Below, one piece after another: positions 1 to 64,000 of a stretch of DNA of 64,000 bases. The DNA is from Gordonia sp. ABSL11-1. Its GTDB lineage: Bacteria; Actinomycetota; Actinomycetes; Mycobacteriales; Mycobacteriaceae. Under the pieces are notes generated by a model. The model was not told the DNA's origin, did not search any database, and was given only the letters and a program-made list of their open reading frames with translations. Made by a program: the position numbers and the translations under genes. The stretch spans positions 62,001 to 126,000 of the forward strand of contig NZ_JASXSI010000004.1 of the NCBI RefSeq assembly GCF_030315685.1, written 5' to 3'. Within the stretch, counting starts at the first letter, position 1, and every line of letters begins with the position of its first letter.

Positions 1-1
1 C

Positions 2-571
2 GGTGCCGTGTGCGGACTGGCCCTCGCGATCACGACGGCGTGGTGGCTGGTCGTCGTCGGCGCCATCTGTATCGCCGGCGCCTGGTTCTACACCGGCGGC
101 GACAAGCCGTACGGCTACATCGGGCTCGGCGAGATCGCCGTGTTCGTCTTCTTCGGACTGGTCGCCGTGCTCGGCACGCAGTACGTCGTGGGCGGTTCGG
201 TCGACGGGACCGGTCTGCTGTGCGCGGTCGCGGTCGGCAGCATCTCGTCTGCGGTGCTCGTCGTCAACAACCTGCGAGACATCCCGAGCGACATCGAATC
301 GGGGAAAATCACTCTCGCGGTCCGGCTCGGCGACAGACGAACTCGCATCCTCTTCGCCGCCCTGCTCGTCGTCCCACTGATCGTGAGCGTCGCTCTCGTT
401 CCGGTGACGCCGTGGGCGTTGCTGGGTCTGCTGGCCGCTCCCCTGGTGTGGGTGGCGCTGAAGCCGGTTCGCGGCGGCGCGCTCGGACCCGGCCTCATCC
501 CGTCACTCGGCGCAACCGGTCAGGCGATGCTGGCATGGGCGGTGCTGACCGCGGTAGCTCTGTTCCTCTGA
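2..571 (+). CDS. menA: 1,4-dihydroxy-2-naphthoate polyprenyltransferase, 3' part
   Basis: C-terminal part of a UbiA-family integral membrane prenyltransferase that attaches the polyprenyl chain to dihydroxynaphthoate in menaquinone synthesis. The frame is open to the left edge, so the start and the first Asp-rich motif lie outside the window. The second Asp-rich motif of the family is visible ([14 protein letters not shown], about residues 87-100 of the visible part), followed by [10 protein letters not shown], and the rest is hydrophobic helices. MenA assignment rather than UbiA rests on the NNLRDIxxDxxxGKxTLAVRLG pattern known from MenA. Its position beyond the ccs/hemL block fits Rv0534c in mycobacteria (recalled synteny). 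Confidence 0.88.
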
Positions 572-635
572 CATCGTGTGTGATCTGCGGTACTCCGGAA
601 CGCGTCGTCGGCGGGCGACATGCACAATTTGATTC

Positions 636-1220
636 ATGATGGTGCGGCGGCGGTCTCGACTCCGCTCGGCCGCCGTGATCGTCCTCGTCGCACTGGCACT
701 CGTCGCCGTCATCGGGGCGGTTGGCTACCAACTCTTCAATCGTGAACATCAGGATGCGCTGCGTCCGGCCGACGCGATCGTCGTGCTCGGCGGTGAACAC
801 GACGGCCGCGAGGACTACGGTCTGCGCCTGGCCGACGAGGGCTACGCGGACACCGTCCTGATCTCGGACCCTTACCGGCCGTACAACCCGTGGGACAAGA
901 AACTGATGGATCGCGTCTGCGACGCGGGCACACGGACCGTCGAGGTGATCTGTTTTGTACCCGATCCGTCGACGACGCAGGGTGAGGCGATGTTCGTGCA
1001 GCGGATGGCGAAACAGCGCGGGTGGCATTCGGTCATCGTGATCAGTTGGCGTTACCACATGGTCCGGGCCCGCTACATCTTCGGACAGTGCTTCGACGGC
1101 GAGGTCGTGATGCGCAGCGTCCCCCGCGACTACTCCCGTCCGCTGCGGCAGTGGGCCTACCAGTACGCGTATCAGTACGGCGGGCTGGCGAAGGCCGCGG
1201 TGATCGGGTGTGCCAGGTGA
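636..1220 (+). CDS. YdcF/SanA-like (DUF218) membrane-anchored protein
   Basis: A 194-residue protein with one N-terminal membrane segment (about residues 10-30) followed by an extracytoplasmic DUF218 domain. The typical opening ADAIVVLGGEHDGR is at about residues 45-58, and later strands carry the S-R-YHMVRARYIF region where family members bind a phosphate-like ligand. DUF218 proteins (YdcF, SanA, ElyC) are linked to envelope integrity and carrier-lipid metabolism, but no specific reaction can be assigned. ATG codons at 636 and 639 are both possible starts and no clear Shine-Dalgarno is seen. It follows menA by 64 bp on the same strand. A second, secreted DUF218 protein lies at 40630-41187. 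Confidence 0.75.
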   Translation: MMVRRRSRLRSAAVIVLVALALVAVIGAVGYQLFNREHQDALRPADAIVVLGGEHDGREDYGLRLADEGYADTVLISDPYRPYNPWDKKLMDRVCDAGTRTVEVICFVPDPSTTQGEAMFVQRMAKQRGWHSVIVISWRYHMVRARYIFGQCFDGEVVMRSVPRDYSRPLRQWAYQYAYQYGGLAKAAVIGCAR

Positions 1221-1385
1221 GATCCGGCGCGGTCGTTGCGGGCGCCGGCTCCGGTCCGGAATCTCCAATCTGCCGCTGACCTGCAGCGTCGTCGGACCTT
1301 CACGATGAGGACATCGGCGCGTGCGTGTGGCGGCCCTAGACTCTGACCGTCTCCCGACCGGGAGTTCGGACGAAAGGAATCGCCG

Positions 1386-2090
1386 GTGACCATCGCAGTG
1401 CGTCGGGGCACGCCAGGGTCAGTGCGGGATCGCGTCTCTCGCAGGGTCTTCGCAAAGGTGTCGGTCGCGCTCATCGCGATCGCCGCGGTCGTCGGACTCA
1501 CCCAGTCGAGTCCGCTGTCGCAGTCGGCGTACGCCGCACCGTCGGGTCCGATCGCTGCGTTCGGCAAGGTCACCGCCACCACGATCAAGGCGAAGGGGGC
1601 GGTCGTCTCCGTGAGCGCCGGCACCTTCGTGCTCGACCAGACCACCGGCGCAGTTCGACTGGTGGACGCCGCGGGTGAGGTCGCGGCGGAGTTCGTGCCG
1701 AAAGTCGTCGTCGACGGCGTGGTCCAGCCGTTGTCGGCGACCATCACCAAAGCCGGAAAGTCCGTCTCGTTTCTGTCCGACAACGCGATCCGAATCGGCG
1801 CGAACATCGCAGCGTTCACCGCGAATCAGGTCGGTAATGCAGCGCAGCGGTGCGTGTCGTCGGGGTTGATGCCCGCTCTCACCGCAGCAGTGGTGGGCGC
1901 GATCACCGCGGGTGTCGCCGGGTTCTTCGCAGGCGGATTCGGCGCGGTACCGGGTGCGGTCGGCGGGGCTGTGCTGACCGGGTTCTCCGGCTTCGGCGCC
2001 GCGTGCCTCACTGCGGCAGCGAAGGGCGTCGTCGAGGACACGCTGAACGGGGAGATCCCGAAGCAGATCGTCGAGATCCCGTTCGGCTGA
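1386..2090 (+). CDS. Secreted protein of unknown function
   Basis: A 234-residue protein with an N-terminal signal peptide: basic residues to about 25, a hydrophobic core, and likely cleavage after SAYA near residue 51. The mature part starts with a beta-rich segment (about 52-150). It ends with a Gly/Ala-rich hydrophobic region (about 160-220, AVVGAITAGVAGFFAGGFG) that could insert in or traverse a membrane. Two cysteines (in QRCVSS and AACLTA) could form a disulphide. The GTG start is supported by AAAGGA at 1373-1378. The family is not recognised; similar secreted proteins with Gly-rich tails are common in mycolata. It is convergent with the LuxR-type gene, with a palindromic repeat between them. 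Confidence 0.65.
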   Translation: MTIAVRRGTPGSVRDRVSRRVFAKVSVALIAIAAVVGLTQSSPLSQSAYAAPSGPIAAFGKVTATTIKAKGAVVSVSAGTFVLDQTTGAVRLVDAAGEVAAEFVPKVVVDGVVQPLSATITKAGKSVSFLSDNAIRIGANIAAFTANQVGNAAQRCVSSGLMPALTAAVVGAITAGVAGFFAGGFGAVPGAVGGAVLTGFSGFGAACLTAAAKGVVEDTLNGEIPKQIVEIPFG

Positions 2091-2106
2091 GTCCAGGTCG
2101 GCTGAC

Positions 2107-2176
2107 GCCAGGATCACCGCTGGCGTGGTGATGTCTGGGTTATCCAGTCATTGCCACACCAGCGGTGACGCTCATG
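2107..2176. repeat. ~70-bp nested palindromic repeat, copy 1
   Basis: Outer arms GGATCACCGCTGG (2111-2123) and CCAGCGGTGACGCTCATG (2159-2176) pair around an inner element, CTGGGTTATCCAG (2136-2148). It lies between two convergent genes, so it could act as a bidirectional terminator. The same architecture recurs at 8808-8878, 23410-23478 and 48632-48700. Confidence 0.75.
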
Positions 2177-2212
2177 TCGGCGCTACTCGACTCCGCGAGG
2201 CCCCGTACCCGA

Positions 2213-2695
2213 TCAGGCGCGACGCGAGGGTTCGGAGCGCGGGGTCAGGTAGTGGACGGTGCGGTCGCGGCGGATTCCTTCGACCGATCGGCACGGCAGC
2301 TGGCCGGCCTGACCCGCCTGCGCGACCTGACCGATCGTCCCCGCCTGGGCGACCTGACCCGGGCGCCCGACCGGCGGTACCGGTGCGACGCGCTCGGCGC
2401 CGACGGCGATCGGGATCGTGGGCTCGGCGGGCGCGTCCGCGACGGGGGTGGCGGCGAGGTTTCCGCCGACGCTCTGGGCAATCTGGTTGAGGGTGATGTA
2501 CCCGTCCTCGATCGCGCGGATGAGGAGCGCGATCTTGGTGGCCGCGGGACGGCCGGCCTCGTCGTACTTGGCGCGAATACGGGCCAGGTGAGTGTTCACC
2601 GTGGCGTCGCTGATGAACAGCGCCGCCGCGGCCTCCTTCTTGGAGTCGCAGATCAGCCACTGCGTCAGCACCTCGACCTCACGGTCACTCAACAT
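2213..2695 (-). CDS. Stand-alone LuxR/GerE-type HTH regulator
   Basis: A 160-residue protein. Residues 1-65 form a LuxR-type HTH (LSDREVEVLTQWL, then KEAAAALFISDATVNTHL) with the extension YDEAGRPAATKIALLIRAIEDGYI. That extension closely matches the C-terminus of the response regulator at 5098-5757. No receiver domain is present. The tail is Pro/Ala/Gln-rich with short repeats (GQVAQAG-type) and looks disordered. The ATG at 2695 is preferred over an upstream in-frame codon because GAGGAG precedes it at normal spacing and it directly precedes the HTH. It is probably a DNA-binding partner or target of the neighbouring two-component system. Confidence 0.75.
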   Translation of the reverse strand: MLSDREVEVLTQWLICDSKKEAAAALFISDATVNTHLARIRAKYDEAGRPAATKIALLIRAIEDGYITLNQIAQSVGGNLAATPVADAPAEPTIPIAVGAERVAPVPPVGRPGQVAQAGTIGQVAQAGQAGQLPCRSVEGIRRDRTVHYLTPRSEPSRRA

Positions 2696-2855
2696 TGTCG
2701 TTCTCCTCGTCTCCGGGCCGTGAGCGAGACCCGACCAACTCGCCACGACCTACAGAAACCATACGAGCGGGTACCGACAGCGGACAGACGCGACTTTTCG
2801 GGGTCCCAACGCGGGTGCCCCGCATTCCGGGGGCACCGTTAGCGACGCGAAATAT

Positions 2856-3929
2856 CTAACTGTAGGAACGGATCACGCCGAAGCGGTCGATCTCCGAACG
2901 TACACTCGATCCGTCCGTGCGCCGATGCAGCACAGATGCCGCGATCGGCCGGTCGGGCGGCGACACCCGCACATAGATCTGGCCCTCATCTGCCTCGTCG
3001 AGTACGTCGGAGGCCAGCCCGCTGACCGCCGACGCCACGCGCGGCTCGATCGCCGGGTCACTGCCGTTTCCGCTCGGGGAGGCGCCGGAGTCGTCGATGA
3101 ACACCACCTCGACACCCTGGGTGCGCGCCCGGTAGGCGGGCCCGTCGAGGTCGAGCGTCGACATCAGCGGCGCGCGCAACCGATCACGCAGATGCGCCTC
3201 GAGCAGCGCGCACTGGGTGCGTTCCTCCTCCGACAGCTCCTGCCCGGTCGCGATGCGCTCCAGCATCGGGCGGGCCAGCGCGTCGAGGAACCGGACCTGG
3301 TGTGCGCGTTCTTCTGCGGCCGCTGCTTCAGCCGACAACTGGGCCACCTGGGTTGTCGTCCTCGCCCGCAATGCGAACACCGCGCGCGCCGTGGGACGCA
3401 GGGTGAACGAGAAAAGTGTCGCCATCGTCAGCGGCGCAGCATCGATCGCCACGATCGCCGCACTCTCGACGACGGAGCGGCCGACCAGATGACCCCACGC
3501 CCCGAACACGATCGCCTCACCGACGAGGCCCGCCCACGGCGCGATCCGGCGTCCGCGCACACACATGAAGCAGTACACCGCGATCGCACCGCCATGAATC
3601 CAGGTGGCGCTGACCGAGGCCGCCGTCGCGCTCGAGGTGACCGCCAGCGCGCAGATACAGGCGAGCGGGCCCGAGAACGTCAGCACCACCGTCGTACTCG
3701 TGGGTAGCGGATCACCGGGTACCAGCACGATCGCCACCGCCGACGCCGACAGGATGATGCCGGCGACGATCATCGGCCAGACGTGGGTCACGTCGTCGAC
3801 GACATAGGCGATCATGATCCACGTCGACGCGAGGAATGTGGCAAGCACGAGCCATGCACCCGGTTGACGCATCCCGAGGAGATCGCGAACGTCCTCGCGC
3901 GGGACTCCCCCGACCTTGGCGCGCGTCAC
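2856..3929 (-). CDS. Membrane partner of a two-component system, kinase-like but without ATP-binding motifs
   Basis: About 357 residues. Several hydrophobic segments occupy the first half (roughly residues 22-185). A helical linker follows (AQLSAEAAAAEERAHQVRF), then a cytoplasmic region where a histidine kinase would carry its dimerisation and ATPase domains. No H-box, N-box or DxGxG motif is visible; the region has an ECALLEAHLRDRL-like helix and an Asp-rich loop instead. The GTG start is inferred from a GTGA overlap (3926-3929) with the upstream kinase gene, which indicates translational coupling. It could be a sensor or modulatory subunit of the kinase, or a pseudokinase. The exact role is unknown. 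Confidence 0.65.
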   Translation of the reverse strand: MTRAKVGGVPREDVRDLLGMRQPGAWLVLATFLASTWIMIAYVVDDVTHVWPMIVAGIILSASAVAIVLVPGDPLPTSTTVVLTFSGPLACICALAVTSSATAASVSATWIHGGAIAVYCFMCVRGRRIAPWAGLVGEAIVFGAWGHLVGRSVVESAAIVAIDAAPLTMATLFSFTLRPTARAVFALRARTTTQVAQLSAEAAAAEERAHQVRFLDALARPMLERIATGQELSEEERTQCALLEAHLRDRLRAPLMSTLDLDGPAYRARTQGVEVVFIDDSGASPSGNGSDPAIEPRVASAVSGLASDVLDEADEGQIYVRVSPPDRPIAASVLHRRTDGSSVRSEIDRFGVIRSYS

Positions 3930-5131
3930 GCCGACCACTCCACCGTCACCAGCGTGCCGCTGCCCGGGGAGGCGTCGATGTCCGCCGTCCCGCCACACAC
4001 CTTGGCCATGCGCCCGCGGATGCTCACTGCGATGCCGAGCCGCGTCGCCGATACCTGGGACGGATCGAATCCGATTCCGTTGTCGGCGATGTCGGCGCGC
4101 AACGACGTCGCGGTCGCGGTGATCGTCACCTCCACCACCGCGTCCGGCCCGGCGTGGCGCAGACTGTTGCGGAGCGCCTCGGCCGTGGCCGTCGCGATGG
4201 CGGACACCGCACCGCTGGGATAGCTGACCTCCGGCTGCCCGTCGACGACGGTGACATGCTGCGCCGGATCGATGAGCCCGACGGCGGCCCGGATCTGCCC
4301 GATCGCCTCGAAGGCACCGACCGAGGGGCGGACGTCCCCGGCGGCCGCCTGATCGACGGCGGCCAGAGCCGTTCGCGCGTTCTGCGCCAGCTCGGTCGAT
4401 GCGCCCTGTCGGGCTGCGAGCAGCAGCGTCGACATCACGTTGTCATGGGTGAGGGCGTCGAAACGACTGCGTTCCGCGGAACGCGCGTTCGCCGCCGCGG
4501 CGGCGGCGGTCGCGGTGTATGCCTGCGCTCGCGTGGCGTCGAGGACGGCAGCAGTGCGGATGGCCATCACCGCCGCCGAGACGAAGATCAACGAGAAGGC
4601 GATCGACCATGCGATGTCGGGTAGGAGCCGTCCGTTGAACTCCGGTGACCGGATCTGATGGCTGACCAGAATGGTTATGGCACTGACGATTCCGAGGTAG
4701 GCGAAGGCGAACACGGCACGGAACGCCAGTGCCGCGGCGATCGCGGCGAGCCCCGGGAACTGAGAGAACCAGATGCCGCTGACGGCATCGATCTGCTGCC
4801 CGTTCCATCCGAATCGCCACAGCGCAAGCGCGACGACGAACCCCGCGGCGGCCGTCGCAGCCGCGGTCCGAATCCGCCGGACACTCGCGCCCCAACTCAC
4901 CGGACCGAGCGCGACGCCAGTGCCGAAGATCAGGGCGACTGCCGAGACCGTCCACCACGTGTCCATGACATCCAGCGATTCGACGAGCATCGGCGCGGTC
5001 ATCACGGCATACGCGAGGTAGCCGACGGCGACGAAGATCGACATCAGCCGCAGGATCTGCCGTCCCGCCTGTTCGTCGCGCTCGTCATGAACGCCGTTCA
5101 ACGGCGAAAACGTCGTGGGATGGGCAGCCAT
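3926..5131 (-). CDS. Sensor histidine kinase (NarX/DesK-like)
   Basis: 401 residues. Hydrophobic segments lie between about residues 30 and 195, giving a membrane sensor with little extracytoplasmic sequence. The phospho-acceptor region reads FDALTHDNVMSTLLLAAR (His229), typical of the HisKA_3 class. The ATPase domain has an N-box EALRNSLRHAG (Asn322), DIADNGIGFD (350-356) and a C-terminal GSGTLVTV. It autophosphorylates and should pass phosphate to the regulator encoded immediately upstream, whose 3' end it overlaps by 34 bp. GAGG precedes the ATG at 5131. The downstream gene overlaps by 4 bp, so three genes form one operon. The signal is unknown. Confidence 0.85.
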   Translation of the reverse strand: MAAHPTTFSPLNGVHDERDEQAGRQILRLMSIFVAVGYLAYAVMTAPMLVESLDVMDTWWTVSAVALIFGTGVALGPVSWGASVRRIRTAAATAAAGFVVALALWRFGWNGQQIDAVSGIWFSQFPGLAAIAAALAFRAVFAFAYLGIVSAITILVSHQIRSPEFNGRLLPDIAWSIAFSLIFVSAAVMAIRTAAVLDATRAQAYTATAAAAAANARSAERSRFDALTHDNVMSTLLLAARQGASTELAQNARTALAAVDQAAAGDVRPSVGAFEAIGQIRAAVGLIDPAQHVTVVDGQPEVSYPSGAVSAIATATAEALRNSLRHAGPDAVVEVTITATATSLRADIADNGIGFDPSQVSATRLGIAVSIRGRMAKVCGGTADIDASPGSGTLVTVEWSA

Positions 5132-5757
5132 CCGTCCTCGATCGCGCGCTTGTAGAGATCGGTCTTGGTCGGCGCCGGACGTCCGGCGGTGTTGTAGCGA
5201 CCGCGGATGCGGTTGACATAGTCGGTGACCGTCTCGGCGGAGATGTCGAGCTCCTTGGCCACTCGCGCCGACGACTCGCCGGCCGCATACAGCTCGAGCA
5301 CCCGCCGCAGCTGAGGCGAGAGATCGACGAAACCCGGATCCGAGTCGATCGCGGCAGCCCAGTCGATGCTCGGCACGGTGTCACCGGAGAGCGCCTGACG
5401 CATCGCGGCGAGCAACTCGTCTTCGCGGGCGTTCTTGCGGACGACGCCCATCACGCCGGCACTGGCGGCCTGCCGCACCATGTACATTTCGTCGCCCGAG
5501 GTGTACACGAGCGTCGGGATACCGGCCTGCTGCAGGGTCTCGATATTGGTGATCGGCGATGTGCCGTCACCGAGCCGCAGGTCGAGGAGAACGAGGTCGA
5601 GGTCGGTCGCCGTTGCGAGCAGTCCGGTCACGGTCTCGGCTCCCGCGACCAGCTCCATGTCGGCCTGCTCGTCGAGCGTGGCCCGCAATCCACGGACAAT
5701 CTGCTCGTGGTCATCGACCACCCCTATGCGCCACACACGGCTCGGCACCTCGGTCAT
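5098..5757 (-). CDS. Response regulator, NarL/FixJ family
   Basis: A receiver domain with the acidic pair DD (residues 15-16 from the chosen start) and phospho-acceptor Asp59 in LVLLDLRLGDG, then VYTSGD and VVRKNA as the conserved Thr/Ser and Lys positions. The C-terminal LuxR-type HTH runs from about residue 150 (LSPQLRRVLELYAAGESSARVAKELDIS). The unusual tail, GRPAPTKTDLYKRAIEDGW, is shared with the stand-alone HTH at 2213-2695. The ATG at 5757 lies just before the receiver fold. In-frame ATGs at 5769, 5796 and 5856 are also possible, and none has a clear ribosome-binding site. It is the cognate regulator of the downstream kinase by operon context. Confidence 0.85.
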   Translation of the reverse strand: MTEVPSRVWRIGVVDDHEQIVRGLRATLDEQADMELVAGAETVTGLLATATDLDLVLLDLRLGDGTSPITNIETLQQAGIPTLVYTSGDEMYMVRQAASAGVMGVVRKNAREDELLAAMRQALSGDTVPSIDWAAAIDSDPGFVDLSPQLRRVLELYAAGESSARVAKELDISAETVTDYVNRIRGRYNTAGRPAPTKTDLYKRAIEDGWLPIPRRFRR

Positions 5758-6279
5758 GGGAACAATCATCGCCGATGGCGGGTCACGGTGAGACATAATC
5801 CTGCGCCGATCCCAACGGACGAAGCCGAGACGACGCGCTGATGTCATCGCAGCCATGCGGTCAGTATGCGGCGTATGTGAAGGTCATCGGTATCACCTGA
5901 GTGCGTGAACCTGCCGACGGTCGAGCACCGGACATCCGTCGAACGGCCGACGGGCGCCGCAGATTCACCGCGCACGTCCCTGCCCCTGTCGGGGTCTGCC
6001 GGTCGCAGCGCCCACCCGGGCACCACCTTCTCCTGCCGCTCCTTCGCAGTGATCGTGTAGCTGCCCGGCCGTACCACTCACAATCGAACATTATTAGTTC
6101 GAATCGATGCAGGCCGACAAGCCGGGTACGCAGACAGGGGTCGTCGGCGGCCACCTTGGTCGGGCGGCCGACGGGAGCGAGCCGCACGCATCGGGACCGG
6201 CGGCGGAACTGCTGGCGCGGCGACCGCACTGGGGCGGGCGACGAACTCGTGTGCGGGTGACGGCACGGCGTCGGCGCCA
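5758..6279. other. Stretch without a supported gene
   Basis: No reading frame here looks like a real gene. Between 6061 and 6279 the plus-strand frame that leads into the small ORF at 6280 stays open and reads like protein (Gly/Thr/Ala-rich, then TNSCAGDGTAS) but has no start codon. An AT-rich patch with the inverted repeat TCGAAC-N7-GTTCGA lies at 6084-6102. It may be the decayed 5' part of the gene that follows, or its promoter region. Confidence 0.4.
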
Positions 6280-6525
6280 GTGGGGGTTCCGGGTGGGGTG
6301 TTCATCTCGGATACAAGTCCGGGCACGTACCCGAACAGCGTCAAGGTCGTATCGTTCGGCACCGGCAGCCTCGACGGCGACTTCGCCGCGACGACGGTTC
6401 GCGGTGGAATCAAGGTCGAGACGCGCGGCGTTGGACTGGGCACCCTCAGCGGCGCATACGCGAAGTACGTTCCAGGCGCCGGATACGTCAACTGCCAGCT
6501 CAACGGCACATTCCTGATCTCCTGA
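6280..6525 (+). CDS. Small protein of unknown function, possibly 5'-truncated
   Basis: 81 residues from a GTG, reading GVFISDTSPGTYPNSVKVV... and ending YVNCQLNGTFLIS. The composition (alternating Val/Thr/Gly strands, one Cys) fits the C-terminal beta-rich part of an exported protein. The frame remains open upstream to 6061 with plausible protein sequence but no initiation codon. The annotated gene may therefore be the 3' remnant of a secreted protein, or it may start in another frame with a frameshift. No family is recognised. A strong inverted repeat at 6556-6600 follows. Confidence 0.4.
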   Translation: MGVPGGVFISDTSPGTYPNSVKVVSFGTGSLDGDFAATTVRGGIKVETRGVGLGTLSGAYAKYVPGAGYVNCQLNGTFLIS

Positions 6526-6555
6526 CGTCGCGCGATCTGCGAGATGGAGGTGAGG

Positions 6556-6600
6556 ACATGACCGCGGGCACCGGCCAGAAGCCGACGCCCGCGGTCATGT
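6556..6600. terminator. Perfect 14-bp inverted repeat, probable bidirectional terminator
   Basis: ACATGACCGCGGGC (6556-6569) pairs perfectly with GCCCGCGGTCATGT (6587-6600) across a 17-nt loop. It sits between the plus-strand ORF ending at 6525 and the minus-strand gene ending at 6657. There is no U-tract, as is usual for actinobacterial terminators. Confidence 0.65.
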
Positions 6601-6656
6601 GATGGTGCGGATCGTGTCATCGGACCCTCGGTCCGACGTCGATCAGTCAGGCTCGG

Positions 6657-7544
6657 TCATACACCGGCCTCGACGTCGGGAAGGCTCGCCCACACGGCGG
6701 CCTTGAGGTCGCCGGCCGTGGTGGCCGACTCGATCAGGGCGCGCGATGCATCGTCGCCGGCGTCGATGATCCCGAGCAGCAGGTACTCGGCGCGCAGTCG
6801 GCGGTCGCCGCGTTCACGCGCGATCTCGATCGCCCGACTGAACGCGTCGCGCGGACCGCTGCCGAAGCGCGGGCGTGATCCGCGACCACGGGGACCGCGG
6901 CGTCCACGGCCCGGCTCCCACGGCCCCTCGTCCCAGCCGAACGGTCCGCGGGGACCGAAACTGCCTGGGCCGGGGCCGAACCCACCCGGACCGAACCCGG
7001 GGCCGAAGCCCTCGGGACCGGGGTTCTCGGGTCCCCAACCCGAACCGAAGCCCGGGCCCCAGCCCTCCGGCCGCGGTCCGCGACCGCGGTGCGGGCCGTG
7101 CCCGTGCCGATGTCCACGTCCACGACCGCGGCCCTCGCCCCGACCGCGTCGGCCGGGTCCGCGTTCAGGCCGCTCGGCCCAGCCGTCGGACAGGTCGTCG
7201 CCGAAGCGGCCGCGCACGGCCTCGCGGACCTTGTCGAGATCGATTCCGATGCTGCGCAGAGCATCTCGATCTTCTTCGTAACGTTGCTGCGCCGACTCGT
7301 CGTCGGTTGTCGCGGCTTCGTCTCCATCGTCGTCCCGCTCAGCATGGAACTTCTCGACCACTTCCCGGGCCGGGGCCAGGGACAAGCCCTGTTCGCCGAG
7401 CAGGCTGAACAGCGGGCTCCGGGCGTTGCACAACATGCCCAGGATGAGGTGGTCGTTTCCGAGCTGCCGGTGACCGAGGTCGCCGGCCTCCTGCGTGGCG
7501 AATGCCAGCAGCATCTTGTCGTCGCGGTTGATTCGCTCAAACAT
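6657..7544 (-). CDS. Clp N-terminal-domain protein with long Gly/Arg/Pro-rich linker
   Basis: 295 residues. Residues 1-60 (FERINRDDKMLLAFATQEAGDLGHRQLGNDHLILGML) and about 235-290 (FSRAIEIARERGDRRLRAEYLLLGIID) each resemble half of a Clp_N substrate/adaptor domain. There is no ATPase module, so this is not a ClpC or ClpB chaperone. Between them lies an acidic stretch and about 110 residues rich in Gly, Arg, Pro and Phe (repeated GFGPG, GRGRG patterns), probably disordered. The ATG overlaps the stop of the upstream HTH gene (7537-7544). HTH plus Clp_N gene pairs are a recurrent actinobacterial arrangement of uncertain function; a role in stress or proteolysis control is inference. Confidence 0.75.
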   Translation of the reverse strand: MFERINRDDKMLLAFATQEAGDLGHRQLGNDHLILGMLCNARSPLFSLLGEQGLSLAPAREVVEKFHAERDDDGDEAATTDDESAQQRYEEDRDALRSIGIDLDKVREAVRGRFGDDLSDGWAERPERGPGRRGRGEGRGRGRGHRHGHGPHRGRGPRPEGWGPGFGSGWGPENPGPEGFGPGFGPGGFGPGPGSFGPRGPFGWDEGPWEPGRGRRGPRGRGSRPRFGSGPRDAFSRAIEIARERGDRRLRAEYLLLGIIDAGDDASRALIESATTAGDLKAAVWASLPDVEAGV

Positions 7545-7824
7545 CTTTCTCGTCTCCTTCTGGCCCGCTCGCGCGGACCTCACGGTGTGAATGTTTCTGG
7601 TGCACGGCCTGGCGGCTGATCTGCAGAATCTCTGCGATCGCCTGCCAACTCCAACCGTTGGCACGGGCGTTGGCGACCTGGACGTCCTCGAGTCGGTCGG
7701 CCAGTGTGCGCAACGCCCGGACCGCGGCCAGCCCCCGGGCGGGGTCGCTGCTCGCGGCGTCTCCCGCGAGGTCGGCGCTCGAGGCGTCGTCATGTGCCGT
7801 ATCGGTCGTCTGTTCGTCGTGCAT
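7537..7824 (-). CDS. Small HTH regulator paired with Clp-N protein
   Basis: 95 residues with an acidic Asp/Ala/Ser-rich N-terminus (about 1-28). Its sigma-70 region-4-like helix-turn-helix is at about 45-80: LADRLEDVQVANARANGWSWQAIAEILQISRQAVHQKH. No other domain is present. It ends by overlapping the Clp-N gene by 8 bp, so the two are translated together. The upstream region has a good promoter (7831-7859) with TTGAC/GTCAA palindromes, so autoregulation is likely but inferred. Start codon ATG at 7824. Confidence 0.78.
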   Translation of the reverse strand: MHDEQTTDTAHDDASSADLAGDAASSDPARGLAAVRALRTLADRLEDVQVANARANGWSWQAIAEILQISRQAVHQKHSHREVRASGPEGDEKDV

Positions 7825-7830
7825 GGTGTC

Positions 7831-7870
7831 AGGTTATGTTGACATCGCGATGTTGTCAAGAATTATTGAC
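7831..7870 (-). promoter_or_regulatory. Promoter and palindromic operator candidate for the HTH/Clp-N pair
   Basis: Read on the minus strand: TTGACA (7859-7854), 17-bp spacer, TAACCT (7836-7831), close to a housekeeping promoter. Overlapping it are three alternating half-sites, TTGAC (7839-7843), GTCAA (7855-7859) and TTGAC (7866-7870), and a 12-bp palindrome ACATCGCGATGT. The arrangement suggests repressor binding over the promoter. Confidence 0.6.
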
Positions 7871-7895
7871 GATGGCTCTGGGGATGCTTCCGGAC

Positions 7896-7904
7896 TTGTC
7901 CACA
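7896..7904 (+). promoter_or_regulatory. DnaA-box-like TTGTCCACA
   Basis: A single perfect match to the actinobacterial DnaA-box consensus, 51 bp before the AbiEi/DUF559 gene start. Related TCCACAG motifs precede the paralogue at 30422-31312. Function is unproven; one 9-mer can occur by chance. Confidence 0.3.
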
Positions 7905-7954
7905 GATTGTCGTCGCGACCCGTCGTCCGAAGTCGGGGTGTCGACACTGTCCCG

Positions 7955-8812
7955 ATGAAGTACATCGGGGTGCACAGGTTCGCGGAACTGATCGAGGGCG
8001 GGCTCACCCGCAAAGAGATCCGCCGGCAGCTCGCGGACGGAGAGCTCGTACTGCTGCGCCATGACTGGTACGCGGACAAGCGTGCCGACGCGACAACTAG
8101 CGAGGTCGTTCGTGCGGGAGGTGTCGTCGGGTGCCTGACCGCGCTGCGGTACCGCAAGGTGTGGGTGCCCGGGTCGTCGACGACGATCCATCGGCGCGGG
8201 AACTCCCGAGCTCACCGCGCGCCGAGCAAGATCACCTACTGCCGGCAGTACGGACGACCGGAGCCCGAGTACGGGGCCGTCGACGAAGTGCCCATCGCGT
8301 TCCGCCACGCTGTCCGGTGTCTCGACGGCGAAGATCTGGTTGCCGTGTGCGATTCGATCGCCAACCAGAAGCTGATGACCCTCGACGAGATGAGGTCCGA
8401 AATGAGGTCCGCGCCGAAGGCCAAACAGCGTCTGCTCGACAAGTGCGATGCGCGCGCGCAGTCCGGCACGGAGACGATGGTCCGCGTGCGTTTGCGAGCG
8501 CGGCGCCTCAAGGTGCGGGTGCAGGTCGCGATCTCCGGGCTGGGTCGCGTAGACCTCGTCGTCGGCGACCGGCTCATCATCGAGGTCGACAGCGAGGAGT
8601 ACCACCGCACGAAGGAGCAGTACGCCGAGGATCGGCGCCGCGACCGACGCGCGGCCGAATTGGGCTACATCACACTGCGATTCACCTACGCCGCGGTGAC
8701 CACGGATTGGGAGGCCGCGGAGGAGCAGGTGCTCACGATCGTCCGCGAAGGCCGCCACCTCTGGCCCCGCAAGCGGAAGCCGAAAGCCAAGGCACCTGCC
8801 GAGACGGCATGA
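7955..8812 (+). CDS. AbiEi-like HTH plus DUF559/Vsr-like nuclease-fold protein, paralogue A
   Basis: 285 residues. The N-terminal part (about 1-60, LIEGGLTRKEIRRQLADGELVLLRHDWYA) is the winged-helix/AbiEi antitoxin-like region. The C-terminal part resembles the Vsr/DUF559 PD-(D/E)XK fold: ETMVRVRLR, then VDLVVGDRLIIEVDSEEYH, then RRRDRRAAELGYITLRFTY. The acidic pair D...E-V-D and the trailing helix match the fold, but the canonical ExK lysine is replaced. The ATG at 7955 was chosen by alignment with the paralogue at 30422-31312. No toxin partner is adjacent. Its stop codon lies inside repeat copy 2. Such genes are often called type IV antitoxins; true function is unknown. Confidence 0.72.
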   Translation: MKYIGVHRFAELIEGGLTRKEIRRQLADGELVLLRHDWYADKRADATTSEVVRAGGVVGCLTALRYRKVWVPGSSTTIHRRGNSRAHRAPSKITYCRQYGRPEPEYGAVDEVPIAFRHAVRCLDGEDLVAVCDSIANQKLMTLDEMRSEMRSAPKAKQRLLDKCDARAQSGTETMVRVRLRARRLKVRVQVAISGLGRVDLVVGDRLIIEVDSEEYHRTKEQYAEDRRRDRRAAELGYITLRFTYAAVTTDWEAAEEQVLTIVREGRHLWPRKRKPKAKAPAETA

Positions 8813-8878
8813 GGATCACCGCTGACGGGTGGATAACTGGATAATCCAGACAACCACACACCAGCGGTGACGCTCATG
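8808..8878. repeat. ~70-bp nested palindromic repeat, copy 2
   Basis: Arms CATGAGGATCACCGCTG (8808-8824) and CCAGCGGTGACGCTCATG (8861-8878) enclose an inner CTGGATAATCCAG palindrome centred near 8842. This is the most complete copy, with CATGAG/CTCATG termini. The left arm supplies the stop codon of the preceding gene. It sits between convergent genes. Confidence 0.8.
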
Positions 8879-8887
8879 CAGGCGGGG

Positions 8888-9463
8888 CTACGCCCAGTGC
8901 ACCTGAAGGCCGTGGTCGACCGCGAAAGCCAGCGCGGCGTCGTCGTCGAGCACGTCGCCGTCGTCGTCGACGAGGCGCGCGACGACCGCGACCGGTGGGA
9001 GCCCTCCGGCGACAACCAGGTCGACGGCGAGTTCCCAGCATCGGCGGCGTGCGCGGAAGCCGCCGTCGTCGCATCGCACCGGCAGCACATGGCCGGGGCG
9101 GACGAGATCGTCGGCGATGGTCGCCCGGTCGGCGAGCACGCGGAGGGTCCTGGCCCGATCGTGCGCCGAGATCCCCGTCCCGATGCCGGATGCCGCGTCC
9201 ACGGCGACGGTGAACGTGGCGTCGGACCGCTCGGAGGCGAAGACCGGCTGATCCGGGACACGCAGCCGATCCAACAGCCAGGACGGCATGGCTGCGTGAA
9301 TCAGGCCGGAAGACAGACGAATTGCATGATGCAGCGCGACAGCGGTCACCGTGGCCGCCGGAAACGACAGCACCGCACCGTCGGCGTCGACGATGACGGA
9401 TGCCCCGTCGGAGAAGATCTGCGTGTCGTGGTCGGCGGATGCGCGGGTGAGCATGGTCGTCAT
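8888..9463 (-). CDS. RibB-like (3,4-dihydroxy-2-butanone-4-phosphate synthase fold) protein, degenerate
   Basis: 191 residues resembling RibB from TFTVAVDAASGIGTGISAHDRARTLR through RPGHVLPVR to LVVAGGLPPVAVVARLVDDDGDVLDD and a final FAVDHGL. The family's acidic catalytic loop (DDxDRENEGD) is replaced by a VDADGAVLS-like segment, and the GHTEA motif reads RRCWELA, so the His is lost. It is therefore unlikely to make the riboflavin precursor in the usual way. It overlaps the GntR gene by 4 bp (ATGA) and sits in an operon with a flavin reductase. A role in the adjacent flavin-dependent catabolic pathway is inferred. An alternative is a repurposed lyase or isomerase acting on a pathway intermediate. 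Confidence 0.7.
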   Translation of the reverse strand: MTTMLTRASADHDTQIFSDGASVIVDADGAVLSFPAATVTAVALHHAIRLSSGLIHAAMPSWLLDRLRVPDQPVFASERSDATFTVAVDAASGIGTGISAHDRARTLRVLADRATIADDLVRPGHVLPVRCDDGGFRARRRCWELAVDLVVAGGLPPVAVVARLVDDDGDVLDDDAALAFAVDHGLQVHWA

Positions 9464-10146
9464 GGGTCCTCGGTCCTGTGGTGTTCTGCCTCGAGCCCGA
9501 TGAGCAGTGCTTGTCGGCTGGCGCGGACGTGTTCGCGCATGACGCGTTCGGCACTGTCACCGTCCTTGGCGACGATGAGTTCGAGCACGCGATGGTGTTC
9601 GCGGTCGGACTGCAGGGCGCGTCCGGGCTGACTGAGTGAGGTGTGCACCAGTCGCGCATAGGCGAGCTGGTTCATCAAGGTTCGGTAGTGCGCTTCGAGT
9701 TTCTTGTTGTCGGCACCGACGATGAGCAGGTTGTGGAATTCCTCGACCAGCTCGGCGTATCGGGCGCGGTCGTTGCGGGCGACGGCGGCGTCGGCCTCGC
9801 GCAGGTTCTCCTCCATCTGCTCGACCTCCGGGACCCGGCCCCGCTGCGCCAGCAGTCGGGCGGCCGCACCTTCGAGCAGTTCCTTCATCTCGAAGAGCTC
9901 GGTGACCTCGCGTCGCGACGGAGCAGTGACGAATGTGCCCACGCGCGGACGGATCTCGATGAGTCCCTCGGTCTGCAACTGCTTGAAGGCCTCACGCACG
10001 GGTGTGCGGCTGACCCCGAACTCCTCGGCCAGGGCCAGTTCGGAGATGTTCACGCCGGGCAAGACCTTGCCGTCGATGATCCGACGTCGGATCTCGGTGA
10101 CCAGCCGGGCCTGGATCGATCCGTTGCCCGCCCCGTTGACACCCAC
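9460..10146 (-). CDS. GntR-family (FCD) transcriptional regulator
   Basis: 228 residues. The N-terminal winged helix (about 10-75) carries IQARLVTEIRRRIIDGKVLPG and ELALAEEFGVSRTPVREAFKQL, the standard GntR recognition region. The C-terminal all-helical FCD ligand domain (about 85-215) has the Asp/His metal-site pattern, with FHNLL and late DREHHRVLELI. It is the likely local regulator of the catabolic island, repressing until an intermediate binds. TATGCA-containing elements in the divergent intergenic region (12871-13090) are possible operators. It is co-transcribed with the RibB-like gene by a 4-bp overlap. Confidence 0.85.
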   Translation of the reverse strand: MGVNGAGNGSIQARLVTEIRRRIIDGKVLPGVNISELALAEEFGVSRTPVREAFKQLQTEGLIEIRPRVGTFVTAPSRREVTELFEMKELLEGAAARLLAQRGRVPEVEQMEENLREADAAVARNDRARYAELVEEFHNLLIVGADNKKLEAHYRTLMNQLAYARLVHTSLSQPGRALQSDREHHRVLELIVAKDGDSAERVMREHVRASRQALLIGLEAEHHRTEDP

Positions 10147-10178
10147 CGTGGTCCTCCTTCGGTTCGCTGTGCGATGCG

Positions 10179-10697
10179 TCAGCTCAGAGGCGACAGCGCA
10201 TCGCTGTCGAAGAATCTACCTGCGCTGTAGATCATCGGTGCACGGTCGTCGACGTCGGCGTGCAGGACTCGGCAGACGAACAGCGTGTGCGTGGTGGCCT
10301 GCAGACGCTCCCGGATCTCCACCTCCATCCGGGCGCTGCTCCGCGCTATCAGCGGACTGCCGAACGGCCCCGGCGCCCAGTCCAACCCGGCGAACTTGTC
10401 ATCGGACTTCGTGGCGAACACGGAGACGACGTCTAGCTGGCCGACCGAGAGGATGTTGATGGCGAGATTGGTGGCACGGAACAGGCAGTCATGCGTCGAC
10501 GAGGTGCGCTGCACGGCGACCATCACCGTCGGCGGGTCCAGCGAGATGCTGGAGAAGGCGTTGACCGCAAGGCCACGTGGCTTGTCCTCGTCCATCGCTG
10601 TCACCACGGTCACGCCGGTGATGAACTGCCGGTTCACCTGCTTCATGACGTCGACGTCGGGCTGTGCGATCGGGCTCTGAAGGGTCAACGTGATCAC
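10179..10697 (-). CDS. Flavin reductase (HpaC/RutF family)
   Basis: 172 residues of the short-chain NAD(P)H:flavin oxidoreductase family. The FMN-binding core FITGVTVVTAMDEDKPRGLAVNAFSSISLDPPTVMVAVQ is visible at about 26-64, followed by NLAINILS and the C-terminal GRFF. It supplies reduced FMN or FAD to a partner monooxygenase, most likely the luciferase-like enzyme at 16723-17766. The GTG start overlaps the stop of the upstream SnoaL-like gene by 4 bp. Context corresponds to TgnB of the Acinetobacter trigonelline pathway (inference from gene content). Confidence 0.85.
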   Translation of the reverse strand: MITLTLQSPIAQPDVDVMKQVNRQFITGVTVVTAMDEDKPRGLAVNAFSSISLDPPTVMVAVQRTSSTHDCLFRATNLAINILSVGQLDVVSVFATKSDDKFAGLDWAPGPFGSPLIARSSARMEVEIRERLQATTHTLFVCRVLHADVDDRAPMIYSAGRFFDSDALSPLS

Positions 10698-11122
10698 TGA
10701 TCCTGTCCGACGCTGATGATGCCGAGCGCGGTGAGCAATGCGCGTGGATCCCAGGTCACGTACTCGTCGACGATCCGGTCGGCGGCGAAGTGGGCGAAGG
10801 TGGCACCACTGACCGTGACCTCACGGCGAGTGGCCGGCACCCCGAGAAACGAGTGCTGATGGGTACCCCGGCTGTGCCAGCGGATGGCTGCGGTGTCCCC
10901 GTCGACGACGATCTCGTCGATCGTGGTGACGAGTTCGGGGAACGCCAACCGGGTCGCGGTGATGGAGTCCTTGAACTCCTGACGATCCTGGAGCTCGCCG
11001 GAGCTGCCGACCCGGCGGTAATCGGGGCTCAGCAGGTCATCGAGTATCTCCACCTGCCCCCGGTCCCAGGCGGCATCCCAGATCTGGCGGATGCGTCCGG
11101 CGCGATCGATGGTCACGGACAT
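10694..11122 (-). CDS. SnoaL-like / NTF2-fold ester cyclase-type protein
   Basis: 142 residues of the SnoaL/NTF2 cone fold: IRQIWDAAWDRGQVEILDDLLSPDYRR, FKDSITATRLAFPELVTTIDEIVVDGDTAAIRWHSRGTH and VSGATFAHFAADRIVDEYVTWD. Members act as cyclases, hydrolases or isomerases, or have no activity, so the reaction is not predictable. ATG at 11122. It lies between the transporter and flavin reductase genes with a 4-bp overlap to the latter, so it belongs to the same operon. Confidence 0.75.
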   Translation of the reverse strand: MSVTIDRAGRIRQIWDAAWDRGQVEILDDLLSPDYRRVGSSGELQDRQEFKDSITATRLAFPELVTTIDEIVVDGDTAAIRWHSRGTHQHSFLGVPATRREVTVSGATFAHFAADRIVDEYVTWDPRALLTALGIISVGQDQ

Positions 11123-11136
11123 GTCGGCGACTCCTC

Positions 11137-12822
11137 TCACTTCTCGGCCTGCAGGTCTCGCACGGCCGCTCGTGCCGCGACGGCCTCCACACGCAGAGCG
11201 CGATTGTCGGTCAGGAACTCTTTCCAGAAGGCGATGGTGATGCCGGCGATGATCACCAGGAACGGCAGGGAGGCGATGATGACCGTGTTCTGCAGGGCGT
11301 TGAGACCGCCGGCGAGCATCAGGACGATCGAGACGACACCGGTGAGGACACCCCACAGGATCAGCACCCAGCGACGCGGGGTGAGCGATCCGCCCGACGT
11401 CATCATCGACAGTACGTAGGTGTTCGCATCGGCACCCGAGATGAAGAACAACACGACGAGCGCGATCGCGACGATCGAGGTGACCGTGCTGAGCGGGAAA
11501 TGCTCCAGCGTCGCGAAGAACGCACTGTTGAGATCCTCGGCGGTGCGGGCCGCGATGTCGCCGCCCTCGAACATGTCGACGTGGATCGCCGTGCCACCGA
11601 AGACGGTGAACCAGGTGAAGAACACGACACTCGGGACCACCAGCACGCCGACGACGAATCCACGGATGGTGCGGCCCTTGGAGATCCGGGCGAGGAACAC
11701 ACCCACGAAGGCGCCCCAGGACACCCACCACGCCATCATGAAGTACGTCCAGCCCTGCATCCAGGCGAGGTCGCCGAAAGCGCTGCCCTGCAGACTCATC
11801 CGGAAGAAGTCCGTCGCCCAGGTGCCGATCGACTCGATGTAGAGGTTCGCGATGAACACCGCCGGACCCACGATGAGCATGAACACGAACAAGGCGATCG
11901 CGAGACCGGTGCTCGCCTGACTGAGGTACTTGATGCCCTTGTGGACACCAGTCACGGCGGACATCGTGAAGACGGCGGTGACCGCGGCGATGATCAGGAC
12001 CTGCGTGACATTGTTGACCGGAATCCCGAAGAGGCTCGACAGCCCGTTGTTCACCTGCAGCGCACCGAGTCCGAGCGAGGTCGTGGTGCCGAACAGCGTC
12101 GCGAACACGGCGAGGACGTCGATACCCTTGCCGATCGGTCCGTTCACACGCTCACCGAGCAGCGGATAGAACAGCTGGCTGACCAGTGTCCGACGCCCCT
12201 TACAGTAGGTTGAATAGGCGATGGCCAGGCCGACCATGGCGAAGATGGCCCAGGCGTGCAGGCCCCAGTCGAAGTAGGAGTACTGCATGGCACGCACCGC
12301 AGCCTCCGGCGACCCGGGGGCGGCGAGACCACGCGGCGGAGTCGTCAGGTGCGAGATCGGCTCGGCCACGCCGTAGCTGATCAGTCCGATGCCCATCACG
12401 GCGCTCAGGATCATCGCCAGCCACGATGGCGTGCTGAACTCCGGGCGGTCGGTGGGCTTGCCGAGCCGACGGTCGCCCGCCGGACTGAGCGCCAGGAACA
12501 CGAGGAACACCAGGATCGCCAGGGTGACGACCAGGTAGAGCCAGCCGAAGGTCCCGGTCACCCAATCCAACGACGCGGCGGTCACGGTGTTGAGGTTGTC
12601 GGTGAACAGCGTCGCCCACGCGATGAAGATGATCGAGACGCCGGCAGCGGTCCAGAACACCGAACCGAGCCGCCGCGACGGCGGGTGCGCGCGTCCCCCG
12701 GGACTGTCCGCGCGGTCGGTGTCGGTCACGTCGTCGAACACCTCCAGGTCCTCGGTGGCGGGCGGACTGGCGGACTCGGTGAGGAGACCGCCAACGGGCT
12801 CCTTCGACGGACGTTTCGTCAT
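11137..12822 (-). CDS. BCCT-family (betaine/carnitine/choline) transporter
   Basis: 561 residues with about 12 membrane segments after a 50-residue hydrophilic N-terminus. The family signature is clear: the aromatic-rich YFMMAWWVSWGAFVGVFLAR followed by ISKGRTIRGF. VMGIGLISYGVAEP and SYFDWGLHAWAIF are also typical. BCCT carriers import quaternary ammonium zwitterions with Na+ or H+. No long C-terminal regulatory domain is seen, so nutrient uptake is more likely than osmotic control. First gene of the minus-strand half of the island. N-methylpyridinium carboxylates such as trigonelline would fit this family (inference). Confidence 0.9.
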   Translation of the reverse strand: MTKRPSKEPVGGLLTESASPPATEDLEVFDDVTDTDRADSPGGRAHPPSRRLGSVFWTAAGVSIIFIAWATLFTDNLNTVTAASLDWVTGTFGWLYLVVTLAILVFLVFLALSPAGDRRLGKPTDRPEFSTPSWLAMILSAVMGIGLISYGVAEPISHLTTPPRGLAAPGSPEAAVRAMQYSYFDWGLHAWAIFAMVGLAIAYSTYCKGRRTLVSQLFYPLLGERVNGPIGKGIDVLAVFATLFGTTTSLGLGALQVNNGLSSLFGIPVNNVTQVLIIAAVTAVFTMSAVTGVHKGIKYLSQASTGLAIALFVFMLIVGPAVFIANLYIESIGTWATDFFRMSLQGSAFGDLAWMQGWTYFMMAWWVSWGAFVGVFLARISKGRTIRGFVVGVLVVPSVVFFTWFTVFGGTAIHVDMFEGGDIAARTAEDLNSAFFATLEHFPLSTVTSIVAIALVVLFFISGADANTYVLSMMTSGGSLTPRRWVLILWGVLTGVVSIVLMLAGGLNALQNTVIIASLPFLVIIAGITIAFWKEFLTDNRALRVEAVAARAAVRDLQAEK

Positions 12823-13086
12823 GACATACCTCTCTGGGGCGGGTGTTCACCAAAGGCGTTGACCGTCCTCTGGTATGCAACAGGAAGGTAAGAGCGATCA
12901 CAACGGCTGTCAACAGCTACGGCGCCGCGACCTCGAAAATCAGCGATTCGAAACCTGATCGAAACCGTTGTCACACCGTCTTAACTGTGACAATGCGGTC
13001 TTGCAGGACAGAAGAAGACATTCGGGACCATCGGTTCGGACGCCAACTCTTGACCATGTATGCATCGAGGTCTACCGTTCTGTGGC
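12823..13086. promoter_or_regulatory. Divergent control region of the catabolic island
   Basis: 264 bp between the transporter and DUF1185 genes. TTGACC (13050-13055), a 17-bp spacer and TACCGT (13073-13078) form a promoter on the plus strand that would start transcription almost at the ATG at 13087, implying a leaderless mRNA. Similar elements GGTATGCAAC (12872-12881), TGTATGCATC (13057-13066) and GGCATGCAAG (13084-13093) are candidate GntR operators; two of them overlap the promoter or start. TTGTCACA/TGTGACAA-type sequence lies near 12967-12994. Confidence 0.5.
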
Positions 13087-13707
13087 ATGCAAGAGAACGA
13101 ATGTGGCACCGCGTGCGGGATACGCAAAGTGGTCGTCTATCGCGAGCAGATCGTCACTGAATCGGGCGTGGCGCCCGGGCGTCCGGCCCAGCAGGCGACG
13201 GTCGCCGTCGTGCTGCGCAACCCGTGGGCGGGCACCGGGCCGGCGCAGGACCTGGCCGCCGAGGCGCGTCGCATCGCGCCCGTGCTCGCCCGGGTCGTCA
13301 CCGACGAACTGATCGGCGCACTGGGTGACGTCGACGGGATCGAGGCGTTCGGCAAGGCCGCCATCGTGGGGACCGCGGGTGAGATCGAACACGGCGGAGC
13401 CCTCATCCATACACCCTACTTCGGCAATCTGATGCGCGAGATCCTCGAGGGCGAATCGATCATCTGCTTCGCCGACACGCGTGCCGATGCCGGCGAGGCG
13501 CTCGTCGTACCGCTGTGGCACAAGACCGCCGCTGCCACTCGCAGCCATTATCAAACGGTGACCACCCGGGTCTCCGATGCCCCGCGCTCCGACGAACTGG
13601 TCATCGCCGCCGCCGCGTCCACCGGCCCCCGCCCGCATCCGCGGATCGGGGACCGCTCGACCGACCCCGCCGTTTCCCTCGCGACCCTGGAAGGTGCACT
13701 GTGCTGA
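13087..13707 (+). CDS. Amino acid synthesis family (DUF1185) protein 1
   Basis: 206 residues. The core matches the AA_synth/DUF1185 family: IRKVVVYREQIVTESG, ATVAVVLRNPWAGTG, EAFGKAAIVGTAGEIEHGGALIHTPYFGNLMRE and a final RSHYQTVTTRVSDAPRSDELVIAAA. It is paralogous to the next gene, with which it overlaps by 7 bp (GTGCTGA). The family's biochemical activity is not established; the name derives from an old genetic association. A short N-terminal extension with two Cys (ECGTAC) precedes the core. The ATG at 13087 lacks a Shine-Dalgarno, which fits leaderless initiation. Confidence 0.75.
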   Translation: MQENECGTACGIRKVVVYREQIVTESGVAPGRPAQQATVAVVLRNPWAGTGPAQDLAAEARRIAPVLARVVTDELIGALGDVDGIEAFGKAAIVGTAGEIEHGGALIHTPYFGNLMREILEGESIICFADTRADAGEALVVPLWHKTAAATRSHYQTVTTRVSDAPRSDELVIAAAASTGPRPHPRIGDRSTDPAVSLATLEGALC

Positions 13708-14255
13708 AGATCCGTAAGATCGTGACCGTCGTCGAAGAGATCCGGACGGAGGGCGGCCGCGAGGTCAGTCCCGCCGCCCGCGTGGCCATCGTCGCCGCCG
13801 TCATCGAGAACCCCTGGGCAGGTGCCGGTTTCGTCGACGACCTCGGACCCGGAATCGATGCCCACGCCTCCGATCTCGGCGCCCTGCTGGCGCCTTCGGT
13901 CCTGGAGGCGCTCGGCGAGACCGCCGAGGCCTACGGCAAGGCAGCCATCGTCGGACTCGACGGGGAGATCGAACACGGTTCCGGGCTCATCCACACTCTG
14001 AAGTTCGGCGATCACTTCCGCAAGGCGGCGAACGCGACCACCCTGCTGCCCGCTGTCGAGAAGCGCGGTCCCGCAGGCGTTCTCTTCGACATCCCCCTCA
14101 AGCACATCACCGACGCCACGATCCGGTCACATCACCAGACGGTCGAGGTGCGCATCGCCGACGCTCCGCATCCCGACGAGATCGTGATCGCACTGGCGGC
14201 AGCCGCTCAGGGCCGTCCGCAGCAGCGACTCGCCGCCCTGTCCAGCGAGCAGTGA
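13701..14255 (+). CDS. Amino acid synthesis family (DUF1185) protein 2
   Basis: 184 residues, starting at a GTG that overlaps the previous stop. It repeats the family pattern: LKIRKIVTVVEEIRTEGG, VAIVAAVIENPWAGAG, EAYGKAAIVGLDGEIEHGSGLIHTLKFGDHFRKA and TIRSHHQTVEVRIADAPHPDEIVIALA. Conserved Lys (GKAAIVG), Glu-His (EIEHG) and His (LIHT) suggest an active site shared with its paralogue, possibly as a heterodimer. The role is unknown; co-occurrence with ring-opening genes suggests processing of a pathway intermediate (inference). Confidence 0.78.
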   Translation: MLKIRKIVTVVEEIRTEGGREVSPAARVAIVAAVIENPWAGAGFVDDLGPGIDAHASDLGALLAPSVLEALGETAEAYGKAAIVGLDGEIEHGSGLIHTLKFGDHFRKAANATTLLPAVEKRGPAGVLFDIPLKHITDATIRSHHQTVEVRIADAPHPDEIVIALAAAAQGRPQQRLAALSSEQ

Positions 14256-14282
14256 TCTCCCGTCACCGGTAGGAGTTCCATC

Positions 14283-15014
14283 ATGACCACGCCGACGATC
14301 GTCCTGCTCCACGGAGTGGGCCTGGACCACACCATGTGGGATCCGGTCGCGCGCCTGCTCGACGGCGAGTTCGACGTCGTCACACCGGATCTCCCGGGGC
14401 ACGGTGTCCATCCGCCGGCCGCCGCCGGCACGACGCTGGCCGATCTCGCCGACGGCGTGCTGCCGGAGATCCCGTCGGGCTCACACCTCGTCGGCTTCTC
14501 GCTGGGCGCCCTGGTGGCGCAACACATCGCGCGTTTCCATCCGGATGCCGTGTCGTCGGTGACGTCGGTGAGCTCGGTGTGCCGGCGCACCGACGACGAG
14601 AGGGCGGCCGTCCTCGCCCGGTTGCACACCGCCGAACAGGATATCGGCGCGGCGACCGACGCCTCGCTGCAACGGTGGTATCAGGGTACCGACGTGCCGG
14701 CCGAGCTGATCTCACAGACGAGGTCCGTGTTGGAATCCACCGACCCCACCAGTTTCCGCAACTGCTACCGGGTGTTCGCCACCGGCGACGCCGACATCGG
14801 TCCGGAACTGGGTGAGATCGCCGTCCCCGCACTGGCCATCACCGGGGAGAACGATCCGGGCTCGACGCCCGAGATGACGCATCGGCTCGCGCACGCGATT
14901 CCCGGTTGCCGGGAGGTCGTCGTCGCCGGGGCCCGCCACATGATGCCGGTCGAACGTCCTCGGGAGTTCGTCGATCACCTGACCGCCTTCATCGGAGAAC
15001 ACACATATGTCTGA
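14283..15014 (+). CDS. Alpha/beta hydrolase
   Basis: 243 residues with the complete fold: oxyanion region LLHGVGLDHTMW (about 8-19), nucleophile elbow GFSLG (Ser near residue 73), acid region ITGENDPGSTPEM, and catalytic His in GARHMMPVERP. Cofactor-free hydrolases of this type cleave C-N or C-C bonds of ring-opened pyridine derivatives. In the trigonelline pathway TgnD, the hydrolase of the N-methylformamidomethylene succinate, belongs to this superfamily. A comparable role is inferred from neighbours. TAGGAG before the ATG is a good ribosome-binding site. Overlaps the ALDH gene by 8 bp. Confidence 0.82.
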   Translation: MTTPTIVLLHGVGLDHTMWDPVARLLDGEFDVVTPDLPGHGVHPPAAAGTTLADLADGVLPEIPSGSHLVGFSLGALVAQHIARFHPDAVSSVTSVSSVCRRTDDERAAVLARLHTAEQDIGAATDASLQRWYQGTDVPAELISQTRSVLESTDPTSFRNCYRVFATGDADIGPELGEIAVPALAITGENDPGSTPEMTHRLAHAIPGCREVVVAGARHMMPVERPREFVDHLTAFIGEHTYV

Positions 15015-16494
15015 ACACACGAAGCTCGAGCATTTCATCGGCGGCGAACGCGTCGCCCCGAAATCCGGTGAGTACTTCGCGAGCACCAATCCCGCCACCG
15101 GAGAAACACTCTATGAGGCCGCTCGTGGCAACACGGCCGACATCGAGACCGCGATGCAGGCGGCCCGCGCGACATTCGACGATCCGCGCTGGCGTGACCT
15201 CACCCAGACCCGGCGCGGACATCTGCTTCGCAAGCTCGGCGACCTCATCGGCGAGAATGCCGAGGAGCTGGCTCGTTCGGAGTCCCGCGACAACGGAAAA
15301 CTGTTGCGCGAGATGCGCGGTCAGCTCGCCAACCTGCCGGAGTACTACTACTATTACGCCGGCCTCGCGGACAAGATCCACGGCGACGTGGTCCCGACGT
15401 CGGACCGCGCCGTCATCAACTACACCGCACGCGAACCGCTCGGCGTCGTCGGCGCGATCACACCGTGGAACTCCCCGCTGACGCTGACGACGAGCAAGCT
15501 CGCGCCGGCACTGTGCGTGGGGAACACCGTCGTCGTCAAGCCGTCGGAGTACACGTCGGCGACCGTGCTCCGGCTGGCCGAACTCGCCGTCGAGGCCGGG
15601 TTCCCGCCCGGCGCGGTCAACGTGGTCACCGGATTCGGCGCCGAGGCCGGACAGGCCCTCGTCGATCATCCCGGACTGGCCAAGATCTCGTTCACCGGGA
15701 GCACTGCGACCGGATCACGGATCGCTGCGGCCACGGCGTCCCGATTCATCGGCTCCACACTGGAACTGGGCGGCAAGTCACCCAACATCGTCTTCGACGA
15801 CGCCAACGTCGCGAATGCCGCGATGGGTGTGGTCGCGGGAATCTTCGCGGCGGCCGGACAGACCTGCATCGCCGGCAGCCGGGTGTTCGCGCAGCGCGCC
15901 GTCTACGACGAACTGCTCGAACGCGTCACCGAGCGGGCACGGTCGATCCGGATCGGCGATCCGCTCGACGACGCCACCGAGCTCGGACCACTGGCCTTCG
16001 AGGCGCAGCGGGACAAGGTTGCGTCCTATGTCGACATCGGGCGCGACGAGGGTGCCCGGGTGCTCACGGGAGGGAATTCCAGCGACGGCGGTCTCGGCGG
16101 GTACTTCTACGAGCCGACCGTGCTCGTCGACGTCGACAACGACATGCGGGTGGTGCGCGAGGAGATCTTCGGTCCGGTTGCCGCGATCATGCCGTTCGAC
16201 TCCGAGGACGAGGTCCTCCGCCTGGCCAACGACACCGACTACGGTCTGGCGGCAGGCGTGTGGACGTCGAATCTGTCTCGCGCACACCGGATGGCGTCAC
16301 GGCTGGAAGCCGGCACCGTGTGGGTCAACACCTATCGCGCGATGTCGCCGATGTCGCCGCGACAGGGTTTCAAGACCAGCGGCGTCGGCATCGAGCACGG
16401 TACCGAGACGATCAAGGAATACACGCGGCTCAAGAGCGTCTGGATCAACACCAGCGAGGATGCCGTCGCCGACCCGTTCGTGCTGAGGAGCTGA
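15007..16494 (+). CDS. NAD(P)-dependent aldehyde dehydrogenase of the catabolic island
   Basis: 495 residues, full length for the family. GAITPWNSPL at about 149-158, the cofactor loop FTGSTATGSRIA (about 229-240), general base Glu253 in LELGGKSPN and catalytic Cys287 in GQTCIAGSR are all present. Oxidises an aldehyde or hemiacetal to the acid. In the trigonelline scheme an ALDH (TgnC) oxidises the hydroxybutyrolactone intermediate, so this gene could fill that role (inference). It overlaps the hydrolase and is followed after one base by the tautomerase, showing tight operon structure. Confidence 0.88.
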   Translation: MSEHTKLEHFIGGERVAPKSGEYFASTNPATGETLYEAARGNTADIETAMQAARATFDDPRWRDLTQTRRGHLLRKLGDLIGENAEELARSESRDNGKLLREMRGQLANLPEYYYYYAGLADKIHGDVVPTSDRAVINYTAREPLGVVGAITPWNSPLTLTTSKLAPALCVGNTVVVKPSEYTSATVLRLAELAVEAGFPPGAVNVVTGFGAEAGQALVDHPGLAKISFTGSTATGSRIAAATASRFIGSTLELGGKSPNIVFDDANVANAAMGVVAGIFAAAGQTCIAGSRVFAQRAVYDELLERVTERARSIRIGDPLDDATELGPLAFEAQRDKVASYVDIGRDEGARVLTGGNSSDGGLGGYFYEPTVLVDVDNDMRVVREEIFGPVAAIMPFDSEDEVLRLANDTDYGLAAGVWTSNLSRAHRMASRLEAGTVWVNTYRAMSPMSPRQGFKTSGVGIEHGTETIKEYTRLKSVWINTSEDAVADPFVLRS

Positions 16495-16495
16495 C

Positions 16496-16708
16496 ATGCC
16501 GCTCATCGAGATCAGCATCGCCGAAGGGCGGTCACCCGACCAGCTCCGGAGGCTGATGCACGAGGTGCACGATGCGGCCGTCCGCACCGTCGACGCCCTG
16601 CCACAGAACATCCACGTGATCGTGCGGCAGGTGCCGCGCGGTGCGTGGGCATCGAACGACACGACCATCGCCGAGCGCGACGATGCAGCAGCCGCGTCCG
16701 GACGCTGA
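16496..16708 (+). CDS. 4-oxalocrotonate tautomerase family protein
   Basis: 70 residues, the usual size of a 4-OT subunit. Starts MPLIEISIAEGRS, leaving Pro as the N-terminal catalytic base after Met removal, and carries RRLMHEVHDAAVRTV and NIHVIVRQVPRGAWASND, matching the conserved second strand and Arg positions. It interconverts enol and keto forms of unsaturated acids. In this operon it could isomerise a ring-opened dicarboxylate. The start codon lies 1 bp past the ALDH stop. Confidence 0.82.
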   Translation: MPLIEISIAEGRSPDQLRRLMHEVHDAAVRTVDALPQNIHVIVRQVPRGAWASNDTTIAERDDAAAASGR

Positions 16709-16722
16709 GAGAGGAGAATGCG

Positions 16723-17766
16723 ATGAGGTTTTCACTGTTCGTACACATGGAGCGCTGGGACGACAGCGTGAGCCATCGGGAGTTGTTCCAGAACCTCGCC
16801 GAGCTCACCCAGATCGCGGAAGCCGGTGGGTTCAGCACCGTCTGGATCGGCGAACACCACACGATGGAATACGTGATCGCACCGAGCCCGATGCCGCTGC
16901 TCGCCTACCTGGCCGGCCAGACGTCGACGATCCGCCTGGGCGCCGGAACCATCATCGCACCGTTCTGGAATCCCATCCGGGTCGCCGGGGAGACCGCACT
17001 GCTCGATGTCATCAGCAACGGCCGGATGGAGGTCGGTCTCGCCCGCGGCGCCTATCAGTACGAATTCGACCGGATGGCACCGGGTTTGGCTGCCTCCGAC
17101 GGCGGCAAACACCTGCGCGAGCTGGTTCCGGCCGTCCGCAAGCTGTGGCAGGGCGACTACACCCACGACGGGGAGATCTGGCAGTTCCCGACGTCGACGA
17201 GCGTGCCCAAGCCGGTGCAGCGGCCGACGCCGCCGATGTGGGTGGCCGCCCGCGACCCCGACTCGCACGACTTCGCCGTCCGCGAGGGCTGCAACGTGAT
17301 GGTGACCCCGCTGATGAAGGGCGACGAGGAGGTCGTCGACCTCAAGCGCAAGTTCGACACCGCCGTCGCCAATCATCCCGAGGTGCCCCGCCCCGAGCTG
17401 ATGGTGCTGCGCCACACGCACGTCCACTCTCCCGACGATCCCGAGGGATGGCGGCCCGCCGCCGAGGGCGTCTCCAAGTACTACCGGACCTTCGACGCCT
17501 GGTTCGGCAACAAGACCACCCCGGTCGACGGCTTCCTCGCGCCGAGCCCGACGTCGAAGTTCGCCGAACGCCCCGAGTTCGAGCTGGATTCGCTGCATAG
17601 GACGGCGATGATCGGTACACCCGACGAGGTCATCACACGTCTGCACGAGTACCAGGACCTCGGCGTCGACGAGTACAGCTTCTGGATCGACAACGGACTC
17701 TCGCACGACGAGAAGCGGACCTCGCTGGAGATGTTCGTCAAGGAGGTCATGCCGGAGTTCCGGTAG
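16723..17766 (+). CDS. Luciferase-like (LLM) flavin-dependent monooxygenase
   Basis: 347 residues of the bacterial luciferase/LLM TIM-barrel superfamily: FSLFVHMERWDD, FSTVWIGEHHTMEYVIAPSP, TIRLGAGTIIAPFWNPIR, GRMEVGLARGAYQYEF and a final IGTPDEVITRLHEYQDLGVDEYSFW. It needs reduced flavin from a separate reductase, provided by 10179-10697. The N-terminal FxHMERWDD and the YxHDGExWxFPT segment resemble the ring-cleaving TgnA/RutA-type branch (judgement from memory). The ATG at 16723 is preceded by GAGAGGAG. Last gene of the plus-strand half; probably catalyses the first oxidative ring opening of the imported N-heterocycle. Confidence 0.85.
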   Translation: MRFSLFVHMERWDDSVSHRELFQNLAELTQIAEAGGFSTVWIGEHHTMEYVIAPSPMPLLAYLAGQTSTIRLGAGTIIAPFWNPIRVAGETALLDVISNGRMEVGLARGAYQYEFDRMAPGLAASDGGKHLRELVPAVRKLWQGDYTHDGEIWQFPTSTSVPKPVQRPTPPMWVAARDPDSHDFAVREGCNVMVTPLMKGDEEVVDLKRKFDTAVANHPEVPRPELMVLRHTHVHSPDDPEGWRPAAEGVSKYYRTFDAWFGNKTTPVDGFLAPSPTSKFAERPEFELDSLHRTAMIGTPDEVITRLHEYQDLGVDEYSFWIDNGLSHDEKRTSLEMFVKEVMPEFR

Positions 17767-17806
17767 GTTGTCGCGCGGGCTGTGGGCCCGCCGGCGCCAC
17801 GGCCAC

Positions 17807-20389
17807 CTACTCGTCGAGAATCGACTCGCTGATGTTCATCCGCGACGCGCGCATGGCCGGGACGAGGGCACCGACGACACAGAGGGCGCAGGCCACGCCG
17901 ACGAACAGCAGGGTCGTCGGCCGCGGGGAGTAGGCGATGTCGATCGATGTCGTCGCCGACAGGATCTTGTCGGAGAGGTAGTGCAGTGCGCTGCCGAGGA
18001 TCAGGCCGGTGGCCGACCCGATCAGGGCGACACCGGCAGCCTCCGAGACCACCATCCGCGACACGAAGCGCCGCGAGGCACCCATCGCGCGGAGGACGCC
18101 GATCTCACGTCGGCGCTCGATCACCGACAGCAACAAGGTGTTCAGCAGCGCAACCGCCGCCGCGAGGGCGACGATCCACTGGATCGCGACCGTGAACGCG
18201 CCGGCCTGCTGGGCCTGTGCCTGTGCCGCCTCGAGCGCCTCGGTGCCCGACTCGACGTGCACCTTCTGCCCACCTGCCGACGGATTGGCCGTGGCGATCG
18301 CCTCCAACTGCGCCCGGATCTGCCCCTGATCGGCCGCCGGATCGGTCGAGACCTGCAGGTAGGTGTCGGCGGGTCGGTCGAACCAGTCCGACAGCAGGGT
18401 GTTCGACATCGCCGCGGTGCCCGAACCCATCGAGATGTAGTTCACGATCTCGCGGACGACGATCTCCCGGCTCCCGCTCGGGGTCGCCAGACGCAGGGTG
18501 TCGCCGGTCCCCACGTCGAGCGTGCGCGCGAGCACATTCGACAACAAGATCCCGTCACCGTCCAGAACCTGTTGTAGCGCTTGCGGACTCGCCTTCTTCA
18601 CGAACGGCGCCAACGATCCGGGCTCGAGTCCCTGCACGTACACCTTGGCGTCACCGACATTGATGCCCGCCCACTGCGTGCCGACGACCTCGGTGACACC
18701 CGGGATCTTCTCCACCTCGGGCTTGATCGCCGACGACAGCGCGGGACCGGTCGGCAGCCCGCCGCCGACGTCGGTGGCCACGTAGAAGTTCGGATCAGCC
18801 AGTCCGTCAAGAGAATTCGAGATCGATCCGACGAGGTTGTCGAGTGCACCCGACGTACCCATGCCGACGGCGACCGCGACGGCGACGGTCATCAGCGTGG
18901 CCCAGGCACGGCGCGGAGCGCGTTCGGTGTTGACCGCGGCGAGCTGCCCGGGACCGCGGAACCGCCGCGTCAGCATCACGACCAACGCGACCAGCTGGGT
19001 GGTCAGCGCGTAACACAGCAGCAGGCCGCCGACGGCGTAGACGGCACCGGCGAGGATCGCCGGCCTGCCGGGCACCGTCGTCGCGACGAACCAGGACGCG
19101 ATCAGCAGTGCGACGCCGACGACCCCGGAGACCCACACCGCCCGACCGGGTTTCGTCGAACTGTCGTCAATCTCTCCGGCGATCATCGCTTCCACCGGCG
19201 ACACCGCGAACACCGATCGAGCCGCCAGCGATGTCGCGGCGACACAGGCCACCACGCACGCACCGACCGCGACCACGGGGGCGTAACCCGGCAGGTGATA
19301 GCTGACGACGGTGGCCATCGAGTCGGCACTCGCCTCCGGGATGCGACCGATGGCCCACCGCCCGGCGAGGATGCCGATCGGCAGACCGATGAGCCCGCCG
19401 ACGAGGCCGAACAGCGCGGACTCGCCCAGCAGATCGCCGACGAGGTGACCGCGCTTGGCACCGAGCGCGCGCATCATCGCCAACGACTGACGACGGGACG
19501 CGACCGCCATGTTCATGGTGTTGAACACCAGGAATCCGGCGATGACGAGTGAGATGAGCGAGACCAGCAGCGTGGCGTCGCGGGTGACCGACCCCGCCAC
19601 CTCTGCCTGCTTGGCCCGGAACTCGGGATCGACGACGGCCGCTCGTCCGTCGACGACCTGCGATACCTGGGATTTCAGCTGCGGGATGTCGACGCCGGGC
19701 TTGGCGACGATGAGGATCGAGTCGACCTTGCCCTCGCGTGCGACGAGCTTCTGCGCCAGACCGAGGTAGGCGAAGACGAAGTTGCCGTTGTTGAGCGCGG
19801 CCCCCTGGTCACCATCGATGACCGAGATCACCCGCACCGGAACACCGTTGAGGGTGATCTCCTGCCCGGTGCGCAACCCGGTCCCGGCACCGGCGACGAT
19901 GCCGTCCTCGAGGTCGGTCTGATCGATACCCGACGATCCGGACTGCTCCTGCGACACCGCCTTCTGCAGTTCGCCGGACAGCGCGGTAACGCGGAAATCC
20001 GAACCCAGCAAAGCGATTCTGCGGTCGTCGATGACGACGGAGTCGCGGATCAGCGGCACCACCGACTTCGCGTCCGGCACGTCACCGCGGATGTCGCCGG
20101 CGATCTGGGCGTCGATGCCGGAATCGGCGATCGCGGTCACCTCGACCTGGGCGGTCCCGGAGATCGCCGCGTTCACCTGCCGGACCGACTCGGTGAGCGA
20201 ACCGTACAGCCCGAGCACCGAGATGAGCAGCGCCGACGCGACCACCACGACGAGCAGCGACGTGGTCACCCGCAGTCGATGCGTCCGGATCTCACGCAGG
20301 TTGAGGACGCGGATGCGGGAGAACCCGGCGGCGACGGAACGGATCGGACCGGCCCGCCGGGCAACCGGCCTCGACGACGGTTCGCTCAC
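17807..20389 (-). CDS. FtsX/MacB-type ABC transporter permease
   Basis: 860 residues. An N-terminal membrane helix (about 38-65) is followed by an extracytoplasmic domain. A first FtsX core (about 280-400) contains the AMMRALGAKRGHLVGDLLGES coupling segment. A middle hydrophobic block follows, then a second extracytoplasmic domain, and a second FtsX core near the C-terminus has IGVLRAMGASRRFVSRMVVSEA. This duplicated layout is typical of actinobacterial lipoprotein/antimicrobial export permeases. It overlaps the ATPase gene by 4 bp, giving a complete exporter. Substrate unknown. Convergent with the monooxygenase gene. Confidence 0.88.
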   Translation of the reverse strand: MSEPSSRPVARRAGPIRSVAAGFSRIRVLNLREIRTHRLRVTTSLLVVVVASALLISVLGLYGSLTESVRQVNAAISGTAQVEVTAIADSGIDAQIAGDIRGDVPDAKSVVPLIRDSVVIDDRRIALLGSDFRVTALSGELQKAVSQEQSGSSGIDQTDLEDGIVAGAGTGLRTGQEITLNGVPVRVISVIDGDQGAALNNGNFVFAYLGLAQKLVAREGKVDSILIVAKPGVDIPQLKSQVSQVVDGRAAVVDPEFRAKQAEVAGSVTRDATLLVSLISLVIAGFLVFNTMNMAVASRRQSLAMMRALGAKRGHLVGDLLGESALFGLVGGLIGLPIGILAGRWAIGRIPEASADSMATVVSYHLPGYAPVVAVGACVVACVAATSLAARSVFAVSPVEAMIAGEIDDSSTKPGRAVWVSGVVGVALLIASWFVATTVPGRPAILAGAVYAVGGLLLCYALTTQLVALVVMLTRRFRGPGQLAAVNTERAPRRAWATLMTVAVAVAVGMGTSGALDNLVGSISNSLDGLADPNFYVATDVGGGLPTGPALSSAIKPEVEKIPGVTEVVGTQWAGINVGDAKVYVQGLEPGSLAPFVKKASPQALQQVLDGDGILLSNVLARTLDVGTGDTLRLATPSGSREIVVREIVNYISMGSGTAAMSNTLLSDWFDRPADTYLQVSTDPAADQGQIRAQLEAIATANPSAGGQKVHVESGTEALEAAQAQAQQAGAFTVAIQWIVALAAAVALLNTLLLSVIERRREIGVLRAMGASRRFVSRMVVSEAAGVALIGSATGLILGSALHYLSDKILSATTSIDIAYSPRPTTLLFVGVACALCVVGALVPAMRASRMNISESILDE

Positions 20390-21075
20390 GCGATCTTCCC
20401 GTCGCGCACCGTGATCGTGGTGTCGGCGACGGACGCGGCGTGCGGATCGTGCGTCACCATCACCACAAGTCGGTTCGGGGTGTCATGAGCCACCTCGGAC
20501 AGCAGCTCGAGCACGGAGTCGCCCGTCTTGGAGTCGAGGTTCCCGGTCGGTTCGTCAGCGAGCAGGATGGTCGGGTCCATGATGAGCGACCGCGCGATCG
20601 CGACGCGTTGCATCTGCCCGCCGGAGAGTTCCGACGGCCGGTGATCGACGCGGGCGCCGAGCCCGACACGCTCGAGGAGTTCGACGGCACGCGGTCTCGC
20701 CTTGCGCAACGACTGACTGTCGAGCAGCCGGGGCAGGGCGACGTTCTCCCATGCGGACATCGTCGGCACGAGATTGAAGAACTGGAAGACGAACCCGACG
20801 CGGTGTCGTCGGAAGGCGGACGCCTGCTCGTCGTCGAGCGAACCGAGGTCGACGCCGTCGACGCTGATGGTCCCCGACGTCGGTGTGTCGAGAGCACCCA
20901 GGACGTGCAGCAGGGTGCTCTTGCCGGCACCCGACGGGCCGACGACCGAGGCGAACTGGCCGCCGTCGAGAGTCAGGTCGAGGCCGTCGAGCGCCCGTAC
21001 GAGTTGATCGCCCATCCGGTACTCGCGCACCAGATCAACGGCTTTGACCAGCGGTTCACCCACGACATCGCCCAC
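20386..21075 (-). CDS. ABC transporter ATP-binding protein (LolD/MacB family)
   Basis: 229 residues. Walker [10 protein letters not shown] (about 46-54), Q-loop [16 protein letters not shown], signature [15 protein letters not shown], Walker [13 protein letters not shown] and H-loop VTHD are all intact. The Q-loop and DEPTGNLDS belong to the LolD/FtsE/MacB group that drives mechanotransmission permeases rather than classical transport channels. It partners with the overlapping FtsX-type permease. The first in-frame codons are poorly conserved, so the start may lie a few residues downstream. Confidence 0.9.
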
Positions 21076-21120
21076 AGCGAGATGGTAGCCGACGGTGCTG
21101 AGGTCACCCTAGGTGGCGGG

Positions 21121-21180
21121 CCCTTCGTGACGCTCGCGAGCTCGCTCCTCAGGAACCGGGTGACGCTCGCGAGTTCGCTC
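21121..21180. repeat. CCCTTCGTGACGCTCGC element, copy A
   Basis: CCCTTCGTGACGCTCGCGAG...CTCCTCAGGAACCGG followed by a second partial unit (GTGACGCTCGCGAGTTCGCTC). Intergenic, between the ABC ATPase start and the cds1 3' end. Same family as 23342, 40432, 49713 and 57640. Confidence 0.75.
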
Positions 21181-22312
21181 ACCCCGCCGGCGCGGTCCAC
21201 CGTCCCGTCGCGAAGAACTCGTCGAGTACCGCGGTCGGTTCACTCAGGTCGAATCCCTGCGCGGCGATCCAGTCGTCGTCGAAATAGGTTCCGGTGTAAC
21301 GGTCCCCGGGATCACACAGCAGGGTGACGACACTGCCGGGGTTGCGCTCGGACGCCATCCCGGAAACCAGTTGCAGTGCGCCCCAGAGATTGGTGCCGGT
21401 CGATCCGCCGACCCGTCGTCCGAGCCGCTCACTGATGTAGCGGGCCGTGGCGATCGACGCCTCGTCGGGCACCCCGATCATCTTGTCGATCACCTGGGAG
21501 ACGAACGACGGCTCGACCCGCGGACGACCGATGCCCTCGATCCGCGACCCGACCTCGGAGGTCAGTGTGCCGTCGGCCGATTCGTAGGCAGGTAGGAAGA
21601 CCGAGTTCTGCGGATCGACCACCGCCAGCCACGTCGGGTGACGCCGGTACCGCAGGTAGCGACCCAGGGTCGCCGATGTGCCGCCGGTACCCGCGCCGAC
21701 GACGAGCCAGGTCGGAATCGGGTGCTCCTCCTCGGCCATCTGGGCGAAGATCGACTCGGCGATGTTGTTGTTGCCACGCCAGTCGGTGGCACGCTCGGCC
21801 ATCGTGAACTGGTCGATGAAGTGTCCGCCGAGCTCGGCCTCGAGGCGCAGCGCCTCTGCGTAGACGTCGCCGGGGCGGTCGACGAAATGGCAACGGCCAC
21901 CCTGCCGTTCGATGAGGGCGGTCTTCGACGGCGACGTACTCGACGCCATCACGGCGATGAACGGGACACCGATCAGCTGCGCGAAGTAGGCCTCGCTGAC
22001 CGCCGTCGACCCCGACGACGCCTCGATGACCGTCGTGCCCTCGGTGATCCAGCCGTTGCACAGCGCATACAGGAACAGCGATCGGGCCAGCCGGTGCTTC
22101 AGCGAACCGGTCGGGTGGGTGCTCTCGTCCTTGAGATACAGGTCGACACCGGTCTCGCGGCCGTCGACGGTCCAGCGCGACCACGGTGGCAGCGTGACCA
22201 GATGCAGGTGCGTATCGGCACTGCGTCGACCGTCCGCCTCGATCAGCCGGACGGCGTTCTCCGACCACGAGCGGTCGGCGCGATGGTCGACGATCCTGGT
22301 CGGTTGCATCAT
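21179..22312 (-). CDS. cds1: Cds1-like L-cysteine desulfhydrase (PLP cysteine-synthase fold)
   Basis: 377 residues of the fold-type II PLP family. The PLP lysine is in [13 protein letters not shown], the phosphate/substrate loop in [17 protein letters not shown], and the glycine-rich [21 protein letters not shown] is typical. The opening [30 protein letters not shown] and overall sequence match mycobacterial Cds1 (Rv3684), which degrades cysteine to H2S, pyruvate and ammonia; this is recognition from memory. The tandem ATGs at 22312 and 22309 are favoured over 22333, since the latter would overlap the upstream gene. Possible roles are sulphide production and redox homeostasis. Confidence 0.8.
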
Positions 22313-22316
22313 CGAC

Positions 22317-22619
22317 TCAGTCCGACTGTCCACGCAGCCGCGACTGCAGGTCGTCGTGCCGCTTCTTGCGGGAGTCGTCGACCGCGGCGATCTGTCGGTT
22401 CACGCGAAGCCGTAGCGACTTGAACAGCACCAGACCGAGGGGCAGCGCGATCAGCACACCGAACACGGCCGCCACGAGCAGGGGCACCTCGACCCCGAAC
22501 AACGCACCCACGCCCATGATGATCGCGGCGACGACGACCACGAGGGCCAGCCGCGCCAGCGTGTACAACGCCACCGACAAGGCGACGCTGCCGACGGTGG
22601 GTTCCTTCTCTTCACTCAC
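22317..22619 (-). CDS. DUF4229-type small membrane protein
   Basis: 100 residues with two membrane segments (about 12-38 and 42-65: [22 protein letters not shown], then [22 protein letters not shown]), followed by a basic/acidic cytoplasmic tail with [21 protein letters not shown]. This layout matches the actinobacterial DUF4229 family of unknown function. The GTG at 22619 is chosen because the upstream extension is Pro/Gly-rich and looks non-coding. It ends 4 bp before the cds1 start. Confidence 0.65.
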
Positions 22620-22829
22620 GGCTATCAGGGTACTGCCGCCCCCGGAGGCGGGGCCGGGACCTGCCGCGGACCCGGAATTCGCCCATTCGGGGCGATCGGG
22701 ACGCCCGAATTGCGGCCTTTGCACTCTCTTTACCAATTGCTGACCGTTCGAGTACCTGGGTGTTCGGCGTGTATCCATGAACTCGCGCCCCGATTATTCA
22801 TCGTTGCAGCGGAGATGAGAGGAACTCAC

Positions 22830-23051
22830 GTGACCATCGCCGACACAGTCCACCCGGGCATCATCACCCCCGGCCTCGCGAGTCAGCACACCCTGACCCC
22901 CGGCCAGGTGGCCGCCATGTTCAACGTCAACCCGAAGACCGTCGCCCGCTGGGCCAGCTCCGGGCTGCTCGGTTCGATCCGCACCCCCGGCGGCCATCGT
23001 CGCTTCCGCGAGTCCGACGTCGTCGAACTGCTGAACCGCCGCACCCACTGA
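22830..23051 (+). CDS. bldC: BldC-family MerR-like DNA-binding protein
   Basis: 73 residues. It has a single winged-helix DNA-binding domain: LTPGQVAAMFNVNPKTVARWASSGLLGSIRTPGGHRRFRESDVVELLN, the BldC signature in which GGHRRF follows the HTH. BldC proteins bind DNA as head-to-tail oligomers and hold developmental or stress genes off (known from Streptomyces). The GTG start is supported by GAGAGGAA upstream. Near the 3' end it ends NRRTH. Its targets here are unknown. A second small HTH protein of the excisionase type is at 60657-60890. Confidence 0.85.
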   Translation: MTIADTVHPGIITPGLASQHTLTPGQVAAMFNVNPKTVARWASSGLLGSIRTPGGHRRFRESDVVELLNRRTH

Positions 23052-23108
23052 CCGGGGTCGCCCCCGCAGCATGGCAACCTCACGTACGCTGGTTTACGGG
23101 AGGTTGCC

Positions 23109-23321
23109 ATGACGTTTCTGTTCGCCGTAATCGGCATCGCCGCGATCGGTTTCCTGTTGTGGCGCGCATTCGGCCCCCAGCTCGCGGACTCCGAGAACCG
23201 TGACGAGCGGCCGACGCGCCAGCCGTCGGGACCCGTTGGCCCCGACGATGATCCGGACTTCCTGCTCGATCTCGACCGTCGCACCCGCGGGCCCAACGGC
23301 GCCGACGGCGAGGACATCTGA
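23109..23321 (+). CDS. Small single-pass membrane protein
   Basis: 70 residues with a membrane helix at about 3-18 (FLFAVIGIAAIGFLLW) and a hydrophilic, Pro/Asp/Arg-rich cytoplasmic tail ending in DDDPDFLLDLDRRTRGPN. GGGAGG just before the ATG supports translation. It follows bldC by 57 bp on the same strand. No family recognised; similar short proteins are common in Mycobacteriales. Confidence 0.6.
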   Translation: MTFLFAVIGIAAIGFLLWRAFGPQLADSENRDERPTRQPSGPVGPDDDPDFLLDLDRRTRGPNGADGEDI

Positions 23322-23341
23322 GCGGAACTTCGGGCGGGCTG

Positions 23342-23393
23342 CCCTTCGTGACGCTCGCACGCTCGCTCCCCACGGGACCGGGTGACACTCGCA
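23342..23393. repeat. CCCTTCGTGACGCTCGC element, copy B
   Basis: CCCTTCGTGACGCTCGCACGCTCGCTCC followed by GGGACCGG and a second partial GTGACACTCGCAC unit, directly after the small membrane protein gene. Related to copies at 21121, 40432, 49713 and 57640. Confidence 0.7.
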
Positions 23394-23409
23394 CCTCGTC
23401 GCCGGCCCG

Positions 23410-23478
23410 CATGAAAGTCACGTGAGGGTGGCGGAAAGTGGATTATCCACTTGACGGCCCTCTGAGGTGATCCTGATG
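23410..23478. repeat. ~70-bp nested palindromic repeat, copy 3
   Basis: Degenerate outer arms CATGAAAGTCACG (23410-23422) and AGGTGATCCTGATG (23465-23478) around a perfect inner palindrome AGTGGATTATCCACT centred at 23443. Located in the gap between the small membrane protein and the XRE regulator. Confidence 0.7.
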
Positions 23479-23508
23479 CGCGTCCGGCCCTACTCCGGCA
23501 GCAGGGCG

Positions 23509-23568
23509 ACCCTACCGAGAGGTAGGGTAATCTCTCTTCATCACCCGGAGCCGTCCTGCGAAGGACGG
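23509..23568 (+). promoter_or_regulatory. Two inverted repeats upstream of the XRE regulator
   Basis: ACCCTACC-GAGA-GGTAGGGT (23509-23528) and CCGTCCT-GCGA-AGGACGG (23551-23568) are perfect short hairpins/dyads in the leader of the HTH gene. The first could be an autoregulatory operator; the second could form an RNA hairpin. No direct evidence of function. Confidence 0.4.
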
Positions 23569-23616
23569 CCGGCGAAAGGTGTGGGAGATCAACGAATCAT
23601 GCGGGGATGATCGCCG

Positions 23617-24096
23617 TTGACAACGGGGGACGGACGCCCTCTGTCGGCGTCGGACGACGACTCCAGTTTCGCGGAGAGGCTGGGATACCTCTTCGAACAC
23701 TCTCGGGACGAGAACGGGCTCCCGTATACCGGGAAGAAGATCGCGGAACGGGCCAACGGGCTCGGCTACTCGCTGTCGGACGCCTACATCTCGCAGCTGC
23801 GCACCGGTAAGGCCCGGACTCCGTCGTTCCGGACGGTCGAGGCGATCGCGCGGGCCTTCGAGGTGAGCGTCACGTACTTCCTGGCCAACCCCGACGAGGA
23901 TCTCGATCGGGTGCGGCAGCAGCGCGACTACGTGGAGATGCTCGCGACGACCGGGACCCACCTGTCGGGGATCGACGTTCGGGCGATCTGCCCGGACACC
24001 ATCGACGTCCTCATCGACCTACTGAAGGTGGTCAAGACACAGGCGCTGGACAACAAGTCCGTCGCGCCGCGTGATCCGGATCAGAGTCCCGCGTAG
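23617..24096 (+). CDS. XRE-type HTH regulator with EspR-like architecture
   Basis: 159 residues. The N-terminal XRE domain (about 17-88) begins FAERLGYLFEHSRDENG and includes KKIAERANGLGYSLSDAYISQLRTGKARTPSFRTVEAIARAFEVSVTYFLAN. A helical C-terminal part (about 95-148) could mediate dimerisation. The layout is like EspR and Rv0474-type mycobacterial regulators. The TTG at 23617 is weakly preceded by GGGGA, so the start is uncertain. Its last 16 bp overlap the 3' end of the convergent ccsB gene. Confidence 0.75.
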   Translation: MTTGDGRPLSASDDDSSFAERLGYLFEHSRDENGLPYTGKKIAERANGLGYSLSDAYISQLRTGKARTPSFRTVEAIARAFEVSVTYFLANPDEDLDRVRQQRDYVEMLATTGTHLSGIDVRAICPDTIDVLIDLLKVVKTQALDNKSVAPRDPDQSPA

Positions 24097-25097
24097 GAGT
24101 GCAGCCCGGACACCACCAGGTTGATGATGAACAGGTTGAACAGCAACGCGACGAAACCTGCCACGTTGATCCAGGCGGCCGCGTGGGAGCGCCATCCGGC
24201 GGTTGCGCGGGCGTGCAGGTACGCCGCGTAGATCACCCACGCGATGAACGACACCGTCTCCTTGGGATCCCAGCCCCAGAAGCGCCCCCATGCCGACTCG
24301 GCCCAGATCGCGCCACAGATCACACCGAGACCGAACAGCGGGAAGCCGAACACGACGCATTTGTAGGCGAGGCGATCGAGGGTGTCCGCCGACGGGATCC
24401 GGTCGACGACGCGGCGCACACCGGCGACGAACCCACCACCGACAGCGGCGGTGTCCTCGCTCTCGGGGCGGCCCCAGCGCATCTTCGCCAGATACAGCAG
24501 GCTGGCCACGCCGGACACCAGCAGCACACCCGACGAGATCGAGATGATCGACACGTGGATCGCCAGCCAGTACGACTTCAGGGCGGGCACAACCGGCGCG
24601 GCCTGGGTGTAGAGCCAGCGGCCGCCGATGAACATCAGCAGCGCGACCGGCAACAGCACGAACGACAGCAACGGGCGATGTTCGGGCTTGCGCAACACCA
24701 CCAGACCCGCGACGACGCAGGCGGCACAGGTCAGTGAGATGAACTCGTACATGTTGCCCCACGGGGCACGGTCGGTGGCCATGCCGCGCAGGACGATCGA
24801 GGCGACGTGGGCGATCAGCCCGACGATGACGACCGGGTAGGCCATGTTGCCGAGACGCTCGCCGAGGCTGCGGCGCGGGGCCCGCCCGACGCGTCCGGGC
24901 GCGCGGTCGTCGACGGTGACCGAGGCGCCGCCGGCGGTCACGAGTTGCGACGCCGCCGCCAGCTTCCGGCTGCGGGCGCCGGCGAGCGCCGCGAGGAACA
25001 GCACCATCGCCAGCACGTAGATGGTGATGGCGGTGCCGAAGAGAAGATCGGAGTATCGCGCCAGCGTCTCGTCGACGTGTATCGAGCCGGTGTTCAT
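24081..25097 (-). CDS. ccsB: Cytochrome c biogenesis protein CcsB (System II haem handling)
   Basis: 338 residues of the CcsA/CcsB/ResC haem-channel family. Multiple membrane helices and the tryptophan-rich haem-binding motif AESAWGRFWGWDPKETVSFIAW (about 270-291) are visible, with conserved His residues flanking it (LIAHVASI and YLHARATAGW). With ResB it forms the synthetase that ligates haem to CxxCH apocytochromes outside the membrane. Follows resB by 33 bp in the resA-ccdA-resB-ccsB operon. The 3' end overlaps the XRE gene on the other strand. Mtb counterpart is Rv0529. Confidence 0.92.
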   Translation of the reverse strand: MNTGSIHVDETLARYSDLLFGTAITIYVLAMVLFLAALAGARSRKLAAASQLVTAGGASVTVDDRAPGRVGRAPRRSLGERLGNMAYPVVIVGLIAHVASIVLRGMATDRAPWGNMYEFISLTCAACVVAGLVVLRKPEHRPLLSFVLLPVALLMFIGGRWLYTQAAPVVPALKSYWLAIHVSIISISSGVLLVSGVASLLYLAKMRWGRPESEDTAAVGGGFVAGVRRVVDRIPSADTLDRLAYKCVVFGFPLFGLGVICGAIWAESAWGRFWGWDPKETVSFIAWVIYAAYLHARATAGWRSHAAAWINVAGFVALLFNLFIINLVVSGLHSYAGL

Positions 25098-25130
25098 CGC
25101 ACCCGTCCCTCCAGTTCTCTGCTGCGGTCG

Positions 25131-26834
25131 CTACAGTCGCCGCCGTCGTGACGGACGCCCTGCATCCGGATCGTTCGGGTCGAGCACCAGGCCGCGGGCC
25201 TGCTCCTCGAAGCCTTCGCCCCAGCCCGCCTGATCGGTCCGCGCCAGACCGGCAATTTCTACTACAGTACGTCGTTCGCCCGGGTCACCGGAAACCGATG
25301 TCGTCACCGGCACCAGCCGCACCCAGATCCGGCGCCTGCGGATGAGCAACGAGACGAGCAGTCCGCCGAGCATCACGATCGACGACACGAGCACCCAGAT
25401 CTGCGCCGGATCGTGCGACACCTGCACCGACACCCAGCGGTCGTAGCCGTCGAACCGCACCGAGGTGCCGTCGGGCAGGGCGTGCGTCTGCCCCTGCGCC
25501 AGGTTGACCTGGGCGCGCTGCTGCAGACGTCCCTGCTGGATCAGCCCCTGATCCAGCGAGTAGGCGTTCTGGGGTTTACCGGTGTCGAGCCCGGTGTCAC
25601 CCTCGTAGATGCGGATGGCGACGTACGGATCCTTCGGCTCCGGCGACGACGACAGCAGCAGCGTCCCGTGGAAGGCCGCGGTCGGCGCGAACAGCCCCTC
25701 GAGCGCGATCTGATGTGAGCGGCGTTCGTCCTCGTTGGGGTAGAGCCCGGCCGGTGTGTCGAATCGGGCCGCCCCCGAGGACATCATCGTCTGCATGTCG
25801 TCCGGGATGAAGAGCACGGTCTGCGACCGCTCCTGCCCGTTCGGGAAGGTGACGGTGAACTTCGGGGCGAACCCGTTGCCGAGGACGTAGACGCGGTCGC
25901 CCGCTACGCGCAGCGGCTCGTTCACCCGGATCGTCGCCTGCTTCCACGTCGACGAGTCCGACGACGTCGTGCCCTCGGTGTAGCGCGTCTTCGCGGTGTA
26001 CATGTCGGGCTGGCCGTTGGGCAGGAAGCTCGCGTCGAACTGATCGACGCGGAAACAGAACGGCGCCAGGTCGGTTCCGTCGACGAGGTTGCCGGCGCGG
26101 AAGGAGTCGTAGACCGCGGTCGAGGTGTTGCACAGGCCCTGCTCACCGTCGGCGACCAGGCTACGGGTGCCCTCGTAGCCGTACAGCTTGCCGACGGCGA
26201 TCGACACGAGCAGCGCCAGCAACGCGAAATGGAAGACCAGGTTGCCGAACTCGCGCAGATACCCCTTCTCCGCGGACACCTCGACCGTGCCCTCGGGAAA
26301 CGCCTTCGACGACGGGCGAACGGTCGTCGTCCGACGCCAACCGCGCAGATTCGTCGAGATCCGCTCGGCGACCTCGTCGGGTGTGCCGTCGACCTCCTGG
26401 CTGACGTGCCTCGGCAGACGACTCAGATTGCGGGGCGCGGCAACAGGTTTGGCGCGCAGGCTGTGGAAGTGTTCGACCATCCGCGGTGTGAGACAACCCA
26501 CCAGGGAGACGAACAGCAGGACATAGATCGCGGTGAACCAGGTGCTGGAGAAGACGTCGAACAGTTGCAGACGGTCCATCGTCTGACCGATCCAGCCGTG
26601 GTCGTCGATGTAGGTGAGCGTCTTCTGCTCGTTCAGCGACCGCTGCGGGAGCAGCGCGCCGGGGATGGCGGCCAGTGCCAGGAGGAACAGCAGGATGAGG
26701 GCTGTCCGCATCGAGGTCAGCGAGCGCCACAGATTGCGGGCGGGCCACAGGACGCGACGCACAAACCAGTGCGGACGCGACGGGCCGGGGCCCTGGGCCA
26801 CATCGGGTTCGGGGGCGACGTCGGTGTCGGTCAT
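25131..26834 (-). CDS. resB: Cytochrome c biogenesis protein ResB
   Basis: 567 residues. Membrane segments near 39-60, 98-118 and 195-215 are followed by a large extracytoplasmic domain (about 220-480) and a final membrane helix near 490-510 ([20 protein letters not shown]). The motif [28 protein letters not shown] near the first helix and [20 protein letters not shown] are typical of ResB/Ccs1. It partners with CcsB in haem delivery. It overlaps ccdA by 4 bp. N-terminal 30 residues are hydrophilic and Pro-rich. Confidence 0.9.
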
Positions 26835-27667
26835 ACGGGTAACTCCGTGTCGGTGATGAAGGCGTCACGGACCCAGACAATGAACTGATCCCACAGCCCG
26901 GTCACCAGGGCGACGCCGACGGCGATGAGCATGATCCCGCCGAAGACCTGGATCGCGCGGGCGTGATCGCGCAGCCAGCCGAGGCTGCGCAGCGCCCACG
27001 CCGACGAGAACGCCAGGATGACGAACGGGATGCCGAGACCGGCGCAGTAGGCAACGATCAGCGCGACGCCTTTGGCCGCGGTGGCACCCTCGGTGCCGCT
27101 GGCGGTCGCGATGACCGCGGCGAGGGTCGGTCCGAGACACGGCGTCCAGCCCAGCGCGAACACCGCGCCGAGCAGCGGGGCGCCGACGATGTTGGAGACG
27201 TTGCGCGGCGCGAACCGGAACTCGTGCTGCATCATCGGCACCAGGCCGATGAACACCAGGCCCATGGCGATGGTGACGACACCGCCGATACGTTGCAGCA
27301 GTTCACGATTCACCACGAACGTGCTGGTGATGCCGAGGACCGTCGCGGTGGCCGCGACGAAGACAACGGTGAAGCCGAGGACAAACAGCGCGGCGGCCAC
27401 GGCGACGCGGGAGCGTCCGCGCTTGGCCGATTCGCCGACGCTGACGGCCGGGGCCTCCGCGCCGACGAGGCCCGCGAGATACGAGAGGTATCCGGGAACC
27501 AGCGGGACGACGCAGGGCGACGCGAACGACACGAGTCCGGCGACCACACATGCGGCCAGCGCCAGCAGCAGCGGACCGCTGGACACTGTGGTGGCGAACG
27601 TCTCGCCGACGGCCGCCTGCGGGGTGAGGTCGACCATCGCCGTGACGGTGGTCATCGTCGAGGTCAT
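26831..27667 (-). CDS. ccdA: Cytochrome c biogenesis protein CcdA
   Basis: 278 residues, DsbD/CcdA transmembrane family. [20 protein letters not shown] (about 49-68) and [15 protein letters not shown] (about 174-188) hold the two redox-active cysteines that move electrons across the membrane to ResA. Six hydrophobic helices are apparent. It overlaps resA by 4 bp and resB by 4 bp, so the three products are coupled. Start codon at 27667. Confidence 0.93.
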
Positions 27668-28293
27668 GGCTGCCCCGGGGCCGAGGCGGGTGCCGGGGTC
27701 GTGGCGGCAGGCGATTCGGCGGCGACGCGGCGGACCGCGGCGTCGAGTTCCTCGGCGGTGACTGCCTTCAGGAACACCGTGGCGGGCTGGTGCCGGCGAT
27801 CGAGGATGACGGTTGTCGGAACCACGGCCGTCGGAGTGGTCAACGCCGACAGGGTCATGCCGTCGAAGTCGTAGATGGACGGGAAGCCGACGTTGCGGTC
27901 GGCGACGAAATCCTTGGCGGAGTCGCGGTCGTCGCGCAGATTGATGCCGACGAACTCCACGCCGAGATCCTTGGTCTGCTCGTAGACCTGTTCGAGGTCG
28001 TCGGCCTCACCGCGGCACGGACCGCACCACGAACCCCAGACGTTCACGACGACGACCTTGTCGCGGAAGCGGTCGTCGGACAGCGACAGCGGTGCGTCGG
28101 TGACCAGGTCCGGGCCGGACAGGTCGGCGACCTTCTTGCGGTCGGCGACCGGATAGGTGATGACCGTCTGCCCGCCGGGCGACACGAACTGGAAGGTGTC
28201 CCCCTGCGCCACGGCGTCGTCGCCGGTACCGCAGCCGCTGATCACACCGACCAGGGCCGCCAACACCGTCAGCAGCAGAGAAACCTTGCGCAC
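27664..28293 (-). CDS. resA: ResA-type thioredoxin-like lipoprotein
   Basis: 209 residues. The signal sequence ends in a lipobox-like VISGC (Cys near residue 21), so the protein is probably lipid-anchored outside the membrane. The thioredoxin-fold domain has [19 protein letters not shown] (CGPC active site), and the cis-Pro region reads [12 protein letters not shown]. It reduces the haem-binding cysteines of apocytochrome c, recharged by CcdA. Follows the phosphoglycerate-mutase-like gene by 27 bp. Corresponds to Rv0526. Confidence 0.88.
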
Positions 28294-28320
28294 GCTCGTC
28301 CTATCGCACCGGGATGATGA

Positions 28321-28950
28321 TCACGCCCCGGTCGCGAGCGGATCCGAGGAGCCCGCCGGCTCGGAGTAGATGATGTCGACGAGGGCATCCCCCTCGTAGA
28401 TGAGGCTGGTCAGCGAGGCCAGTGAGCACTGCCGACGCCGCGGGTCGTGCCAGAGGCGCTGGCCCTCGAGGAAGCGGCGCAGGGTGTAGACCGGCAACTG
28501 ATGGCTCACGCAGACCGCCTCGTGCCCGCGGGCCGCGTCGCGCGCCTTGTTGGCCGCGGCCAGCATGCGGTGCGCCAATTGGATGTAGGGCTCGCCCCAG
28601 GACGGGGTGAACGGATCGCGCATCTTGGGCCAGTGCCGCGGCTTGCTCAGCGCGCCGTCGCCGACGGAGACCTTGAGTCCCTCGAAGACGTTGTCGGCCT
28701 CGATGAGCTCGTCGTCGGTGACGATCGACAGACCGTGGGCGGACGCGATCGGTGTCGCGGTCTCCTGCGCACGCTGCAGCGGTGACGCGAACACCGCCGT
28801 GATGTCGTGGTCGGCGAGGGTGTCGGCGACCTTGCGGGCCTGCGCCCGCCCGTTCTCCGACAGACGGAAGCCGGGCAGTCGGCCGTAGAGGATCCCGTCG
28901 GGATTGTGCACCTCGCCGTGGCGCATCATGTGGACGATCGTGTTGGTCAC
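28321..28950 (-). CDS. Histidine phosphatase (phosphoglycerate mutase-like) family protein
   Basis: 209 residues. The RHG motif is in [27 protein letters not shown] (about residues 8-34), [15 protein letters not shown] gives the second Arg, [14 protein letters not shown] the Glu, and [15 protein letters not shown] the second catalytic His. It is a phosphohydrolase or mutase of unknown substrate; Rv0525 is the syntenic gene. Overlaps hemL by 4 bp, linking it to the haem/cytochrome operon. Confidence 0.85.
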
Positions 28951-30284
28951 CTGGTCTCCCCCGGGTCAGCTCTGTACGCAGATGCGGCGGCGCGGGCAGC
29001 GGCCGGCAGTGCATCGGCGATTCGTGAGAAAGCATCCTCGTCCAACGCCGCCGAGACAAACCAGGCCTCGAAGGCACTCGGGGGTGGGTAGACCCCCTGA
29101 TCGAGCAACGCGTGGAAGAAGGGCGCGAAACGCCAGGTCTCGGTGGCTTTCACGCCCGCATAATCAACGATCGGCGCGGTCTGGTCGGTGAAGAAGACCG
29201 ACAGCATGTTCCCGGCGCGCTGTACACGGTGGGCGATACCCGCGGTCGTCAGAGCGTCGGTGAGCAGCGCATCGAGACGATCAGCGTTGGCGTCGAGCGC
29301 GGCGTAGGCGGCGGCATCGGCGTGACGTAGCGTCGCGAGACCCGCGGCGACGGCGACGGGATTGCCGGACAGTGTGCCCGCCTGATAGACGGGGCCGGTC
29401 GGGGCGAGACGTTCCATGACGTCGGCGCGACCGCCGAAGGCCGCCGCCGGCAGCCCGCCACTCATCACCTTGCCGAAGGTGTACAGGTCCGCACCCACAC
29501 CCTCGAGTCCGTACCAACCGGATGGGCTCACCCGGAAACCGGTCATGACCTCGTCGATGATGAACAGCGCGCCGTGCCGGCGGGTGAGTTCGCGCAGGCC
29601 GGCATTGAATCCGTCCCGCGGTGCGACGGCACCCATGTTGCCGGCCGCAGCCTCGGTGATGACCGCGGCGATGTCGTCGCCGAATTCCTCGAAGGTCTTC
29701 GCGACGGCCGCGAGGTCGTTGTACGGCAGGACGAGGGTGTCGTGGGCGGAGGCGCCGGTGACGCCCGGAGAGGTCGGGAGGCCCAGTGTTGCGACGCCGG
29801 AACCGGCGTCGGCGAGCAGGGCGTCGACGTGACCGTGGTAGCAGCCGGCGAACTTGATGATCTTGGAGCGGCCGGTGAATCCGCGGGCCAGGCGGATCGC
29901 CGACATGGTGGCCTCGGTGCCCGAGTTGACCAGCCGGACGAGTTCGACGGGGTCCACGCGGTCGATGATCTCCTCGGCGAGGGCGATCTCGGCCTCGGTG
30001 GGCGCGCCGAACGACAGACCGTCGACGGCTGCCTTCTGCACCGCCTCGACCACGGCCGGATGTGCATGTCCGAGGATCATCGGTCCCCAGGAACAGACGA
30101 GGTCGACGTAGTCGTTGCCGTCCGCGTCGATGAGGCGGTTGCCCTTGGCCGACGCGATGAAGCGGGGATCGCCGCCGACCGCGGAGAACGCGCGGACCGG
30201 GGAATTGACCCCTCCGGGAATCGCCTGTGCAGCGCGGCGGAACAGCGCCGCGGACGTCGGGGCGGCATCAGCGGAACGGGTCAC
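28947..30284 (-). CDS. hemL: Glutamate-1-semialdehyde 2,1-aminomutase
   Basis: 445 residues. It converts glutamate-1-semialdehyde to 5-aminolevulinate for haem. Visible hallmarks: [67 protein letters not shown] region ([18 protein letters not shown]) and the PLP lysine in [23 protein letters not shown] at 30284 preceded by TGGAG is preferred to an upstream TTG at 30320. Together with hemA it gives the C5 route. First gene of the hemL-PGM-resA-ccdA-resB-ccsB operon (Rv0524-Rv0529 order). Confidence 0.93.
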
Positions 30285-30421
30285 GGGCTCCAGTGTTCCA
30301 AACGCCGTCGACGTGGCCAAAATCGTTCAGGCTGCTCTCAGGCTGCGACCTGCGGGTTCTGCCGCCGATTCAGCTGCAGCAAGAGAGTGATGTCACGTCA
30401 ACTGTTGTCGCCGTCGCCCGC

Positions 30422-31312
30422 TCAGGCTGCTGTCGGATCGGCCTTCTTCCGGCGCCGGCGGCGCCTGCCGGTCGGCAGCTTCTTCAGATGTTCGCGTCGG
30501 CGGACCAGGTCACGCACGGTGTTCTCGGCCTGGTCCCAGTCGTTGACCACCCGCTGGTAACTCAAGCGCAAGGTCACGTACCCGAGACGTGCGGCCTCCT
30601 CATCGCGTCGTCGATCCTTCTCGCGCTGCTCGGGCGTCCGGTCGTGGAACTCTTTGCTGTCCACCTCGATGATCAGGCGAGTGCCTACCAACAGGTCGAC
30701 ACGTCCGACTCCCTTGATCTTCACCTGAGCGCGTACCTTGATCCCGGCGAGCTGTAGGCGAAGCCGAACCATCGTCTCCGTACCGGACTCGGCCTTCGAG
30801 TCGCACCGCGCGAGCAGGCGTCGGATTCGTCGCGGCGCAGATGCCATCAGCTGTTCGAGGTCACACATCTCGAGCAGTTCCTTGTGGAGTAGTGAATCGC
30901 AGATCACGACGATGCCTTCGTCGTCGAGACACTTCAGTGCGTGGCGGAACGCCGTCCGAACGTCGTCGACAGCCGACACCTCCGGCTCCGGAGCGCCGTA
31001 ACACTTGCAGAAGCGTCTCCCCCGACCACCGCGATGAGCCGACTCGCGGCCACGCACATGAACCTTCTTCGTATGGACCGGGACCCACACCCCGTGGAGC
31101 TTGAGCGCGGAGAGGCAGCTCAGCACTCCGCCGGCCGTGACCGCCTCGAGGACAGTGGCATCCGCGGAGGTGAATGCGTACCAACCACGCCGGATCCTGC
31201 GTATCGTCTTGTCCGCCAGTCCCCGCCTGGCCTCGGCGAGCGTCACCCCTTGTGACGACATCTCGGCCCAGGACAGCACCCCGTACGGATTCTCGATCTC
31301 GAGCAAGGTCAT
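30422..31312 (-). CDS. AbiEi-like HTH plus DUF559/Vsr-like nuclease-fold protein, paralogue B
   Basis: 296 residues, collinear with the gene at 7955-8812. N-terminal winged-helix (WAEMSSQGVTLAEARRGLADKTIRRIRRGWYAF) and middle domain (AGGVLSCLSALKLHGVW, DDVRTAFRHALKCL) come first. The C-terminal PD-(D/E)XK-like domain has SGTETMVRLRLQ, VGRVDLLVGTRLIIEVDSKEFH and RRRDEEAARLGYVTLRLSY. A very basic tail (RRRRRRKK) ends the protein. The ATG at 31312 matches the paralogue's start. No toxin gene adjoins it. Function unknown; a nuclease or DNA-binding role is inferred from the fold. Confidence 0.72.
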   Translation of the reverse strand: MTLLEIENPYGVLSWAEMSSQGVTLAEARRGLADKTIRRIRRGWYAFTSADATVLEAVTAGGVLSCLSALKLHGVWVPVHTKKVHVRGRESAHRGGRGRRFCKCYGAPEPEVSAVDDVRTAFRHALKCLDDEGIVVICDSLLHKELLEMCDLEQLMASAPRRIRRLLARCDSKAESGTETMVRLRLQLAGIKVRAQVKIKGVGRVDLLVGTRLIIEVDSKEFHDRTPEQREKDRRRDEEAARLGYVTLRLSYQRVVNDWDQAENTVRDLVRRREHLKKLPTGRRRRRRKKADPTAA

Positions 31313-31486
31313 GGCACAAAGGATGTCGCCTGAGCGAGGTGCACTACCGCCTGCCGACAACTCGGACGCAGATCTGTGGAGAGATTTCTGCCTGTGGACA
31401 GAACAAGCCATATACAGCTGCAGCCCTGGACGTCAGGGGCCACAATAGTTGTCGCCCGTGACCTCCAGGGCTGCTCTCGGATCGGG

Positions 31487-31515
31487 CTAGCGGCGGGCTA
31501 GCGGCGGGCTAGCGG
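31487..31515. repeat. Short 11-bp tandem repeat
   Basis: CTAGCGGCGGG occurs twice, followed by a partial third copy (CTAGCGG). The third copy supplies the TAG stop of the minus-strand SGNH gene at 31509. The units also carry stop codons in other phases. Confidence 0.6.
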
Positions 31516-32408
31516 AGCACCGCGGCGATCTGGTCGGCGATCGCCTGCTGGCCGAGCTCGTTGGGATGGACCGGCGCCGCGCCGTTCGCGCCGGTCTGCG
31601 GTTCGACCCAGCGCTGCCCGACCGGCGCGCACGCGTCATGGCCCTGCGACACCGACGACATGTCGACATAGGTGACACCGGTGACCTGGGCGGCCCGGCG
31701 GATCGCATCGTTCAGCTCGGCCTGCAGGTCGTGCAGGTACGGCACGTCGCCGGTCGCGACCCGCACCGTCGGATAGCAGCCGGTCCGCTCGGGCAGAATC
31801 CACGGATAACCGACGGCGACGACCCGGGCGTCCGGGGCCTTCGCCCGCACGGCCGAGAGTGCCCGTCGCAGAGCCGGATACGTGCGGTCACGGATGATGT
31901 CGACGTACTCGTCGCCGTATGCGTCCCGACAGGGGGATCCGGTCGGATCCGTCGCCGCGACATCCGAGCACGTGCCGATGGCCCGCGTGTACACGCTGCT
32001 GTCGTTGCCGCCGATCATGACCGTCACGACGTCGGTGTCGGCCGACACGGCATCGATCTGCGGTGGGACACCGTCGTATTGGGCGTCGAAGAAGTCGGAG
32101 GTGTCCGCGCCGCCGCAACTGACGTCATCGAGCCGGTAGGTCTCGCGGGCGGCGAGCACGTGCGCGAAGTTGCGCGATGACCGCATGCACAGGAAGTAGG
32201 AGTCCTCGACGAGCGGCTGCACGCCGACGGCGGCGCTGAAACTGTCCCCCAGGTTCGCGAGGGTTCTCGTGTCGTCGGGCCGGGCGGAACCCGACGTCGC
32301 GGAAGCCGATGTCGCCGAACCCGATTGATCCGAGGTCGAGGACGCACACCCGGCGGTCGCCATCACGACGGCCACGACCGCCGCGCACACCATGCGGACG
32401 GCCCTCAT
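31509..32408 (-). CDS. SGNH/GDSL-type hydrolase lipoprotein
   Basis: 299 residues. The signal peptide has a lipobox MATAGC (Cys near 21), then a Ser/Ala/Thr linker (about 22-48). The SGNH blocks are complete: LANLGDSFSAAVG with the nucleophile Ser, the Gly in SCGGADT, VMIGGNDSSVY with Asn, and VHPNELGQQ with catalytic His. Cysteines in CMRSS, SCGG, GTCSD, SPCRD, TGCYP and HDACAP suggest three disulphides, as in actinobacterial secreted lipases/esterases. The substrate is probably an envelope lipid or ester. Start overlaps the PucR stop by 4 bp. Confidence 0.85.
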   Translation of the reverse strand: MRAVRMVCAAVVAVVMATAGCASSTSDQSGSATSASATSGSARPDDTRTLANLGDSFSAAVGVQPLVEDSYFLCMRSSRNFAHVLAARETYRLDDVSCGGADTSDFFDAQYDGVPPQIDAVSADTDVVTVMIGGNDSSVYTRAIGTCSDVAATDPTGSPCRDAYGDEYVDIIRDRTYPALRRALSAVRAKAPDARVVAVGYPWILPERTGCYPTVRVATGDVPYLHDLQAELNDAIRRAAQVTGVTYVDMSSVSQGHDACAPVGQRWVEPQTGANGAAPVHPNELGQQAIADQIAAVLR

Positions 32409-33916
32409 GCGCCGGCGCCCAACATCATCAGCAGCAGCTCGGCGCGCGTCCGGGCATCCGACAGATCCACCTCGAGCATGTCCTCGATTCGTTCGATCCG
32501 GTGCCGCAGGGTATGCCGGTGTACGCCTTGCGCGGCAGCGGCCACACCCCAGTTGCCGTTGGCCTCGAGGTAGGCGAGCAGGCTCTCCCGTAGGGCGGTG
32601 CCGTGGTCGGCATCGTGGTCGAGCACCGGCCGGAGCCGTTGGTCGAAGGCGTCGTTGAGCGCGCGGCGCACCGGGTCGATCGCCAGCAGTGACCGGCTGC
32701 CGTGCAGGTCGACCATCTGTCCGACGGCGGCCGACCGGCAGGCCAACCGGGCCTGCCGCACCGACTCGCCGACATCCCGTGCGAGGGTCACCGACCCGAT
32801 GCCCCCCGACACCGGCGCGGTCGCATTCAACATGGTCAGCAGCCCGGCGGCGAGGTCGGTGCGGTCGTCACCGCGAAGCACCGCGATGACGTCGGGGCCG
32901 TCGCGGTGCACGAACACCGGACGCCAGCGATGTTCCAGTTCGTCGACGAGGCGCCTGCGGCCGTGGGTGGCGGCGTCGGCATCGGTGAAGGCGAACGCGA
33001 CCGCGCGGACGCGTCCCGACGGATCGGCGGCCCGACCGAGGATCCGGCGCAGTCCGGGCCCGACCGTGCTCGAGCCGGCGGGGTCCATGGCCAGTGCGAG
33101 CACATCGTCGTGGACGTCGGCGACGTCGCGCGACACCTGACGCGGTGCGGCGTGCTCGATGGCGAGCAGGGAGATGGCGTGCCCGAGCAGCATGCGCTCG
33201 ACGTCATCGAGCGCGATCGGTCCGACGACACCGAGATGCCCATAGGTGCGGCCGCCCGATCCGATCCGCGCGACCGTGATCGTCGCGGTGCCCGTGACAC
33301 GGACGGCCCCGGCCGACGCCGGGTCGCGCATCACGAGGTCGCGGATCCGGTTGAGATCGGCGGTGGCGATGGTGCGGGGAGCCGTGGCGACCACGGCCAG
33401 ACCGGTGTCGAGGAGGACCACATCATGACTCACCGCGTCGGCGAGTTCACGGACGAGAGCCGCCGATCCGCCCGACGCGGCGGCCCGGGTCATCCGCGGC
33501 TGCGCCTTGGTGGCCGACACGAGTCGAGCCGAACGCTGTGCGGCAATTTGGTCGAGCACCGTTCGCGTGATCGCCGAGAACGGGACCGGCAGCGGCACCT
33601 CGAACAGTGGCAGCCCGAGGTCGTCGGCGACCTCCGACATCTCCGGCGGCACCGCGTCGAACCCGAAACCGACGCCGAATCCGACCGCCGCGACACCGAC
33701 CTCGTCGAGGTGGCGGAGGTAGTCGCGGCGCAGGTCGGGGTCGTCGGCGAGTCGCATGCCGGTGGTCAGCAGGACCTCCCCGCCGGACAGCCACTCGCCC
33801 GCGTTCACCAGCTCCGACGACACCGCACAGTCCAGCTGTCGGCCGAGGCCCGCGGCACCCCCGCGCAGGGCGAGCTCCAGCCGGCGCTGGGCCATCAACC
33901 ACCGCACGGTCGTCAC
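32405..33916 (-). CDS. PucR-family transcriptional regulator
   Basis: 503 residues. The N-terminal PucR-like ligand region (about 10-130) has GEWLSGGEVLLTTGMRL and GVAAVGFGVGFGFDAVPPEM. A GGDEF-like middle domain comes next, and the C-terminal HTH_30 has LLAYLEANGNWGVAAAAQGVHRHTLRHRIERIEDML. PucR proteins activate purine, GABA or amine catabolism genes. It is divergent from the amine-degradation operon starting at 34062, so it is its probable regulator. It overlaps the SGNH lipoprotein gene by 4 bp. Confidence 0.85.
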   Translation of the reverse strand: MTTVRWLMAQRRLELALRGGAAGLGRQLDCAVSSELVNAGEWLSGGEVLLTTGMRLADDPDLRRDYLRHLDEVGVAAVGFGVGFGFDAVPPEMSEVADDLGLPLFEVPLPVPFSAITRTVLDQIAAQRSARLVSATKAQPRMTRAAASGGSAALVRELADAVSHDVVLLDTGLAVVATAPRTIATADLNRIRDLVMRDPASAGAVRVTGTATITVARIGSGGRTYGHLGVVGPIALDDVERMLLGHAISLLAIEHAAPRQVSRDVADVHDDVLALAMDPAGSSTVGPGLRRILGRAADPSGRVRAVAFAFTDADAATHGRRRLVDELEHRWRPVFVHRDGPDVIAVLRGDDRTDLAAGLLTMLNATAPVSGGIGSVTLARDVGESVRQARLACRSAAVGQMVDLHGSRSLLAIDPVRRALNDAFDQRLRPVLDHDADHGTALRESLLAYLEANGNWGVAAAAQGVHRHTLRHRIERIEDMLEVDLSDARTRAELLLMMLGAGA

Positions 33917-34061
33917 ACCGCCACCCTACCCATCCATGGACATAGTGGAGCGATCTACGAAAGTGCTTGTACAGATTGGCAGGCCACGTCCGGGCGTCCG
34001 GAGGCGAACACTGGGGTCTGAACCGACAATCCACCACCGCACCATCGCGAGGGCCAGCACC

Positions 34062-35471
34062 ATGTCCGACAGCACCATGTCCGTCTTGCAGAACTACATC
34101 AACGGCGAGTTCGTCTCATCCACCTCCACCGAGACCATCGACATCGTCAATCCGGTCGACGAATCCGTGGTCGCCGTGTCACCGGTCTCCACCGCCGCCG
34201 ACGTCGACTCCGCCATGGCGGCGGCCGCCGGTGCGTTCCCCGCGTGGAGTCAGAGGGCCCCGTCGGAGCGCCAGAAGGCGTTGCTGAAGTTCGCCGACGC
34301 GATCGAGGCCGCATCGGACGAGCTGGTGGCGGCGCAGGCCCGCAACACCGGACAGCCCGAGGACCAGATCGCCGACGAGGAGGTCACCGTCGGCGCGGAT
34401 CAGGTGCGCTTCTTCGCCGGCGCGGCACGCATGCTCGAGGGCAAGTCCGCGGGCGAGTACATGACCGGCCACACCTCGTTCGTCCGCCGCGAGCCGGTCG
34501 GTGTGATCGGGCAGGTGACCCCGTGGAACTACCCGCTGATGATGGCGATCTGGAAGATCGCCCCGGCCATCGCCGCCGGCAACACGGTGGTGCTCAAGCC
34601 GTCGGACACCACGCCGGAGTCGACGCTCGCGCTCGCCGCGGCGAGCAAGGACATCCTGCCGCCGGGTGTGCTCAACGTCGTTCTCGGCAACGGTGAGACC
34701 GGCGCCGCCGTCGTCGGGCATCCCACACCGCGGATGGTCTCGATCACCGGGTCGGTGCGGGCCGGCATCGCGGTGGCCGTATCGGCGGCACAGAACCTCA
34801 AGACCGCGCACCTCGAACTCGGCGGCAAGGCCCCGGCCGTGGTGTTCGCCGACGCCGACCTCGACAAGACCGTCGAACCGCTTGCGGCCGCGGCGTTCTT
34901 CAACGCCGGGCAGGACTGCACGGCCGTCACCCGTGTCCTCGTGCACGACTCCATCCACGACAGGGTCGTCGACCTGCTCGTCGAGGAGGCGGAGAAGGCG
35001 ACCGTCCCACCGCTCAACAACGTCAACCACTTCGGCAAGGTGTCGTCGATCCTGGACAACATCCCGCCGCACGCGACCGTCGCCGCCGGCGGCAAACGCA
35101 AGGGCGACAAGGGCTTCTTCATCGAGCCGACCGTCATCACCGGTGTCCGCCAGGACGACAAGCTGGTGCAGGAGGAGACGTTCGGACCGGTCATCACGGT
35201 GCAGCCGTTCTCCGACGAGAAGCAGGCGATCGAGATGTCGAACGACGTCGCCTACGGCCTGGCGTCGAGTGTCTGGACCTCGGATCACTCGACCGCGATG
35301 CGGATGTCGGCCGCGCTCGACTTCGGGTGCGTCTGGATCAACTGCCACATCCCACTGGTCGCCGAGATGCCGCACGGCGGGTTCAAGCACTCCGGGCACG
35401 GAAAAGACCTGTCGCTGTATGGCATCGAGGACTACACCCGGGTCAAGCACGTCATGAGCAACATCGAGTAG
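34062..35471 (+). CDS. Gamma-aminobutyraldehyde dehydrogenase-like ALDH
   Basis: 469 residues. Catalytic Glu252 (LELGGKAP) and Cys286 (NAGQDCTAVTRV) are present, with VTPWNYPLMMAIWKIAPAIAAGNT. The NAGQDCTA motif and IEDYTRVKHVM ending are characteristic of PatD/Prr aminobutyraldehyde dehydrogenases, which oxidise 4-aminobutanal to GABA. The ATG at 34062 has GAGGG upstream; a second in-frame ATG is at 34077. Followed after 25 bp by GABA transaminase, which fits the same pathway. Confidence 0.83.
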   Translation: MSDSTMSVLQNYINGEFVSSTSTETIDIVNPVDESVVAVSPVSTAADVDSAMAAAAGAFPAWSQRAPSERQKALLKFADAIEAASDELVAAQARNTGQPEDQIADEEVTVGADQVRFFAGAARMLEGKSAGEYMTGHTSFVRREPVGVIGQVTPWNYPLMMAIWKIAPAIAAGNTVVLKPSDTTPESTLALAAASKDILPPGVLNVVLGNGETGAAVVGHPTPRMVSITGSVRAGIAVAVSAAQNLKTAHLELGGKAPAVVFADADLDKTVEPLAAAAFFNAGQDCTAVTRVLVHDSIHDRVVDLLVEEAEKATVPPLNNVNHFGKVSSILDNIPPHATVAAGGKRKGDKGFFIEPTVITGVRQDDKLVQEETFGPVITVQPFSDEKQAIEMSNDVAYGLASSVWTSDHSTAMRMSAALDFGCVWINCHIPLVAEMPHGGFKHSGHGKDLSLYGIEDYTRVKHVMSNIE

Positions 35472-35496
35472 CGAGTCCGATCGAAGTGAGGCGACG

Positions 35497-36846
35497 ATGA
35501 CCACCACCCACCGGCTACCGCAGAAGCGTCACCTGGTCACCGAGCTGCCCGGGCCGCGCTCGTCCGAGCTGACCGAACGCCGCAGATCCGCGGTCGCGGC
35601 CGGGTTGGGGTCGGCGGTACCCGTCTACGCCGTCGACGCCGACGGCGGGATCATCGTCGACGTCGACGGCAACTCGCTCATCGACCTCGGCTCGGGCATC
35701 GCGGTCACCACCGTCGGGGCGAGCAATCCGGCGGTCGCCGACGCTGTTGCCGAGCAGGCGCATCATTTCACCCACACGTGCTTCATGGTCACGCCGTACG
35801 AGGGGTACGTGGCCGTCGCGGAGAAACTCAACGAGCTCACGCCCGGCGATCACGAGAAGCGGTCGGCGCTGTTCAACTCGGGTGCCGAGGCCGTCGAGAA
35901 CGCGGTGAAGATCGCGCGCCTGGCCACCGGACGTACCGCGGTCGTCGCATTCGACCACGCCTATCACGGACGCACCAACCTGACCATGGCGCTCACTGCG
36001 AAATCGATTCCGTACAAGCACAATTTCGGTCCGTTCGCCCCTGAGGTCTACCGGATGCCGATGAGTTATCCGTACCGTGATCCCCTCGGCACCGACGGTG
36101 TGGCCGCAGCGCAGCGGGCGATCGGCATGATCGACAAGCAGCTGTCGGCCGACAGCGTCGCGGCGGTGATCGTCGAGCCCATCCAGGGTGAGGGCGGATT
36201 CGTCGTCCCCGCACCGGGTTTCCTGCCCACCATGGCGCAGTGGTGCCGCGAGAACGGCGTCGTGTTCGTCGCCGACGAGGTACAGAGCGGGTTCTGCCGA
36301 ACGGGCGACTGGTTCGCCTGCGACCATGAGGGCGTCATCCCCGATCTGGTCACGATGGCCAAGGGCATCGCGGGTGGGATGCCGCTGGCCGCGGTCACCG
36401 GCCATGCCGACCTCATGGATGCGGTTCATCCGGGTGGTCTGGGCGGTACCTACGGCGGGAACCCGGTGGCCTGCGCCGCGGCGCTCGCCGCGATCGAGGC
36501 GATGCAGACGCTCGATCTCGCCGGCCGCGCTCGCGAGATCGGCGAGATCGTCACGGCCTCGCTGTCGTCGACGGCGGAGTCGCTGGCGGCATCCGGACGT
36601 GACGTGATCGGCGAGATCCGCGGCCGCGGGGCGATGATCGCCGTCGAACTGGTGAAGCCCGGCACCACCGAACCCGACCCCGAGCTGGCCAAGGCCGCTG
36701 CCGCCCATACGATCTCCCAGGGGGTCGTCGTGCTGACCTGCGGCACCTACGGCAACATCCTGCGCCTGCTGCCGCCGCTGGTCATCGGCGACGACCTGCT
36801 CCGGGAGGCGCTCGCCATCCTGGGTGAAGCGCTCGCCGCCGGCTGA
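35497..36846 (+). CDS. gabT: 4-aminobutyrate--2-oxoglutarate transaminase
   Basis: 449 residues, class III aminotransferase. FNSGAEAVENAVKIAR (about 126-141), FDHAYHGRTNLTMALTAK, EPIQGEGGF, the PLP-binding Asp260 in FVADEVQSGF and Schiff-base Lys289 in TMAKGIAGGMPLAAV are all visible, with GGTYGGNPVACAAA closing the active site. Converts GABA and 2-oxoglutarate to succinic semialdehyde and glutamate. The start at 35497 lies after a GAAGTGAGG ribosome-binding region. It lies between the aldehyde dehydrogenase and amine oxidase genes. Confidence 0.92.
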   Translation: MTTTHRLPQKRHLVTELPGPRSSELTERRRSAVAAGLGSAVPVYAVDADGGIIVDVDGNSLIDLGSGIAVTTVGASNPAVADAVAEQAHHFTHTCFMVTPYEGYVAVAEKLNELTPGDHEKRSALFNSGAEAVENAVKIARLATGRTAVVAFDHAYHGRTNLTMALTAKSIPYKHNFGPFAPEVYRMPMSYPYRDPLGTDGVAAAQRAIGMIDKQLSADSVAAVIVEPIQGEGGFVVPAPGFLPTMAQWCRENGVVFVADEVQSGFCRTGDWFACDHEGVIPDLVTMAKGIAGGMPLAAVTGHADLMDAVHPGGLGGTYGGNPVACAAALAAIEAMQTLDLAGRAREIGEIVTASLSSTAESLAASGRDVIGEIRGRGAMIAVELVKPGTTEPDPELAKAAAAHTISQGVVVLTCGTYGNILRLLPPLVIGDDLLREALAILGEALAAG

Positions 36847-36946
36847 CGCCCACGCCAGACGGCCACCCGCCACCCTTGCCCGACCAGTCCTGCCCGCCCG
36901 CACACCCGTCGACCTCCCGCCCGCCAACCCGTGAGGAGTTCCACCG

Positions 36947-38899
36947 ATGACCGACACCGCGATCGCAGCCACAGATTTCGCGCATCCCCTCGACCCACTC
37001 GGTACCGACGAGTTCCGGGCGGTCACCGCGATCCTGGCCCGGGAGCACGGCGTCGGCGACGGCTGGCGCATTGCGTCGATCGAACTGGCGGAACCGGGCA
37101 AGGTCGAACTGGCCGCGTACGCCGCGGACGGGACGGCCCCGGCACGACGGGCGATCGTGATCTGCCTCGACTCCGGCGAGAACGCCACCTACAAGTCGTT
37201 CGTGTCGCTGTCCGACGACCGGGTCGAGACGTTCGACCACATCCCGGGTGCGCAGGCGAACTTCACCGTCGACGAGTTCGAGGAGTGCGACCGCGTCCTG
37301 CGGGCCCACCCGGATGTGCAGGCGGCGTTGGCCGCACGCGGGATCACCGACCTGGACAAGGTCTTCATGGACACCTGGACCTACGGCGGGGCCGTCATCC
37401 CGAAGCAGTTCGAGGGTCGTCGGCTGGGATGGTCGGACACCTGGGTGAAGAATGCGGACGGCTCCAACCCCTACGCGAACCCGGTGGCCGGACTGCATTG
37501 CGTGATCGATGTCAACACGATGGAGTTGCTGCGGATCGAGGACAGCGGCGGATTCGAGCAGCCCGAGGTGATGGGCGAGTACGTGCCGCGGCACATCCCG
37601 CAGCGCATCCGCGACGAGTTCCGTCGGCCTCCGCTGAAGCCACTGGAGATCACCCAGCCCGAGGGGCCGTCGTTCACACTCGAGGGCAACAAGCTGACCT
37701 GGCAGAACTGGTCGGTGCGGGTGGGCTTCAACTATCGAGAGGGCATGACACTGCATGCCATCACCTACACCGATGCCGGACGCGAACGTAGTGTCGCCCA
37801 CCGGCTCTCGTTCGCCGAGATGGTCGTCCCCTACCGTGATCACTGCGAGGACCACTACCGCCGTACGGCGTTCGACATCGGCGAGTGGGGGCTGGGTTTC
37901 ATGACCACCTCACTGGAACTCGGCTGTGACTGCCTCGGCGAGATCCGCTACCTCGATGCGGTCCTGCACGACAGTGCGGGCGAACCGTTCACCATCACCA
38001 ACGCCATCTGCATCCACGAGGAGGACAACGCCGTCCTGTGGAAGCACGTCGACCACGACGCAGGTGCCGAGGTACGACGGATGCGCCGTCTCACGGTGAG
38101 TTCCCATGTCACCGTGGCCAACTACGAGTACCTCGTGTACTGGCGGTTCTACCAGGACGGCAACATCGAATGCGAGGTGCGCGCCACCGGCATCATGGTC
38201 ACCACCCCGATGCCGCCGGGCGTGACGTCGAATCCGCACGGCACCACCATCGACAACCGCACGTACGCACCGTTCCACCAGCACTTCCTGGTGGCGCGCC
38301 TCGACCTCGACATCGACGGCACCGACAACACCGTGTTCGCATCGGAGACGATCGCCGAGCCGATGGGTCCGGGCAATCCGCTGGGATTGTCACTGGTGCA
38401 ACAGAACACCGAGCTGCACACCGAGTCCGAGGGCAGACAGGACCCGGATTTCGCGACGCAACGCACGTGGAAGGTCGCGAACACCAACGTGACCACCGCA
38501 CTCGGCCATCACCCCGCCTACAAACTGGTGCCGACCGGCGCGTTTCCCGCGATGTTCGATCCCGCCTCACCGATCTTCCGGCGCGCCACGGTCATCGGGC
38601 ACACCCTGTGGGTCACCCCGAACAACGCCGACGAGCGCTGGCCGGCAGGCGAGTTCGTCAACCAGTCCGATCACGACACCGGCCTCGGTGAGTGGACCAA
38701 GGCCGACCGGTCCATCTCGAACACCGACGTCGTGCTCTGGTACACCTTCGGCATCCATCACATCACCCGCCCGGAGGACTGGCCGGTGATGCCCGTGGAC
38801 ACGGTCTCCTTCTGGCTCAAGCCCTTCGGGTTCTTCGATCGCAACCCGGCGCTCGACGTCGAACCCTCCCCCGGCGCACACGGCTGTCATCACGACTGA
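36947..38899 (+). CDS. Copper-containing primary amine oxidase
   Basis: 650 residues, full length. The topaquinone precursor Tyr393 sits in VANYEYLVYW, the catalytic-base Asp310 in AFDIGEWGLG, and copper ligands in PFHQHFLVARLD (His444, His446) with a further His in FGIHHITRPEDWPVM. The enzyme oxidises a primary amine to the aldehyde, NH3 and H2O2. No signal peptide, so it is cytoplasmic. It could feed aminobutanal from putrescine, or act on methylamine; substrate cannot be read from the sequence. GAGGAG precedes the ATG. A peroxide-removing enzyme is not adjacent. Confidence 0.9.
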   Translation: MTDTAIAATDFAHPLDPLGTDEFRAVTAILAREHGVGDGWRIASIELAEPGKVELAAYAADGTAPARRAIVICLDSGENATYKSFVSLSDDRVETFDHIPGAQANFTVDEFEECDRVLRAHPDVQAALAARGITDLDKVFMDTWTYGGAVIPKQFEGRRLGWSDTWVKNADGSNPYANPVAGLHCVIDVNTMELLRIEDSGGFEQPEVMGEYVPRHIPQRIRDEFRRPPLKPLEITQPEGPSFTLEGNKLTWQNWSVRVGFNYREGMTLHAITYTDAGRERSVAHRLSFAEMVVPYRDHCEDHYRRTAFDIGEWGLGFMTTSLELGCDCLGEIRYLDAVLHDSAGEPFTITNAICIHEEDNAVLWKHVDHDAGAEVRRMRRLTVSSHVTVANYEYLVYWRFYQDGNIECEVRATGIMVTTPMPPGVTSNPHGTTIDNRTYAPFHQHFLVARLDLDIDGTDNTVFASETIAEPMGPGNPLGLSLVQQNTELHTESEGRQDPDFATQRTWKVANTNVTTALGHHPAYKLVPTGAFPAMFDPASPIFRRATVIGHTLWVTPNNADERWPAGEFVNQSDHDTGLGEWTKADRSISNTDVVLWYTFGIHHITRPEDWPVMPVDTVSFWLKPFGFFDRNPALDVEPSPGAHGCHHD

Positions 38900-38949
38900 C
38901 GCCGCGCCGTCCACACCCACACCCGAAACACGAAAAGGTGAGAACCCGC

Positions 38950-40419
38950 ATGACCACGCAGGAGAAGCTCGACCCCCAGACCGTCCTCGACCGCGTCCCG
39001 ACCGGGCTGTGGATCGACGGCGAATCCGTTCCGGCTGAGTCCGGGGCCACGTTCGAGGTCCTCGATCCGGCGACCGAAGAACCGCTGGTGTCGGTGGCCG
39101 ACGCCGGCGTCGAAGACGCCCAGCGCGCGTTGGACAAGGCGGTCGCCGTCGCCGAGGACTGGGCCGCGACGGCACCCCGCGAGCGCGGTGAGATCCTGCG
39201 CGGTGCTTTCGAACTGCTGACCGATCGCGCCGACGACCTCGCGCTCCTGATGACCCTCGAACTCGGTCGCGCCCTGCCCGACAGCATGGCCGAGACGAAA
39301 TACGGAACCGAGTTCCTGCGCTGGTTCTCCGAGGAGGCGGTCCGGATCAGCGGCCGGTTCACGCATGCCCCCGCCGGCACCGGGCGGGTGCTGGTGTCGC
39401 ATGCACCGGTGGGTCCATGTCTGGCCATCACACCGTGGAACTTCCCGCTCGCCATGGGAACCCGCAAGATCGGCCCGGCACTGGCCGCGGGCAACGTGAT
39501 GCTGGTCAAGCCGGCGCACGAGACGCCGCTGACGATGCTCGCCCTCGCCGAGATCTTCGCCGAGGCGGGACTGCCGGCAGGCGTGCTGACGGTGTTGCCG
39601 ACGACGGCGTCCGGCGAGGTGTCGACGGCGATCATCACCGATGACCGCATCCGGAAGATCAGCTTCACCGGCTCGACCCCGGTGGGACGAACCCTGATGG
39701 GCCAGGCCGCCGAACGCGTCCAGCGGACGTCGATGGAACTCGGCGGCAACGCCCCGTTCCTGGTGTTCGACGACGCCGACGTCGACGCCGCCGTCGAGGG
39801 TGCCTTCGCCGCGAAGATGCGCAACGGCGGTGAGGCGTGCACCGCCGCGAACCGCTTCCTCGTGCAGTCCGGTGTCGCCGAGGAGTTCACCACCAAGCTG
39901 ACCGAGAAGATGTCGGCGGTCCGGCTCGGGGCCGGCCATGAGTCCGGCGTCACCCTGGGGCCGCTGGTCAGTGCCAAGCAGCGCGACAAAGTCGCCGAAC
40001 TCGTCGACAGCGCCATCGCCGACGGAGCGCGGGTCCGCCTGGGCGGCAAGGTTCCCGAGGGCAAGGGCTACTTCTATCCGGCGACGGTGTTGGATCAGGT
40101 CGATCCGTACGCGGCGATCACCCGTGAGGAGATCTTCGGGCCGGTCGCGGTGATCAGCACCTTCGACTCGGAGGCCGACGCGATCAAGGCCGCGAACTCC
40201 ACCGAGTACGGTCTCGCGTCGTACTTCTTCAGCAAGGATCTCGACCGCTGCATGCGCGTCGCGTCCGGGCTCGACTCCGGCATGGTCGGCGTCAACCGGG
40301 GCGTGATCTCCGACGTCGCAGCGCCGTTCGGTGGCGTCAAACAGTCCGGCATCGGCCGCGAAGGCGGCAGCGAGGGCATCGACGAGTACCTGTCGATCAA
40401 GTACGTGGCGCTGACCTGA
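38950..40419 (+). CDS. gabD: NAD(P)-dependent succinate-semialdehyde dehydrogenase
   Basis: 489 residues with Glu263 (SMELGGNAPFLVFDDADVD) and catalytic Cys297 (RNGGEACTAANRF). The MELGGNAPF, RNGGEACTAANR and EGIDEYLSIKY motifs are characteristic of GabD-type SSADH rather than generic ALDH. Oxidises succinic semialdehyde to succinate for the TCA cycle. AAAAGGTGAGA precedes the ATG at 38950. Last gene of the amine operon, followed by an inverted pair of repeat elements that may terminate transcription. Confidence 0.9.
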   Translation: MTTQEKLDPQTVLDRVPTGLWIDGESVPAESGATFEVLDPATEEPLVSVADAGVEDAQRALDKAVAVAEDWAATAPRERGEILRGAFELLTDRADDLALLMTLELGRALPDSMAETKYGTEFLRWFSEEAVRISGRFTHAPAGTGRVLVSHAPVGPCLAITPWNFPLAMGTRKIGPALAAGNVMLVKPAHETPLTMLALAEIFAEAGLPAGVLTVLPTTASGEVSTAIITDDRIRKISFTGSTPVGRTLMGQAAERVQRTSMELGGNAPFLVFDDADVDAAVEGAFAAKMRNGGEACTAANRFLVQSGVAEEFTTKLTEKMSAVRLGAGHESGVTLGPLVSAKQRDKVAELVDSAIADGARVRLGGKVPEGKGYFYPATVLDQVDPYAAITREEIFGPVAVISTFDSEADAIKAANSTEYGLASYFFSKDLDRCMRVASGLDSGMVGVNRGVISDVAAPFGGVKQSGIGREGGSEGIDEYLSIKYVALT

Positions 40420-40431
40420 GGGCGCGGCGGG

Positions 40432-40536
40432 ACCCTTCGTGACGGACCTCCGCAGGCTCCGGTCCTCCTCAGGGATCACAACAGACAGATCACCCGACCC
40501 CTGAGGAGCGAGCGTGCGAGCGTCTCGAAGGGGCGA
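40432..40536. repeat. CCCTTCGTGACG element, inverted pair (copy C)
   Basis: CCCTTCGTGACGGACC...CTCCTCAGGG (40432-40473) is followed about 25 bp later by an opposite-orientation copy CCCTGAGGAGCGAGCGTGCG...CTCGAAGGG (40499-40533). The pair could form a large stem-loop and lies downstream of gabD, where it may terminate the operon. Confidence 0.75.
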
Positions 40537-40629
40537 CTCCGACATTCGGGACGGTCGTACCTGAACGCAACCTGAGCATGTCGGCCCCGAGACCGGCGAC
40601 GGCGCAATTCATTCCGTACACTCGCCCCC

Positions 40630-41187
40630 ATGCGTATTCGGGTTGCAGCACTGGTGATCGCGCTCCTGACCGCACTGAGTGTGGCGGTCGCGGCGCCGGC
40701 ACGCGCCGACACGGGAAGCCTGGGCGCCGGCAGCGCCGACCTGCTGTCGCCGAACAGCTTGTTCCTGTGGCAGAGCCCGCCGCAGCGCTACATCGTCGTG
40801 CTGGGCGCCAAGATGGGGACGTTCGGTCAGACGCCACAGATCCTCCAGCGCCGCCTCGACGTCGGTGCACACCTGGCGAAGACCCACCCCTTCAACCGCA
40901 TGATCGTGTCCGGCGGCAACACCTGGTGGCTGCCGGTGTCGGAGGCGCAGTTCATGAATGTCGGTCTGATCCGGCGCGGTGTGCCGATGTGGCAGATGGT
41001 CAACGAGGGTGCCTCGACCAACACCGTGCAGAACGCGAGCAACACCGTCGCGATGCTGAAGGCGATGGGCGCGAGCGGTGCGCTGATCGTCACCAACGGC
41101 TTCCACATGCCGCGGGCGATGAAGGACTTCCGTGACGCGGCCGGCAAACAGCACGCCCGTCTCACCTTCCAGGCGGCGTACGCCTGA
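40630..41187 (+). CDS. Secreted YdcF-like (DUF218) protein
   Basis: 185 residues with a clear Sec signal (hydrophobic core 6-20, cleavage after APARA near 26). The mature domain opens with the DUF218 strand YIVVLGAKMGTFGQTPQILQRRLD (about 53-76) and ends with LIVTNGFHMPRAMKDFRDAAG, the conserved His/Arg-containing helix. Unlike the anchored homologue at 636-1220, this one is fully exported. The biochemical role is unknown. Start codon ATG at 40630. Confidence 0.72.
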   Translation: MRIRVAALVIALLTALSVAVAAPARADTGSLGAGSADLLSPNSLFLWQSPPQRYIVVLGAKMGTFGQTPQILQRRLDVGAHLAKTHPFNRMIVSGGNTWWLPVSEAQFMNVGLIRRGVPMWQMVNEGASTNTVQNASNTVAMLKAMGASGALIVTNGFHMPRAMKDFRDAAGKQHARLTFQAAYA

Positions 41188-41227
41188 TCGCCAACCGGGT
41201 TCGGCGCTCACCGTGCGCGGGAGTTCG

Positions 41228-42391
41228 TCAGCGCAGCAGCGCGCGGCTCATGACGACACGCTGGATCTGATTGGTGCCCTCGTAGATCTGGGTGATCTTG
41301 GCGTCACGCATCATCCGCTCGACCGGGAAGTCGCGGGTGTAGCCGGCGCCACCGAACAGCTGCACGGCGTCGGTGGTGACCTCCATCGCGACGTCGGAGG
41401 CGAAACACTTCGACGCGGCAGAGATGAACCCGAGGTTCTTCTCGCCCCGCTCGGCGCGGGCGGCCGAGGTGTAGACCATCAACCGGGCGGCCTCCACCTT
41501 CATCGCCATGTCGGCGATCATGAACTCGACGCCCTGGAACTTGCTGATCGACTGGCCGAACTGCTTGCGGTCCTTGACGTATTCGATCGCCTTGTCGAGC
41601 GCACCCTGCGCGATGCCGACGGCCTGCGCGCCGATCGTCGGACGGGTGTGGTCGAGGGTCTGCAGTGCGGTCTTGAAGCCGGTGCCCTCGTCCCCGACGA
41701 TGCGGTCCTCGGGGATGGTGCAGTCCTCGAAATAGAGTTCGGCGGTGGGCGAGCCCTTGATGCCGAGCTTCTTCTCCAGCGGTCCGACGGTGAAGCCCGG
41801 ATCGTCCTTGTGGACCATGAACGACGAGATGCCGTTGGCGCCCTTCTCCGGATCGGTGACGGCCATGACGGTGTACCAGGACGACTTACCGCCGTTGGTG
41901 ATCCAGCACTTGGAGCCGTTGATCACCCAGTTGCTGCCGTCCTTGCGGGCGCGGGTCTTCATCGACCCGGCGTCGGAGCCCGCCTCGCGCTCGGACAGCG
42001 CGTACGACGCCATGGCCTCACCGGAGGCGATCGAGGGCAGCACCTGCTTCTTGAGGTCGTCGGATCCGTTGAGAATCAGCCCCATGGTGCCGAGCTTGTT
42101 GACTGCCGGGATCAGCGACGACGACGCGCACACTCGTGCCACCTCTTCGATCACGATGCACGCGGCCACCGAGTCGGCACCCTGACCATCGTACTCCTCG
42201 GGCACGTGGATGGCGTTGAAGCCCGACGCCACGAGGGCATCGAGTGCCTCCTGCGGGAACCGGGAGTTCTCGTCGACGTCGGCGGCGTGCGGCTCGATCT
42301 CCTTCTCGGAGAGAGCGCGGATCGCCTCGCGCAGCGCGACGTGCTCCTCGGGCAGCTCGAAAACGGGGAAGTCGGGATTGCCGAACGCCAT
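41228..42391 (-). CDS. Acyl-CoA dehydrogenase, FadE25-like
   Basis: 387 residues, standard ACAD length. The FAD/substrate signatures are YALSEREAGSDAGSMKTRA, KCWITNGGKSSWYTVMAV and DRKQFGQSISKFQGVEFMIADMAMKVEAAR. The catalytic Glu lies in AKITQIYEGTNQIQRVVMSRALL. FAD-dependent first step of beta-oxidation; overall sequence resembles mycobacterial FadE25 (recollection). ATG at 42391 is preceded by AAGGAG at ideal spacing. The region upstream carries two GGCAC-N3-GTGCC dyads, so it is probably controlled by the adjacent TetR protein or a homologue. Confidence 0.87.
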   Translation of the reverse strand: MAFGNPDFPVFELPEEHVALREAIRALSEKEIEPHAADVDENSRFPQEALDALVASGFNAIHVPEEYDGQGADSVAACIVIEEVARVCASSSLIPAVNKLGTMGLILNGSDDLKKQVLPSIASGEAMASYALSEREAGSDAGSMKTRARKDGSNWVINGSKCWITNGGKSSWYTVMAVTDPEKGANGISSFMVHKDDPGFTVGPLEKKLGIKGSPTAELYFEDCTIPEDRIVGDEGTGFKTALQTLDHTRPTIGAQAVGIAQGALDKAIEYVKDRKQFGQSISKFQGVEFMIADMAMKVEAARLMVYTSAARAERGEKNLGFISAASKCFASDVAMEVTTDAVQLFGGAGYTRDFPVERMMRDAKITQIYEGTNQIQRVVMSRALLR

Positions 42392-42434
42392 GATCACTCC
42401 TTACGACTCAGCGGCCACACTCTCCGATAAGCGC

Positions 42435-42488
42435 GGCACCGAGTGCCAATGTCCAGTTCCAATGTAGTGCACCACGGCACTCAGTGCC
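42435..42488 (-). promoter_or_regulatory. Two GGCAC-N3-GTGCC operator candidates
   Basis: GGCACCGAGTGCC (42435-42447) and GGCACTCAGTGCC (42476-42488) are perfect 5-bp dyads with centres 41 bp apart, close to four helical turns, in the 122-bp gap upstream of the acyl-CoA dehydrogenase gene. Spacing and symmetry fit cooperative binding by a TetR-type repressor. Confidence 0.55.
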
Positions 42489-42513
42489 ATGTCAATCTCC
42501 GCGTCTGTCACTC

Positions 42514-43329
42514 TCATTGTCCGCGATCGTCGCGGTCACCGCGTAGTTGTTCACCGACCTGTCGCATGATCTCCGCCGGCGGCGTCCCGGCGGGATAGGT
42601 CACGACCGATACGACCGTCCCGGTGGCGGGGACCTCGCGGTCCGAAGCGTCCGGACGCTTGCTGCCCGGGTCGTCGGCCCAGGCATCGAACGCGATGCGG
42701 GTGCGGTCGAGTTCGGTGCGCAGACGCTCGAGTGTGGCGTCGTCGTCGCCGCGGATCATCGCGCGCAGCAGATAGTTGTGTGCACCGGTCACGGCGGCCG
42801 CGTAGCCGACGATCCGTACCGGCGATTCCCCGGGCAGCCGCGTGCGGAGGAAGTCCTCGAAGAGCCGCTGGTATCGATAGGTGGTGACGAGTTCACGATC
42901 GCGCAGGGCCGGGACCCCCTGCACGATGCGGAATCGGCGGACGGCCATCTCCCGGGCGGCACGGAAGTGGCCGAAGACGAGTTCGGCGGCCGAACAGACC
43001 GCGATCCACGGGTCTCCCCCGGCGCCGTCGAGATGGGCGACGACCTGATCCAGGAGCGATTCGTGATCGGCGAAGATCACATCCTCCTTGGCCCCGAACT
43101 GCCGGAAGAAGGTGCGGCGTGAGATCCCGGCGGCCGCTGCGATCTGCTCGACGGTGGTCGACTCGTAGCCCTGCTCGGCGAACAGCCTGATCGACTCGGC
43201 GACGACGTGCACGCGGAAATCCGTGGGCCGCCCGGCGTCGGTCGGGTCGCCGGCGTCCGTTGCTGGATCGGTGTCGGCATTCGCGCGGTCGTTCGACGTG
43301 GTGATCGCGGAGGGGCGGCCGTCGGACAT
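42514..43329 (-). CDS. TetR-family transcriptional regulator
   Basis: 271 residues. A low-complexity Asp/Ala/Thr N-terminus (about 1-35) precedes the TetR HTH (about 38-88: VHVVAESIRLFAEQGYESTTVEQIAAAAGISRRTFFRQFGAKEDVIFAD). A helical ligand-binding domain follows, and the tail is disordered. ATG at 43329 chosen; the longer upstream frame reads unlike coding sequence. It lies between, and is divergent from, the acyl-CoA oxidase gene at 43465 and upstream of the FadE25-like gene, so a fatty-acid or acyl-CoA response is inferred. Confidence 0.82.
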   Translation of the reverse strand: MSDGRPSAITTSNDRANADTDPATDAGDPTDAGRPTDFRVHVVAESIRLFAEQGYESTTVEQIAAAAGISRRTFFRQFGAKEDVIFADHESLLDQVVAHLDGAGGDPWIAVCSAAELVFGHFRAAREMAVRRFRIVQGVPALRDRELVTTYRYQRLFEDFLRTRLPGESPVRIVGYAAAVTGAHNYLLRAMIRGDDDATLERLRTELDRTRIAFDAWADDPGSKRPDASDREVPATGTVVSVVTYPAGTPPAEIMRQVGEQLRGDRDDRGQ

Positions 43330-43430
43330 GGGGCAAGTATGGCGCACGGCGTCCGGACGGCAGCTCGGTCGCCCATTGATCCGGCCGTGACCATACCGTC
43401 GCGAACGTGTAGCGGGTGCCACAATCCGAC

Positions 43431-43444
43431 CTACTGGCGGGTAG
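43431..43444. promoter_or_regulatory. CTAC-N6-GTAG dyad in the tetR/acyl-CoA oxidase intergenic region
   Basis: CTACTGGCGGGTAG lies 20 bp before the acyl-CoA oxidase start and in the divergent promoter of the TetR gene. Position and symmetry suggest a TetR operator; it differs from the GGCAC-N3-GTGCC sites nearby. Confidence 0.4.
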
Positions 43445-43464
43445 TTCGTACGTAACGTGGAGGC

Positions 43465-45504
43465 ATGGCAACTCCCATCGAGAGTCCGCAAACACCCACG
43501 CCCGAGACGCGCGTGACCGACGATCCCGAGGTCGTCGCCCCGCCCGCACCGACCGACGACCTGTCCGACGATGAGCGCGCCCTGCTCGTCGACAACCTCC
43601 GTTACGTACTGGACGGACGCTGGCGCGGCACCCGCGACATGGTGCGCGAGAACGCCAACCGCGCCGACCTGCTGCCGGACCCGTCGAGGACGCTCGACGA
43701 AGCGCGGGCCCGCATGCTCGAGGAGATGCGCGAGTTGGCGCAGAACGGTTTCGCCTCAGCGGGTTTCGCGTCCGATCACGGCGGCACCGGGGACGTCGGG
43801 GCGTCGATCACGGCGATTGAGATGCTCGGCTACGCCGACCTCTCGCTGATGGTGAAGTCGGGCGTCCAGTGGGGACTGTTCGGCGGCGCAGTCGAGAACC
43901 TGGGCACCGCCCGCCACCACGACCGCTACGTCTCCGACATCATCAGTCTCGATCTGCTCGGCTCCTTCGCGATGACCGAGACCGGTCACGGGTCGAATGT
44001 CCAGGCCCTCGAGACGACGGCCACCTACGACCCCGAGACCCGCGAGTTCGTGGTGCACTCGCCGTCGCCGGCGGCGCGCAAGGACTACATCGGCGGCGCG
44101 GCCCAGCACGCGCGGGTGGCGGCCGTGTTCGCGCAGCTGATCACCGCGGGTCCCGACGAGGAGCCGTCGAGTCGCGGCGTGCACTGCTTCGTCGTGCCGA
44201 TCCGCGACGAGGACGGCAACGACCTGCCCGGCGTCACCACCAGCGACTGCGGCTACAAGGGCGGGCTCGCCGGCGTCGACAACGGGCGCATCATGTTCGA
44301 CAACGTGCGCATCCCGGCCGAGAACCTCCTCAACCGCTACGCCGACGTCGAGGCCGACGGCACCTACTCGTCACCGATCGAGAACCCGAACCGCCGATTC
44401 TTCACCATGCTCGGCACGCTGATCCGCGGTCGGGTCAGCGTTGCGGCCACCGCGGGCGCGGCGGGGCGCAAGGCGCTGACGCTGGCCACTCGATACGGGT
44501 TGGTGCGCAAACAGTTCGAAGCGCCGGACGCCGACAACGAGATCACCATCATGGATTACCTGGGCCACCAGCGGAAGTTGTTGCCGCTGATCGCGAAGTC
44601 GTATGCGATCGCGTGCGCCCAGAACGAACTGACCGAGGAACTGCACGAGGTGCAGTCGACGTCGCCCGACGACTCCGACGCCGGACGTCAACGCGAATTG
44701 GAAAGTGCGGCAGCAGGTCTGAAGGCGTATGCGACGTGGCACGCCTCGCACGCGATCAACATCAGCCGCGAAGCCTGCGGCGGCGCAGGGTATCTCGACG
44801 AGAACCAGATCTCGATCATGCGCGGCGACATCGACGTCTTCACGACGTTCGAGGGCGACAACACCGTCCTCACCCAGCTCGTCGCCAAGGAGTTGCTGTC
44901 GGCGTACGCCGAGGACGTCCGCGGGCTGTCGGCGGGCGGTTGGGTGAAGTTCATCGCCGGGATGGCCCGCGATGTGGTCGTCGAGAAGACCGCGGTGCGT
45001 CAGGTCGTGCAGACCTTGCTGGAGGGCTCCGACGAGGACACCGAGAAGTCGAACCTGACCAACCGCGGCACGCAGCTCCGGCTCTTCCGCAATCGTGAGG
45101 ATCATCTGGTCCGCACCTGCGCGCAGCGGCTGCGTCGCGCGACCGACGACGAGAACGATCCGTTCGAGGTGTTCAACAACGCTCAGGATCATCTGCTGAA
45201 GGTCGGGCAGGCGCGCACCGAACGCATCGTGCTGGAGGCGTTCGTGCAGGCGATCAACGACTGCGACTCGCGATCGGCGGCGGAGCTGCTCGGCAAGGTG
45301 TGCGATCTGTTCGTCTACTCGGCACTCGAGGACGACCTGTCGTGGTTCCTCATGCACCGACAGGTGTCCGTGGAGCGGGCGAAGGCGATCCGACGCGGCG
45401 TCAACGAACTGTGCCTGGAGCTCCGGCCGCACGTGCACAGTCTCGTCGACGCTTTCGGCATCCCGGAGGAACTGCTCGCGGCCCCGATGATCCAGAACGG
45501 GTGA
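43465..45504 (+). CDS. Acyl-CoA oxidase-type (large) acyl-CoA dehydrogenase family protein
   Basis: 679 residues, far longer than an ordinary acyl-CoA dehydrogenase and close to the acyl-CoA oxidase (ACOX) family. LLGSFAMTETGHGSNVQALETTATYDPETREFVVHSP, KDYIGGAAQHARVAAVFAQL, ISREACGGAGYLDEN and the catalytic Glu region TTFEGDNTVL are ACOX hallmarks. The C-terminal about 200 residues form the extra helical domain. It oxidises acyl-CoA to enoyl-CoA; oxygen versus electron-transfer-flavoprotein as acceptor cannot be judged. GTGGAGG lies very close to the ATG. Divergent from the TetR gene. Confidence 0.85.
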   Translation: MATPIESPQTPTPETRVTDDPEVVAPPAPTDDLSDDERALLVDNLRYVLDGRWRGTRDMVRENANRADLLPDPSRTLDEARARMLEEMRELAQNGFASAGFASDHGGTGDVGASITAIEMLGYADLSLMVKSGVQWGLFGGAVENLGTARHHDRYVSDIISLDLLGSFAMTETGHGSNVQALETTATYDPETREFVVHSPSPAARKDYIGGAAQHARVAAVFAQLITAGPDEEPSSRGVHCFVVPIRDEDGNDLPGVTTSDCGYKGGLAGVDNGRIMFDNVRIPAENLLNRYADVEADGTYSSPIENPNRRFFTMLGTLIRGRVSVAATAGAAGRKALTLATRYGLVRKQFEAPDADNEITIMDYLGHQRKLLPLIAKSYAIACAQNELTEELHEVQSTSPDDSDAGRQRELESAAAGLKAYATWHASHAINISREACGGAGYLDENQISIMRGDIDVFTTFEGDNTVLTQLVAKELLSAYAEDVRGLSAGGWVKFIAGMARDVVVEKTAVRQVVQTLLEGSDEDTEKSNLTNRGTQLRLFRNREDHLVRTCAQRLRRATDDENDPFEVFNNAQDHLLKVGQARTERIVLEAFVQAINDCDSRSAAELLGKVCDLFVYSALEDDLSWFLMHRQVSVERAKAIRRGVNELCLELRPHVHSLVDAFGIPEELLAAPMIQNG

Positions 45505-45545
45505 TCGGGCGCGCATAGAGGCGCTGAGCCGCCCGCGCGGCAAAT

Positions 45546-45607
45546 CCACATGGGGAACTTACATTCACGGGGAGATCCCCCATGTGAATGGCCAGTTCCC
45601 CATGTGG
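45546..45607. repeat. 62-bp four-unit palindrome, left copy
   Basis: Perfect 14-bp outer arms CCACATGGGGAACT (45546-45559) and AGTTCCCCATGTGG (45594-45607) enclose CATTCAC (45562-45568) and GTGAATG (45584-45590). Each quarter is a variant of CACATGGGGAA, two per strand. Lies between convergent genes, so it may terminate both. A related element is at 46595-46657. Confidence 0.8.
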
Positions 45608-45630
45608 TTGCGGTTCGGGGGGCGCGGAGT

Positions 45631-46548
45631 CTAGGCGGCGATCCCGAGTCGCTCGAGCCACTCGCGAACCATCGGCACGACACGGTTGCGACGCAGATCC
45701 TCCCAGACCCATCGGATCACCATGATTCCGAGGCGACGGAGCGCATCCTCGCGTTCCTTCTCACGCCGCATCACGTCGAACGGCGTCTCTCCGGGACGGA
45801 GATGTTTCTGGTACTTGGCCATTCCGTCGAACTCGGCGACGAGTTTGCCGATCCAGTCGTAGTCGGTGCGGGCGATGAGTGTGCCTCGAGCGTCCCGGAA
45901 CTCGTGCTGCAGCCGCGGGATCGGCAGGCCGGCGCAGATGATCTGCGCCCTGCCCCACGATTCGCCGGCGTTCTCGGAACCGGCGTCGGCGTGAGCAAGC
46001 GCCCGACGGGCCTGCGCGACACCGCGCTTGTGTCCGTCGAGGTACTCGCCGATGACGTCGCGGTCCGCACCTCTCCGTAGCGCCGAGTCCATGACCGCGA
46101 GCGCCGGGGCGAAGCCACCGCTGCACGCGATGTCGGCGGCCGTGCGCTCGATCGACGTCACCGGGATGCCGTCGATGACGGTGAGGTCTGCGTCGTCGAG
46201 GGTTCCCGAGTGGATGTGCCGACGCGACTCGAGACGCGCCCCCGTGGTGTATCCGGTACTGATGTGCACCCGCTCGAGATCAGGGTCGAGCATCGACAGG
46301 TCATGCATGGTCCCGGCGGTGTGGTGGCTGAGTGCGAAGTCGCCCGGGCTGAGCGTCACGGCGGCGATCGCGGTGAGTTTGTGCAGTTCCTCGGGTGTGC
46401 GGGTGAGCGTGGGTACGTAGGCGCCGGGCCAGATCCGGGCCAGGGTGTCGTCGTCGACGGCCCGCGCCAGTTGTTTGTCGGTGTATCCCTGGTCGATCGC
46501 GGTGTGCCGGTAGATGATGCCGTGGGAATCGGCTCCGAAAGGTGTCAT
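45631..46548 (-). CDS. AbiEi-like / DUF559-type protein, divergent member C
   Basis: 305 residues. The N-terminal region (about 10-50, YRHTAIDQGYTDKQLARAVDDDTLARIWPGAYV) is AbiEi-antitoxin-like. A middle domain carries FALSHHTAGTMHDL and DGIPVTSIERTAADIAC. The C-terminal part has a Vsr/DUF559-like core: RTDYDWIGKLVAEFDGMAKY (Asp...Glu-x-Asp) and REKEREDALRRLGIMVIRWVW. It shares architecture but little sequence with the two paralogues at 7955 and 30422. ATG at 46548 chosen. The gene is bracketed by two palindromic elements and preceded by an ACGCAC/GTGCGT dyad. No toxin partner is visible. Confidence 0.7.
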   Translation of the reverse strand: MTPFGADSHGIIYRHTAIDQGYTDKQLARAVDDDTLARIWPGAYVPTLTRTPEELHKLTAIAAVTLSPGDFALSHHTAGTMHDLSMLDPDLERVHISTGYTTGARLESRRHIHSGTLDDADLTVIDGIPVTSIERTAADIACSGGFAPALAVMDSALRRGADRDVIGEYLDGHKRGVAQARRALAHADAGSENAGESWGRAQIICAGLPIPRLQHEFRDARGTLIARTDYDWIGKLVAEFDGMAKYQKHLRPGETPFDVMRREKEREDALRRLGIMVIRWVWEDLRRNRVVPMVREWLERLGIAA

Positions 46549-46557
46549 GGAACTTAG

Positions 46558-46570
46558 ACGCACGGTGCGT
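46558..46570 (-). promoter_or_regulatory. ACGCAC-G-GTGCGT dyad upstream of the AbiEi-like gene
   Basis: A 13-bp perfect dyad 10 bp upstream of the start codon. AbiEi-type antitoxins are known to autoregulate by binding inverted repeats, so this is a candidate operator. Confidence 0.4.
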
Positions 46571-46594
46571 CCGATCGGCTCCCGTCGTGGCCAA

Positions 46595-46657
46595 CCACAT
46601 GGGGAACTGTCCATCCACACGGGGAACAACCCCCGTCGTTGTCAGTCCCCCGTGTGG
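46595..46657. repeat. 62-bp four-unit palindrome, right copy
   Basis: CCACATGGGGAACT (46595-46608) pairs imperfectly with AGTCCCCCGTGTGG (46644-46657); inner units CCACACGGGGAACAA and CCCCCGTCGTTG repeat the theme. The right arm lies inside the 3' end of the DUF3093 gene and encodes its last residues (HTGD) and stop codon. Confidence 0.75.
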
Positions 46658-47391
46658 TTGTGGCCGCGCGGGGGCAAACCCATCCGCACGGCCTGATGCG
46701 CCTCGGACAATTCGGTACGGAACCGTTCGACGTCGCGTGCCCAGGCCTGGGCGAGCGCGCCGTCGGCGAGCTCGACGCCGATCCCCTTGCGCCGTCGGGG
46801 AACGGCGGGGAGTTCGCCCAGGGCGCGGGCACTCTCCCACGTCTGCGGTTCGGGGCCGTTGCTGGCCGGGAGGATCTTCGTGATGTCCGACAACGGGATC
46901 GTGCGGGTGCCCTGCCGGAGCGTGGTCTCGGTGAGGCGGACACTCACGTGGGTCCGCGCAGCGTAGACCTGGACGAGCGAGAAGCCGATCAGGATGACCG
47001 CGAAGATGATGAGCACGGGCCAATGCACCTGGCCCGGTCCGGCGATCTCCATCGCAAGGACCGCGCCGATCAGCACCGGTCCGATCGCGACCACCCACCA
47101 GCTGCCGCCGGGTTCGTAGAACAGCAGTTCGCCTTCGTCGACGGGTTCGGGCGGGATGTCGTCGTCCGGGTCGGCGGCGGACTCATCATCAGCGGAGTCG
47201 GCGGCGGACTCGTCGGCGGCGGGGGTGTAGTCGGCGGGGGTGTAGTCGGCGGGGGTGTAGTCGGCGGGGTCGACATCGATGGCCGACTCGGCGCCGGCCG
47301 CCTCAGCGGTACCGTCGGGCACGACATCCGCCGTGCCGTCGTCGTTGCCGTCGTCGGTCCTTCTCGGTTCGTTCACCTCGGCGCGGCTCAC
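46642..47391 (-). CDS. DUF3093-type membrane protein with PADYT repeat
   Basis: 249 residues. An acidic, disordered N-terminus (about 1-95) contains three tandem DYTPA units. Two membrane helices (about 98-118 and 124-145: WWVVAIGPVLIGAVLAMEI, WPVLIIFAVILIGFSLVQVY) follow, then a cytoplasmic PH-like part (VRLTETTLRQGTRTIPLSDITKILPA) typical of DUF3093 proteins. Function unknown. The GTG start overlaps the upstream stop by 4 bp (47388-47391). The extreme C-terminus is encoded by a palindromic repeat. Mycobacterial Rv0513 lies at the equivalent place next to hemB (recalled). Confidence 0.65.
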   Translation of the reverse strand: MSRAEVNEPRRTDDGNDDGTADVVPDGTAEAAGAESAIDVDPADYTPADYTPADYTPAADESAADSADDESAADPDDDIPPEPVDEGELLFYEPGGSWWVVAIGPVLIGAVLAMEIAGPGQVHWPVLIIFAVILIGFSLVQVYAARTHVSVRLTETTLRQGTRTIPLSDITKILPASNGPEPQTWESARALGELPAVPRRRKGIGVELADGALAQAWARDVERFRTELSEAHQAVRMGLPPRGHNHTGD

Positions 47392-47804
47392 TTCTTCTTG
47401 CTGGGCTTCTTCGGCGTGTCCGGTGCGTACCACGTGTCGGCTTCGGGACGGTAGGCCATCATCGAGCCGAACAGTCCGACTATCGCTGCCAGCAACGCGA
47501 AGGCCAGGATCGGCAGCCCGAAGCTGACCACGAGAAGCAGGATGACCACCACGAGCGTCAGGGCGGCCAGCGACGAACGCCACCGGACGTCGCCGACGAA
47601 GGCCTTGCTGCCGAGCAGGATGTACGCGACACCGATGATGCCGACGATCACGCCGACCCCGATGGGCAGCAACGTCGGTCCCGAACTGACGATCCCGATC
47701 ACGATGAACAGGACGCCGAGCGCGGCGAGCAAACCGCCGGACACCGTCCAGCATCGGTAGGCCCAGACGACCTGTTTCGGCCGTTGAGCTGGATCAGGAC
47801 TCAC
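47388..47804 (-). CDS. Multi-pass membrane protein of unknown function
   Basis: 138 residues. It has four hydrophobic segments: GGLLAALGVLFIVIGIVSSG, LLPIGVGVIVGIIGVAYILL, SSLAALTLVVVILLLVVSF and LPILAFALLAAIVGLFGSMMAY. A hydrophilic C-terminus follows (DTWYAPDTPKKPSKKK). No family recognised. The GTG at 47804 gives an 11-bp overlap with the upstream gene; longer upstream frames run through the His/Asn repeat of that gene and are artefacts. Middle gene of a three-gene membrane-protein operon downstream of hemB. Confidence 0.6.
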   Translation of the reverse strand: MSPDPAQRPKQVVWAYRCWTVSGGLLAALGVLFIVIGIVSSGPTLLPIGVGVIVGIIGVAYILLGSKAFVGDVRWRSSLAALTLVVVILLLVVSFGLPILAFALLAAIVGLFGSMMAYRPEADTWYAPDTPKKPSKKK

Positions 47805-48567
47805 CACGGTTGTCGTTTCCTTCGTTCGACGGCGGCCGGTCGCCGGATGACTGGGCAGGATTGTGCGGGTACGGATGGTGTGATGGATTGCTGTGCTGCG
47901 GAGGGTTGGGCTGCGGCGCATTGTGTTGTGGAGGATTGTGTTGTGGAGGATTGTGTTGTCCGCCACCATACGTCCACGGGGGCGTCTGGCCCTGCTGATG
48001 GCCGGGACCGCCCGGCCACGCCGACGCTCCCGGGCCGGCGCCGGGCGGAGGGTACTGCGGGCGTCGACGATGAGCGGTCATGTCGCGGCAATACTGCTCG
48101 GACTCGCGTCGGAGGAGGAGCACCGAGCCGCCGAGCGCGGCGACACCGCTGATGATCATCGGGATCATCACCCATTGCGGCTCGATGTCACCGAACAGGG
48201 TGAAGACCACGTTGACAGTGATGAACACCCCCATCGCGGCGACGATGATCCGTGCCCAGTTGTAGCCGGAGCGTGTCATCAGGACAAGGAAGGTCGACAC
48301 CGCCGTCAGGGCGACCCCGAAGATGGCGAGGACGACGATGAGAGTGCCGCTCGAGTTGAGCATCTCGACCTGCTCGGCCGGGGTGTCCGCGGGGAGTGTG
48401 CGGATCTGCCGATCCCAGGCGTCACGCAACCACGGGTACTGGCCGATAAAGGCGACGAGCTGACCGAGGATCACCACCGCCCACAGTTCGGTCGCGATGG
48501 AGATGGCGTCGGGCCGCTCGGGGCGGGTGCCCGGGTCCGTCGGCGCCGGATGGATCGGTGCGGTCAT
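47794..48567 (-). CDS. Membrane protein with His/Asn/Pro-rich repeat tail
   Basis: 257 residues. Four membrane segments (about 28-45, 73-95, 104-126 and 131-152) are followed by a long hydrophilic C-terminal tail rich in Pro, Gln, His and Asn. The tail contains tandem QHNPP units (at least four, counting variants QHNAPQPNPPQH), encoded by a 15-bp direct repeat near 47915-47955. The tail looks disordered and could bind metal through its many His. Family unknown, resembling mycobacterial proteins near hemB (Rv0514-like position, recalled). Confidence 0.6.
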   Translation of the reverse strand: MTAPIHPAPTDPGTRPERPDAISIATELWAVVILGQLVAFIGQYPWLRDAWDRQIRTLPADTPAEQVEMLNSSGTLIVVLAIFGVALTAVSTFLVLMTRSGYNWARIIVAAMGVFITVNVVFTLFGDIEPQWVMIPMIISGVAALGGSVLLLRRESEQYCRDMTAHRRRPQYPPPGAGPGASAWPGGPGHQQGQTPPWTYGGGQHNPPQHNPPQHNAPQPNPPQHSNPSHHPYPHNPAQSSGDRPPSNEGNDNRGES

Positions 48568-48631
48568 GGGTCCCAGGGTAGTGAATGGGGTTCCGACTGT
48601 GTTCGGCGCTCGATCAGCGGAGGTCGGCCCG

Positions 48632-48700
48632 CATCAGGGTCACCAGAGAGAGGAGTCGAGTGGATTATCCACTCATCGGGCCGCTGTGGTGACTCTCATG
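48632..48700. repeat. ~70-bp nested palindromic repeat, copy 4
   Basis: CATCAGGGTCACCAGAG (48632-48648) pairs with CTGTGGTGACTCTCATG (48684-48700), 13 of 17 positions, around AGTGGATTATCCACT centred at 48665. Located immediately downstream of hemB on the minus strand, where it may terminate transcription. Confidence 0.72.
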
Positions 48701-48714
48701 TTGACCGTTCAGGC

Positions 48715-49692
48715 CTACGTCAACCGGCCGGCCACTTCTGTTGCCCAGTACGTGAGGATGATGGATGCGCCCGCGCGTTTGATGGAGGTGAGCGATTCCA
48801 GGATGGCGGCGTCGCGATCGATCCACCCGCGTTCGGCGGCCGCGGTGATCATCGAGTACTCGCCGCTGATCTGATAGGCGGCAACCGGGACGTCGGCGAT
48901 CTCGGCGGCATCGCGAACGATGTCGAGATAGCTCATCGCCGGTTTGACCATCACGAGGTCGGCGCCCTCCTCGAGGTCGAGGCGGATCTCGCGCAGGGCC
49001 TCGATCCGGTTGGCGGCGTCCTGCTGGTATGTGCGCCGGTCACCTTGCAGTGACGAGCCGACCGCCTCGCGGAACGGTCCGTAGAACGCGGAGGCGTACT
49101 TGGCGGCGTAGGCGAGGATCCCAGTGTCGGTCAGTCCCAGCTCGTCGAGTCCGGCACGGATCGCGGCGACCTGTCCGTCCATCATCCCGCTCGGTCCGAG
49201 CAGGTGCGCACCGGCCTGCGCCTGTGCGATCGACATCGAGACGTACCGGTCGAGAGTGGCGTCGTTGTCGATGCGGCCGCGGTCGTCGAGCACACCGCAG
49301 TGGCCGTGATCGGTGAACTCGTCGAGGCAGGTGTCGGCCATCAGGACGGTACTGTCGCCGAGGTCGTCGGCGAGGGCTCGCAACGCGCGGTTGAGGATGC
49401 CGTCGTCGGCGTCGGCGCCGGAACCGACAGCATCCTTGTCCGCCGCAGCCGGCACACCGAACAGCATCAGTCCGCCGACGCCGGCGCGGACCGCCTCGTC
49501 GGCAGCCTTACGCAGCGAGTCGAGGGTGTGCTGGACGACGCCGGGCATCGACGAGATGTCGCGCGGGGCATCGAGGCCATCGGCGACGAACATCGGCAAC
49601 ACCAGGTCCGACGGCGCGAGCGTCGTCTCGGCGACGAGGCGCCGCATCGCCGGTGTGGTGCGTAGTCGGCGGGGACGGATCACCGGTGCCAT
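48715..49692 (-). CDS. hemB: Delta-aminolevulinic acid dehydratase
   Basis: 325 residues. Condenses two 5-aminolevulinate molecules to porphobilinogen. [11 protein letters not shown], the [15 protein letters not shown] metal-site segment, and the two active lysines in [15 protein letters not shown] and [14 protein letters not shown] are present, with [15 protein letters not shown]. The ATG at 49692 is preceded by GAGGAGG at good spacing. The C-terminus ends shortly after [12 protein letters not shown]. Last gene of the rex-hemA-hemC-cobA/hemD-hemB cluster, separated by 74 bp and a repeat element from the upstream gene. Confidence 0.95.
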
Positions 49693-49712
49693 GTGCGCTT
49701 CCTCCTCGTGTT

Positions 49713-49753
49713 GCCCTTCGTGACACTCGCAAGCCCGCTCCTCAGGGACCGGA
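49713..49753. repeat. CCCTTCGTGACACTCGC element, copy D
   Basis: CCCTTCGTGACACTCGCAAG...CTCCTCAGGGACCGG in the 74-bp gap between the cobA/hemD stop and the hemB start. It could attenuate or process the haem operon transcript; it lies close to the hemB ribosome-binding site. Confidence 0.72.
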
Positions 49754-49766
49754 TGGTTCGGCGACG

Positions 49767-51455
49767 TCAGGACCGCGAGCGACGCGACTTCTTGCGCGGC
49801 GGGGGCAGGGCGCCCTCGGCCCGCAGGCGTGCGGCGTGTTCGGCGAGCGCGTCGACCAGCTCGGTCACCGACGCGTTCTCCGGCTGCACGTCCACCCGCA
49901 GACCGAATTCCGTTGCGGTTTCGGCGGTCTTCGGGCCGATGCACGCAACGATGGTGCGCGCGTGCGGCTTTCCAGCGATGCCGACCAGGTTGCGGACCGT
50001 CGAACTCGAGGTGAAGCAGACCGCGTCGAAGCCGCCGGTCTTGATCATCTCGCGCGTCTCGGCGGGCGGCGGTGCCGCCCGGACGGTGCGGTAGGCGGTG
50101 ACGTCGTCGATCTCCCAGCCACGCTCACGCAGGCCCTCGGACAGGGTCTCGGTGGCGATGTCGGCGCGCGGCAACAGGATTCGGTTGACCGGATCGAACA
50201 CGTCGTCGTACGGCGGGAAGTCGTCGAGGAGTCCGAGTGAACTCTGCTCTCCCGACGGCACGAGTTCGGGCTGAATGCCGAAGGTGCGCACCTTCTCCGC
50301 GGTGGCCTCACCGACGCAGGCGATCTTCACGCCGGAGAACGCGCGGGCGTCGAGACCGAACTCGGCGAACTTCTCCCACACGGCACGCACCGCGTTGGTC
50401 GAGGTGAACACCACCCACTGGTAGCGTCCGTCGACCAATCCCTTGACGGCCCTTTCCATCTGGGCAGGACTGCGCGGGGGTTCGACGGCGATCGTCGGCA
50501 CCTCCTTGGGGATCGCGCCGTGCGACCGGAGCCGATCGCTCATGTCGCCGGCCTGGTCCTTGGTGCGCGGCACCAGCACGGTCCAGCCGTAGAGGGCGCG
50601 CGACTCCCACCAGGAGAGCTTGCCGCGGTGTCCGACGACCTTGCCGATGGTCAGGATCAGCGGGCCGACGAGCGCGTTGCCCTGCTCGTTGAGCGTCGCG
50701 AGGGTGGCCTCGATGGTGCGCTGGGCGCAGGTGGTGCCGTTGACGGTGATCGCGACCGGGGTCTGCGCGGCCATGCCGTGTTCGGTCAGCGCGCTCGCGG
50801 TCTCGGCGAGGTGTCCGGCGGTGGCGTGCAGCACCAGCGGACCGGGCGCTGCGGCCAGGGCGGCCCAGTCGACACCCTCGGCGCGGACATCGGCCTCGGT
50901 GTGTGTGGAGCCGAGCGGCATCCCGGCGTAGCTCGGCACGACGGAGGCCGACGGCAGCCCGGGCAGGACCTCGAACTGGACCGATGACCGCGCGACGGCG
51001 TTGACCTCGGCGAGGACCGAGTCGGTGGTGAGGGGATCACCGGAGACGACACGAACGACGTCGTCGCCGGCCTTGGCCGCGGCGACGAGGGTCTTGGCGA
51101 CCTCGGCCGGATCGCCCAGAGCCGGGTGGACCACGGAGGCTTCGTGCGCCTCGGCGGCGTCGCCGACGGGCTGTGTCGGCTCGGCGGAATCGGCCGAGTC
51201 CGCGCCGGCAGCGGCCTGGGCGGCCTCTTTGGCGGCGGTCTTGGTGTTCTTCGACGACCTCGACGTCTCCTCGGCGTCGTCGATGTGGGCAAAGCCGATC
51301 ATGGCCACCACACCGGCGGGGACGTCAGGGTCGATGTAGGCGGTGGTCGCCTTCTCGATGACGTTGCGGGCGCGCACAGTCAGCAGTTCGGGATCGCCTG
51401 GTCCCGACCCGACGAACAGGATCCGCCCCGGATTGACCTTTTTCGTACGGCTCAT
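49767..51455 (-). CDS. Bifunctional uroporphyrinogen-III methyltransferase / uroporphyrinogen-III synthase
   Basis: 562 residues. The N-terminal SUMT half (about 1-270) has [36 protein letters not shown] and [20 protein letters not shown]. The C-terminal HemD half (about 285-550) has [45 protein letters not shown] and [13 protein letters not shown] Ser/Ala-rich insertion near residues 63-105 interrupts the SUMT domain. Makes uroporphyrinogen III and methylates it toward sirohaem/cobalamin; similar fusions (CobA-HemD) are usual in actinobacteria. Follows hemC by 114 bp. Basic tail RKKSRRSRS. Confidence 0.9.
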
Positions 51456-51569
51456 GAGTTCGCACTCTCCTGCCCCTGTCGGAGCTGCAGTTCCTTCTGC
51501 TACCGGAGTTGCGAGACGGTGCGTGACCCCGAGGTCGCGACCCGCTCACCTCGGGCGCACAGGGCGCCG

Positions 51570-52529
51570 CTAGGCTTGCGAACCGCGGCCGACGAGCTCG
51601 GCCGCTCCCAGCTCCAGCAGTTCGGCGGCGAGATCCTTGCCGAGCTGGGCCGCGCGATCCACGGGACCCACCACCGAGGCCCGGATCACGTCCGATCCGT
51701 CCTCGGCCGCCACCGCCGCGCGAAGCGACAGTTCGGCGAAGATGCGCCCGTCGTCGTCGATCGACTCGACCACCTCGGCAATCGCCCCGATCGGTGCGGT
51801 ACACCCGGCCTCCAGGGCCGCGAGCACCGCACGCTCGGCATCGATCGCCGCACGTGTGGACGCGTCGTCCAACTCGGCGAGTATTCTCACCAGTTCGGCA
51901 TCGTCGGAGCGGCACTCCACGGCCAAGGCGCCCTGTGCCGGTGCCGGTAACAGCACCACCGGGTCGAAGGCCTCGGTGACCTCATCGGCTCTGCCGATCC
52001 GTACCAGACCTGCCCGGGCGACCACGACTGCGTCGAGTTCACCGCCGGCGACTTTGCCCAACCGAGAATCAAGGTTGCCTCGTAGGGGGCGGATTTCCAA
52101 ACCGAGACCCAATGCTCTAAGCTGTGCCGCCCGACGCGGGGCCGAGGTGCCGACCGTGGACCCCGGAGGGAGCTCGCCGAGGACCATGCCATCCCTGCTG
52201 ACCAGGGCATCCCTCGGGTCTTCGCGAGGCGGGACGGCGGGGATGACGAGTCCGGGTTCGGGTGCTGTCGGCAGATCCTTGTAGGAGTGGATCGCGACAT
52301 CGACCTCGTGGTTCTGCAGTGCGGTGCGGATGGCGGTGGTGAACACGCCGACGCCGATCTCGGCCACGGGCGCCTGCGAGGCGTCGCCGGCGGTCTTGAT
52401 GATGACCAGCTCGGCCGGGTGCCCGGCGGCGCCGAGGGCGTCGGCGACGGTCTGTGCCTGGGTGCGGGCCAGCAACGAACCCCGGGTACCGATGCGGATC
52501 GCGCCGGTGCCAGGGGTGAAGGGGCTCAC
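51570..52529 (-). CDS. hemC: Porphobilinogen deaminase (hydroxymethylbilane synthase)
   Basis: 319 residues. [22 protein letters not shown] opens the domain. [46 protein letters not shown] and [26 protein letters not shown] are typical. The dipyrromethane-binding cysteine is in [12 protein letters not shown]. Joins four porphobilinogens. The start overlaps the hemA stop by 4 bp. Sits between hemA and the cobA/hemD fusion, in the same order as Rv0509-Rv0512. Confidence 0.95.
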
Positions 52530-53929
52530 TTCTCGGTCCGGCCGGCGCCGGGAGCGTAGCGAGCGGGCCGATTCTCATCGGCACCGGGAGCGAAGCCGGG
52601 GGCCTCGGGTGCGGAGACCGACTCGGCGGCGCCGGGCTTGAGTTCGAACAGTTCGCGCAGCGCCTCGGCGTAGTGATCGCCGTTGGGGGTCGAGGCGAGT
52701 TGCTTGACCCGCACCGTCGGCGCGTGCAGCAGCTTGTCGACGACGCGTCGCACGGTCTTGGCGACCTCGTCGCGCTGCGGGTCGTCGAGGCCGGGCAGGC
52801 GGGCGTCGAGGCGCAGGATCTCCGCCTCGACGACGTCGGCGGCGCGCTGCCGTAGTGCGGCAACGGTCGGGGTGACCTCGGCCTGACGCTGATGGGTCAG
52901 GTAGTCGGCGAGCTCGGTGGCGACGATGGAACGTGCTGCGCTGGTGTCGTTTTCGGCGGCCTGTGCCTCGGAGTCACCGCGCAGGCCTTCGATGTCGACG
53001 ACGTGCACGCCGGGGAGTCGCCCGGCCGCGGGGTCGACATTGCGGGGCAGTCCGAGGTCGCAGATGACCAGTGGGCGGGTGCGGTCGCGGGCAGCAAGCG
53101 CGGAGTGCACCTCGCCGACGCTGACGACAGCACCGACCGATCCGGTACAGGCGACGACGACGTCGGCACCTGCCATGGCCTCCGGGAGATGTTCGAGTCC
53201 GACGCCGCGCACGGCCATCCCGTGGTTGGCGGCGACGTTGCCGGCGAGATGTTCGGCGTTGGCGACGGTGCGATTGACGACGACGAGTTCGCGGACACCC
53301 TCGCGCGCGAGTTGAGCGCAGGCGAGCCCGCCCATCGCTCCCGCGCCGACGACGACCGCCGAGCGGAGCGTGGGCTCCTCGGCGGTGGTGGCCCCGCCCA
53401 GTACGGACTGCGCACGATGCAGCGCAACGGAGACGACCGACGCGCCTGCCCGGTCGATTCCGGTCTCGGTGTGCACGCGCTTGCCGACGCGCAGCGCCTG
53501 CTGGGCGAGTTCGTGCAGCACGCGGCCTGCGGACTGATTCGCGTCGGCGTTGAGGTAGGCGTTGCGGATCTGACCGAGGATCTGCTGCTCGCCGACGACA
53601 AGGGAATCGAGTCCGGCGGCGACGGTGAAGAGATGTTCGACGGCGGCCTCGGAGTAGCGCACGTAGGCGTGACGGGTCATCTCGTTGACCGTCATGCCCG
53701 AGTGCTCGCCCAGGACGGAACCGACGGCCTCGAGAGCCGGGTGGAACGCGTCGACGACGGCGTAGATCTCGACGCGGTTGCACGTCGAGACGAGCATCGC
53801 CTCGGAGATCGCGCGCGACGAGAGCAGCTCGTCGACGATCTTGGGCCGATCGTGGTCGGAGACCGCAAGCCGTTCCAGCACCTCGACCGGTGCGCTGCGG
53901 TGCGAGACCCCGAACAACAAAACACTCAC
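52526..53929 (-). CDS. hemA: Glutamyl-tRNA reductase
   Basis: 467 residues. Nucleophilic Cys in [11 protein letters not shown] (about 50), the [13 protein letters not shown] opening, [10 protein letters not shown], the NADPH-binding [13 protein letters not shown] and the C-terminal dimerisation region [27 protein letters not shown] are all visible. First committed step of C5 haem synthesis from charged tRNA-Glu, working with HemL encoded 23 kb away. Overlaps rex by 4 bp, so it is probably under Rex redox control. C-terminus extended by about 45 Ala/Pro-rich residues. Confidence 0.95.
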
Positions 53930-54741
53930 GCCGTCACCGTTTCCTCACCCATGACTGTCCGACGTCCACGCGATCGCGACGCGTTGAACGCCAACACCTG
54001 TAACTCCAAGGCTAGATCAACCTGCCTCACGACGACATCGGACTCCGTCCTCAGGGTCGTCGGCGTGACGTTGAGCAGTTGCCGCACGCCCGCCTCGACA
54101 AATGCGTCGCACGCCGTCTGTGCGTCCGGATCGGCGGTCGCGATCACGCCGATCTCGATCGGTTCGGCGTCGCGACCTGCGCAGACGTCGACGATGGCGG
54201 TCAGCGGCGCGACGGTCGGACCGCCGTCGTCGATGATGGTGCCGATCAGTCGCGGGTCGGCGTCGAACATCGCGGCGATGCGGAAGCCCCGTCCGAACCC
54301 GGCGTGTTCGAGAAGCGCCCGACCGAGACGACCGGCGCCGGCGAGGGCGACGGTGTGCGTGCTGTCGGTGTGCAGGGCGAGTTTGATGCGCGCGGTGAGC
54401 CGGCCGACGTCGTAGCCGACGCCGCGGACGCCGTTGGCGCCGACGTGGGTGAAGTCCTTGCGCAGGATCGACGAGTTGACACCCGCGGCGGTGGCCAGTT
54501 GGACACTGGACGCGACGAGTACGCCTCGTTCACTGAACGAGCGCAGGACGTGCAGGTAGGTCGCCAAGCGGGTGACGGTGGGCTCCGGGATGTCGGAGGA
54601 GATGTGCACGGACTCGGCTGTCACGGCGTCGCGGGAGGCGGATTCGTCACCCACGGCGTCGGCATGATCGTCTCCGACGGCGTCGGCGTCATGATCACCG
54701 TCGGGGTCCGAGGCCCTCGACGTTGTCGCTCTGCCGCTCAC
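53926..54741 (-). CDS. rex: Redox-sensing transcriptional repressor Rex
   Basis: 271 residues. The N-terminal winged helix ([51 protein letters not shown]) is followed by a Rossmann domain with [19 protein letters not shown] for NAD(H) sensing and a C-terminal swapped helix ([15 protein letters not shown]). Represses respiration/haem genes and releases DNA when NADH is high. An acidic, repetitive extension of about 50 residues (Asp/Ala/Val/Gly, with two ADAVGDD-type units) precedes the winged helix and is unusual. It heads the rex-hemA-hemC operon. GTG start at 54741. Confidence 0.9.
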
Positions 54742-54793
54742 CCTGTGGTCACCTTCCGCCGCAGCTGATACCAGAGATCAGGGTATACCGCCC

Positions 54794-54808
54794 GATAACA
54801 TGTTCACC
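54794..54808 (-). promoter_or_regulatory. Candidate Rex operator upstream of rex-hemA
   Basis: GGTGAACATGTTATC (minus strand) resembles the Rex consensus GTGAA-N4-TTCAC, with the second half imperfect. It lies about 55 bp before the rex start and just upstream of a TATACCCT -10-like segment, overlapping the possible -35 region. Suggests autoregulation. Confidence 0.4.
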
Positions 54809-55061
54809 CCCGGGTCGTCAGGTCCGCGCGCAGGCGTTGCTCGTCCACTTCCCAGTAGCTGTGTTCGTCGTCGTCGAGCAGGACCACCGGCAGTCGATCG
54901 CCGAATTCGGCGCGGAGTGTGGGGTCGCCGTCGGCGGCGGCGCGGTCGACGTCGACTTCGTCGAAGTCCGTGCCGAGCTCCGCGCAGATCCGGGTCAGGT
55001 CGGCACGCGCTGCGGCGCATGCCGAGCATTCCGCGCGGGTGAGCAGGGTCACCGTGGGCAT
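54804..55061 (-). CDS. Glutaredoxin-family protein (DUF836 type)
   Basis: 85 residues. The CxxC motif is C12-S-A-C15 in LTRAECSACAAARADL; the rest follows the glutaredoxin fold with RLPVVLLDDDEHSYWEVDEQRL, including the cis-Pro in LPVV. A thiol-disulphide role is likely, perhaps linked to the redox regulator encoded next to it. ATG at 55061 with GGAGG upstream. In M. tuberculosis an equivalent gene (Rv0506/Rv0508 area) precedes hemA (recalled). Confidence 0.82.
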   Translation of the reverse strand: MPTVTLLTRAECSACAAARADLTRICAELGTDFDEVDVDRAAADGDPTLRAEFGDRLPVVLLDDDEHSYWEVDEQRLRADLTTRG

Positions 55062-55195
55062 GGTCGCCTCCTTCCCGTCCGCCCGGCCGGGGCGGTGTCG
55101 CGCCGATCAGTGTGTCACCCCTCGCAATCGGTGCCGACTAGGCTCGGCGTCGATAGTGTGGAGTTCCGGCACGGACGAGCGAGTGGAGGTGAGCC

Positions 55196-56380
55196 GTGGC
55201 CGAGGAGGTCTCTGGCTCCGGTGATGCTGACCGGCCCGATCAGGCGGGCGAGCGCCCCGAGGACCTCGTCGACGCCGGTTCGACCGGGGGTCCATCGGCG
55301 GGACCCGACGACGGGGTGGACACCACTCCGGGTGTCGACGTTATCGACGGCGAGGACTGGGAAGCACACGCCGACGCGATCGACCCCGATGGCGGCGACG
55401 ACGACGCGGACGACTCCGACGACGACGAAGAGGCGTCCCGCGTCACCACGTGGATCTCCGAGCGGGCTCGCGCCACCAGCGGACGCTTCCGTCAGACCGC
55501 CCACGAGCTTCGACAGAGCCTCGCCGGCGAGGCCAGCGCCAAGGCCGCCGTCGACTCGCTGCGGTCACGTCCCTCCGATGACGTCGAACCCACCGACGTA
55601 CCAAGGGATCTCACGGCTGCGGCATTCTTCGATGTGGACAACACCCTGGTGCAGGGCGCGTCGATCATCCACTTCGCGCGCGGCCTGGCCGCACACAAGT
55701 ACTTCACCTACGGCGACATCCTCGATTTCGCGTGGACGCAGGCCAAGTTCCAGATCACCGGCAAGGAGAACGCCGACGATGTCGCCGAGGGCCGCGAGAA
55801 GGCGCTGTCGTTCATCGCGGGCCGTCGGACGTCGGAACTCGTCGAGCTCGGTGAGGAAATCTACGACGAGTACATCGCCGAGAAGATCTGGCCTGGCACA
55901 AGGGCTTTGGCGCAGCGGCACCTCGACGCGGGCCAGCAGGTCTGGCTGGTGACGGCGACGCCGGTCGAGCTCGCGCAGACGATCGCGGAACGCCTCGGAC
56001 TCACCGGTGCGCTCGGGACCGTCGCGGAGAGCGTCGACGGTGTGTTCACCGGACGGCTCGTCGGCGACATCCTGCACGGGCCGGGCAAGGCCCACGCGGT
56101 CCGCGCCCTCGCGATCCGTGAGGGACTGAATCTCAAGCGGTGCACCGCCTATTCGGATTCACACAACGACGTTCCCATGCTGTCGCTGGTCGGCACGGCG
56201 GTCGCGATCAATCCCGACGCGGATCTGCGCGACGTCGCGAAGGTCCGCGGCTGGGAGATGTACGACTTCCGCACCGCACGCAAGGCCGCGAAGTACGGCG
56301 CGACGACGGCCCTCGTCCTGGGGGCGGCGGGTGCGGGTGCGGCGACGGCCACCCGCATGTTCCGGCAACATCGGGGCTGA
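55196..56380 (+). CDS. HAD-IB family hydrolase (SerB-like)
   Basis: 394 residues. A 135-residue acidic, disordered N-terminus is followed by the HAD core: motif [12 protein letters not shown] (Asp146 and Asp148), motif II around [18 protein letters not shown], and motif [33 protein letters not shown]-terminal Ala/Gly-rich hydrophobic segment ([16 protein letters not shown]) could anchor it to the membrane. The family includes phosphoserine phosphatases and, in mycobacteria, SerB1-like proteins (Rv0505c), but the substrate is uncertain. GTG start with GTGGAGGTGAG upstream. Divergent from the glutaredoxin gene. Confidence 0.85.
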
Positions 56381-56456
56381 TGCCGGCTTATGTAGCCGCG
56401 AATCCGGTTGCCACCGGAGAAGTTTCGGATTCCGTTGCCCGGGGGGCTAGAGGGGG

Positions 56457-57620
56457 CTAGAGGTCGACGACGTCGGAGGTGGGATCGATGAGCACCTTGG
56501 CGTGGCGCTCGGCCGAGGAGAGGGCGTCGAAGGCGGCGGCGACCCCGCCGAGCCCGATCGTGGCGGTGATCAACGGACCCGGGTCCACCTTGCCGTCGGC
56601 GATCATGTGCAGCGTGTCGTGGAACTCTCCTGGGTCATAGGCGAACACGAAGCGGAGTTCGATCTCCTTGTTGATCGTCATCGCGGGACGGAAGGTGTCG
56701 GGTTGCATGCACACGCCGACGACGACGACCCGTGATCGGAACGGCGCATGCGACACGATGTCCTCGATGATCCCCGGCACGCCGACGCACTCGAACACCA
56801 CCGGACCCTGCGGCGTCGCGCCGACCCGCTCGGCGACCCGCATCACCTTCGCCCACGGCACACCCGGGATGCGCTGCAGATCGTGCATGGCGGAGAACGC
56901 GGTGTCGAACAGCCCGGACGCCTGGGTGACGTAGCGCCGCTTCTGCGTCGCAGCCTCCCACGGTGAGTCGGTCGTCGGGTCGACGACGACGTCGGCTCCG
57001 CACCGGCGGGCGAGGTCGCGGCGTCCGGCGGACAGGTCGGCGGCGACGACCGACCGGACCCCGGCCGCCTTCAGCATCAGGATCACCGCGAGGCCGATCG
57101 GCCCGCAACCGATGACGACCGCGACATCGCGCTTGCCGACCTCGCCGCGTCGGACGGCGTGGTGGGCGACGGCCATCGGTTCGGTCAACGCGGCCAGGTC
57201 CGCCGACAGGCCGTCGGGAACGGGCATCGTCAGGTCCTCGGAGACGAGGAGCAGGTCGGCGTACGCACCGGGCGCCTGCGCGGACAGTCCGGTGAGGTGG
57301 GCGGCGTCACCGTGCTTGATCATCGGCACCGACACGACCGGGGTACCCGGGGCCCAGCGTCGACGACAGTCCGGACCGTAGGAGACGACGTCCCCGGTGA
57401 ACTCGTGTCCCATGACGACGGACTCCGACGACCGCATGAACGCGTCGTAGCCGACCTCGTCGGCGACCGCAGCACTCTCGTCGCAGTGGGTGCGGGCGTG
57501 CAGATCGGAGCCGCAGATGCCCGCGCGGGTCACCCGGATGAGCACCTGGCCACGCCCCGGAGTGGGTGTCGGGAGGTCGACGACCTCGAGTTGCCCGTCC
57601 CGGCATGCCACTGCTCTCAC
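56457..57620 (-). CDS. Zinc-dependent alcohol dehydrogenase family protein
   Basis: 387 residues of the medium-chain dehydrogenase family. Catalytic zinc ligands are C36 (GICGSDL) and H72-E73 (MGHEFTGDVV). The NAD-binding motif AVVIGCGPIGLAVILMLKAAGV (about 167-188) and AADLSAGRRDLA follow. The four-cysteine structural zinc lobe is absent or reduced. Substrate unknown; threonine/sorbitol-like dehydrogenases have this form. Convergent with the HAD gene. A repeat element lies just upstream. Confidence 0.87.
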   Translation of the reverse strand: MRAVACRDGQLEVVDLPTPTPGRGQVLIRVTRAGICGSDLHARTHCDESAAVADEVGYDAFMRSSESVVMGHEFTGDVVSYGPDCRRRWAPGTPVVSVPMIKHGDAAHLTGLSAQAPGAYADLLLVSEDLTMPVPDGLSADLAALTEPMAVAHHAVRRGEVGKRDVAVVIGCGPIGLAVILMLKAAGVRSVVAADLSAGRRDLARRCGADVVVDPTTDSPWEAATQKRRYVTQASGLFDTAFSAMHDLQRIPGVPWAKVMRVAERVGATPQGPVVFECVGVPGIIEDIVSHAPFRSRVVVVGVCMQPDTFRPAMTINKEIELRFVFAYDPGEFHDTLHMIADGKVDPGPLITATIGLGGVAAAFDALSSAERHAKVLIDPTSDVVDL

Positions 57621-57639
57621 GTGTTCTCCGCCCCCTCGT

Positions 57640-57678
57640 GACCCTTCGTGATGCTCGCTGCGCTCGCTCCTCAGGGAG
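57640..57678. repeat. CCCTTCGTGATGCTCGC element, copy E
   Basis: CCCTTCGTGATGCTCGCTGCGCTCGCTCCTCAGGG-like unit in the 110-bp gap between the alcohol dehydrogenase start and the acyltransferase stop. Confidence 0.72.
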
Positions 57679-57730
57679 CAGGCGAACGCGCGGCAACCCG
57701 GCTCCGCGAGCGGGCCGACGCGGTCCCTGC

Positions 57731-58903
57731 TCAGCCGAAGTAGACGCTACCGCGACGACTGAGCATCCGGAACAGCGTCTGCTGGATCTCCTCGCGCACG
57801 TGGTCGGTGAGGTCGAAGACGACCATCGGGTCGTCGGCGGAGGACTCGTCGAACGATCCGGTCTCGATGGGGCGGCCGAAGTGGATGTGCCACTTCGACG
57901 GCAGCGGGACCACGCCGAGCGGTCCGAGCCACGGGAAGATCGGGGTGACCGGGAAGTACGGCAGGCCGAGGATCTTCGCGAGCGGCTTGAGGTCGGCGAG
58001 CATCGGGTAGATCTCCTCCGACCCGACGATCGAGACCGGGATGATCGGCGCGGCATTGCGCAGGGCGGTCGTCACGAAACCACCCCGGCCGAATCGTTGC
58101 AGCTTGTAGCGATCCTTGTAGAGCTTGCCGATCCCCTTGTACCCCTCGGGCCACACCGCGGTGAGCTCGCCGGCGCGCAGCAATCGATCCGCGTCGTTGT
58201 TGCACGCGAGGGTCGCGCCGATCCGGCGTGCCACCTCACTCACGCCCGGCGTGTCAAACGCCATGTCGGCGGCCAGGACTCGGAGATAGCGATTCGTCGG
58301 ATGGTTGTCGCGGACCGCGAGGGAGGTCATGATCGCGTCGACCGGGATGGTGCCTGCGTGGTTGGCGACCAGGAGGGCGCCACCCTCGACCGGGAGATTC
58401 TCGATGCCGGTCACCTCGACCCGGAACCACTTCTCGTAGACCTGCCGGACCGCGGGGAACCAGACGGACTCGGTGAAGTGCGGGTCGAACCCGAACTCGT
58501 CGACCTCGTACTCCCCGGTCATCCGCTCCCGGATGAACCCGGCCGTCGCGGTCAGCGAGTCGGCGACTGCGCCGCGGATCCCCGACAGAGAGAAGAGCGG
58601 ACTGGACCGCGAGGGTCCGAGATGTTCGACGCCGAGCGTCTCGGCGGGCAGCCGGACGTCGTCGCTGATCGGCGTGACCGCCGCGGGAGGACGACCGAAG
58701 CCGTCGGTGTTGGGATGCCCGAGTTGCCCGGACTCACCCGGTTTGCGTTGCGTCGCAGGAGAATTGACGGCGTCACCAGACTGCTGACTGGGATGTCGCC
58801 GGCGGCCCTGATCCCGCGATGCACGACGGCCGCCAGGCGCCTGCGCGTCACCGCCGGGAGTCGCATAGAGCTGGATCACCTTCGCGGTACGTGCGTCGGT
58901 CAC
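57731..58903 (-). CDS. PlsC-type lysophospholipid/glycerophospholipid acyltransferase
   Basis: 390 residues. The N-terminal ~110 residues are hydrophilic and variable. The acyltransferase domain has the catalytic NHAGTIPVDAIMTSLAV (HxxxxD form), WPEGYKGIGKLYKDRYKLQRFGRGGFVTTALR (EGxxK-like block) and VPVSIVGSEEIYPMLAD (the P block). It acylates glycerol-phosphate-type lipids at the membrane. Start: GTG at 58903 after AGGTGG, preferred over an upstream ATG. Rv0502 in M. tuberculosis is the syntenic gene, next to the same epimerase. Confidence 0.85.
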   Translation of the reverse strand: MTDARTAKVIQLYATPGGDAQAPGGRRASRDQGRRRHPSQQSGDAVNSPATQRKPGESGQLGHPNTDGFGRPPAAVTPISDDVRLPAETLGVEHLGPSRSSPLFSLSGIRGAVADSLTATAGFIRERMTGEYEVDEFGFDPHFTESVWFPAVRQVYEKWFRVEVTGIENLPVEGGALLVANHAGTIPVDAIMTSLAVRDNHPTNRYLRVLAADMAFDTPGVSEVARRIGATLACNNDADRLLRAGELTAVWPEGYKGIGKLYKDRYKLQRFGRGGFVTTALRNAAPIIPVSIVGSEEIYPMLADLKPLAKILGLPYFPVTPIFPWLGPLGVVPLPSKWHIHFGRPIETGSFDESSADDPMVVFDLTDHVREEIQQTLFRMLSRRGSVYFG

Positions 58904-59098
58904 GCCGCCACCTGCCAAGCTTCTCACCCCTGCGTCCATTTGATGGATTGATCACCACGCGGCCACGGGCAACACGAACGATGCTACGCGGAATCCGCCA
59001 GTGGGTCTGTCGTCCAAGTCTAAAGGTTGGATTCGCGTTGCGCTCGATTGTGCCTCATCCCACGCTGACATGCCGAACCGGATTCACTGGTGTTGATT

Positions 59099-60154
59099 TC
59101 ATTGCAATTGATGCGCAGTGGCGACCACTTTTCGCTCGAGTGAACGCCATGAATCGGGTTCGATCACCGCCGACGACCCGCCCCGCTCGATGAAGTCGTC
59201 GACGGTCTCGGCGGTCGAGAACCGCGGCGCGAAACCGAGTTCCGAACGCATTCGCGTGGTGTCGAGAACCCTTCCGTACGTGAGGTATTCGGTCTGGCTC
59301 GATCGCAGCTTGGCCGACCGCAGATCCTGGAACACGCCGGTGATCGGTGCGAGCAGGCTGCTCGGCACCGGGAGTTCGATGTGCCCGATTCGTCGGATCG
59401 CCTGGGTCAGACTGACGACGCCCTCACCGGCGACGTTGAAGGTGCCGGTCTTGCCTGCGAGGGTCACGTGCTCCATCGCTGCCAGCGCATCCTCCTCGTG
59501 CAGGAACTGCAGACGCGGCTGATATCCGATCACCGTGGGCACGATCGGCAACGACAGGTACGAGCCCATGCGGGTGTTGATCCTCGGACCGAGGATCGCC
59601 TGCAGCCGGACGGTCGTGACGTCGATGTCCTGACGACGTCGCGCCAGGCCACGCACGTAGCCCTCGATGTCGAGCAGGTCGCGACCGTAGCCGCGTTTGG
59701 GTTCGCGCCGTGCGGGAGTCTCCTCCGCGAAGTGCGACGGGTCGTGCGCGCTGGCGCCGTAGACCATGGCCGTCGACCGCAGGATGAGCCGTTTGACCGA
59801 CGGACTGCGCTGACAGGCCGCGCAGACCTGCATCGCGCCCACCACGTTGAACTCCTTGATCGCCGAGGAGTGCGGCGCGGTGTCCATGATCGACGTCGCG
59901 GCATGGACGACGGTGTCGACCTCGTAGCCCGCGATGGCCTTCGCGATCGCAGGCCGCCGGATGTCCAGGCGCAGGAACTCGGCACGGCCCATTCGGCGCA
60001 TGAGGTCCTTGCGCGGAACCCGGGAGTCGACGGCGAGGACCCGCTCGATCGCCGGATTGGCCGCCAGTCGCGCGACGAGGTAGCCGCCCAGGAACGTGGA
60101 GGCACCGGTCACCAGCACCGTCCGCGGGGTCGGTGCAGGGCTCTCGTCAGACAT
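59099..60154 (-). CDS. NAD-dependent epimerase/dehydratase (extended SDR), Rv0501-like
   Basis: 351 residues. The Rossmann GASTFLGGYLVARL (GxxGxxG near residue 17) is followed by LAVDSRVPRKDLMRRMGR and DTVVHAATSIMD. The substrate-binding SDR core follows: RSTAMVYGASAHDPSHF and GYGRDLLDIEGYVRGLARRRQDIDV. The canonical YxxxK reads YGRDL, so the lysine is replaced and the chemistry is uncertain. It is widely annotated GalE-like. Located between the acyltransferase and the ribosomal-protein gene as in Rv0501. Followed by a poorly conserved gap of about 195 bp downstream. Confidence 0.83.
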   Translation of the reverse strand: MSDESPAPTPRTVLVTGASTFLGGYLVARLAANPAIERVLAVDSRVPRKDLMRRMGRAEFLRLDIRRPAIAKAIAGYEVDTVVHAATSIMDTAPHSSAIKEFNVVGAMQVCAACQRSPSVKRLILRSTAMVYGASAHDPSHFAEETPARREPKRGYGRDLLDIEGYVRGLARRRQDIDVTTVRLQAILGPRINTRMGSYLSLPIVPTVIGYQPRLQFLHEEDALAAMEHVTLAGKTGTFNVAGEGVVSLTQAIRRIGHIELPVPSSLLAPITGVFQDLRSAKLRSSQTEYLTYGRVLDTTRMRSELGFAPRFSTAETVDDFIERGGSSAVIEPDSWRSLERKVVATAHQLQ

Positions 60155-60288
60155 GTTCCCAGGCTAACCGGGAGGTGGGAGGGTTCGCCCGGTGACGGCG
60201 GTCAACACCCTGCTGCAGGGGCCGGGGTGGCCCGGGTGTGTTCGACGGATTGCGGAGAAGATCCCGGCAACCGCCCCCCGAAAACACG

Positions 60289-60314
60289 AAGAACCCGCGA
60301 CGAGGCGGGTTCTT
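60289..60314 (-). terminator. Rho-independent terminator after the 33-residue ribosomal protein
   Basis: AAGAACCCGC (60289-60298) and GCGGGTTCTT (60305-60314) form a perfect 10-bp stem with a 6-nt loop. On the minus strand it is followed by a T-containing tract (CGTGTTTTCGG), just downstream of the small ribosomal protein gene. Confidence 0.75.
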
Positions 60315-60340
60315 CTCGACGTCGGGACGCCGCGAGTCGA

Positions 60341-60442
60341 CTATTTGCCGAGTTTGCGACGCTGCACCCGGGTCCGCCGCAGCAGCTTGCGGTGCTTCTT
60401 CTTCGACATGCGCTTGCGACGCTTCTTGATCACTGAACCCAT
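60341..60442 (-). CDS. bS22/AURKAIP1-type 33-residue ribosomal protein
   Basis: A 33-residue, very basic protein: starts [19 protein letters not shown] and ends RVQRRKLGK. It matches the AURKAIP1/COX24-type bS22 protein found as an extra small subunit component in mycobacterial ribosomes (Rv0500B position). Too short for standard gene finders. The gene is followed by a strong hairpin terminator (60289-60314). AGGAAG lies upstream of the ATG. Confidence 0.88.
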
Positions 60443-60656
60443 TTGGGTGCTTCCTCACGGTTGACGCGGTTTCCACTGATTGCTCTGGTGTGCCCAGCCG
60501 GTGCGTGACGCAACGCGGGGGCATCAGCACGCGAACTGCCACATTACCGGTCGGTGTGGAACAGGCGAAATCCGGCTGCCGGAAATGCCACGACTCCCCC
60601 GCCCCGTCACACCGCTCGGGGTGGACGGTCGAGGGAGTCGAACGAGTCGGGTGAGG

Positions 60657-60890
60657 TCAGCCGACGTCGAAGTACGAGGTCTCCAGATAGTCGTGCACGG
60701 CCTTGGCATGCACCCGGAACGAGCGGCCCACGCGCACGGCCGGCAGTTCACCGCTGTGCACGAGCCGGTACACCGTCATCTTCGAGACGCGCATCAACGA
60801 TGCGACCTCGGCGACCGTGAGGAACTGCGAGCCCGAGGCCGCATTGCTCACCGCGCCGGTCCTGTCACCAGGCTTTTCTGCAGATGCCAT
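60657..60890 (-). CDS. Excisionase/BldC-like small HTH protein (Rv0500A-like)
   Basis: 77 residues. MerR/excisionase-type HTH: FLTVAEVASLMRVSKMTVYRLVHSGELPAVRVGRSFRVHAKAVHDYLET, preceded by a short Ala/Ser-rich extension. Binds DNA, targets unknown. It lies between proC and the 33-residue ribosomal protein, as in mycobacteria (Rv0500A). No integrase is near, so an excisionase role is unlikely. The 188-bp region upstream holds an AAAGGAGCTTAG-like segment and AT-rich patches that may be its promoter. Confidence 0.83.
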   Translation of the reverse strand: MASAEKPGDRTGAVSNAASGSQFLTVAEVASLMRVSKMTVYRLVHSGELPAVRVGRSFRVHAKAVHDYLETSYFDVG

Positions 60891-61078
60891 GAATTACTCA
60901 TACCTCCGGAGCACGCGTCGCGGCCGCCGGCTTCCCCTCCGGCGGACATCAGACACGCACGTGCTTAAAGGAGCTTAGCGTGGCTGATGTGAAAAAAGCG
61001 ACGTGAGTTGTGTGAAAATTGCGCCGAAAGTGACGACGACCCCAACATGCTGGGGTTTTCACGGCCTCCGACCACAAA

Positions 61079-61939
61079 TCATGGGGTGTCCGTGTCGCCC
61101 CGATTACCCTTCAAACCCTCAACGTCTGGTCGATGCCCGGCCTTCGCGCTCGCCGCCGCGCAGGCCCGCGTCGCCTGGTAGACGCCGTGCCGGAAACCGT
61201 TGGCCTCGAATTCTCGGATCGCGGCGGCGGTCGTGCCGCCCGGGGAGGTGACGGCGGCACGCAGGTCGACCGGGGACAGCCCCGACTCGCTGAGGAGGAG
61301 GCCGGCGCCCTTGACCGTCTGAACAGCGAGTTCGGACGCCTGCGCGCGGGTGAGGCCCAGTGCCACGCCGGCGTCGATCATCGACTCGGCCATGAGGAAC
61401 ACGTAGGCCGGGCCCGAGCCGGAGATCGCGGTGACAGCGTCCATGTGCTTCTCCGGGACCACGGCGACCTTGCCGACGGACTCGAGCAACCGCACCACGG
61501 CGCCGAGCTGGTCCTCGTCGACGTAGCGACCGGCCGACACCGCAGACATGGCCTCGTTGACCAGCATCGGCGTGTTCGGCATGACGCGCACGACCGGCGA
61601 CCCGGCCTGCAGTGCGTTCTCATAGCGGGAGATCGGGATGCCGGCGACCAGGGTGACGGTCACGCGCTCGGATTCCGCGTCGTCGTCAGCACCGGAGAGC
61701 TGACGCAACACCGCGTCGACGTCGTCGGGTTTGGTGGCGAGGAAGACGTACTGCGCGCCCTCGGCCGCCGACGTCACGTCGGTGACCAGGACGCCGTACT
61801 CCTCGGCGATCTCCTTGGCCCGCTTCGGCATCTTCTCGGCGACGACGAGGTCCTTGGTCTGCTTGCCGGACTGGATCAGGCCGGCCAGCAGTGCTTCGCC
61901 GATCTTGCCTCCGCCGACGATGGCGATGCGTTCGGTCAC
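61079..61939 (-). CDS. proC: Pyrroline-5-carboxylate reductase
   Basis: 286 residues. N-terminal NADP-binding IAIVGGGKIGEALLAGLIQSG (about 5-25), VVAEKMPKRAKEIAEEYGV, VFLATKPDDVDAVL and C-terminal GSGPAYVFLMAESMIDAGVALGLTRAQASELAVQTVKGAGLL and RAAVTSPGGTTAAAI match ProC. Last step of proline synthesis. Upstream gene is the thioesterase-like ORF (62010-62864); the downstream HTH gene continues the Rv0500 cluster order. Confidence 0.94.
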   Translation of the reverse strand: MTERIAIVGGGKIGEALLAGLIQSGKQTKDLVVAEKMPKRAKEIAEEYGVLVTDVTSAAEGAQYVFLATKPDDVDAVLRQLSGADDDAESERVTVTLVAGIPISRYENALQAGSPVVRVMPNTPMLVNEAMSAVSAGRYVDEDQLGAVVRLLESVGKVAVVPEKHMDAVTAISGSGPAYVFLMAESMIDAGVALGLTRAQASELAVQTVKGAGLLLSESGLSPVDLRAAVTSPGGTTAAAIREFEANGFRHGVYQATRACAAASAKAGHRPDVEGLKGNRGDTDTP

Positions 61940-62009
61940 GGGTGATTGCCTTTCTGGAACCGGTGTCTGGGTAGAGGATCTGGGTCGCGGCGGGTCGCCG
62001 GGACGTGGG

Positions 62010-62864
62010 TCAGGAACGCTGCGGGATGAGGGCCAGCTGCCGCGACTGGGCGACGATCGTCCCGGTCGAGTCCATCACGAGATGATCCTCCTCGAACATC
62101 CCGGGGCCCACCTCGGTGCTCGTGGCCGCGAACCGCAGCCAACCCGGCGCGGGATGTCGCCGCACGTAGGTCGTCAGCTGGACCGTCGGCGCCCAGCCGA
62201 ACAGCGCCAGGTTCATCACCACCGGGGGCGAGATGTCGCAGACGAGGACCGCGAACCCCGTGTCGGCGTCGCCGCTCTTCGGTCGCGCCCACCCGCGGAC
62301 CACCGGCTCACCGGTTTCCCCACGCACGATCGGGAACGTCGCGGCGTCGAGCACCAGATCCATCGCCGGACCGAGATGGTTCACCTCGGCGACCGGCGAG
62401 TCGTCGAGCGCGATCCCGTCGGCGGGCGGCCCGGCCGGTGTGCCGTCGAGCACGGTCGACGACGAGTGATGCGGCGCACCGGTATCCGGCCGCGCGCACG
62501 TCACCGACGACGACACCGTCGTCCGCCCGTTCTGCACCGCGTCCACGGTCATCACGGTGACCGTCCGGCCGCGTTTACGCACGAGCACCTCGAGATCGAT
62601 CTCGGCGGCGTCGGGCGCGTGCAGATAGTCGCTCGCGATGGCGACCGGGATCTTGGGCGCGTCGTGATCGTCGGCGGGGTCCGACGGGCCCAGGTCGGCA
62701 AGTGCACGCTCGGCGGCCGCGGCGACCACCATCTGCAGGCTGCCGCCGTGCACCTTCGGACCGATGGTGAACACGGGATCGATCACCGCGCGATAGGTGA
62801 TGCGGTCCGATCCGGATCGCGACACCTCGGTGAGGATGCGTACGTCGTCAAGCTTTCGGGTCAT
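62010..62864 (-). CDS. Hot-dog/thioesterase-like protein, Rv0499-like
   Basis: 284 residues. Two hot-dog-like halves: TIGPKVHGGSLQMVVAAAAERAL, PVAIASDYLHAPDAAEIDLEVLVRKRGRTVTVMTVDAVQNGRTTVSSSVTCA, then PVVMNLALFGWAPTVQLTTYVRRHPAPGWLRFAATSTEV and DHLVMDSTGTIVAQSRQLALIP. This is the pattern of TesB-type acyl-CoA thioesterases, with catalytic Asp/Thr positions plausible in the second half. Substrate unknown. ATG at 62864 (TCATCGTTCC region). Precedes proC as Rv0499 does (recalled synteny). Confidence 0.78.
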   Translation of the reverse strand: MTRKLDDVRILTEVSRSGSDRITYRAVIDPVFTIGPKVHGGSLQMVVAAAAERALADLGPSDPADDHDAPKIPVAIASDYLHAPDAAEIDLEVLVRKRGRTVTVMTVDAVQNGRTTVSSSVTCARPDTGAPHHSSSTVLDGTPAGPPADGIALDDSPVAEVNHLGPAMDLVLDAATFPIVRGETGEPVVRGWARPKSGDADTGFAVLVCDISPPVVMNLALFGWAPTVQLTTYVRRHPAPGWLRFAATSTEVGPGMFEEDHLVMDSTGTIVAQSRQLALIPQRS

Positions 62865-62911
62865 CGTTCCGCTCTTGGTCGCGTCGTGGGAGGCGCGTGG
62901 CGCCGGCGCTC

Positions 62912-63832
62912 TCAGCCACGTTCTGATCGAACCCGCCCGGGGCCGTCGGACCCCAACCCCCGGGCGAGGTGCTGTCGCGCAAAATCTAGCGAACGACCCA
63001 ACAGCGCACTGCGTTCGGGTTTGGTGCGGGCCGCACTCGTGGTGACCTCCAACACAACCGCGCCGTCGAAGTCGCTCTGCGCCAGCCGTCGGCACACCTC
63101 GGCGCAGGGCTGATTGCCGTCGCCGGGCAGGAGGTGCTCGTCGGTCGCGGCGCCGTCACCGTCGGCCAGATGCAGGTGTGACAGGGCCGACCCCATCCGC
63201 TCGAACATGCCCAGCGCATCGGCGCCCGCGGTCGCGGTGTGCGACAGGTCGAGGGTGTAGTGCGCGTAGCCGTCGTCGGTCGGGTCGATCGACTTCCCGA
63301 ACGCCGACGCCGCCAGACCCGGCCCACCGCGGTCGAGGAGGCGCCGCGCGGATCGCTCCCCCGCCCCGAAGAGGCGATCGGCACGCATCGGGAACATGTT
63401 CTCCACCGCGATCGCGATACCACTGTCCTCCTCGAGTTCGGCGACCATGTCGTCGAACCCGACGACGTACGCACGTTGCCAGCGGAACGGTGGGTGCACG
63501 ACGACGGTGGAGGCACCCAGATCCTCGGCCGCCTGGACCGAGCGGGACAGCTTGACCAGCGGATCGCGCCCCCAGACCCGTTGGGAGATCAGCAGACACG
63601 GCGCATGGATGGACAGCACCGGGACCTGATAGCGCTCCGACAGGTATTCGACGTGGGCGATGTCCTGGCTGACCTGCTCCCCCCACACCATCAGCTCGAC
63701 GCCGTCGAAGCCCAGCTCCGCCGCATAGGCGAAGGCCGCTTCGGTGTTCTGCGGGTACACCGACGCCGTCGACAGACCGATCGGGATGTCGGCCGCGTCG
63801 TGCGGCGAACCGGGCGAGGCAGGTGCGGTCAC
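62912..63832 (-). CDS. TIM-barrel sugar phosphate isomerase/epimerase-family protein
   Basis: 306 residues, xylose-isomerase-like TIM barrel (AP endonuclease 2 superfamily). Opening IGLSTASVYPQNTEAAFAYAAELGFDGVELMVW, metal/substrate strands LSIHAPCLLISQRVWG, VVVHPPFRWQRAYV and VENMFPM, then LDLSHTATAGADALGMF and HLHLADGDG are visible. The His/Glu/Asp residues for metal binding are plausible. Reaction unknown. Syntenic to Rv0498. Starts 8 bp before the upstream membrane protein gene ends on the same strand. Confidence 0.83.
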   Translation of the reverse strand: MTAPASPGSPHDAADIPIGLSTASVYPQNTEAAFAYAAELGFDGVELMVWGEQVSQDIAHVEYLSERYQVPVLSIHAPCLLISQRVWGRDPLVKLSRSVQAAEDLGASTVVVHPPFRWQRAYVVGFDDMVAELEEDSGIAIAVENMFPMRADRLFGAGERSARRLLDRGGPGLAASAFGKSIDPTDDGYAHYTLDLSHTATAGADALGMFERMGSALSHLHLADGDGAATDEHLLPGDGNQPCAEVCRRLAQSDFDGAVVLEVTTSAARTKPERSALLGRSLDFARQHLARGLGSDGPGRVRSERG

Positions 63833-63840
63833 GGGAGCGG

Positions 63841-64000
63841 CTAGGTCGCCAGCAGCACGAGCGGGCCGATCGTGACGATCAGACCGACGCCGAGTGCGAG
63901 CAACGTGGTGGTCAGGTCCTTTGTCCGCCGCACCAGGTGAGCGAAGGTGACGATGCCGAAGATCACCAGCACTGCGAGCACCAGCGCGAAGTAGACGTTC
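63841..64000 (-). CDS. Membrane protein, 3' fragment (Rv0497-like position)
   Basis: The last 52 residues of a minus-strand gene cut by the right window edge. Two hydrophobic segments (VYFALVLAVLVIFGIVTFAHLV and LLALGVGLIVTIGPLVLLAT) end just before the stop at 63841-63843. Probably the C-terminus of a multi-pass membrane protein, at the place of Rv0497. Ends 8 bp upstream of the TIM-barrel gene start. Confidence 0.6.
   Translation of the reverse strand, partial: NVYFALVLAVLVIFGIVTFAHLVRRTKDLTTTLLALGVGLIVTIGPLVLLAT

Follow-up and report, generated by a model that had tools for sequence, protein, structure and literature searches.

An accessory island of Gordonia sp. ABSL11-1 that probably encodes a self-regulated, Tgn-type pathway for opening the ring of an N-methylpyridinium carboxylate

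The 64,000-nucleotide stretch of Gordonia sp. ABSL11-1 DNA analyzed here (the window) contains an island that is probably an accessory, self-regulated pathway of the Tgn type for an N-methylpyridinium carboxylate, with trigonelline the likeliest substrate (Table 1). Judged by sequence, the island belongs to a known pathway, that for opening the ring of trigonelline (Tgn), as a distinct actinobacterial branch of it; the corresponding cluster, tgnABCDEF, was reportedly described in A. baylyi ADP1. The resemblance to this pathway noted in the original prediction is borne out, in that homology of the oxygenase, the hydrolase and the DUF1185 proteins to their Tgn counterparts lies well above background, while that of the reductase domain appears clear but less specific. 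As osmolytes, trigonelline and its isomers occur in plants and in the sea; opening of the ring recycles their carbon and nitrogen. Some Actinobacteria, among them Mycolicibacterium, Streptomyces and Nocardioides, carry a coherent, separately regulated version of it, and DUF1185, which annotation still labels "amino acid synthesis", travels with ring opening.

Table 1. Features of the island and of its control region (positions in the window).
Feature	Position	Strand	Remarks
Accessory island	7875-17806 (ends approximate)	.	DNA present here, absent between the same flanking genes in three genus relatives
RibB-like protein	8888-9463	-	PF00926, E 2.9e-37; GHTEA motif and the usual acidic loop of the active site absent
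GntR/FCD regulator	9460-10146	-	PF00392, PF07729; GTG start
Flavin reductase, TgnA-like reductase domain	10179-10697	-	PF01613, E 6.4e-37
SnoaL-like protein	10694-11122	-	PF07366; coupled to flavin reductase
BCCT betaine-type transporter	11137-12822	-	PF02028, E 5.1e-178
Operator-like palindrome A, CTCTGGTATGCAACAG	12868-12883	.	Adjoins -10-like box of BCCT arm
Putative promoter of minus-strand operon, TTGACA - 17 nt - TACCTT	12885-12913	-	Promoter-like; read from sequence
Putative promoter of plus-strand operon, TTGACC - 17 nt - TACCGT	13050-13078	+	Promoter-like; read from sequence
Operator-like palindrome B, CTGTGGCATGCAAGAG	13080-13095	.	Contains start codon (13087) of first plus-strand gene
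DUF1185/AA_synth paralogue 1 (TgnF-like)	13087-13707	+	PF06684 (frame 13060-13707); probably leaderless
DUF1185/AA_synth paralogue 2 (TgnF-like)	13701-14255	+	Overlaps paralogue 1
Alpha/beta hydrolase	14283-15014	+	TgnD-like by position and profile
Aldehyde dehydrogenase (ALDH)	15007-16494	+	PF00171; TgnC position
Small tautomerase	16496-16708	+	PF01361, E 1.2e-14; Pro directly after start Met
Luciferase-like FMN-dependent oxygenase, TgnB-like	16723-17766	+	

All of the genes that had been named are present (BCCT transporter, flavin reductase, luciferase-like oxygenase, ALDH, hydrolase, tautomerase, GntR regulator, two DUF1185 proteins, SnoaL and RibB-like proteins), and the word "island" proved apt. 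The segment is flanked by a Clp_N-domain gene, the match to which ends at 7870-7874, and by an FtsX gene (from 17807-17809), and it is missing at this site from three of the four relatives fetched, in which the gap between these genes is 42, 98 and 38 bp (L142, L144 and L146); the fourth (L143) has a different, 4.8-kb stretch there. The island is accessory, and its oxygenase was found in 2 of 59 genomes of the genus.

The oxygenase was compared with the cluster on a plasmid of Acinetobacter sp. PK01 (NZ_CP094644), in which RefSeq names tgnA, tgnB and tgnC, and the hydrolase and DUF1185 protein bear generic names. It is 50% identical to annotated Acinetobacter TgnB over 346/347 residues (417 bits) and scores 663.6 bits with a TgnB-family profile, compared with at most 77.0 bits for the 29 other luciferase-like loci of the genome. 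A position in an unrelated clade, which was to count against the original prediction, was not found: the protein is a TgnB-type oxygenase, placed by the tree in a separate branch within the family, split from the annotated TgnB branch with support of 100/99. Because this branch is separate and has 26 diagnostic residues, some of which adjoin the conserved segments EHH and ARGA, its substrate may differ. TgnB-type oxygenases occurred once per genome in 46 of 46 genomes searched, and both branches together in none of these, which fits replacement better than added function.

Flavin reductase and oxygenase had been read as a two-component monooxygenase; both components are present, but they sit on opposite arms of the island. 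The reductase resembles Acinetobacter TgnA over the reductase domain (38% over 146 residues), and the C-terminal half of TgnA is absent. The proposed comparison of the other enzymes with Tgn proteins upheld the hydrolase along with the oxygenase, and failed to discriminate for the ALDH. Although the window hydrolase is only 29% identical to the PK01 cluster hydrolase, a profile of five proteobacterial cluster hydrolases, which are TgnD by position and lack a RefSeq name, gave it 149.6 bits, whereas no hydrolase of the loci from outside the clusters scored above 67. The ALDH is 45% identical to Acinetobacter TgnC, but its profile score of 546.2 bits compares with 541.5 for another ALDH of the same genome, and by sequence this match does not appear diagnostic. 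It is the only ALDH of the island, which contains no TgnE-type SSADH; an amine cluster about 21 kb from the island includes an SSADH-like gene, at roughly 38.9-40.4 kb.

The two DUF1185 proteins, which the original prediction had set outside the described pathway, belong to the TgnF family, since passages of a 2021 paper describe a DUF1185-type protein as homologous to TgnF and report that in A. baylyi the TgnE-dependent oxidation of succinic semialdehyde is stimulated by TgnF (PMC7913881). Here the family is duplicated: only two PF06684 proteins were found in the genome, both in the island; identity to the Acinetobacter homologue is 41% for paralogue 1 and 41-44% across the pair, with a fourth conserved histidine kept in one copy and absent from the other. 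Translation of the first most likely starts at ATG 13087 rather than at 13060. A DUF1185 gene was present in all 15 gammaproteobacterial genomes searched that carry this oxygenase branch.

The hydrolase, ALDH and second DUF1185 copy are each present in 31 of 31 actinobacterial loci, and SnoaL, the reductase and the first DUF1185 copy each in 30. Because all six occur together in 30 loci, and the 31st is ended by a contig end, it was concluded that the arrangement is beyond chance. The GntR regulator is found in 29 of the 31 and the tautomerase was detected in 26; SnoaL and the tautomerase are, thus, conserved parts of the actinobacterial version, and the RibB-like protein is optional. In five loci (L001, L028, L037, L064 and L075) SnoaL and reductase are fused. 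The description of the RibB-like protein as degenerate holds at the motif level: in alignment, the acidic active-site loop and GHTEA motif of DHBP synthase, which we take to be catalytic, are both replaced in the window and in two relatives that conserve this motif-less form (L145 and L007), are partly altered in L024 and L026, and are kept in L052 and seven aligned gammaproteobacterial homologues.

The single divergent control region that had been postulated is supported by two mirrored promoter-like sequences and one conserved 16-bp palindrome on each arm. At least two palindrome sites were found in 25 of 32 loci, and in no more than 2 of 32 control windows, for a palindrome that was chosen from the data; with up to one mismatch allowed, the palindrome was not found elsewhere in the genome, and it is absent from the five loci with the SnoaL-reductase fusion. 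The GntR/FCD protein is probably a repressor of both arms, and would stay bound to one palindrome per start site as long as neither substrate nor an intermediate is present; the pairing of repressor with operators, like the promoters, is putative. The palindrome pair makes induction testable by a simple reporter.

In the proposed pathway, BCCT, which retains the Trp-containing segments when aligned to the solved BetP and trimethylamine transporter, would import an N-methylpyridinium carboxylate, most likely trigonelline and possibly another N-methylpyridinium betaine. The small flavin reductase with its SnoaL partner would supply FMNH2, with which, and O2, the oxygenase would cleave the pyridinium ring next to the nitrogen. 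The ALDH would oxidize the resulting aldehyde or lactol, the alpha/beta hydrolase would split the N-formyl-N-methyl enamide, and an SSADH with its gene outside the island would deal with the succinic semialdehyde. Late steps are probably aided by a hetero-oligomer of the two TgnF-like proteins, and the tautomerase probably acts on an enol or E/Z intermediate.

A tentative alternative retains this type of pathway for a different N-heterocyclic betaine (homarine, N-methylpyridinium or a substituted trigonelline), with the tautomerase, SnoaL and second TgnF serving non-trigonelline intermediates. The separate oxygenase branch and its diagnostic residues are in line with this proposal, as are the extra conserved genes and the varied transporters (BCCT in 19 of 31 actinobacterial loci, NCS1 in 13), whereas the lack of both branches together in any of the 46 genomes searched fits replacement, gammaproteobacterial members of the branch have hydrolases and ALDHs with scores intermediate between the two sets, and SSADH-type genes accompanying some members (L001, L012, L064 and L080) fit succinic semialdehyde as the end product. 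For homarine in particular, a 2021 paper argues on steric grounds that a fit to TgnAB is unlikely (PMC8269262). Also tentative is the reading that the branch opens an aromatic betaine other than trigonelline with the paired TgnF-like proteins and the SnoaL-reductase unit being catalytic; if true, this would be a ring-opening route with undescribed enzymes and steps. The branch may also serve more than one route, because in Pseudomonas locus L033 an isochorismatase-like gene and NCS1 permeases adjoin an oxygenase of this branch, and among 49 gammaproteobacterial loci only 5 to 6 have DUF1185, hydrolase and ALDH inside the fetched stretch.

A pathway unrelated to Tgn (Rut-like for pyrimidines, or for alkanesulfonates or long-chain alkanes) that recruited similar enzyme families is very improbable: all of the Pfam families are broad, the ALDH is not diagnostic and no NCBIfam equivalog passed its cut-off among the matches listed for the 10 proteins scanned, but oxygenase, hydrolase and DUF1185 all match the tgn set well above background, and the RutF and alkanesulfonate models fell far below their cut-offs. 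For the Rut pathway, the RutF model, which has a cut-off of 254.75 bits, gave 63.4, and no isochorismatase was present among the island genes scanned. That the island does no more than take up a betaine osmolyte, as BCCT proteins often serve osmoprotection, and that its enzymes are a decaying remnant, as the motif-less RibB-like protein might suggest, is also very improbable, given frames that are open over their whole length, recurrence of the same genes in distant genera and retention of the enzymes where BCCT, present in only 19 of 31 loci, is missing.

The trigonelline-type island shares with Acinetobacter tgn a TgnB-type oxygenase, flavin reductase, ALDH, alpha/beta hydrolase, DUF1185 and GntR-family regulator. 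It differs in that the oxygenase belongs to a sister branch and reaches only 50% identity, the reductase is short and paired with SnoaL, TgnF-like proteins number two, a tautomerase is added, BCCT replaces a transporter of the cytosine-permease type, an SSADH was not found among the island genes, the layout is divergent with two palindromes, and the regulators are alike over 78 residues only. The same core with DUF1185 occurs in Sinorhizobium, Mesorhizobium, Ruegeria, Burkholderia and Klebsiella. On pSymA of Sinorhizobium meliloti, between noeB and nifT, DUF1185, hydrolase, flavin reductase, oxygenase (51% identical) and ALDH form one run, as here, but with one DUF1185, an ABC importer and a NIPSNAP protein; going by a reference title, mapping reportedly placed trigonelline genes in the symbiotic region of pSym. 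Plasmid pDCT5 of Arthrobacter dokdonellae has the plus-strand order of the window, including both DUF1185 genes and the tautomerase (oxygenase 78% identical), but has a SnoaL-reductase fusion, is accompanied by genes for cytosine permease, riboflavin kinase, NUDIX and SSADH, and the palindrome was not found in its cluster. In G664 (L145), of the same genus, the flanks are unlike those of the window and no BCCT separates SnoaL from the first DUF1185 gene, but the island genes, the degenerate RibB-like one among them, are 67-90% identical, and both palindromes are present.

The island is a real, coherent and accessory catabolic unit with conserved additions of its own to a system homologous to the trigonelline ring-opening (Tgn) pathway. 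Pfam assigned all of the genes named in the original prediction, and these form two divergent operons (table), in which several genes overlap or nearly touch, as is usual in operons. Comparison with four same-genus relatives lacking the luciferase-like oxygenase (LLM) bore out its description as an island: ~7875-17806 is missing in L142, L144 and L146, where the Clp_N-domain left neighbour and the FtsX right neighbour lie 42, 98 and 38 bp apart, respectively, and is replaced by a different 4.8-kb stretch in L143. Because the flanking genes adjoin in three relatives and enclose other DNA in the fourth, ~7875-17806 represents extra DNA at a variable site, which, given the L143 stretch, may collect accessory DNA. 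An LLM of this type was found in two of 59 genus genomes, including this one (5.7 Mb, 121 contigs), and the neighbouring ABC gene in 24 of the 26 genus genomes searched. In L145, the other genus member with island genes, the flanks compared do not match those of the window, and the interval from SnoaL to DUF1185 copy 1 contains no BCCT gene. Pfam scanning revealed no integrase among the island genes covered, and no match in two ORFs at the left end, leaving ~1 kb without a recognised gene.

Features of the window and of compared loci
Feature	Location	Strand	Remarks
Minus-strand operon		-	RibB-like, GntR/FCD, flavin reductase, SnoaL, BCCT (Pfam)
Plus-strand operon		+	Two DUF1185/AA_synth proteins, alpha/beta hydrolase, ALDH, tautomerase, LLM monooxygenase (Pfam)
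Left end of island	7875-8887		No recognised gene
10-bp palindrome cores	12871-12880 and 13083-13092		Each 4 nt after -10-like box
Mirror-image promoter-like sequences			TTGACC-17-TACCGT and TTGACA-17-TACCTT, read from window sequence
Amine cluster	33756-40419		Aminobutyraldehyde dehydrogenase, class-III aminotransferase, copper amine oxidase, SSADH-like gene
Different 4.8-kb stretch, relative G636	L143:4572-9338		Same chromosomal site as island
Hydrolase/reductase gene, Mesorhizobium	L003:6205-8004		1.8 kb
LLM region, Pseudomonas	L033:9297-13484 and 17720-18736		
Riboflavin kinase and NUDIX genes, Arthrobacter pDCT5	L001:3881-4830		

A plasmid search identified a cluster in Acinetobacter sp. 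PK01 in which RefSeq names tgnA, tgnB and tgnC, neighboured by genes for a DUF1185 protein, a hydrolase, a GntR regulator, a cytosine permease and SSADH. Identities to this cluster were 50% for the LLM, 45% for ALDH, 41% and 44% for the DUF1185 proteins, 38% for the reductase domain and 29% for the hydrolase; the LLM scored 417 bits against Acinetobacter TgnB. The genome holds 51 luciferase-like matches at E 1e-20 or better, and 30 of these loci, one being the window's own, served as background. A TgnB-family profile of 38 proteins, the window LLM among them, gave 663.6 bits for this LLM and at most 77.0 for the other 29; with Acinetobacter TgnB alone, the window LLM scored 415.7 bits and none of the others above 66.8. 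When five proteobacterial cluster hydrolases were combined into a profile, the window hydrolase reached 149.6 bits and 35 actinobacterial cluster ORFs 120-169, and no non-cluster hydrolase in the compared loci exceeded 67. The proposed resemblance to Tgn held for the LLM and hydrolase, with scores well above background; for ALDH, a like test did not separate the window protein (546.2 bits) from another ALDH of the genome (541.5). The ring-opening type of the island is well supported. Among 120 listed LLM relatives, three carry the JGI name "flavin-dependent trigonelline monooxygenase, oxygenase component" and the rest generic names or none; the closest one assigned to a named organism, in Gordonia polyisoprenivorans, is 90% identical, which makes this genome a probable Gordonia. 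In Mesorhizobium, a gene annotated as alpha/beta hydrolase also matches rhizobial flavin reductase, so the two look fused there.

Phylogeny (38 rows) placed the LLM within the TgnB family, as predicted, but on a branch separate from annotated TgnB (support 100/99); L092, L095 and L101 fell between the branches, and two of these three rows are long-branched. Comparison of the two main branches (27 and 8 rows) gave 118 near-invariant residues in common (120 columns minus two gap columns) and 26 that differ. In each of 46 genomes searched, taken from 80 loci, exactly one LLM of the TgnB type reached E 1e-50 or better; its identity to Acinetobacter TgnB is 49-54%. This fits, without proving, a replacement that keeps the same function. 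Across the phylum, 3/296 genomes, this one included, have a TgnB-type LLM.

The genome scan covered the best 80 of 575 LLM relatives, a sample that therefore leans to close kin, and comprised 31 actinobacterial and 49 gammaproteobacterial loci (mostly Pseudomonas). Among the actinobacterial loci of these best 80, the hydrolase, ALDH and DUF1185 copy 2 occur in 31/31; DUF1185 copy 1, reductase and SnoaL in 30/31 (L066 ends at a contig edge); GntR in 29, tautomerase in 26, BCCT in 19, NCS1 permease in 13 and RibB-family genes in four. SnoaL and reductase form a single protein in four (L028, L037, L064, L075) and in plasmid locus L001, which argues that SnoaL acts with the reductase. Within the stretch examined, gammaproteobacterial loci of the best 80 have DUF1185 in 5/49 and hydrolase and ALDH in 6/49; a DUF1185 gene is nevertheless present in all 15 such genomes searched, with 88-100% identity to the L040 copy. 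In Pseudomonas L033, the LLM is accompanied by flavin reductase, isochorismatase-like hydrolase and NCS1 permeases, with a haem-dependent oxidative N-demethylase-like gene nearby; these genes may represent a related but different N-heterocycle route.

The proposed divergent control region is supported by mirrored promoter-like sequences and a palindrome by each. Around the DUF1185 copy 1 start, two or more TTGCATGCAA sites (8 of 10 or better) occur in 25 of 32 loci, the window and L145 among them, and in 200 draws of control windows from the same loci the number of such loci averaged 0.11 and never exceeded 2; as TTGCATGCAA derives from the same data, significance is somewhat overstated, yet the gap remains large. 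L026 and L052 have a single site each, and none was found in the loci with fused reductase (L001, L028, L037, L064, L075). A 16-bp form, built from the window's two sites themselves, occurs with up to one mismatch at these two places only in the whole genome, and the reversed control pattern three times per strand. We infer that the palindrome is the binding site of the GntR protein encoded in the island. Because the right-hand site includes the ATG at 13087, DUF1185 copy 1 is probably leaderless.

The RibB-like protein was rightly called degenerate: it has neither the GHTEA motif nor the acidic loop that reads DDEDRENEGD in intact homologues. Such a motif-lacking protein is kept in L145 (68% identical) and L007, and the window's probably does something other than flavin supply. 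In L052 and 7/49 gammaproteobacterial loci (of the best 80 of 575), a RibB homologue that retains both motifs is found close to the cluster; in the homologues of L024 and L026 the motifs are partly altered. Riboflavin kinase and NUDIX genes stand beside the pDCT5 cluster. Flavin supply seems a recurring theme around clusters, and these genes, with the RibB-family genes near others, suggest a dedicated supply.

According to one study, bacteria start to degrade trigonelline by opening its ring with TgnA/TgnB, and a fit of homarine is unlikely on steric grounds (PMC8269262). In alignment with solved BetP and a trimethylamine transporter, the BCCT protein keeps Trp-containing segments (DWGLHAW, AWWVSW), which we take to be the cation-binding aromatic box, and this supports a putative quaternary substrate. 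The chances that this is trigonelline itself are about even. RefSeq annotation of Acinetobacter sp. PK01 names the TgnC substrate. The end products of the pathway are reportedly methylamine, formate, CO2 and succinic semialdehyde (a 2018 paper). A genome palindrome search found no site at the SSADH-like gene (~38.9-40.4 kb) or its amine cluster. This gene, 43% identical to Acinetobacter SSADH and below the SSADH model's curated cut-off (528 of 646 bits), lies within the amine cluster and could finish the route.
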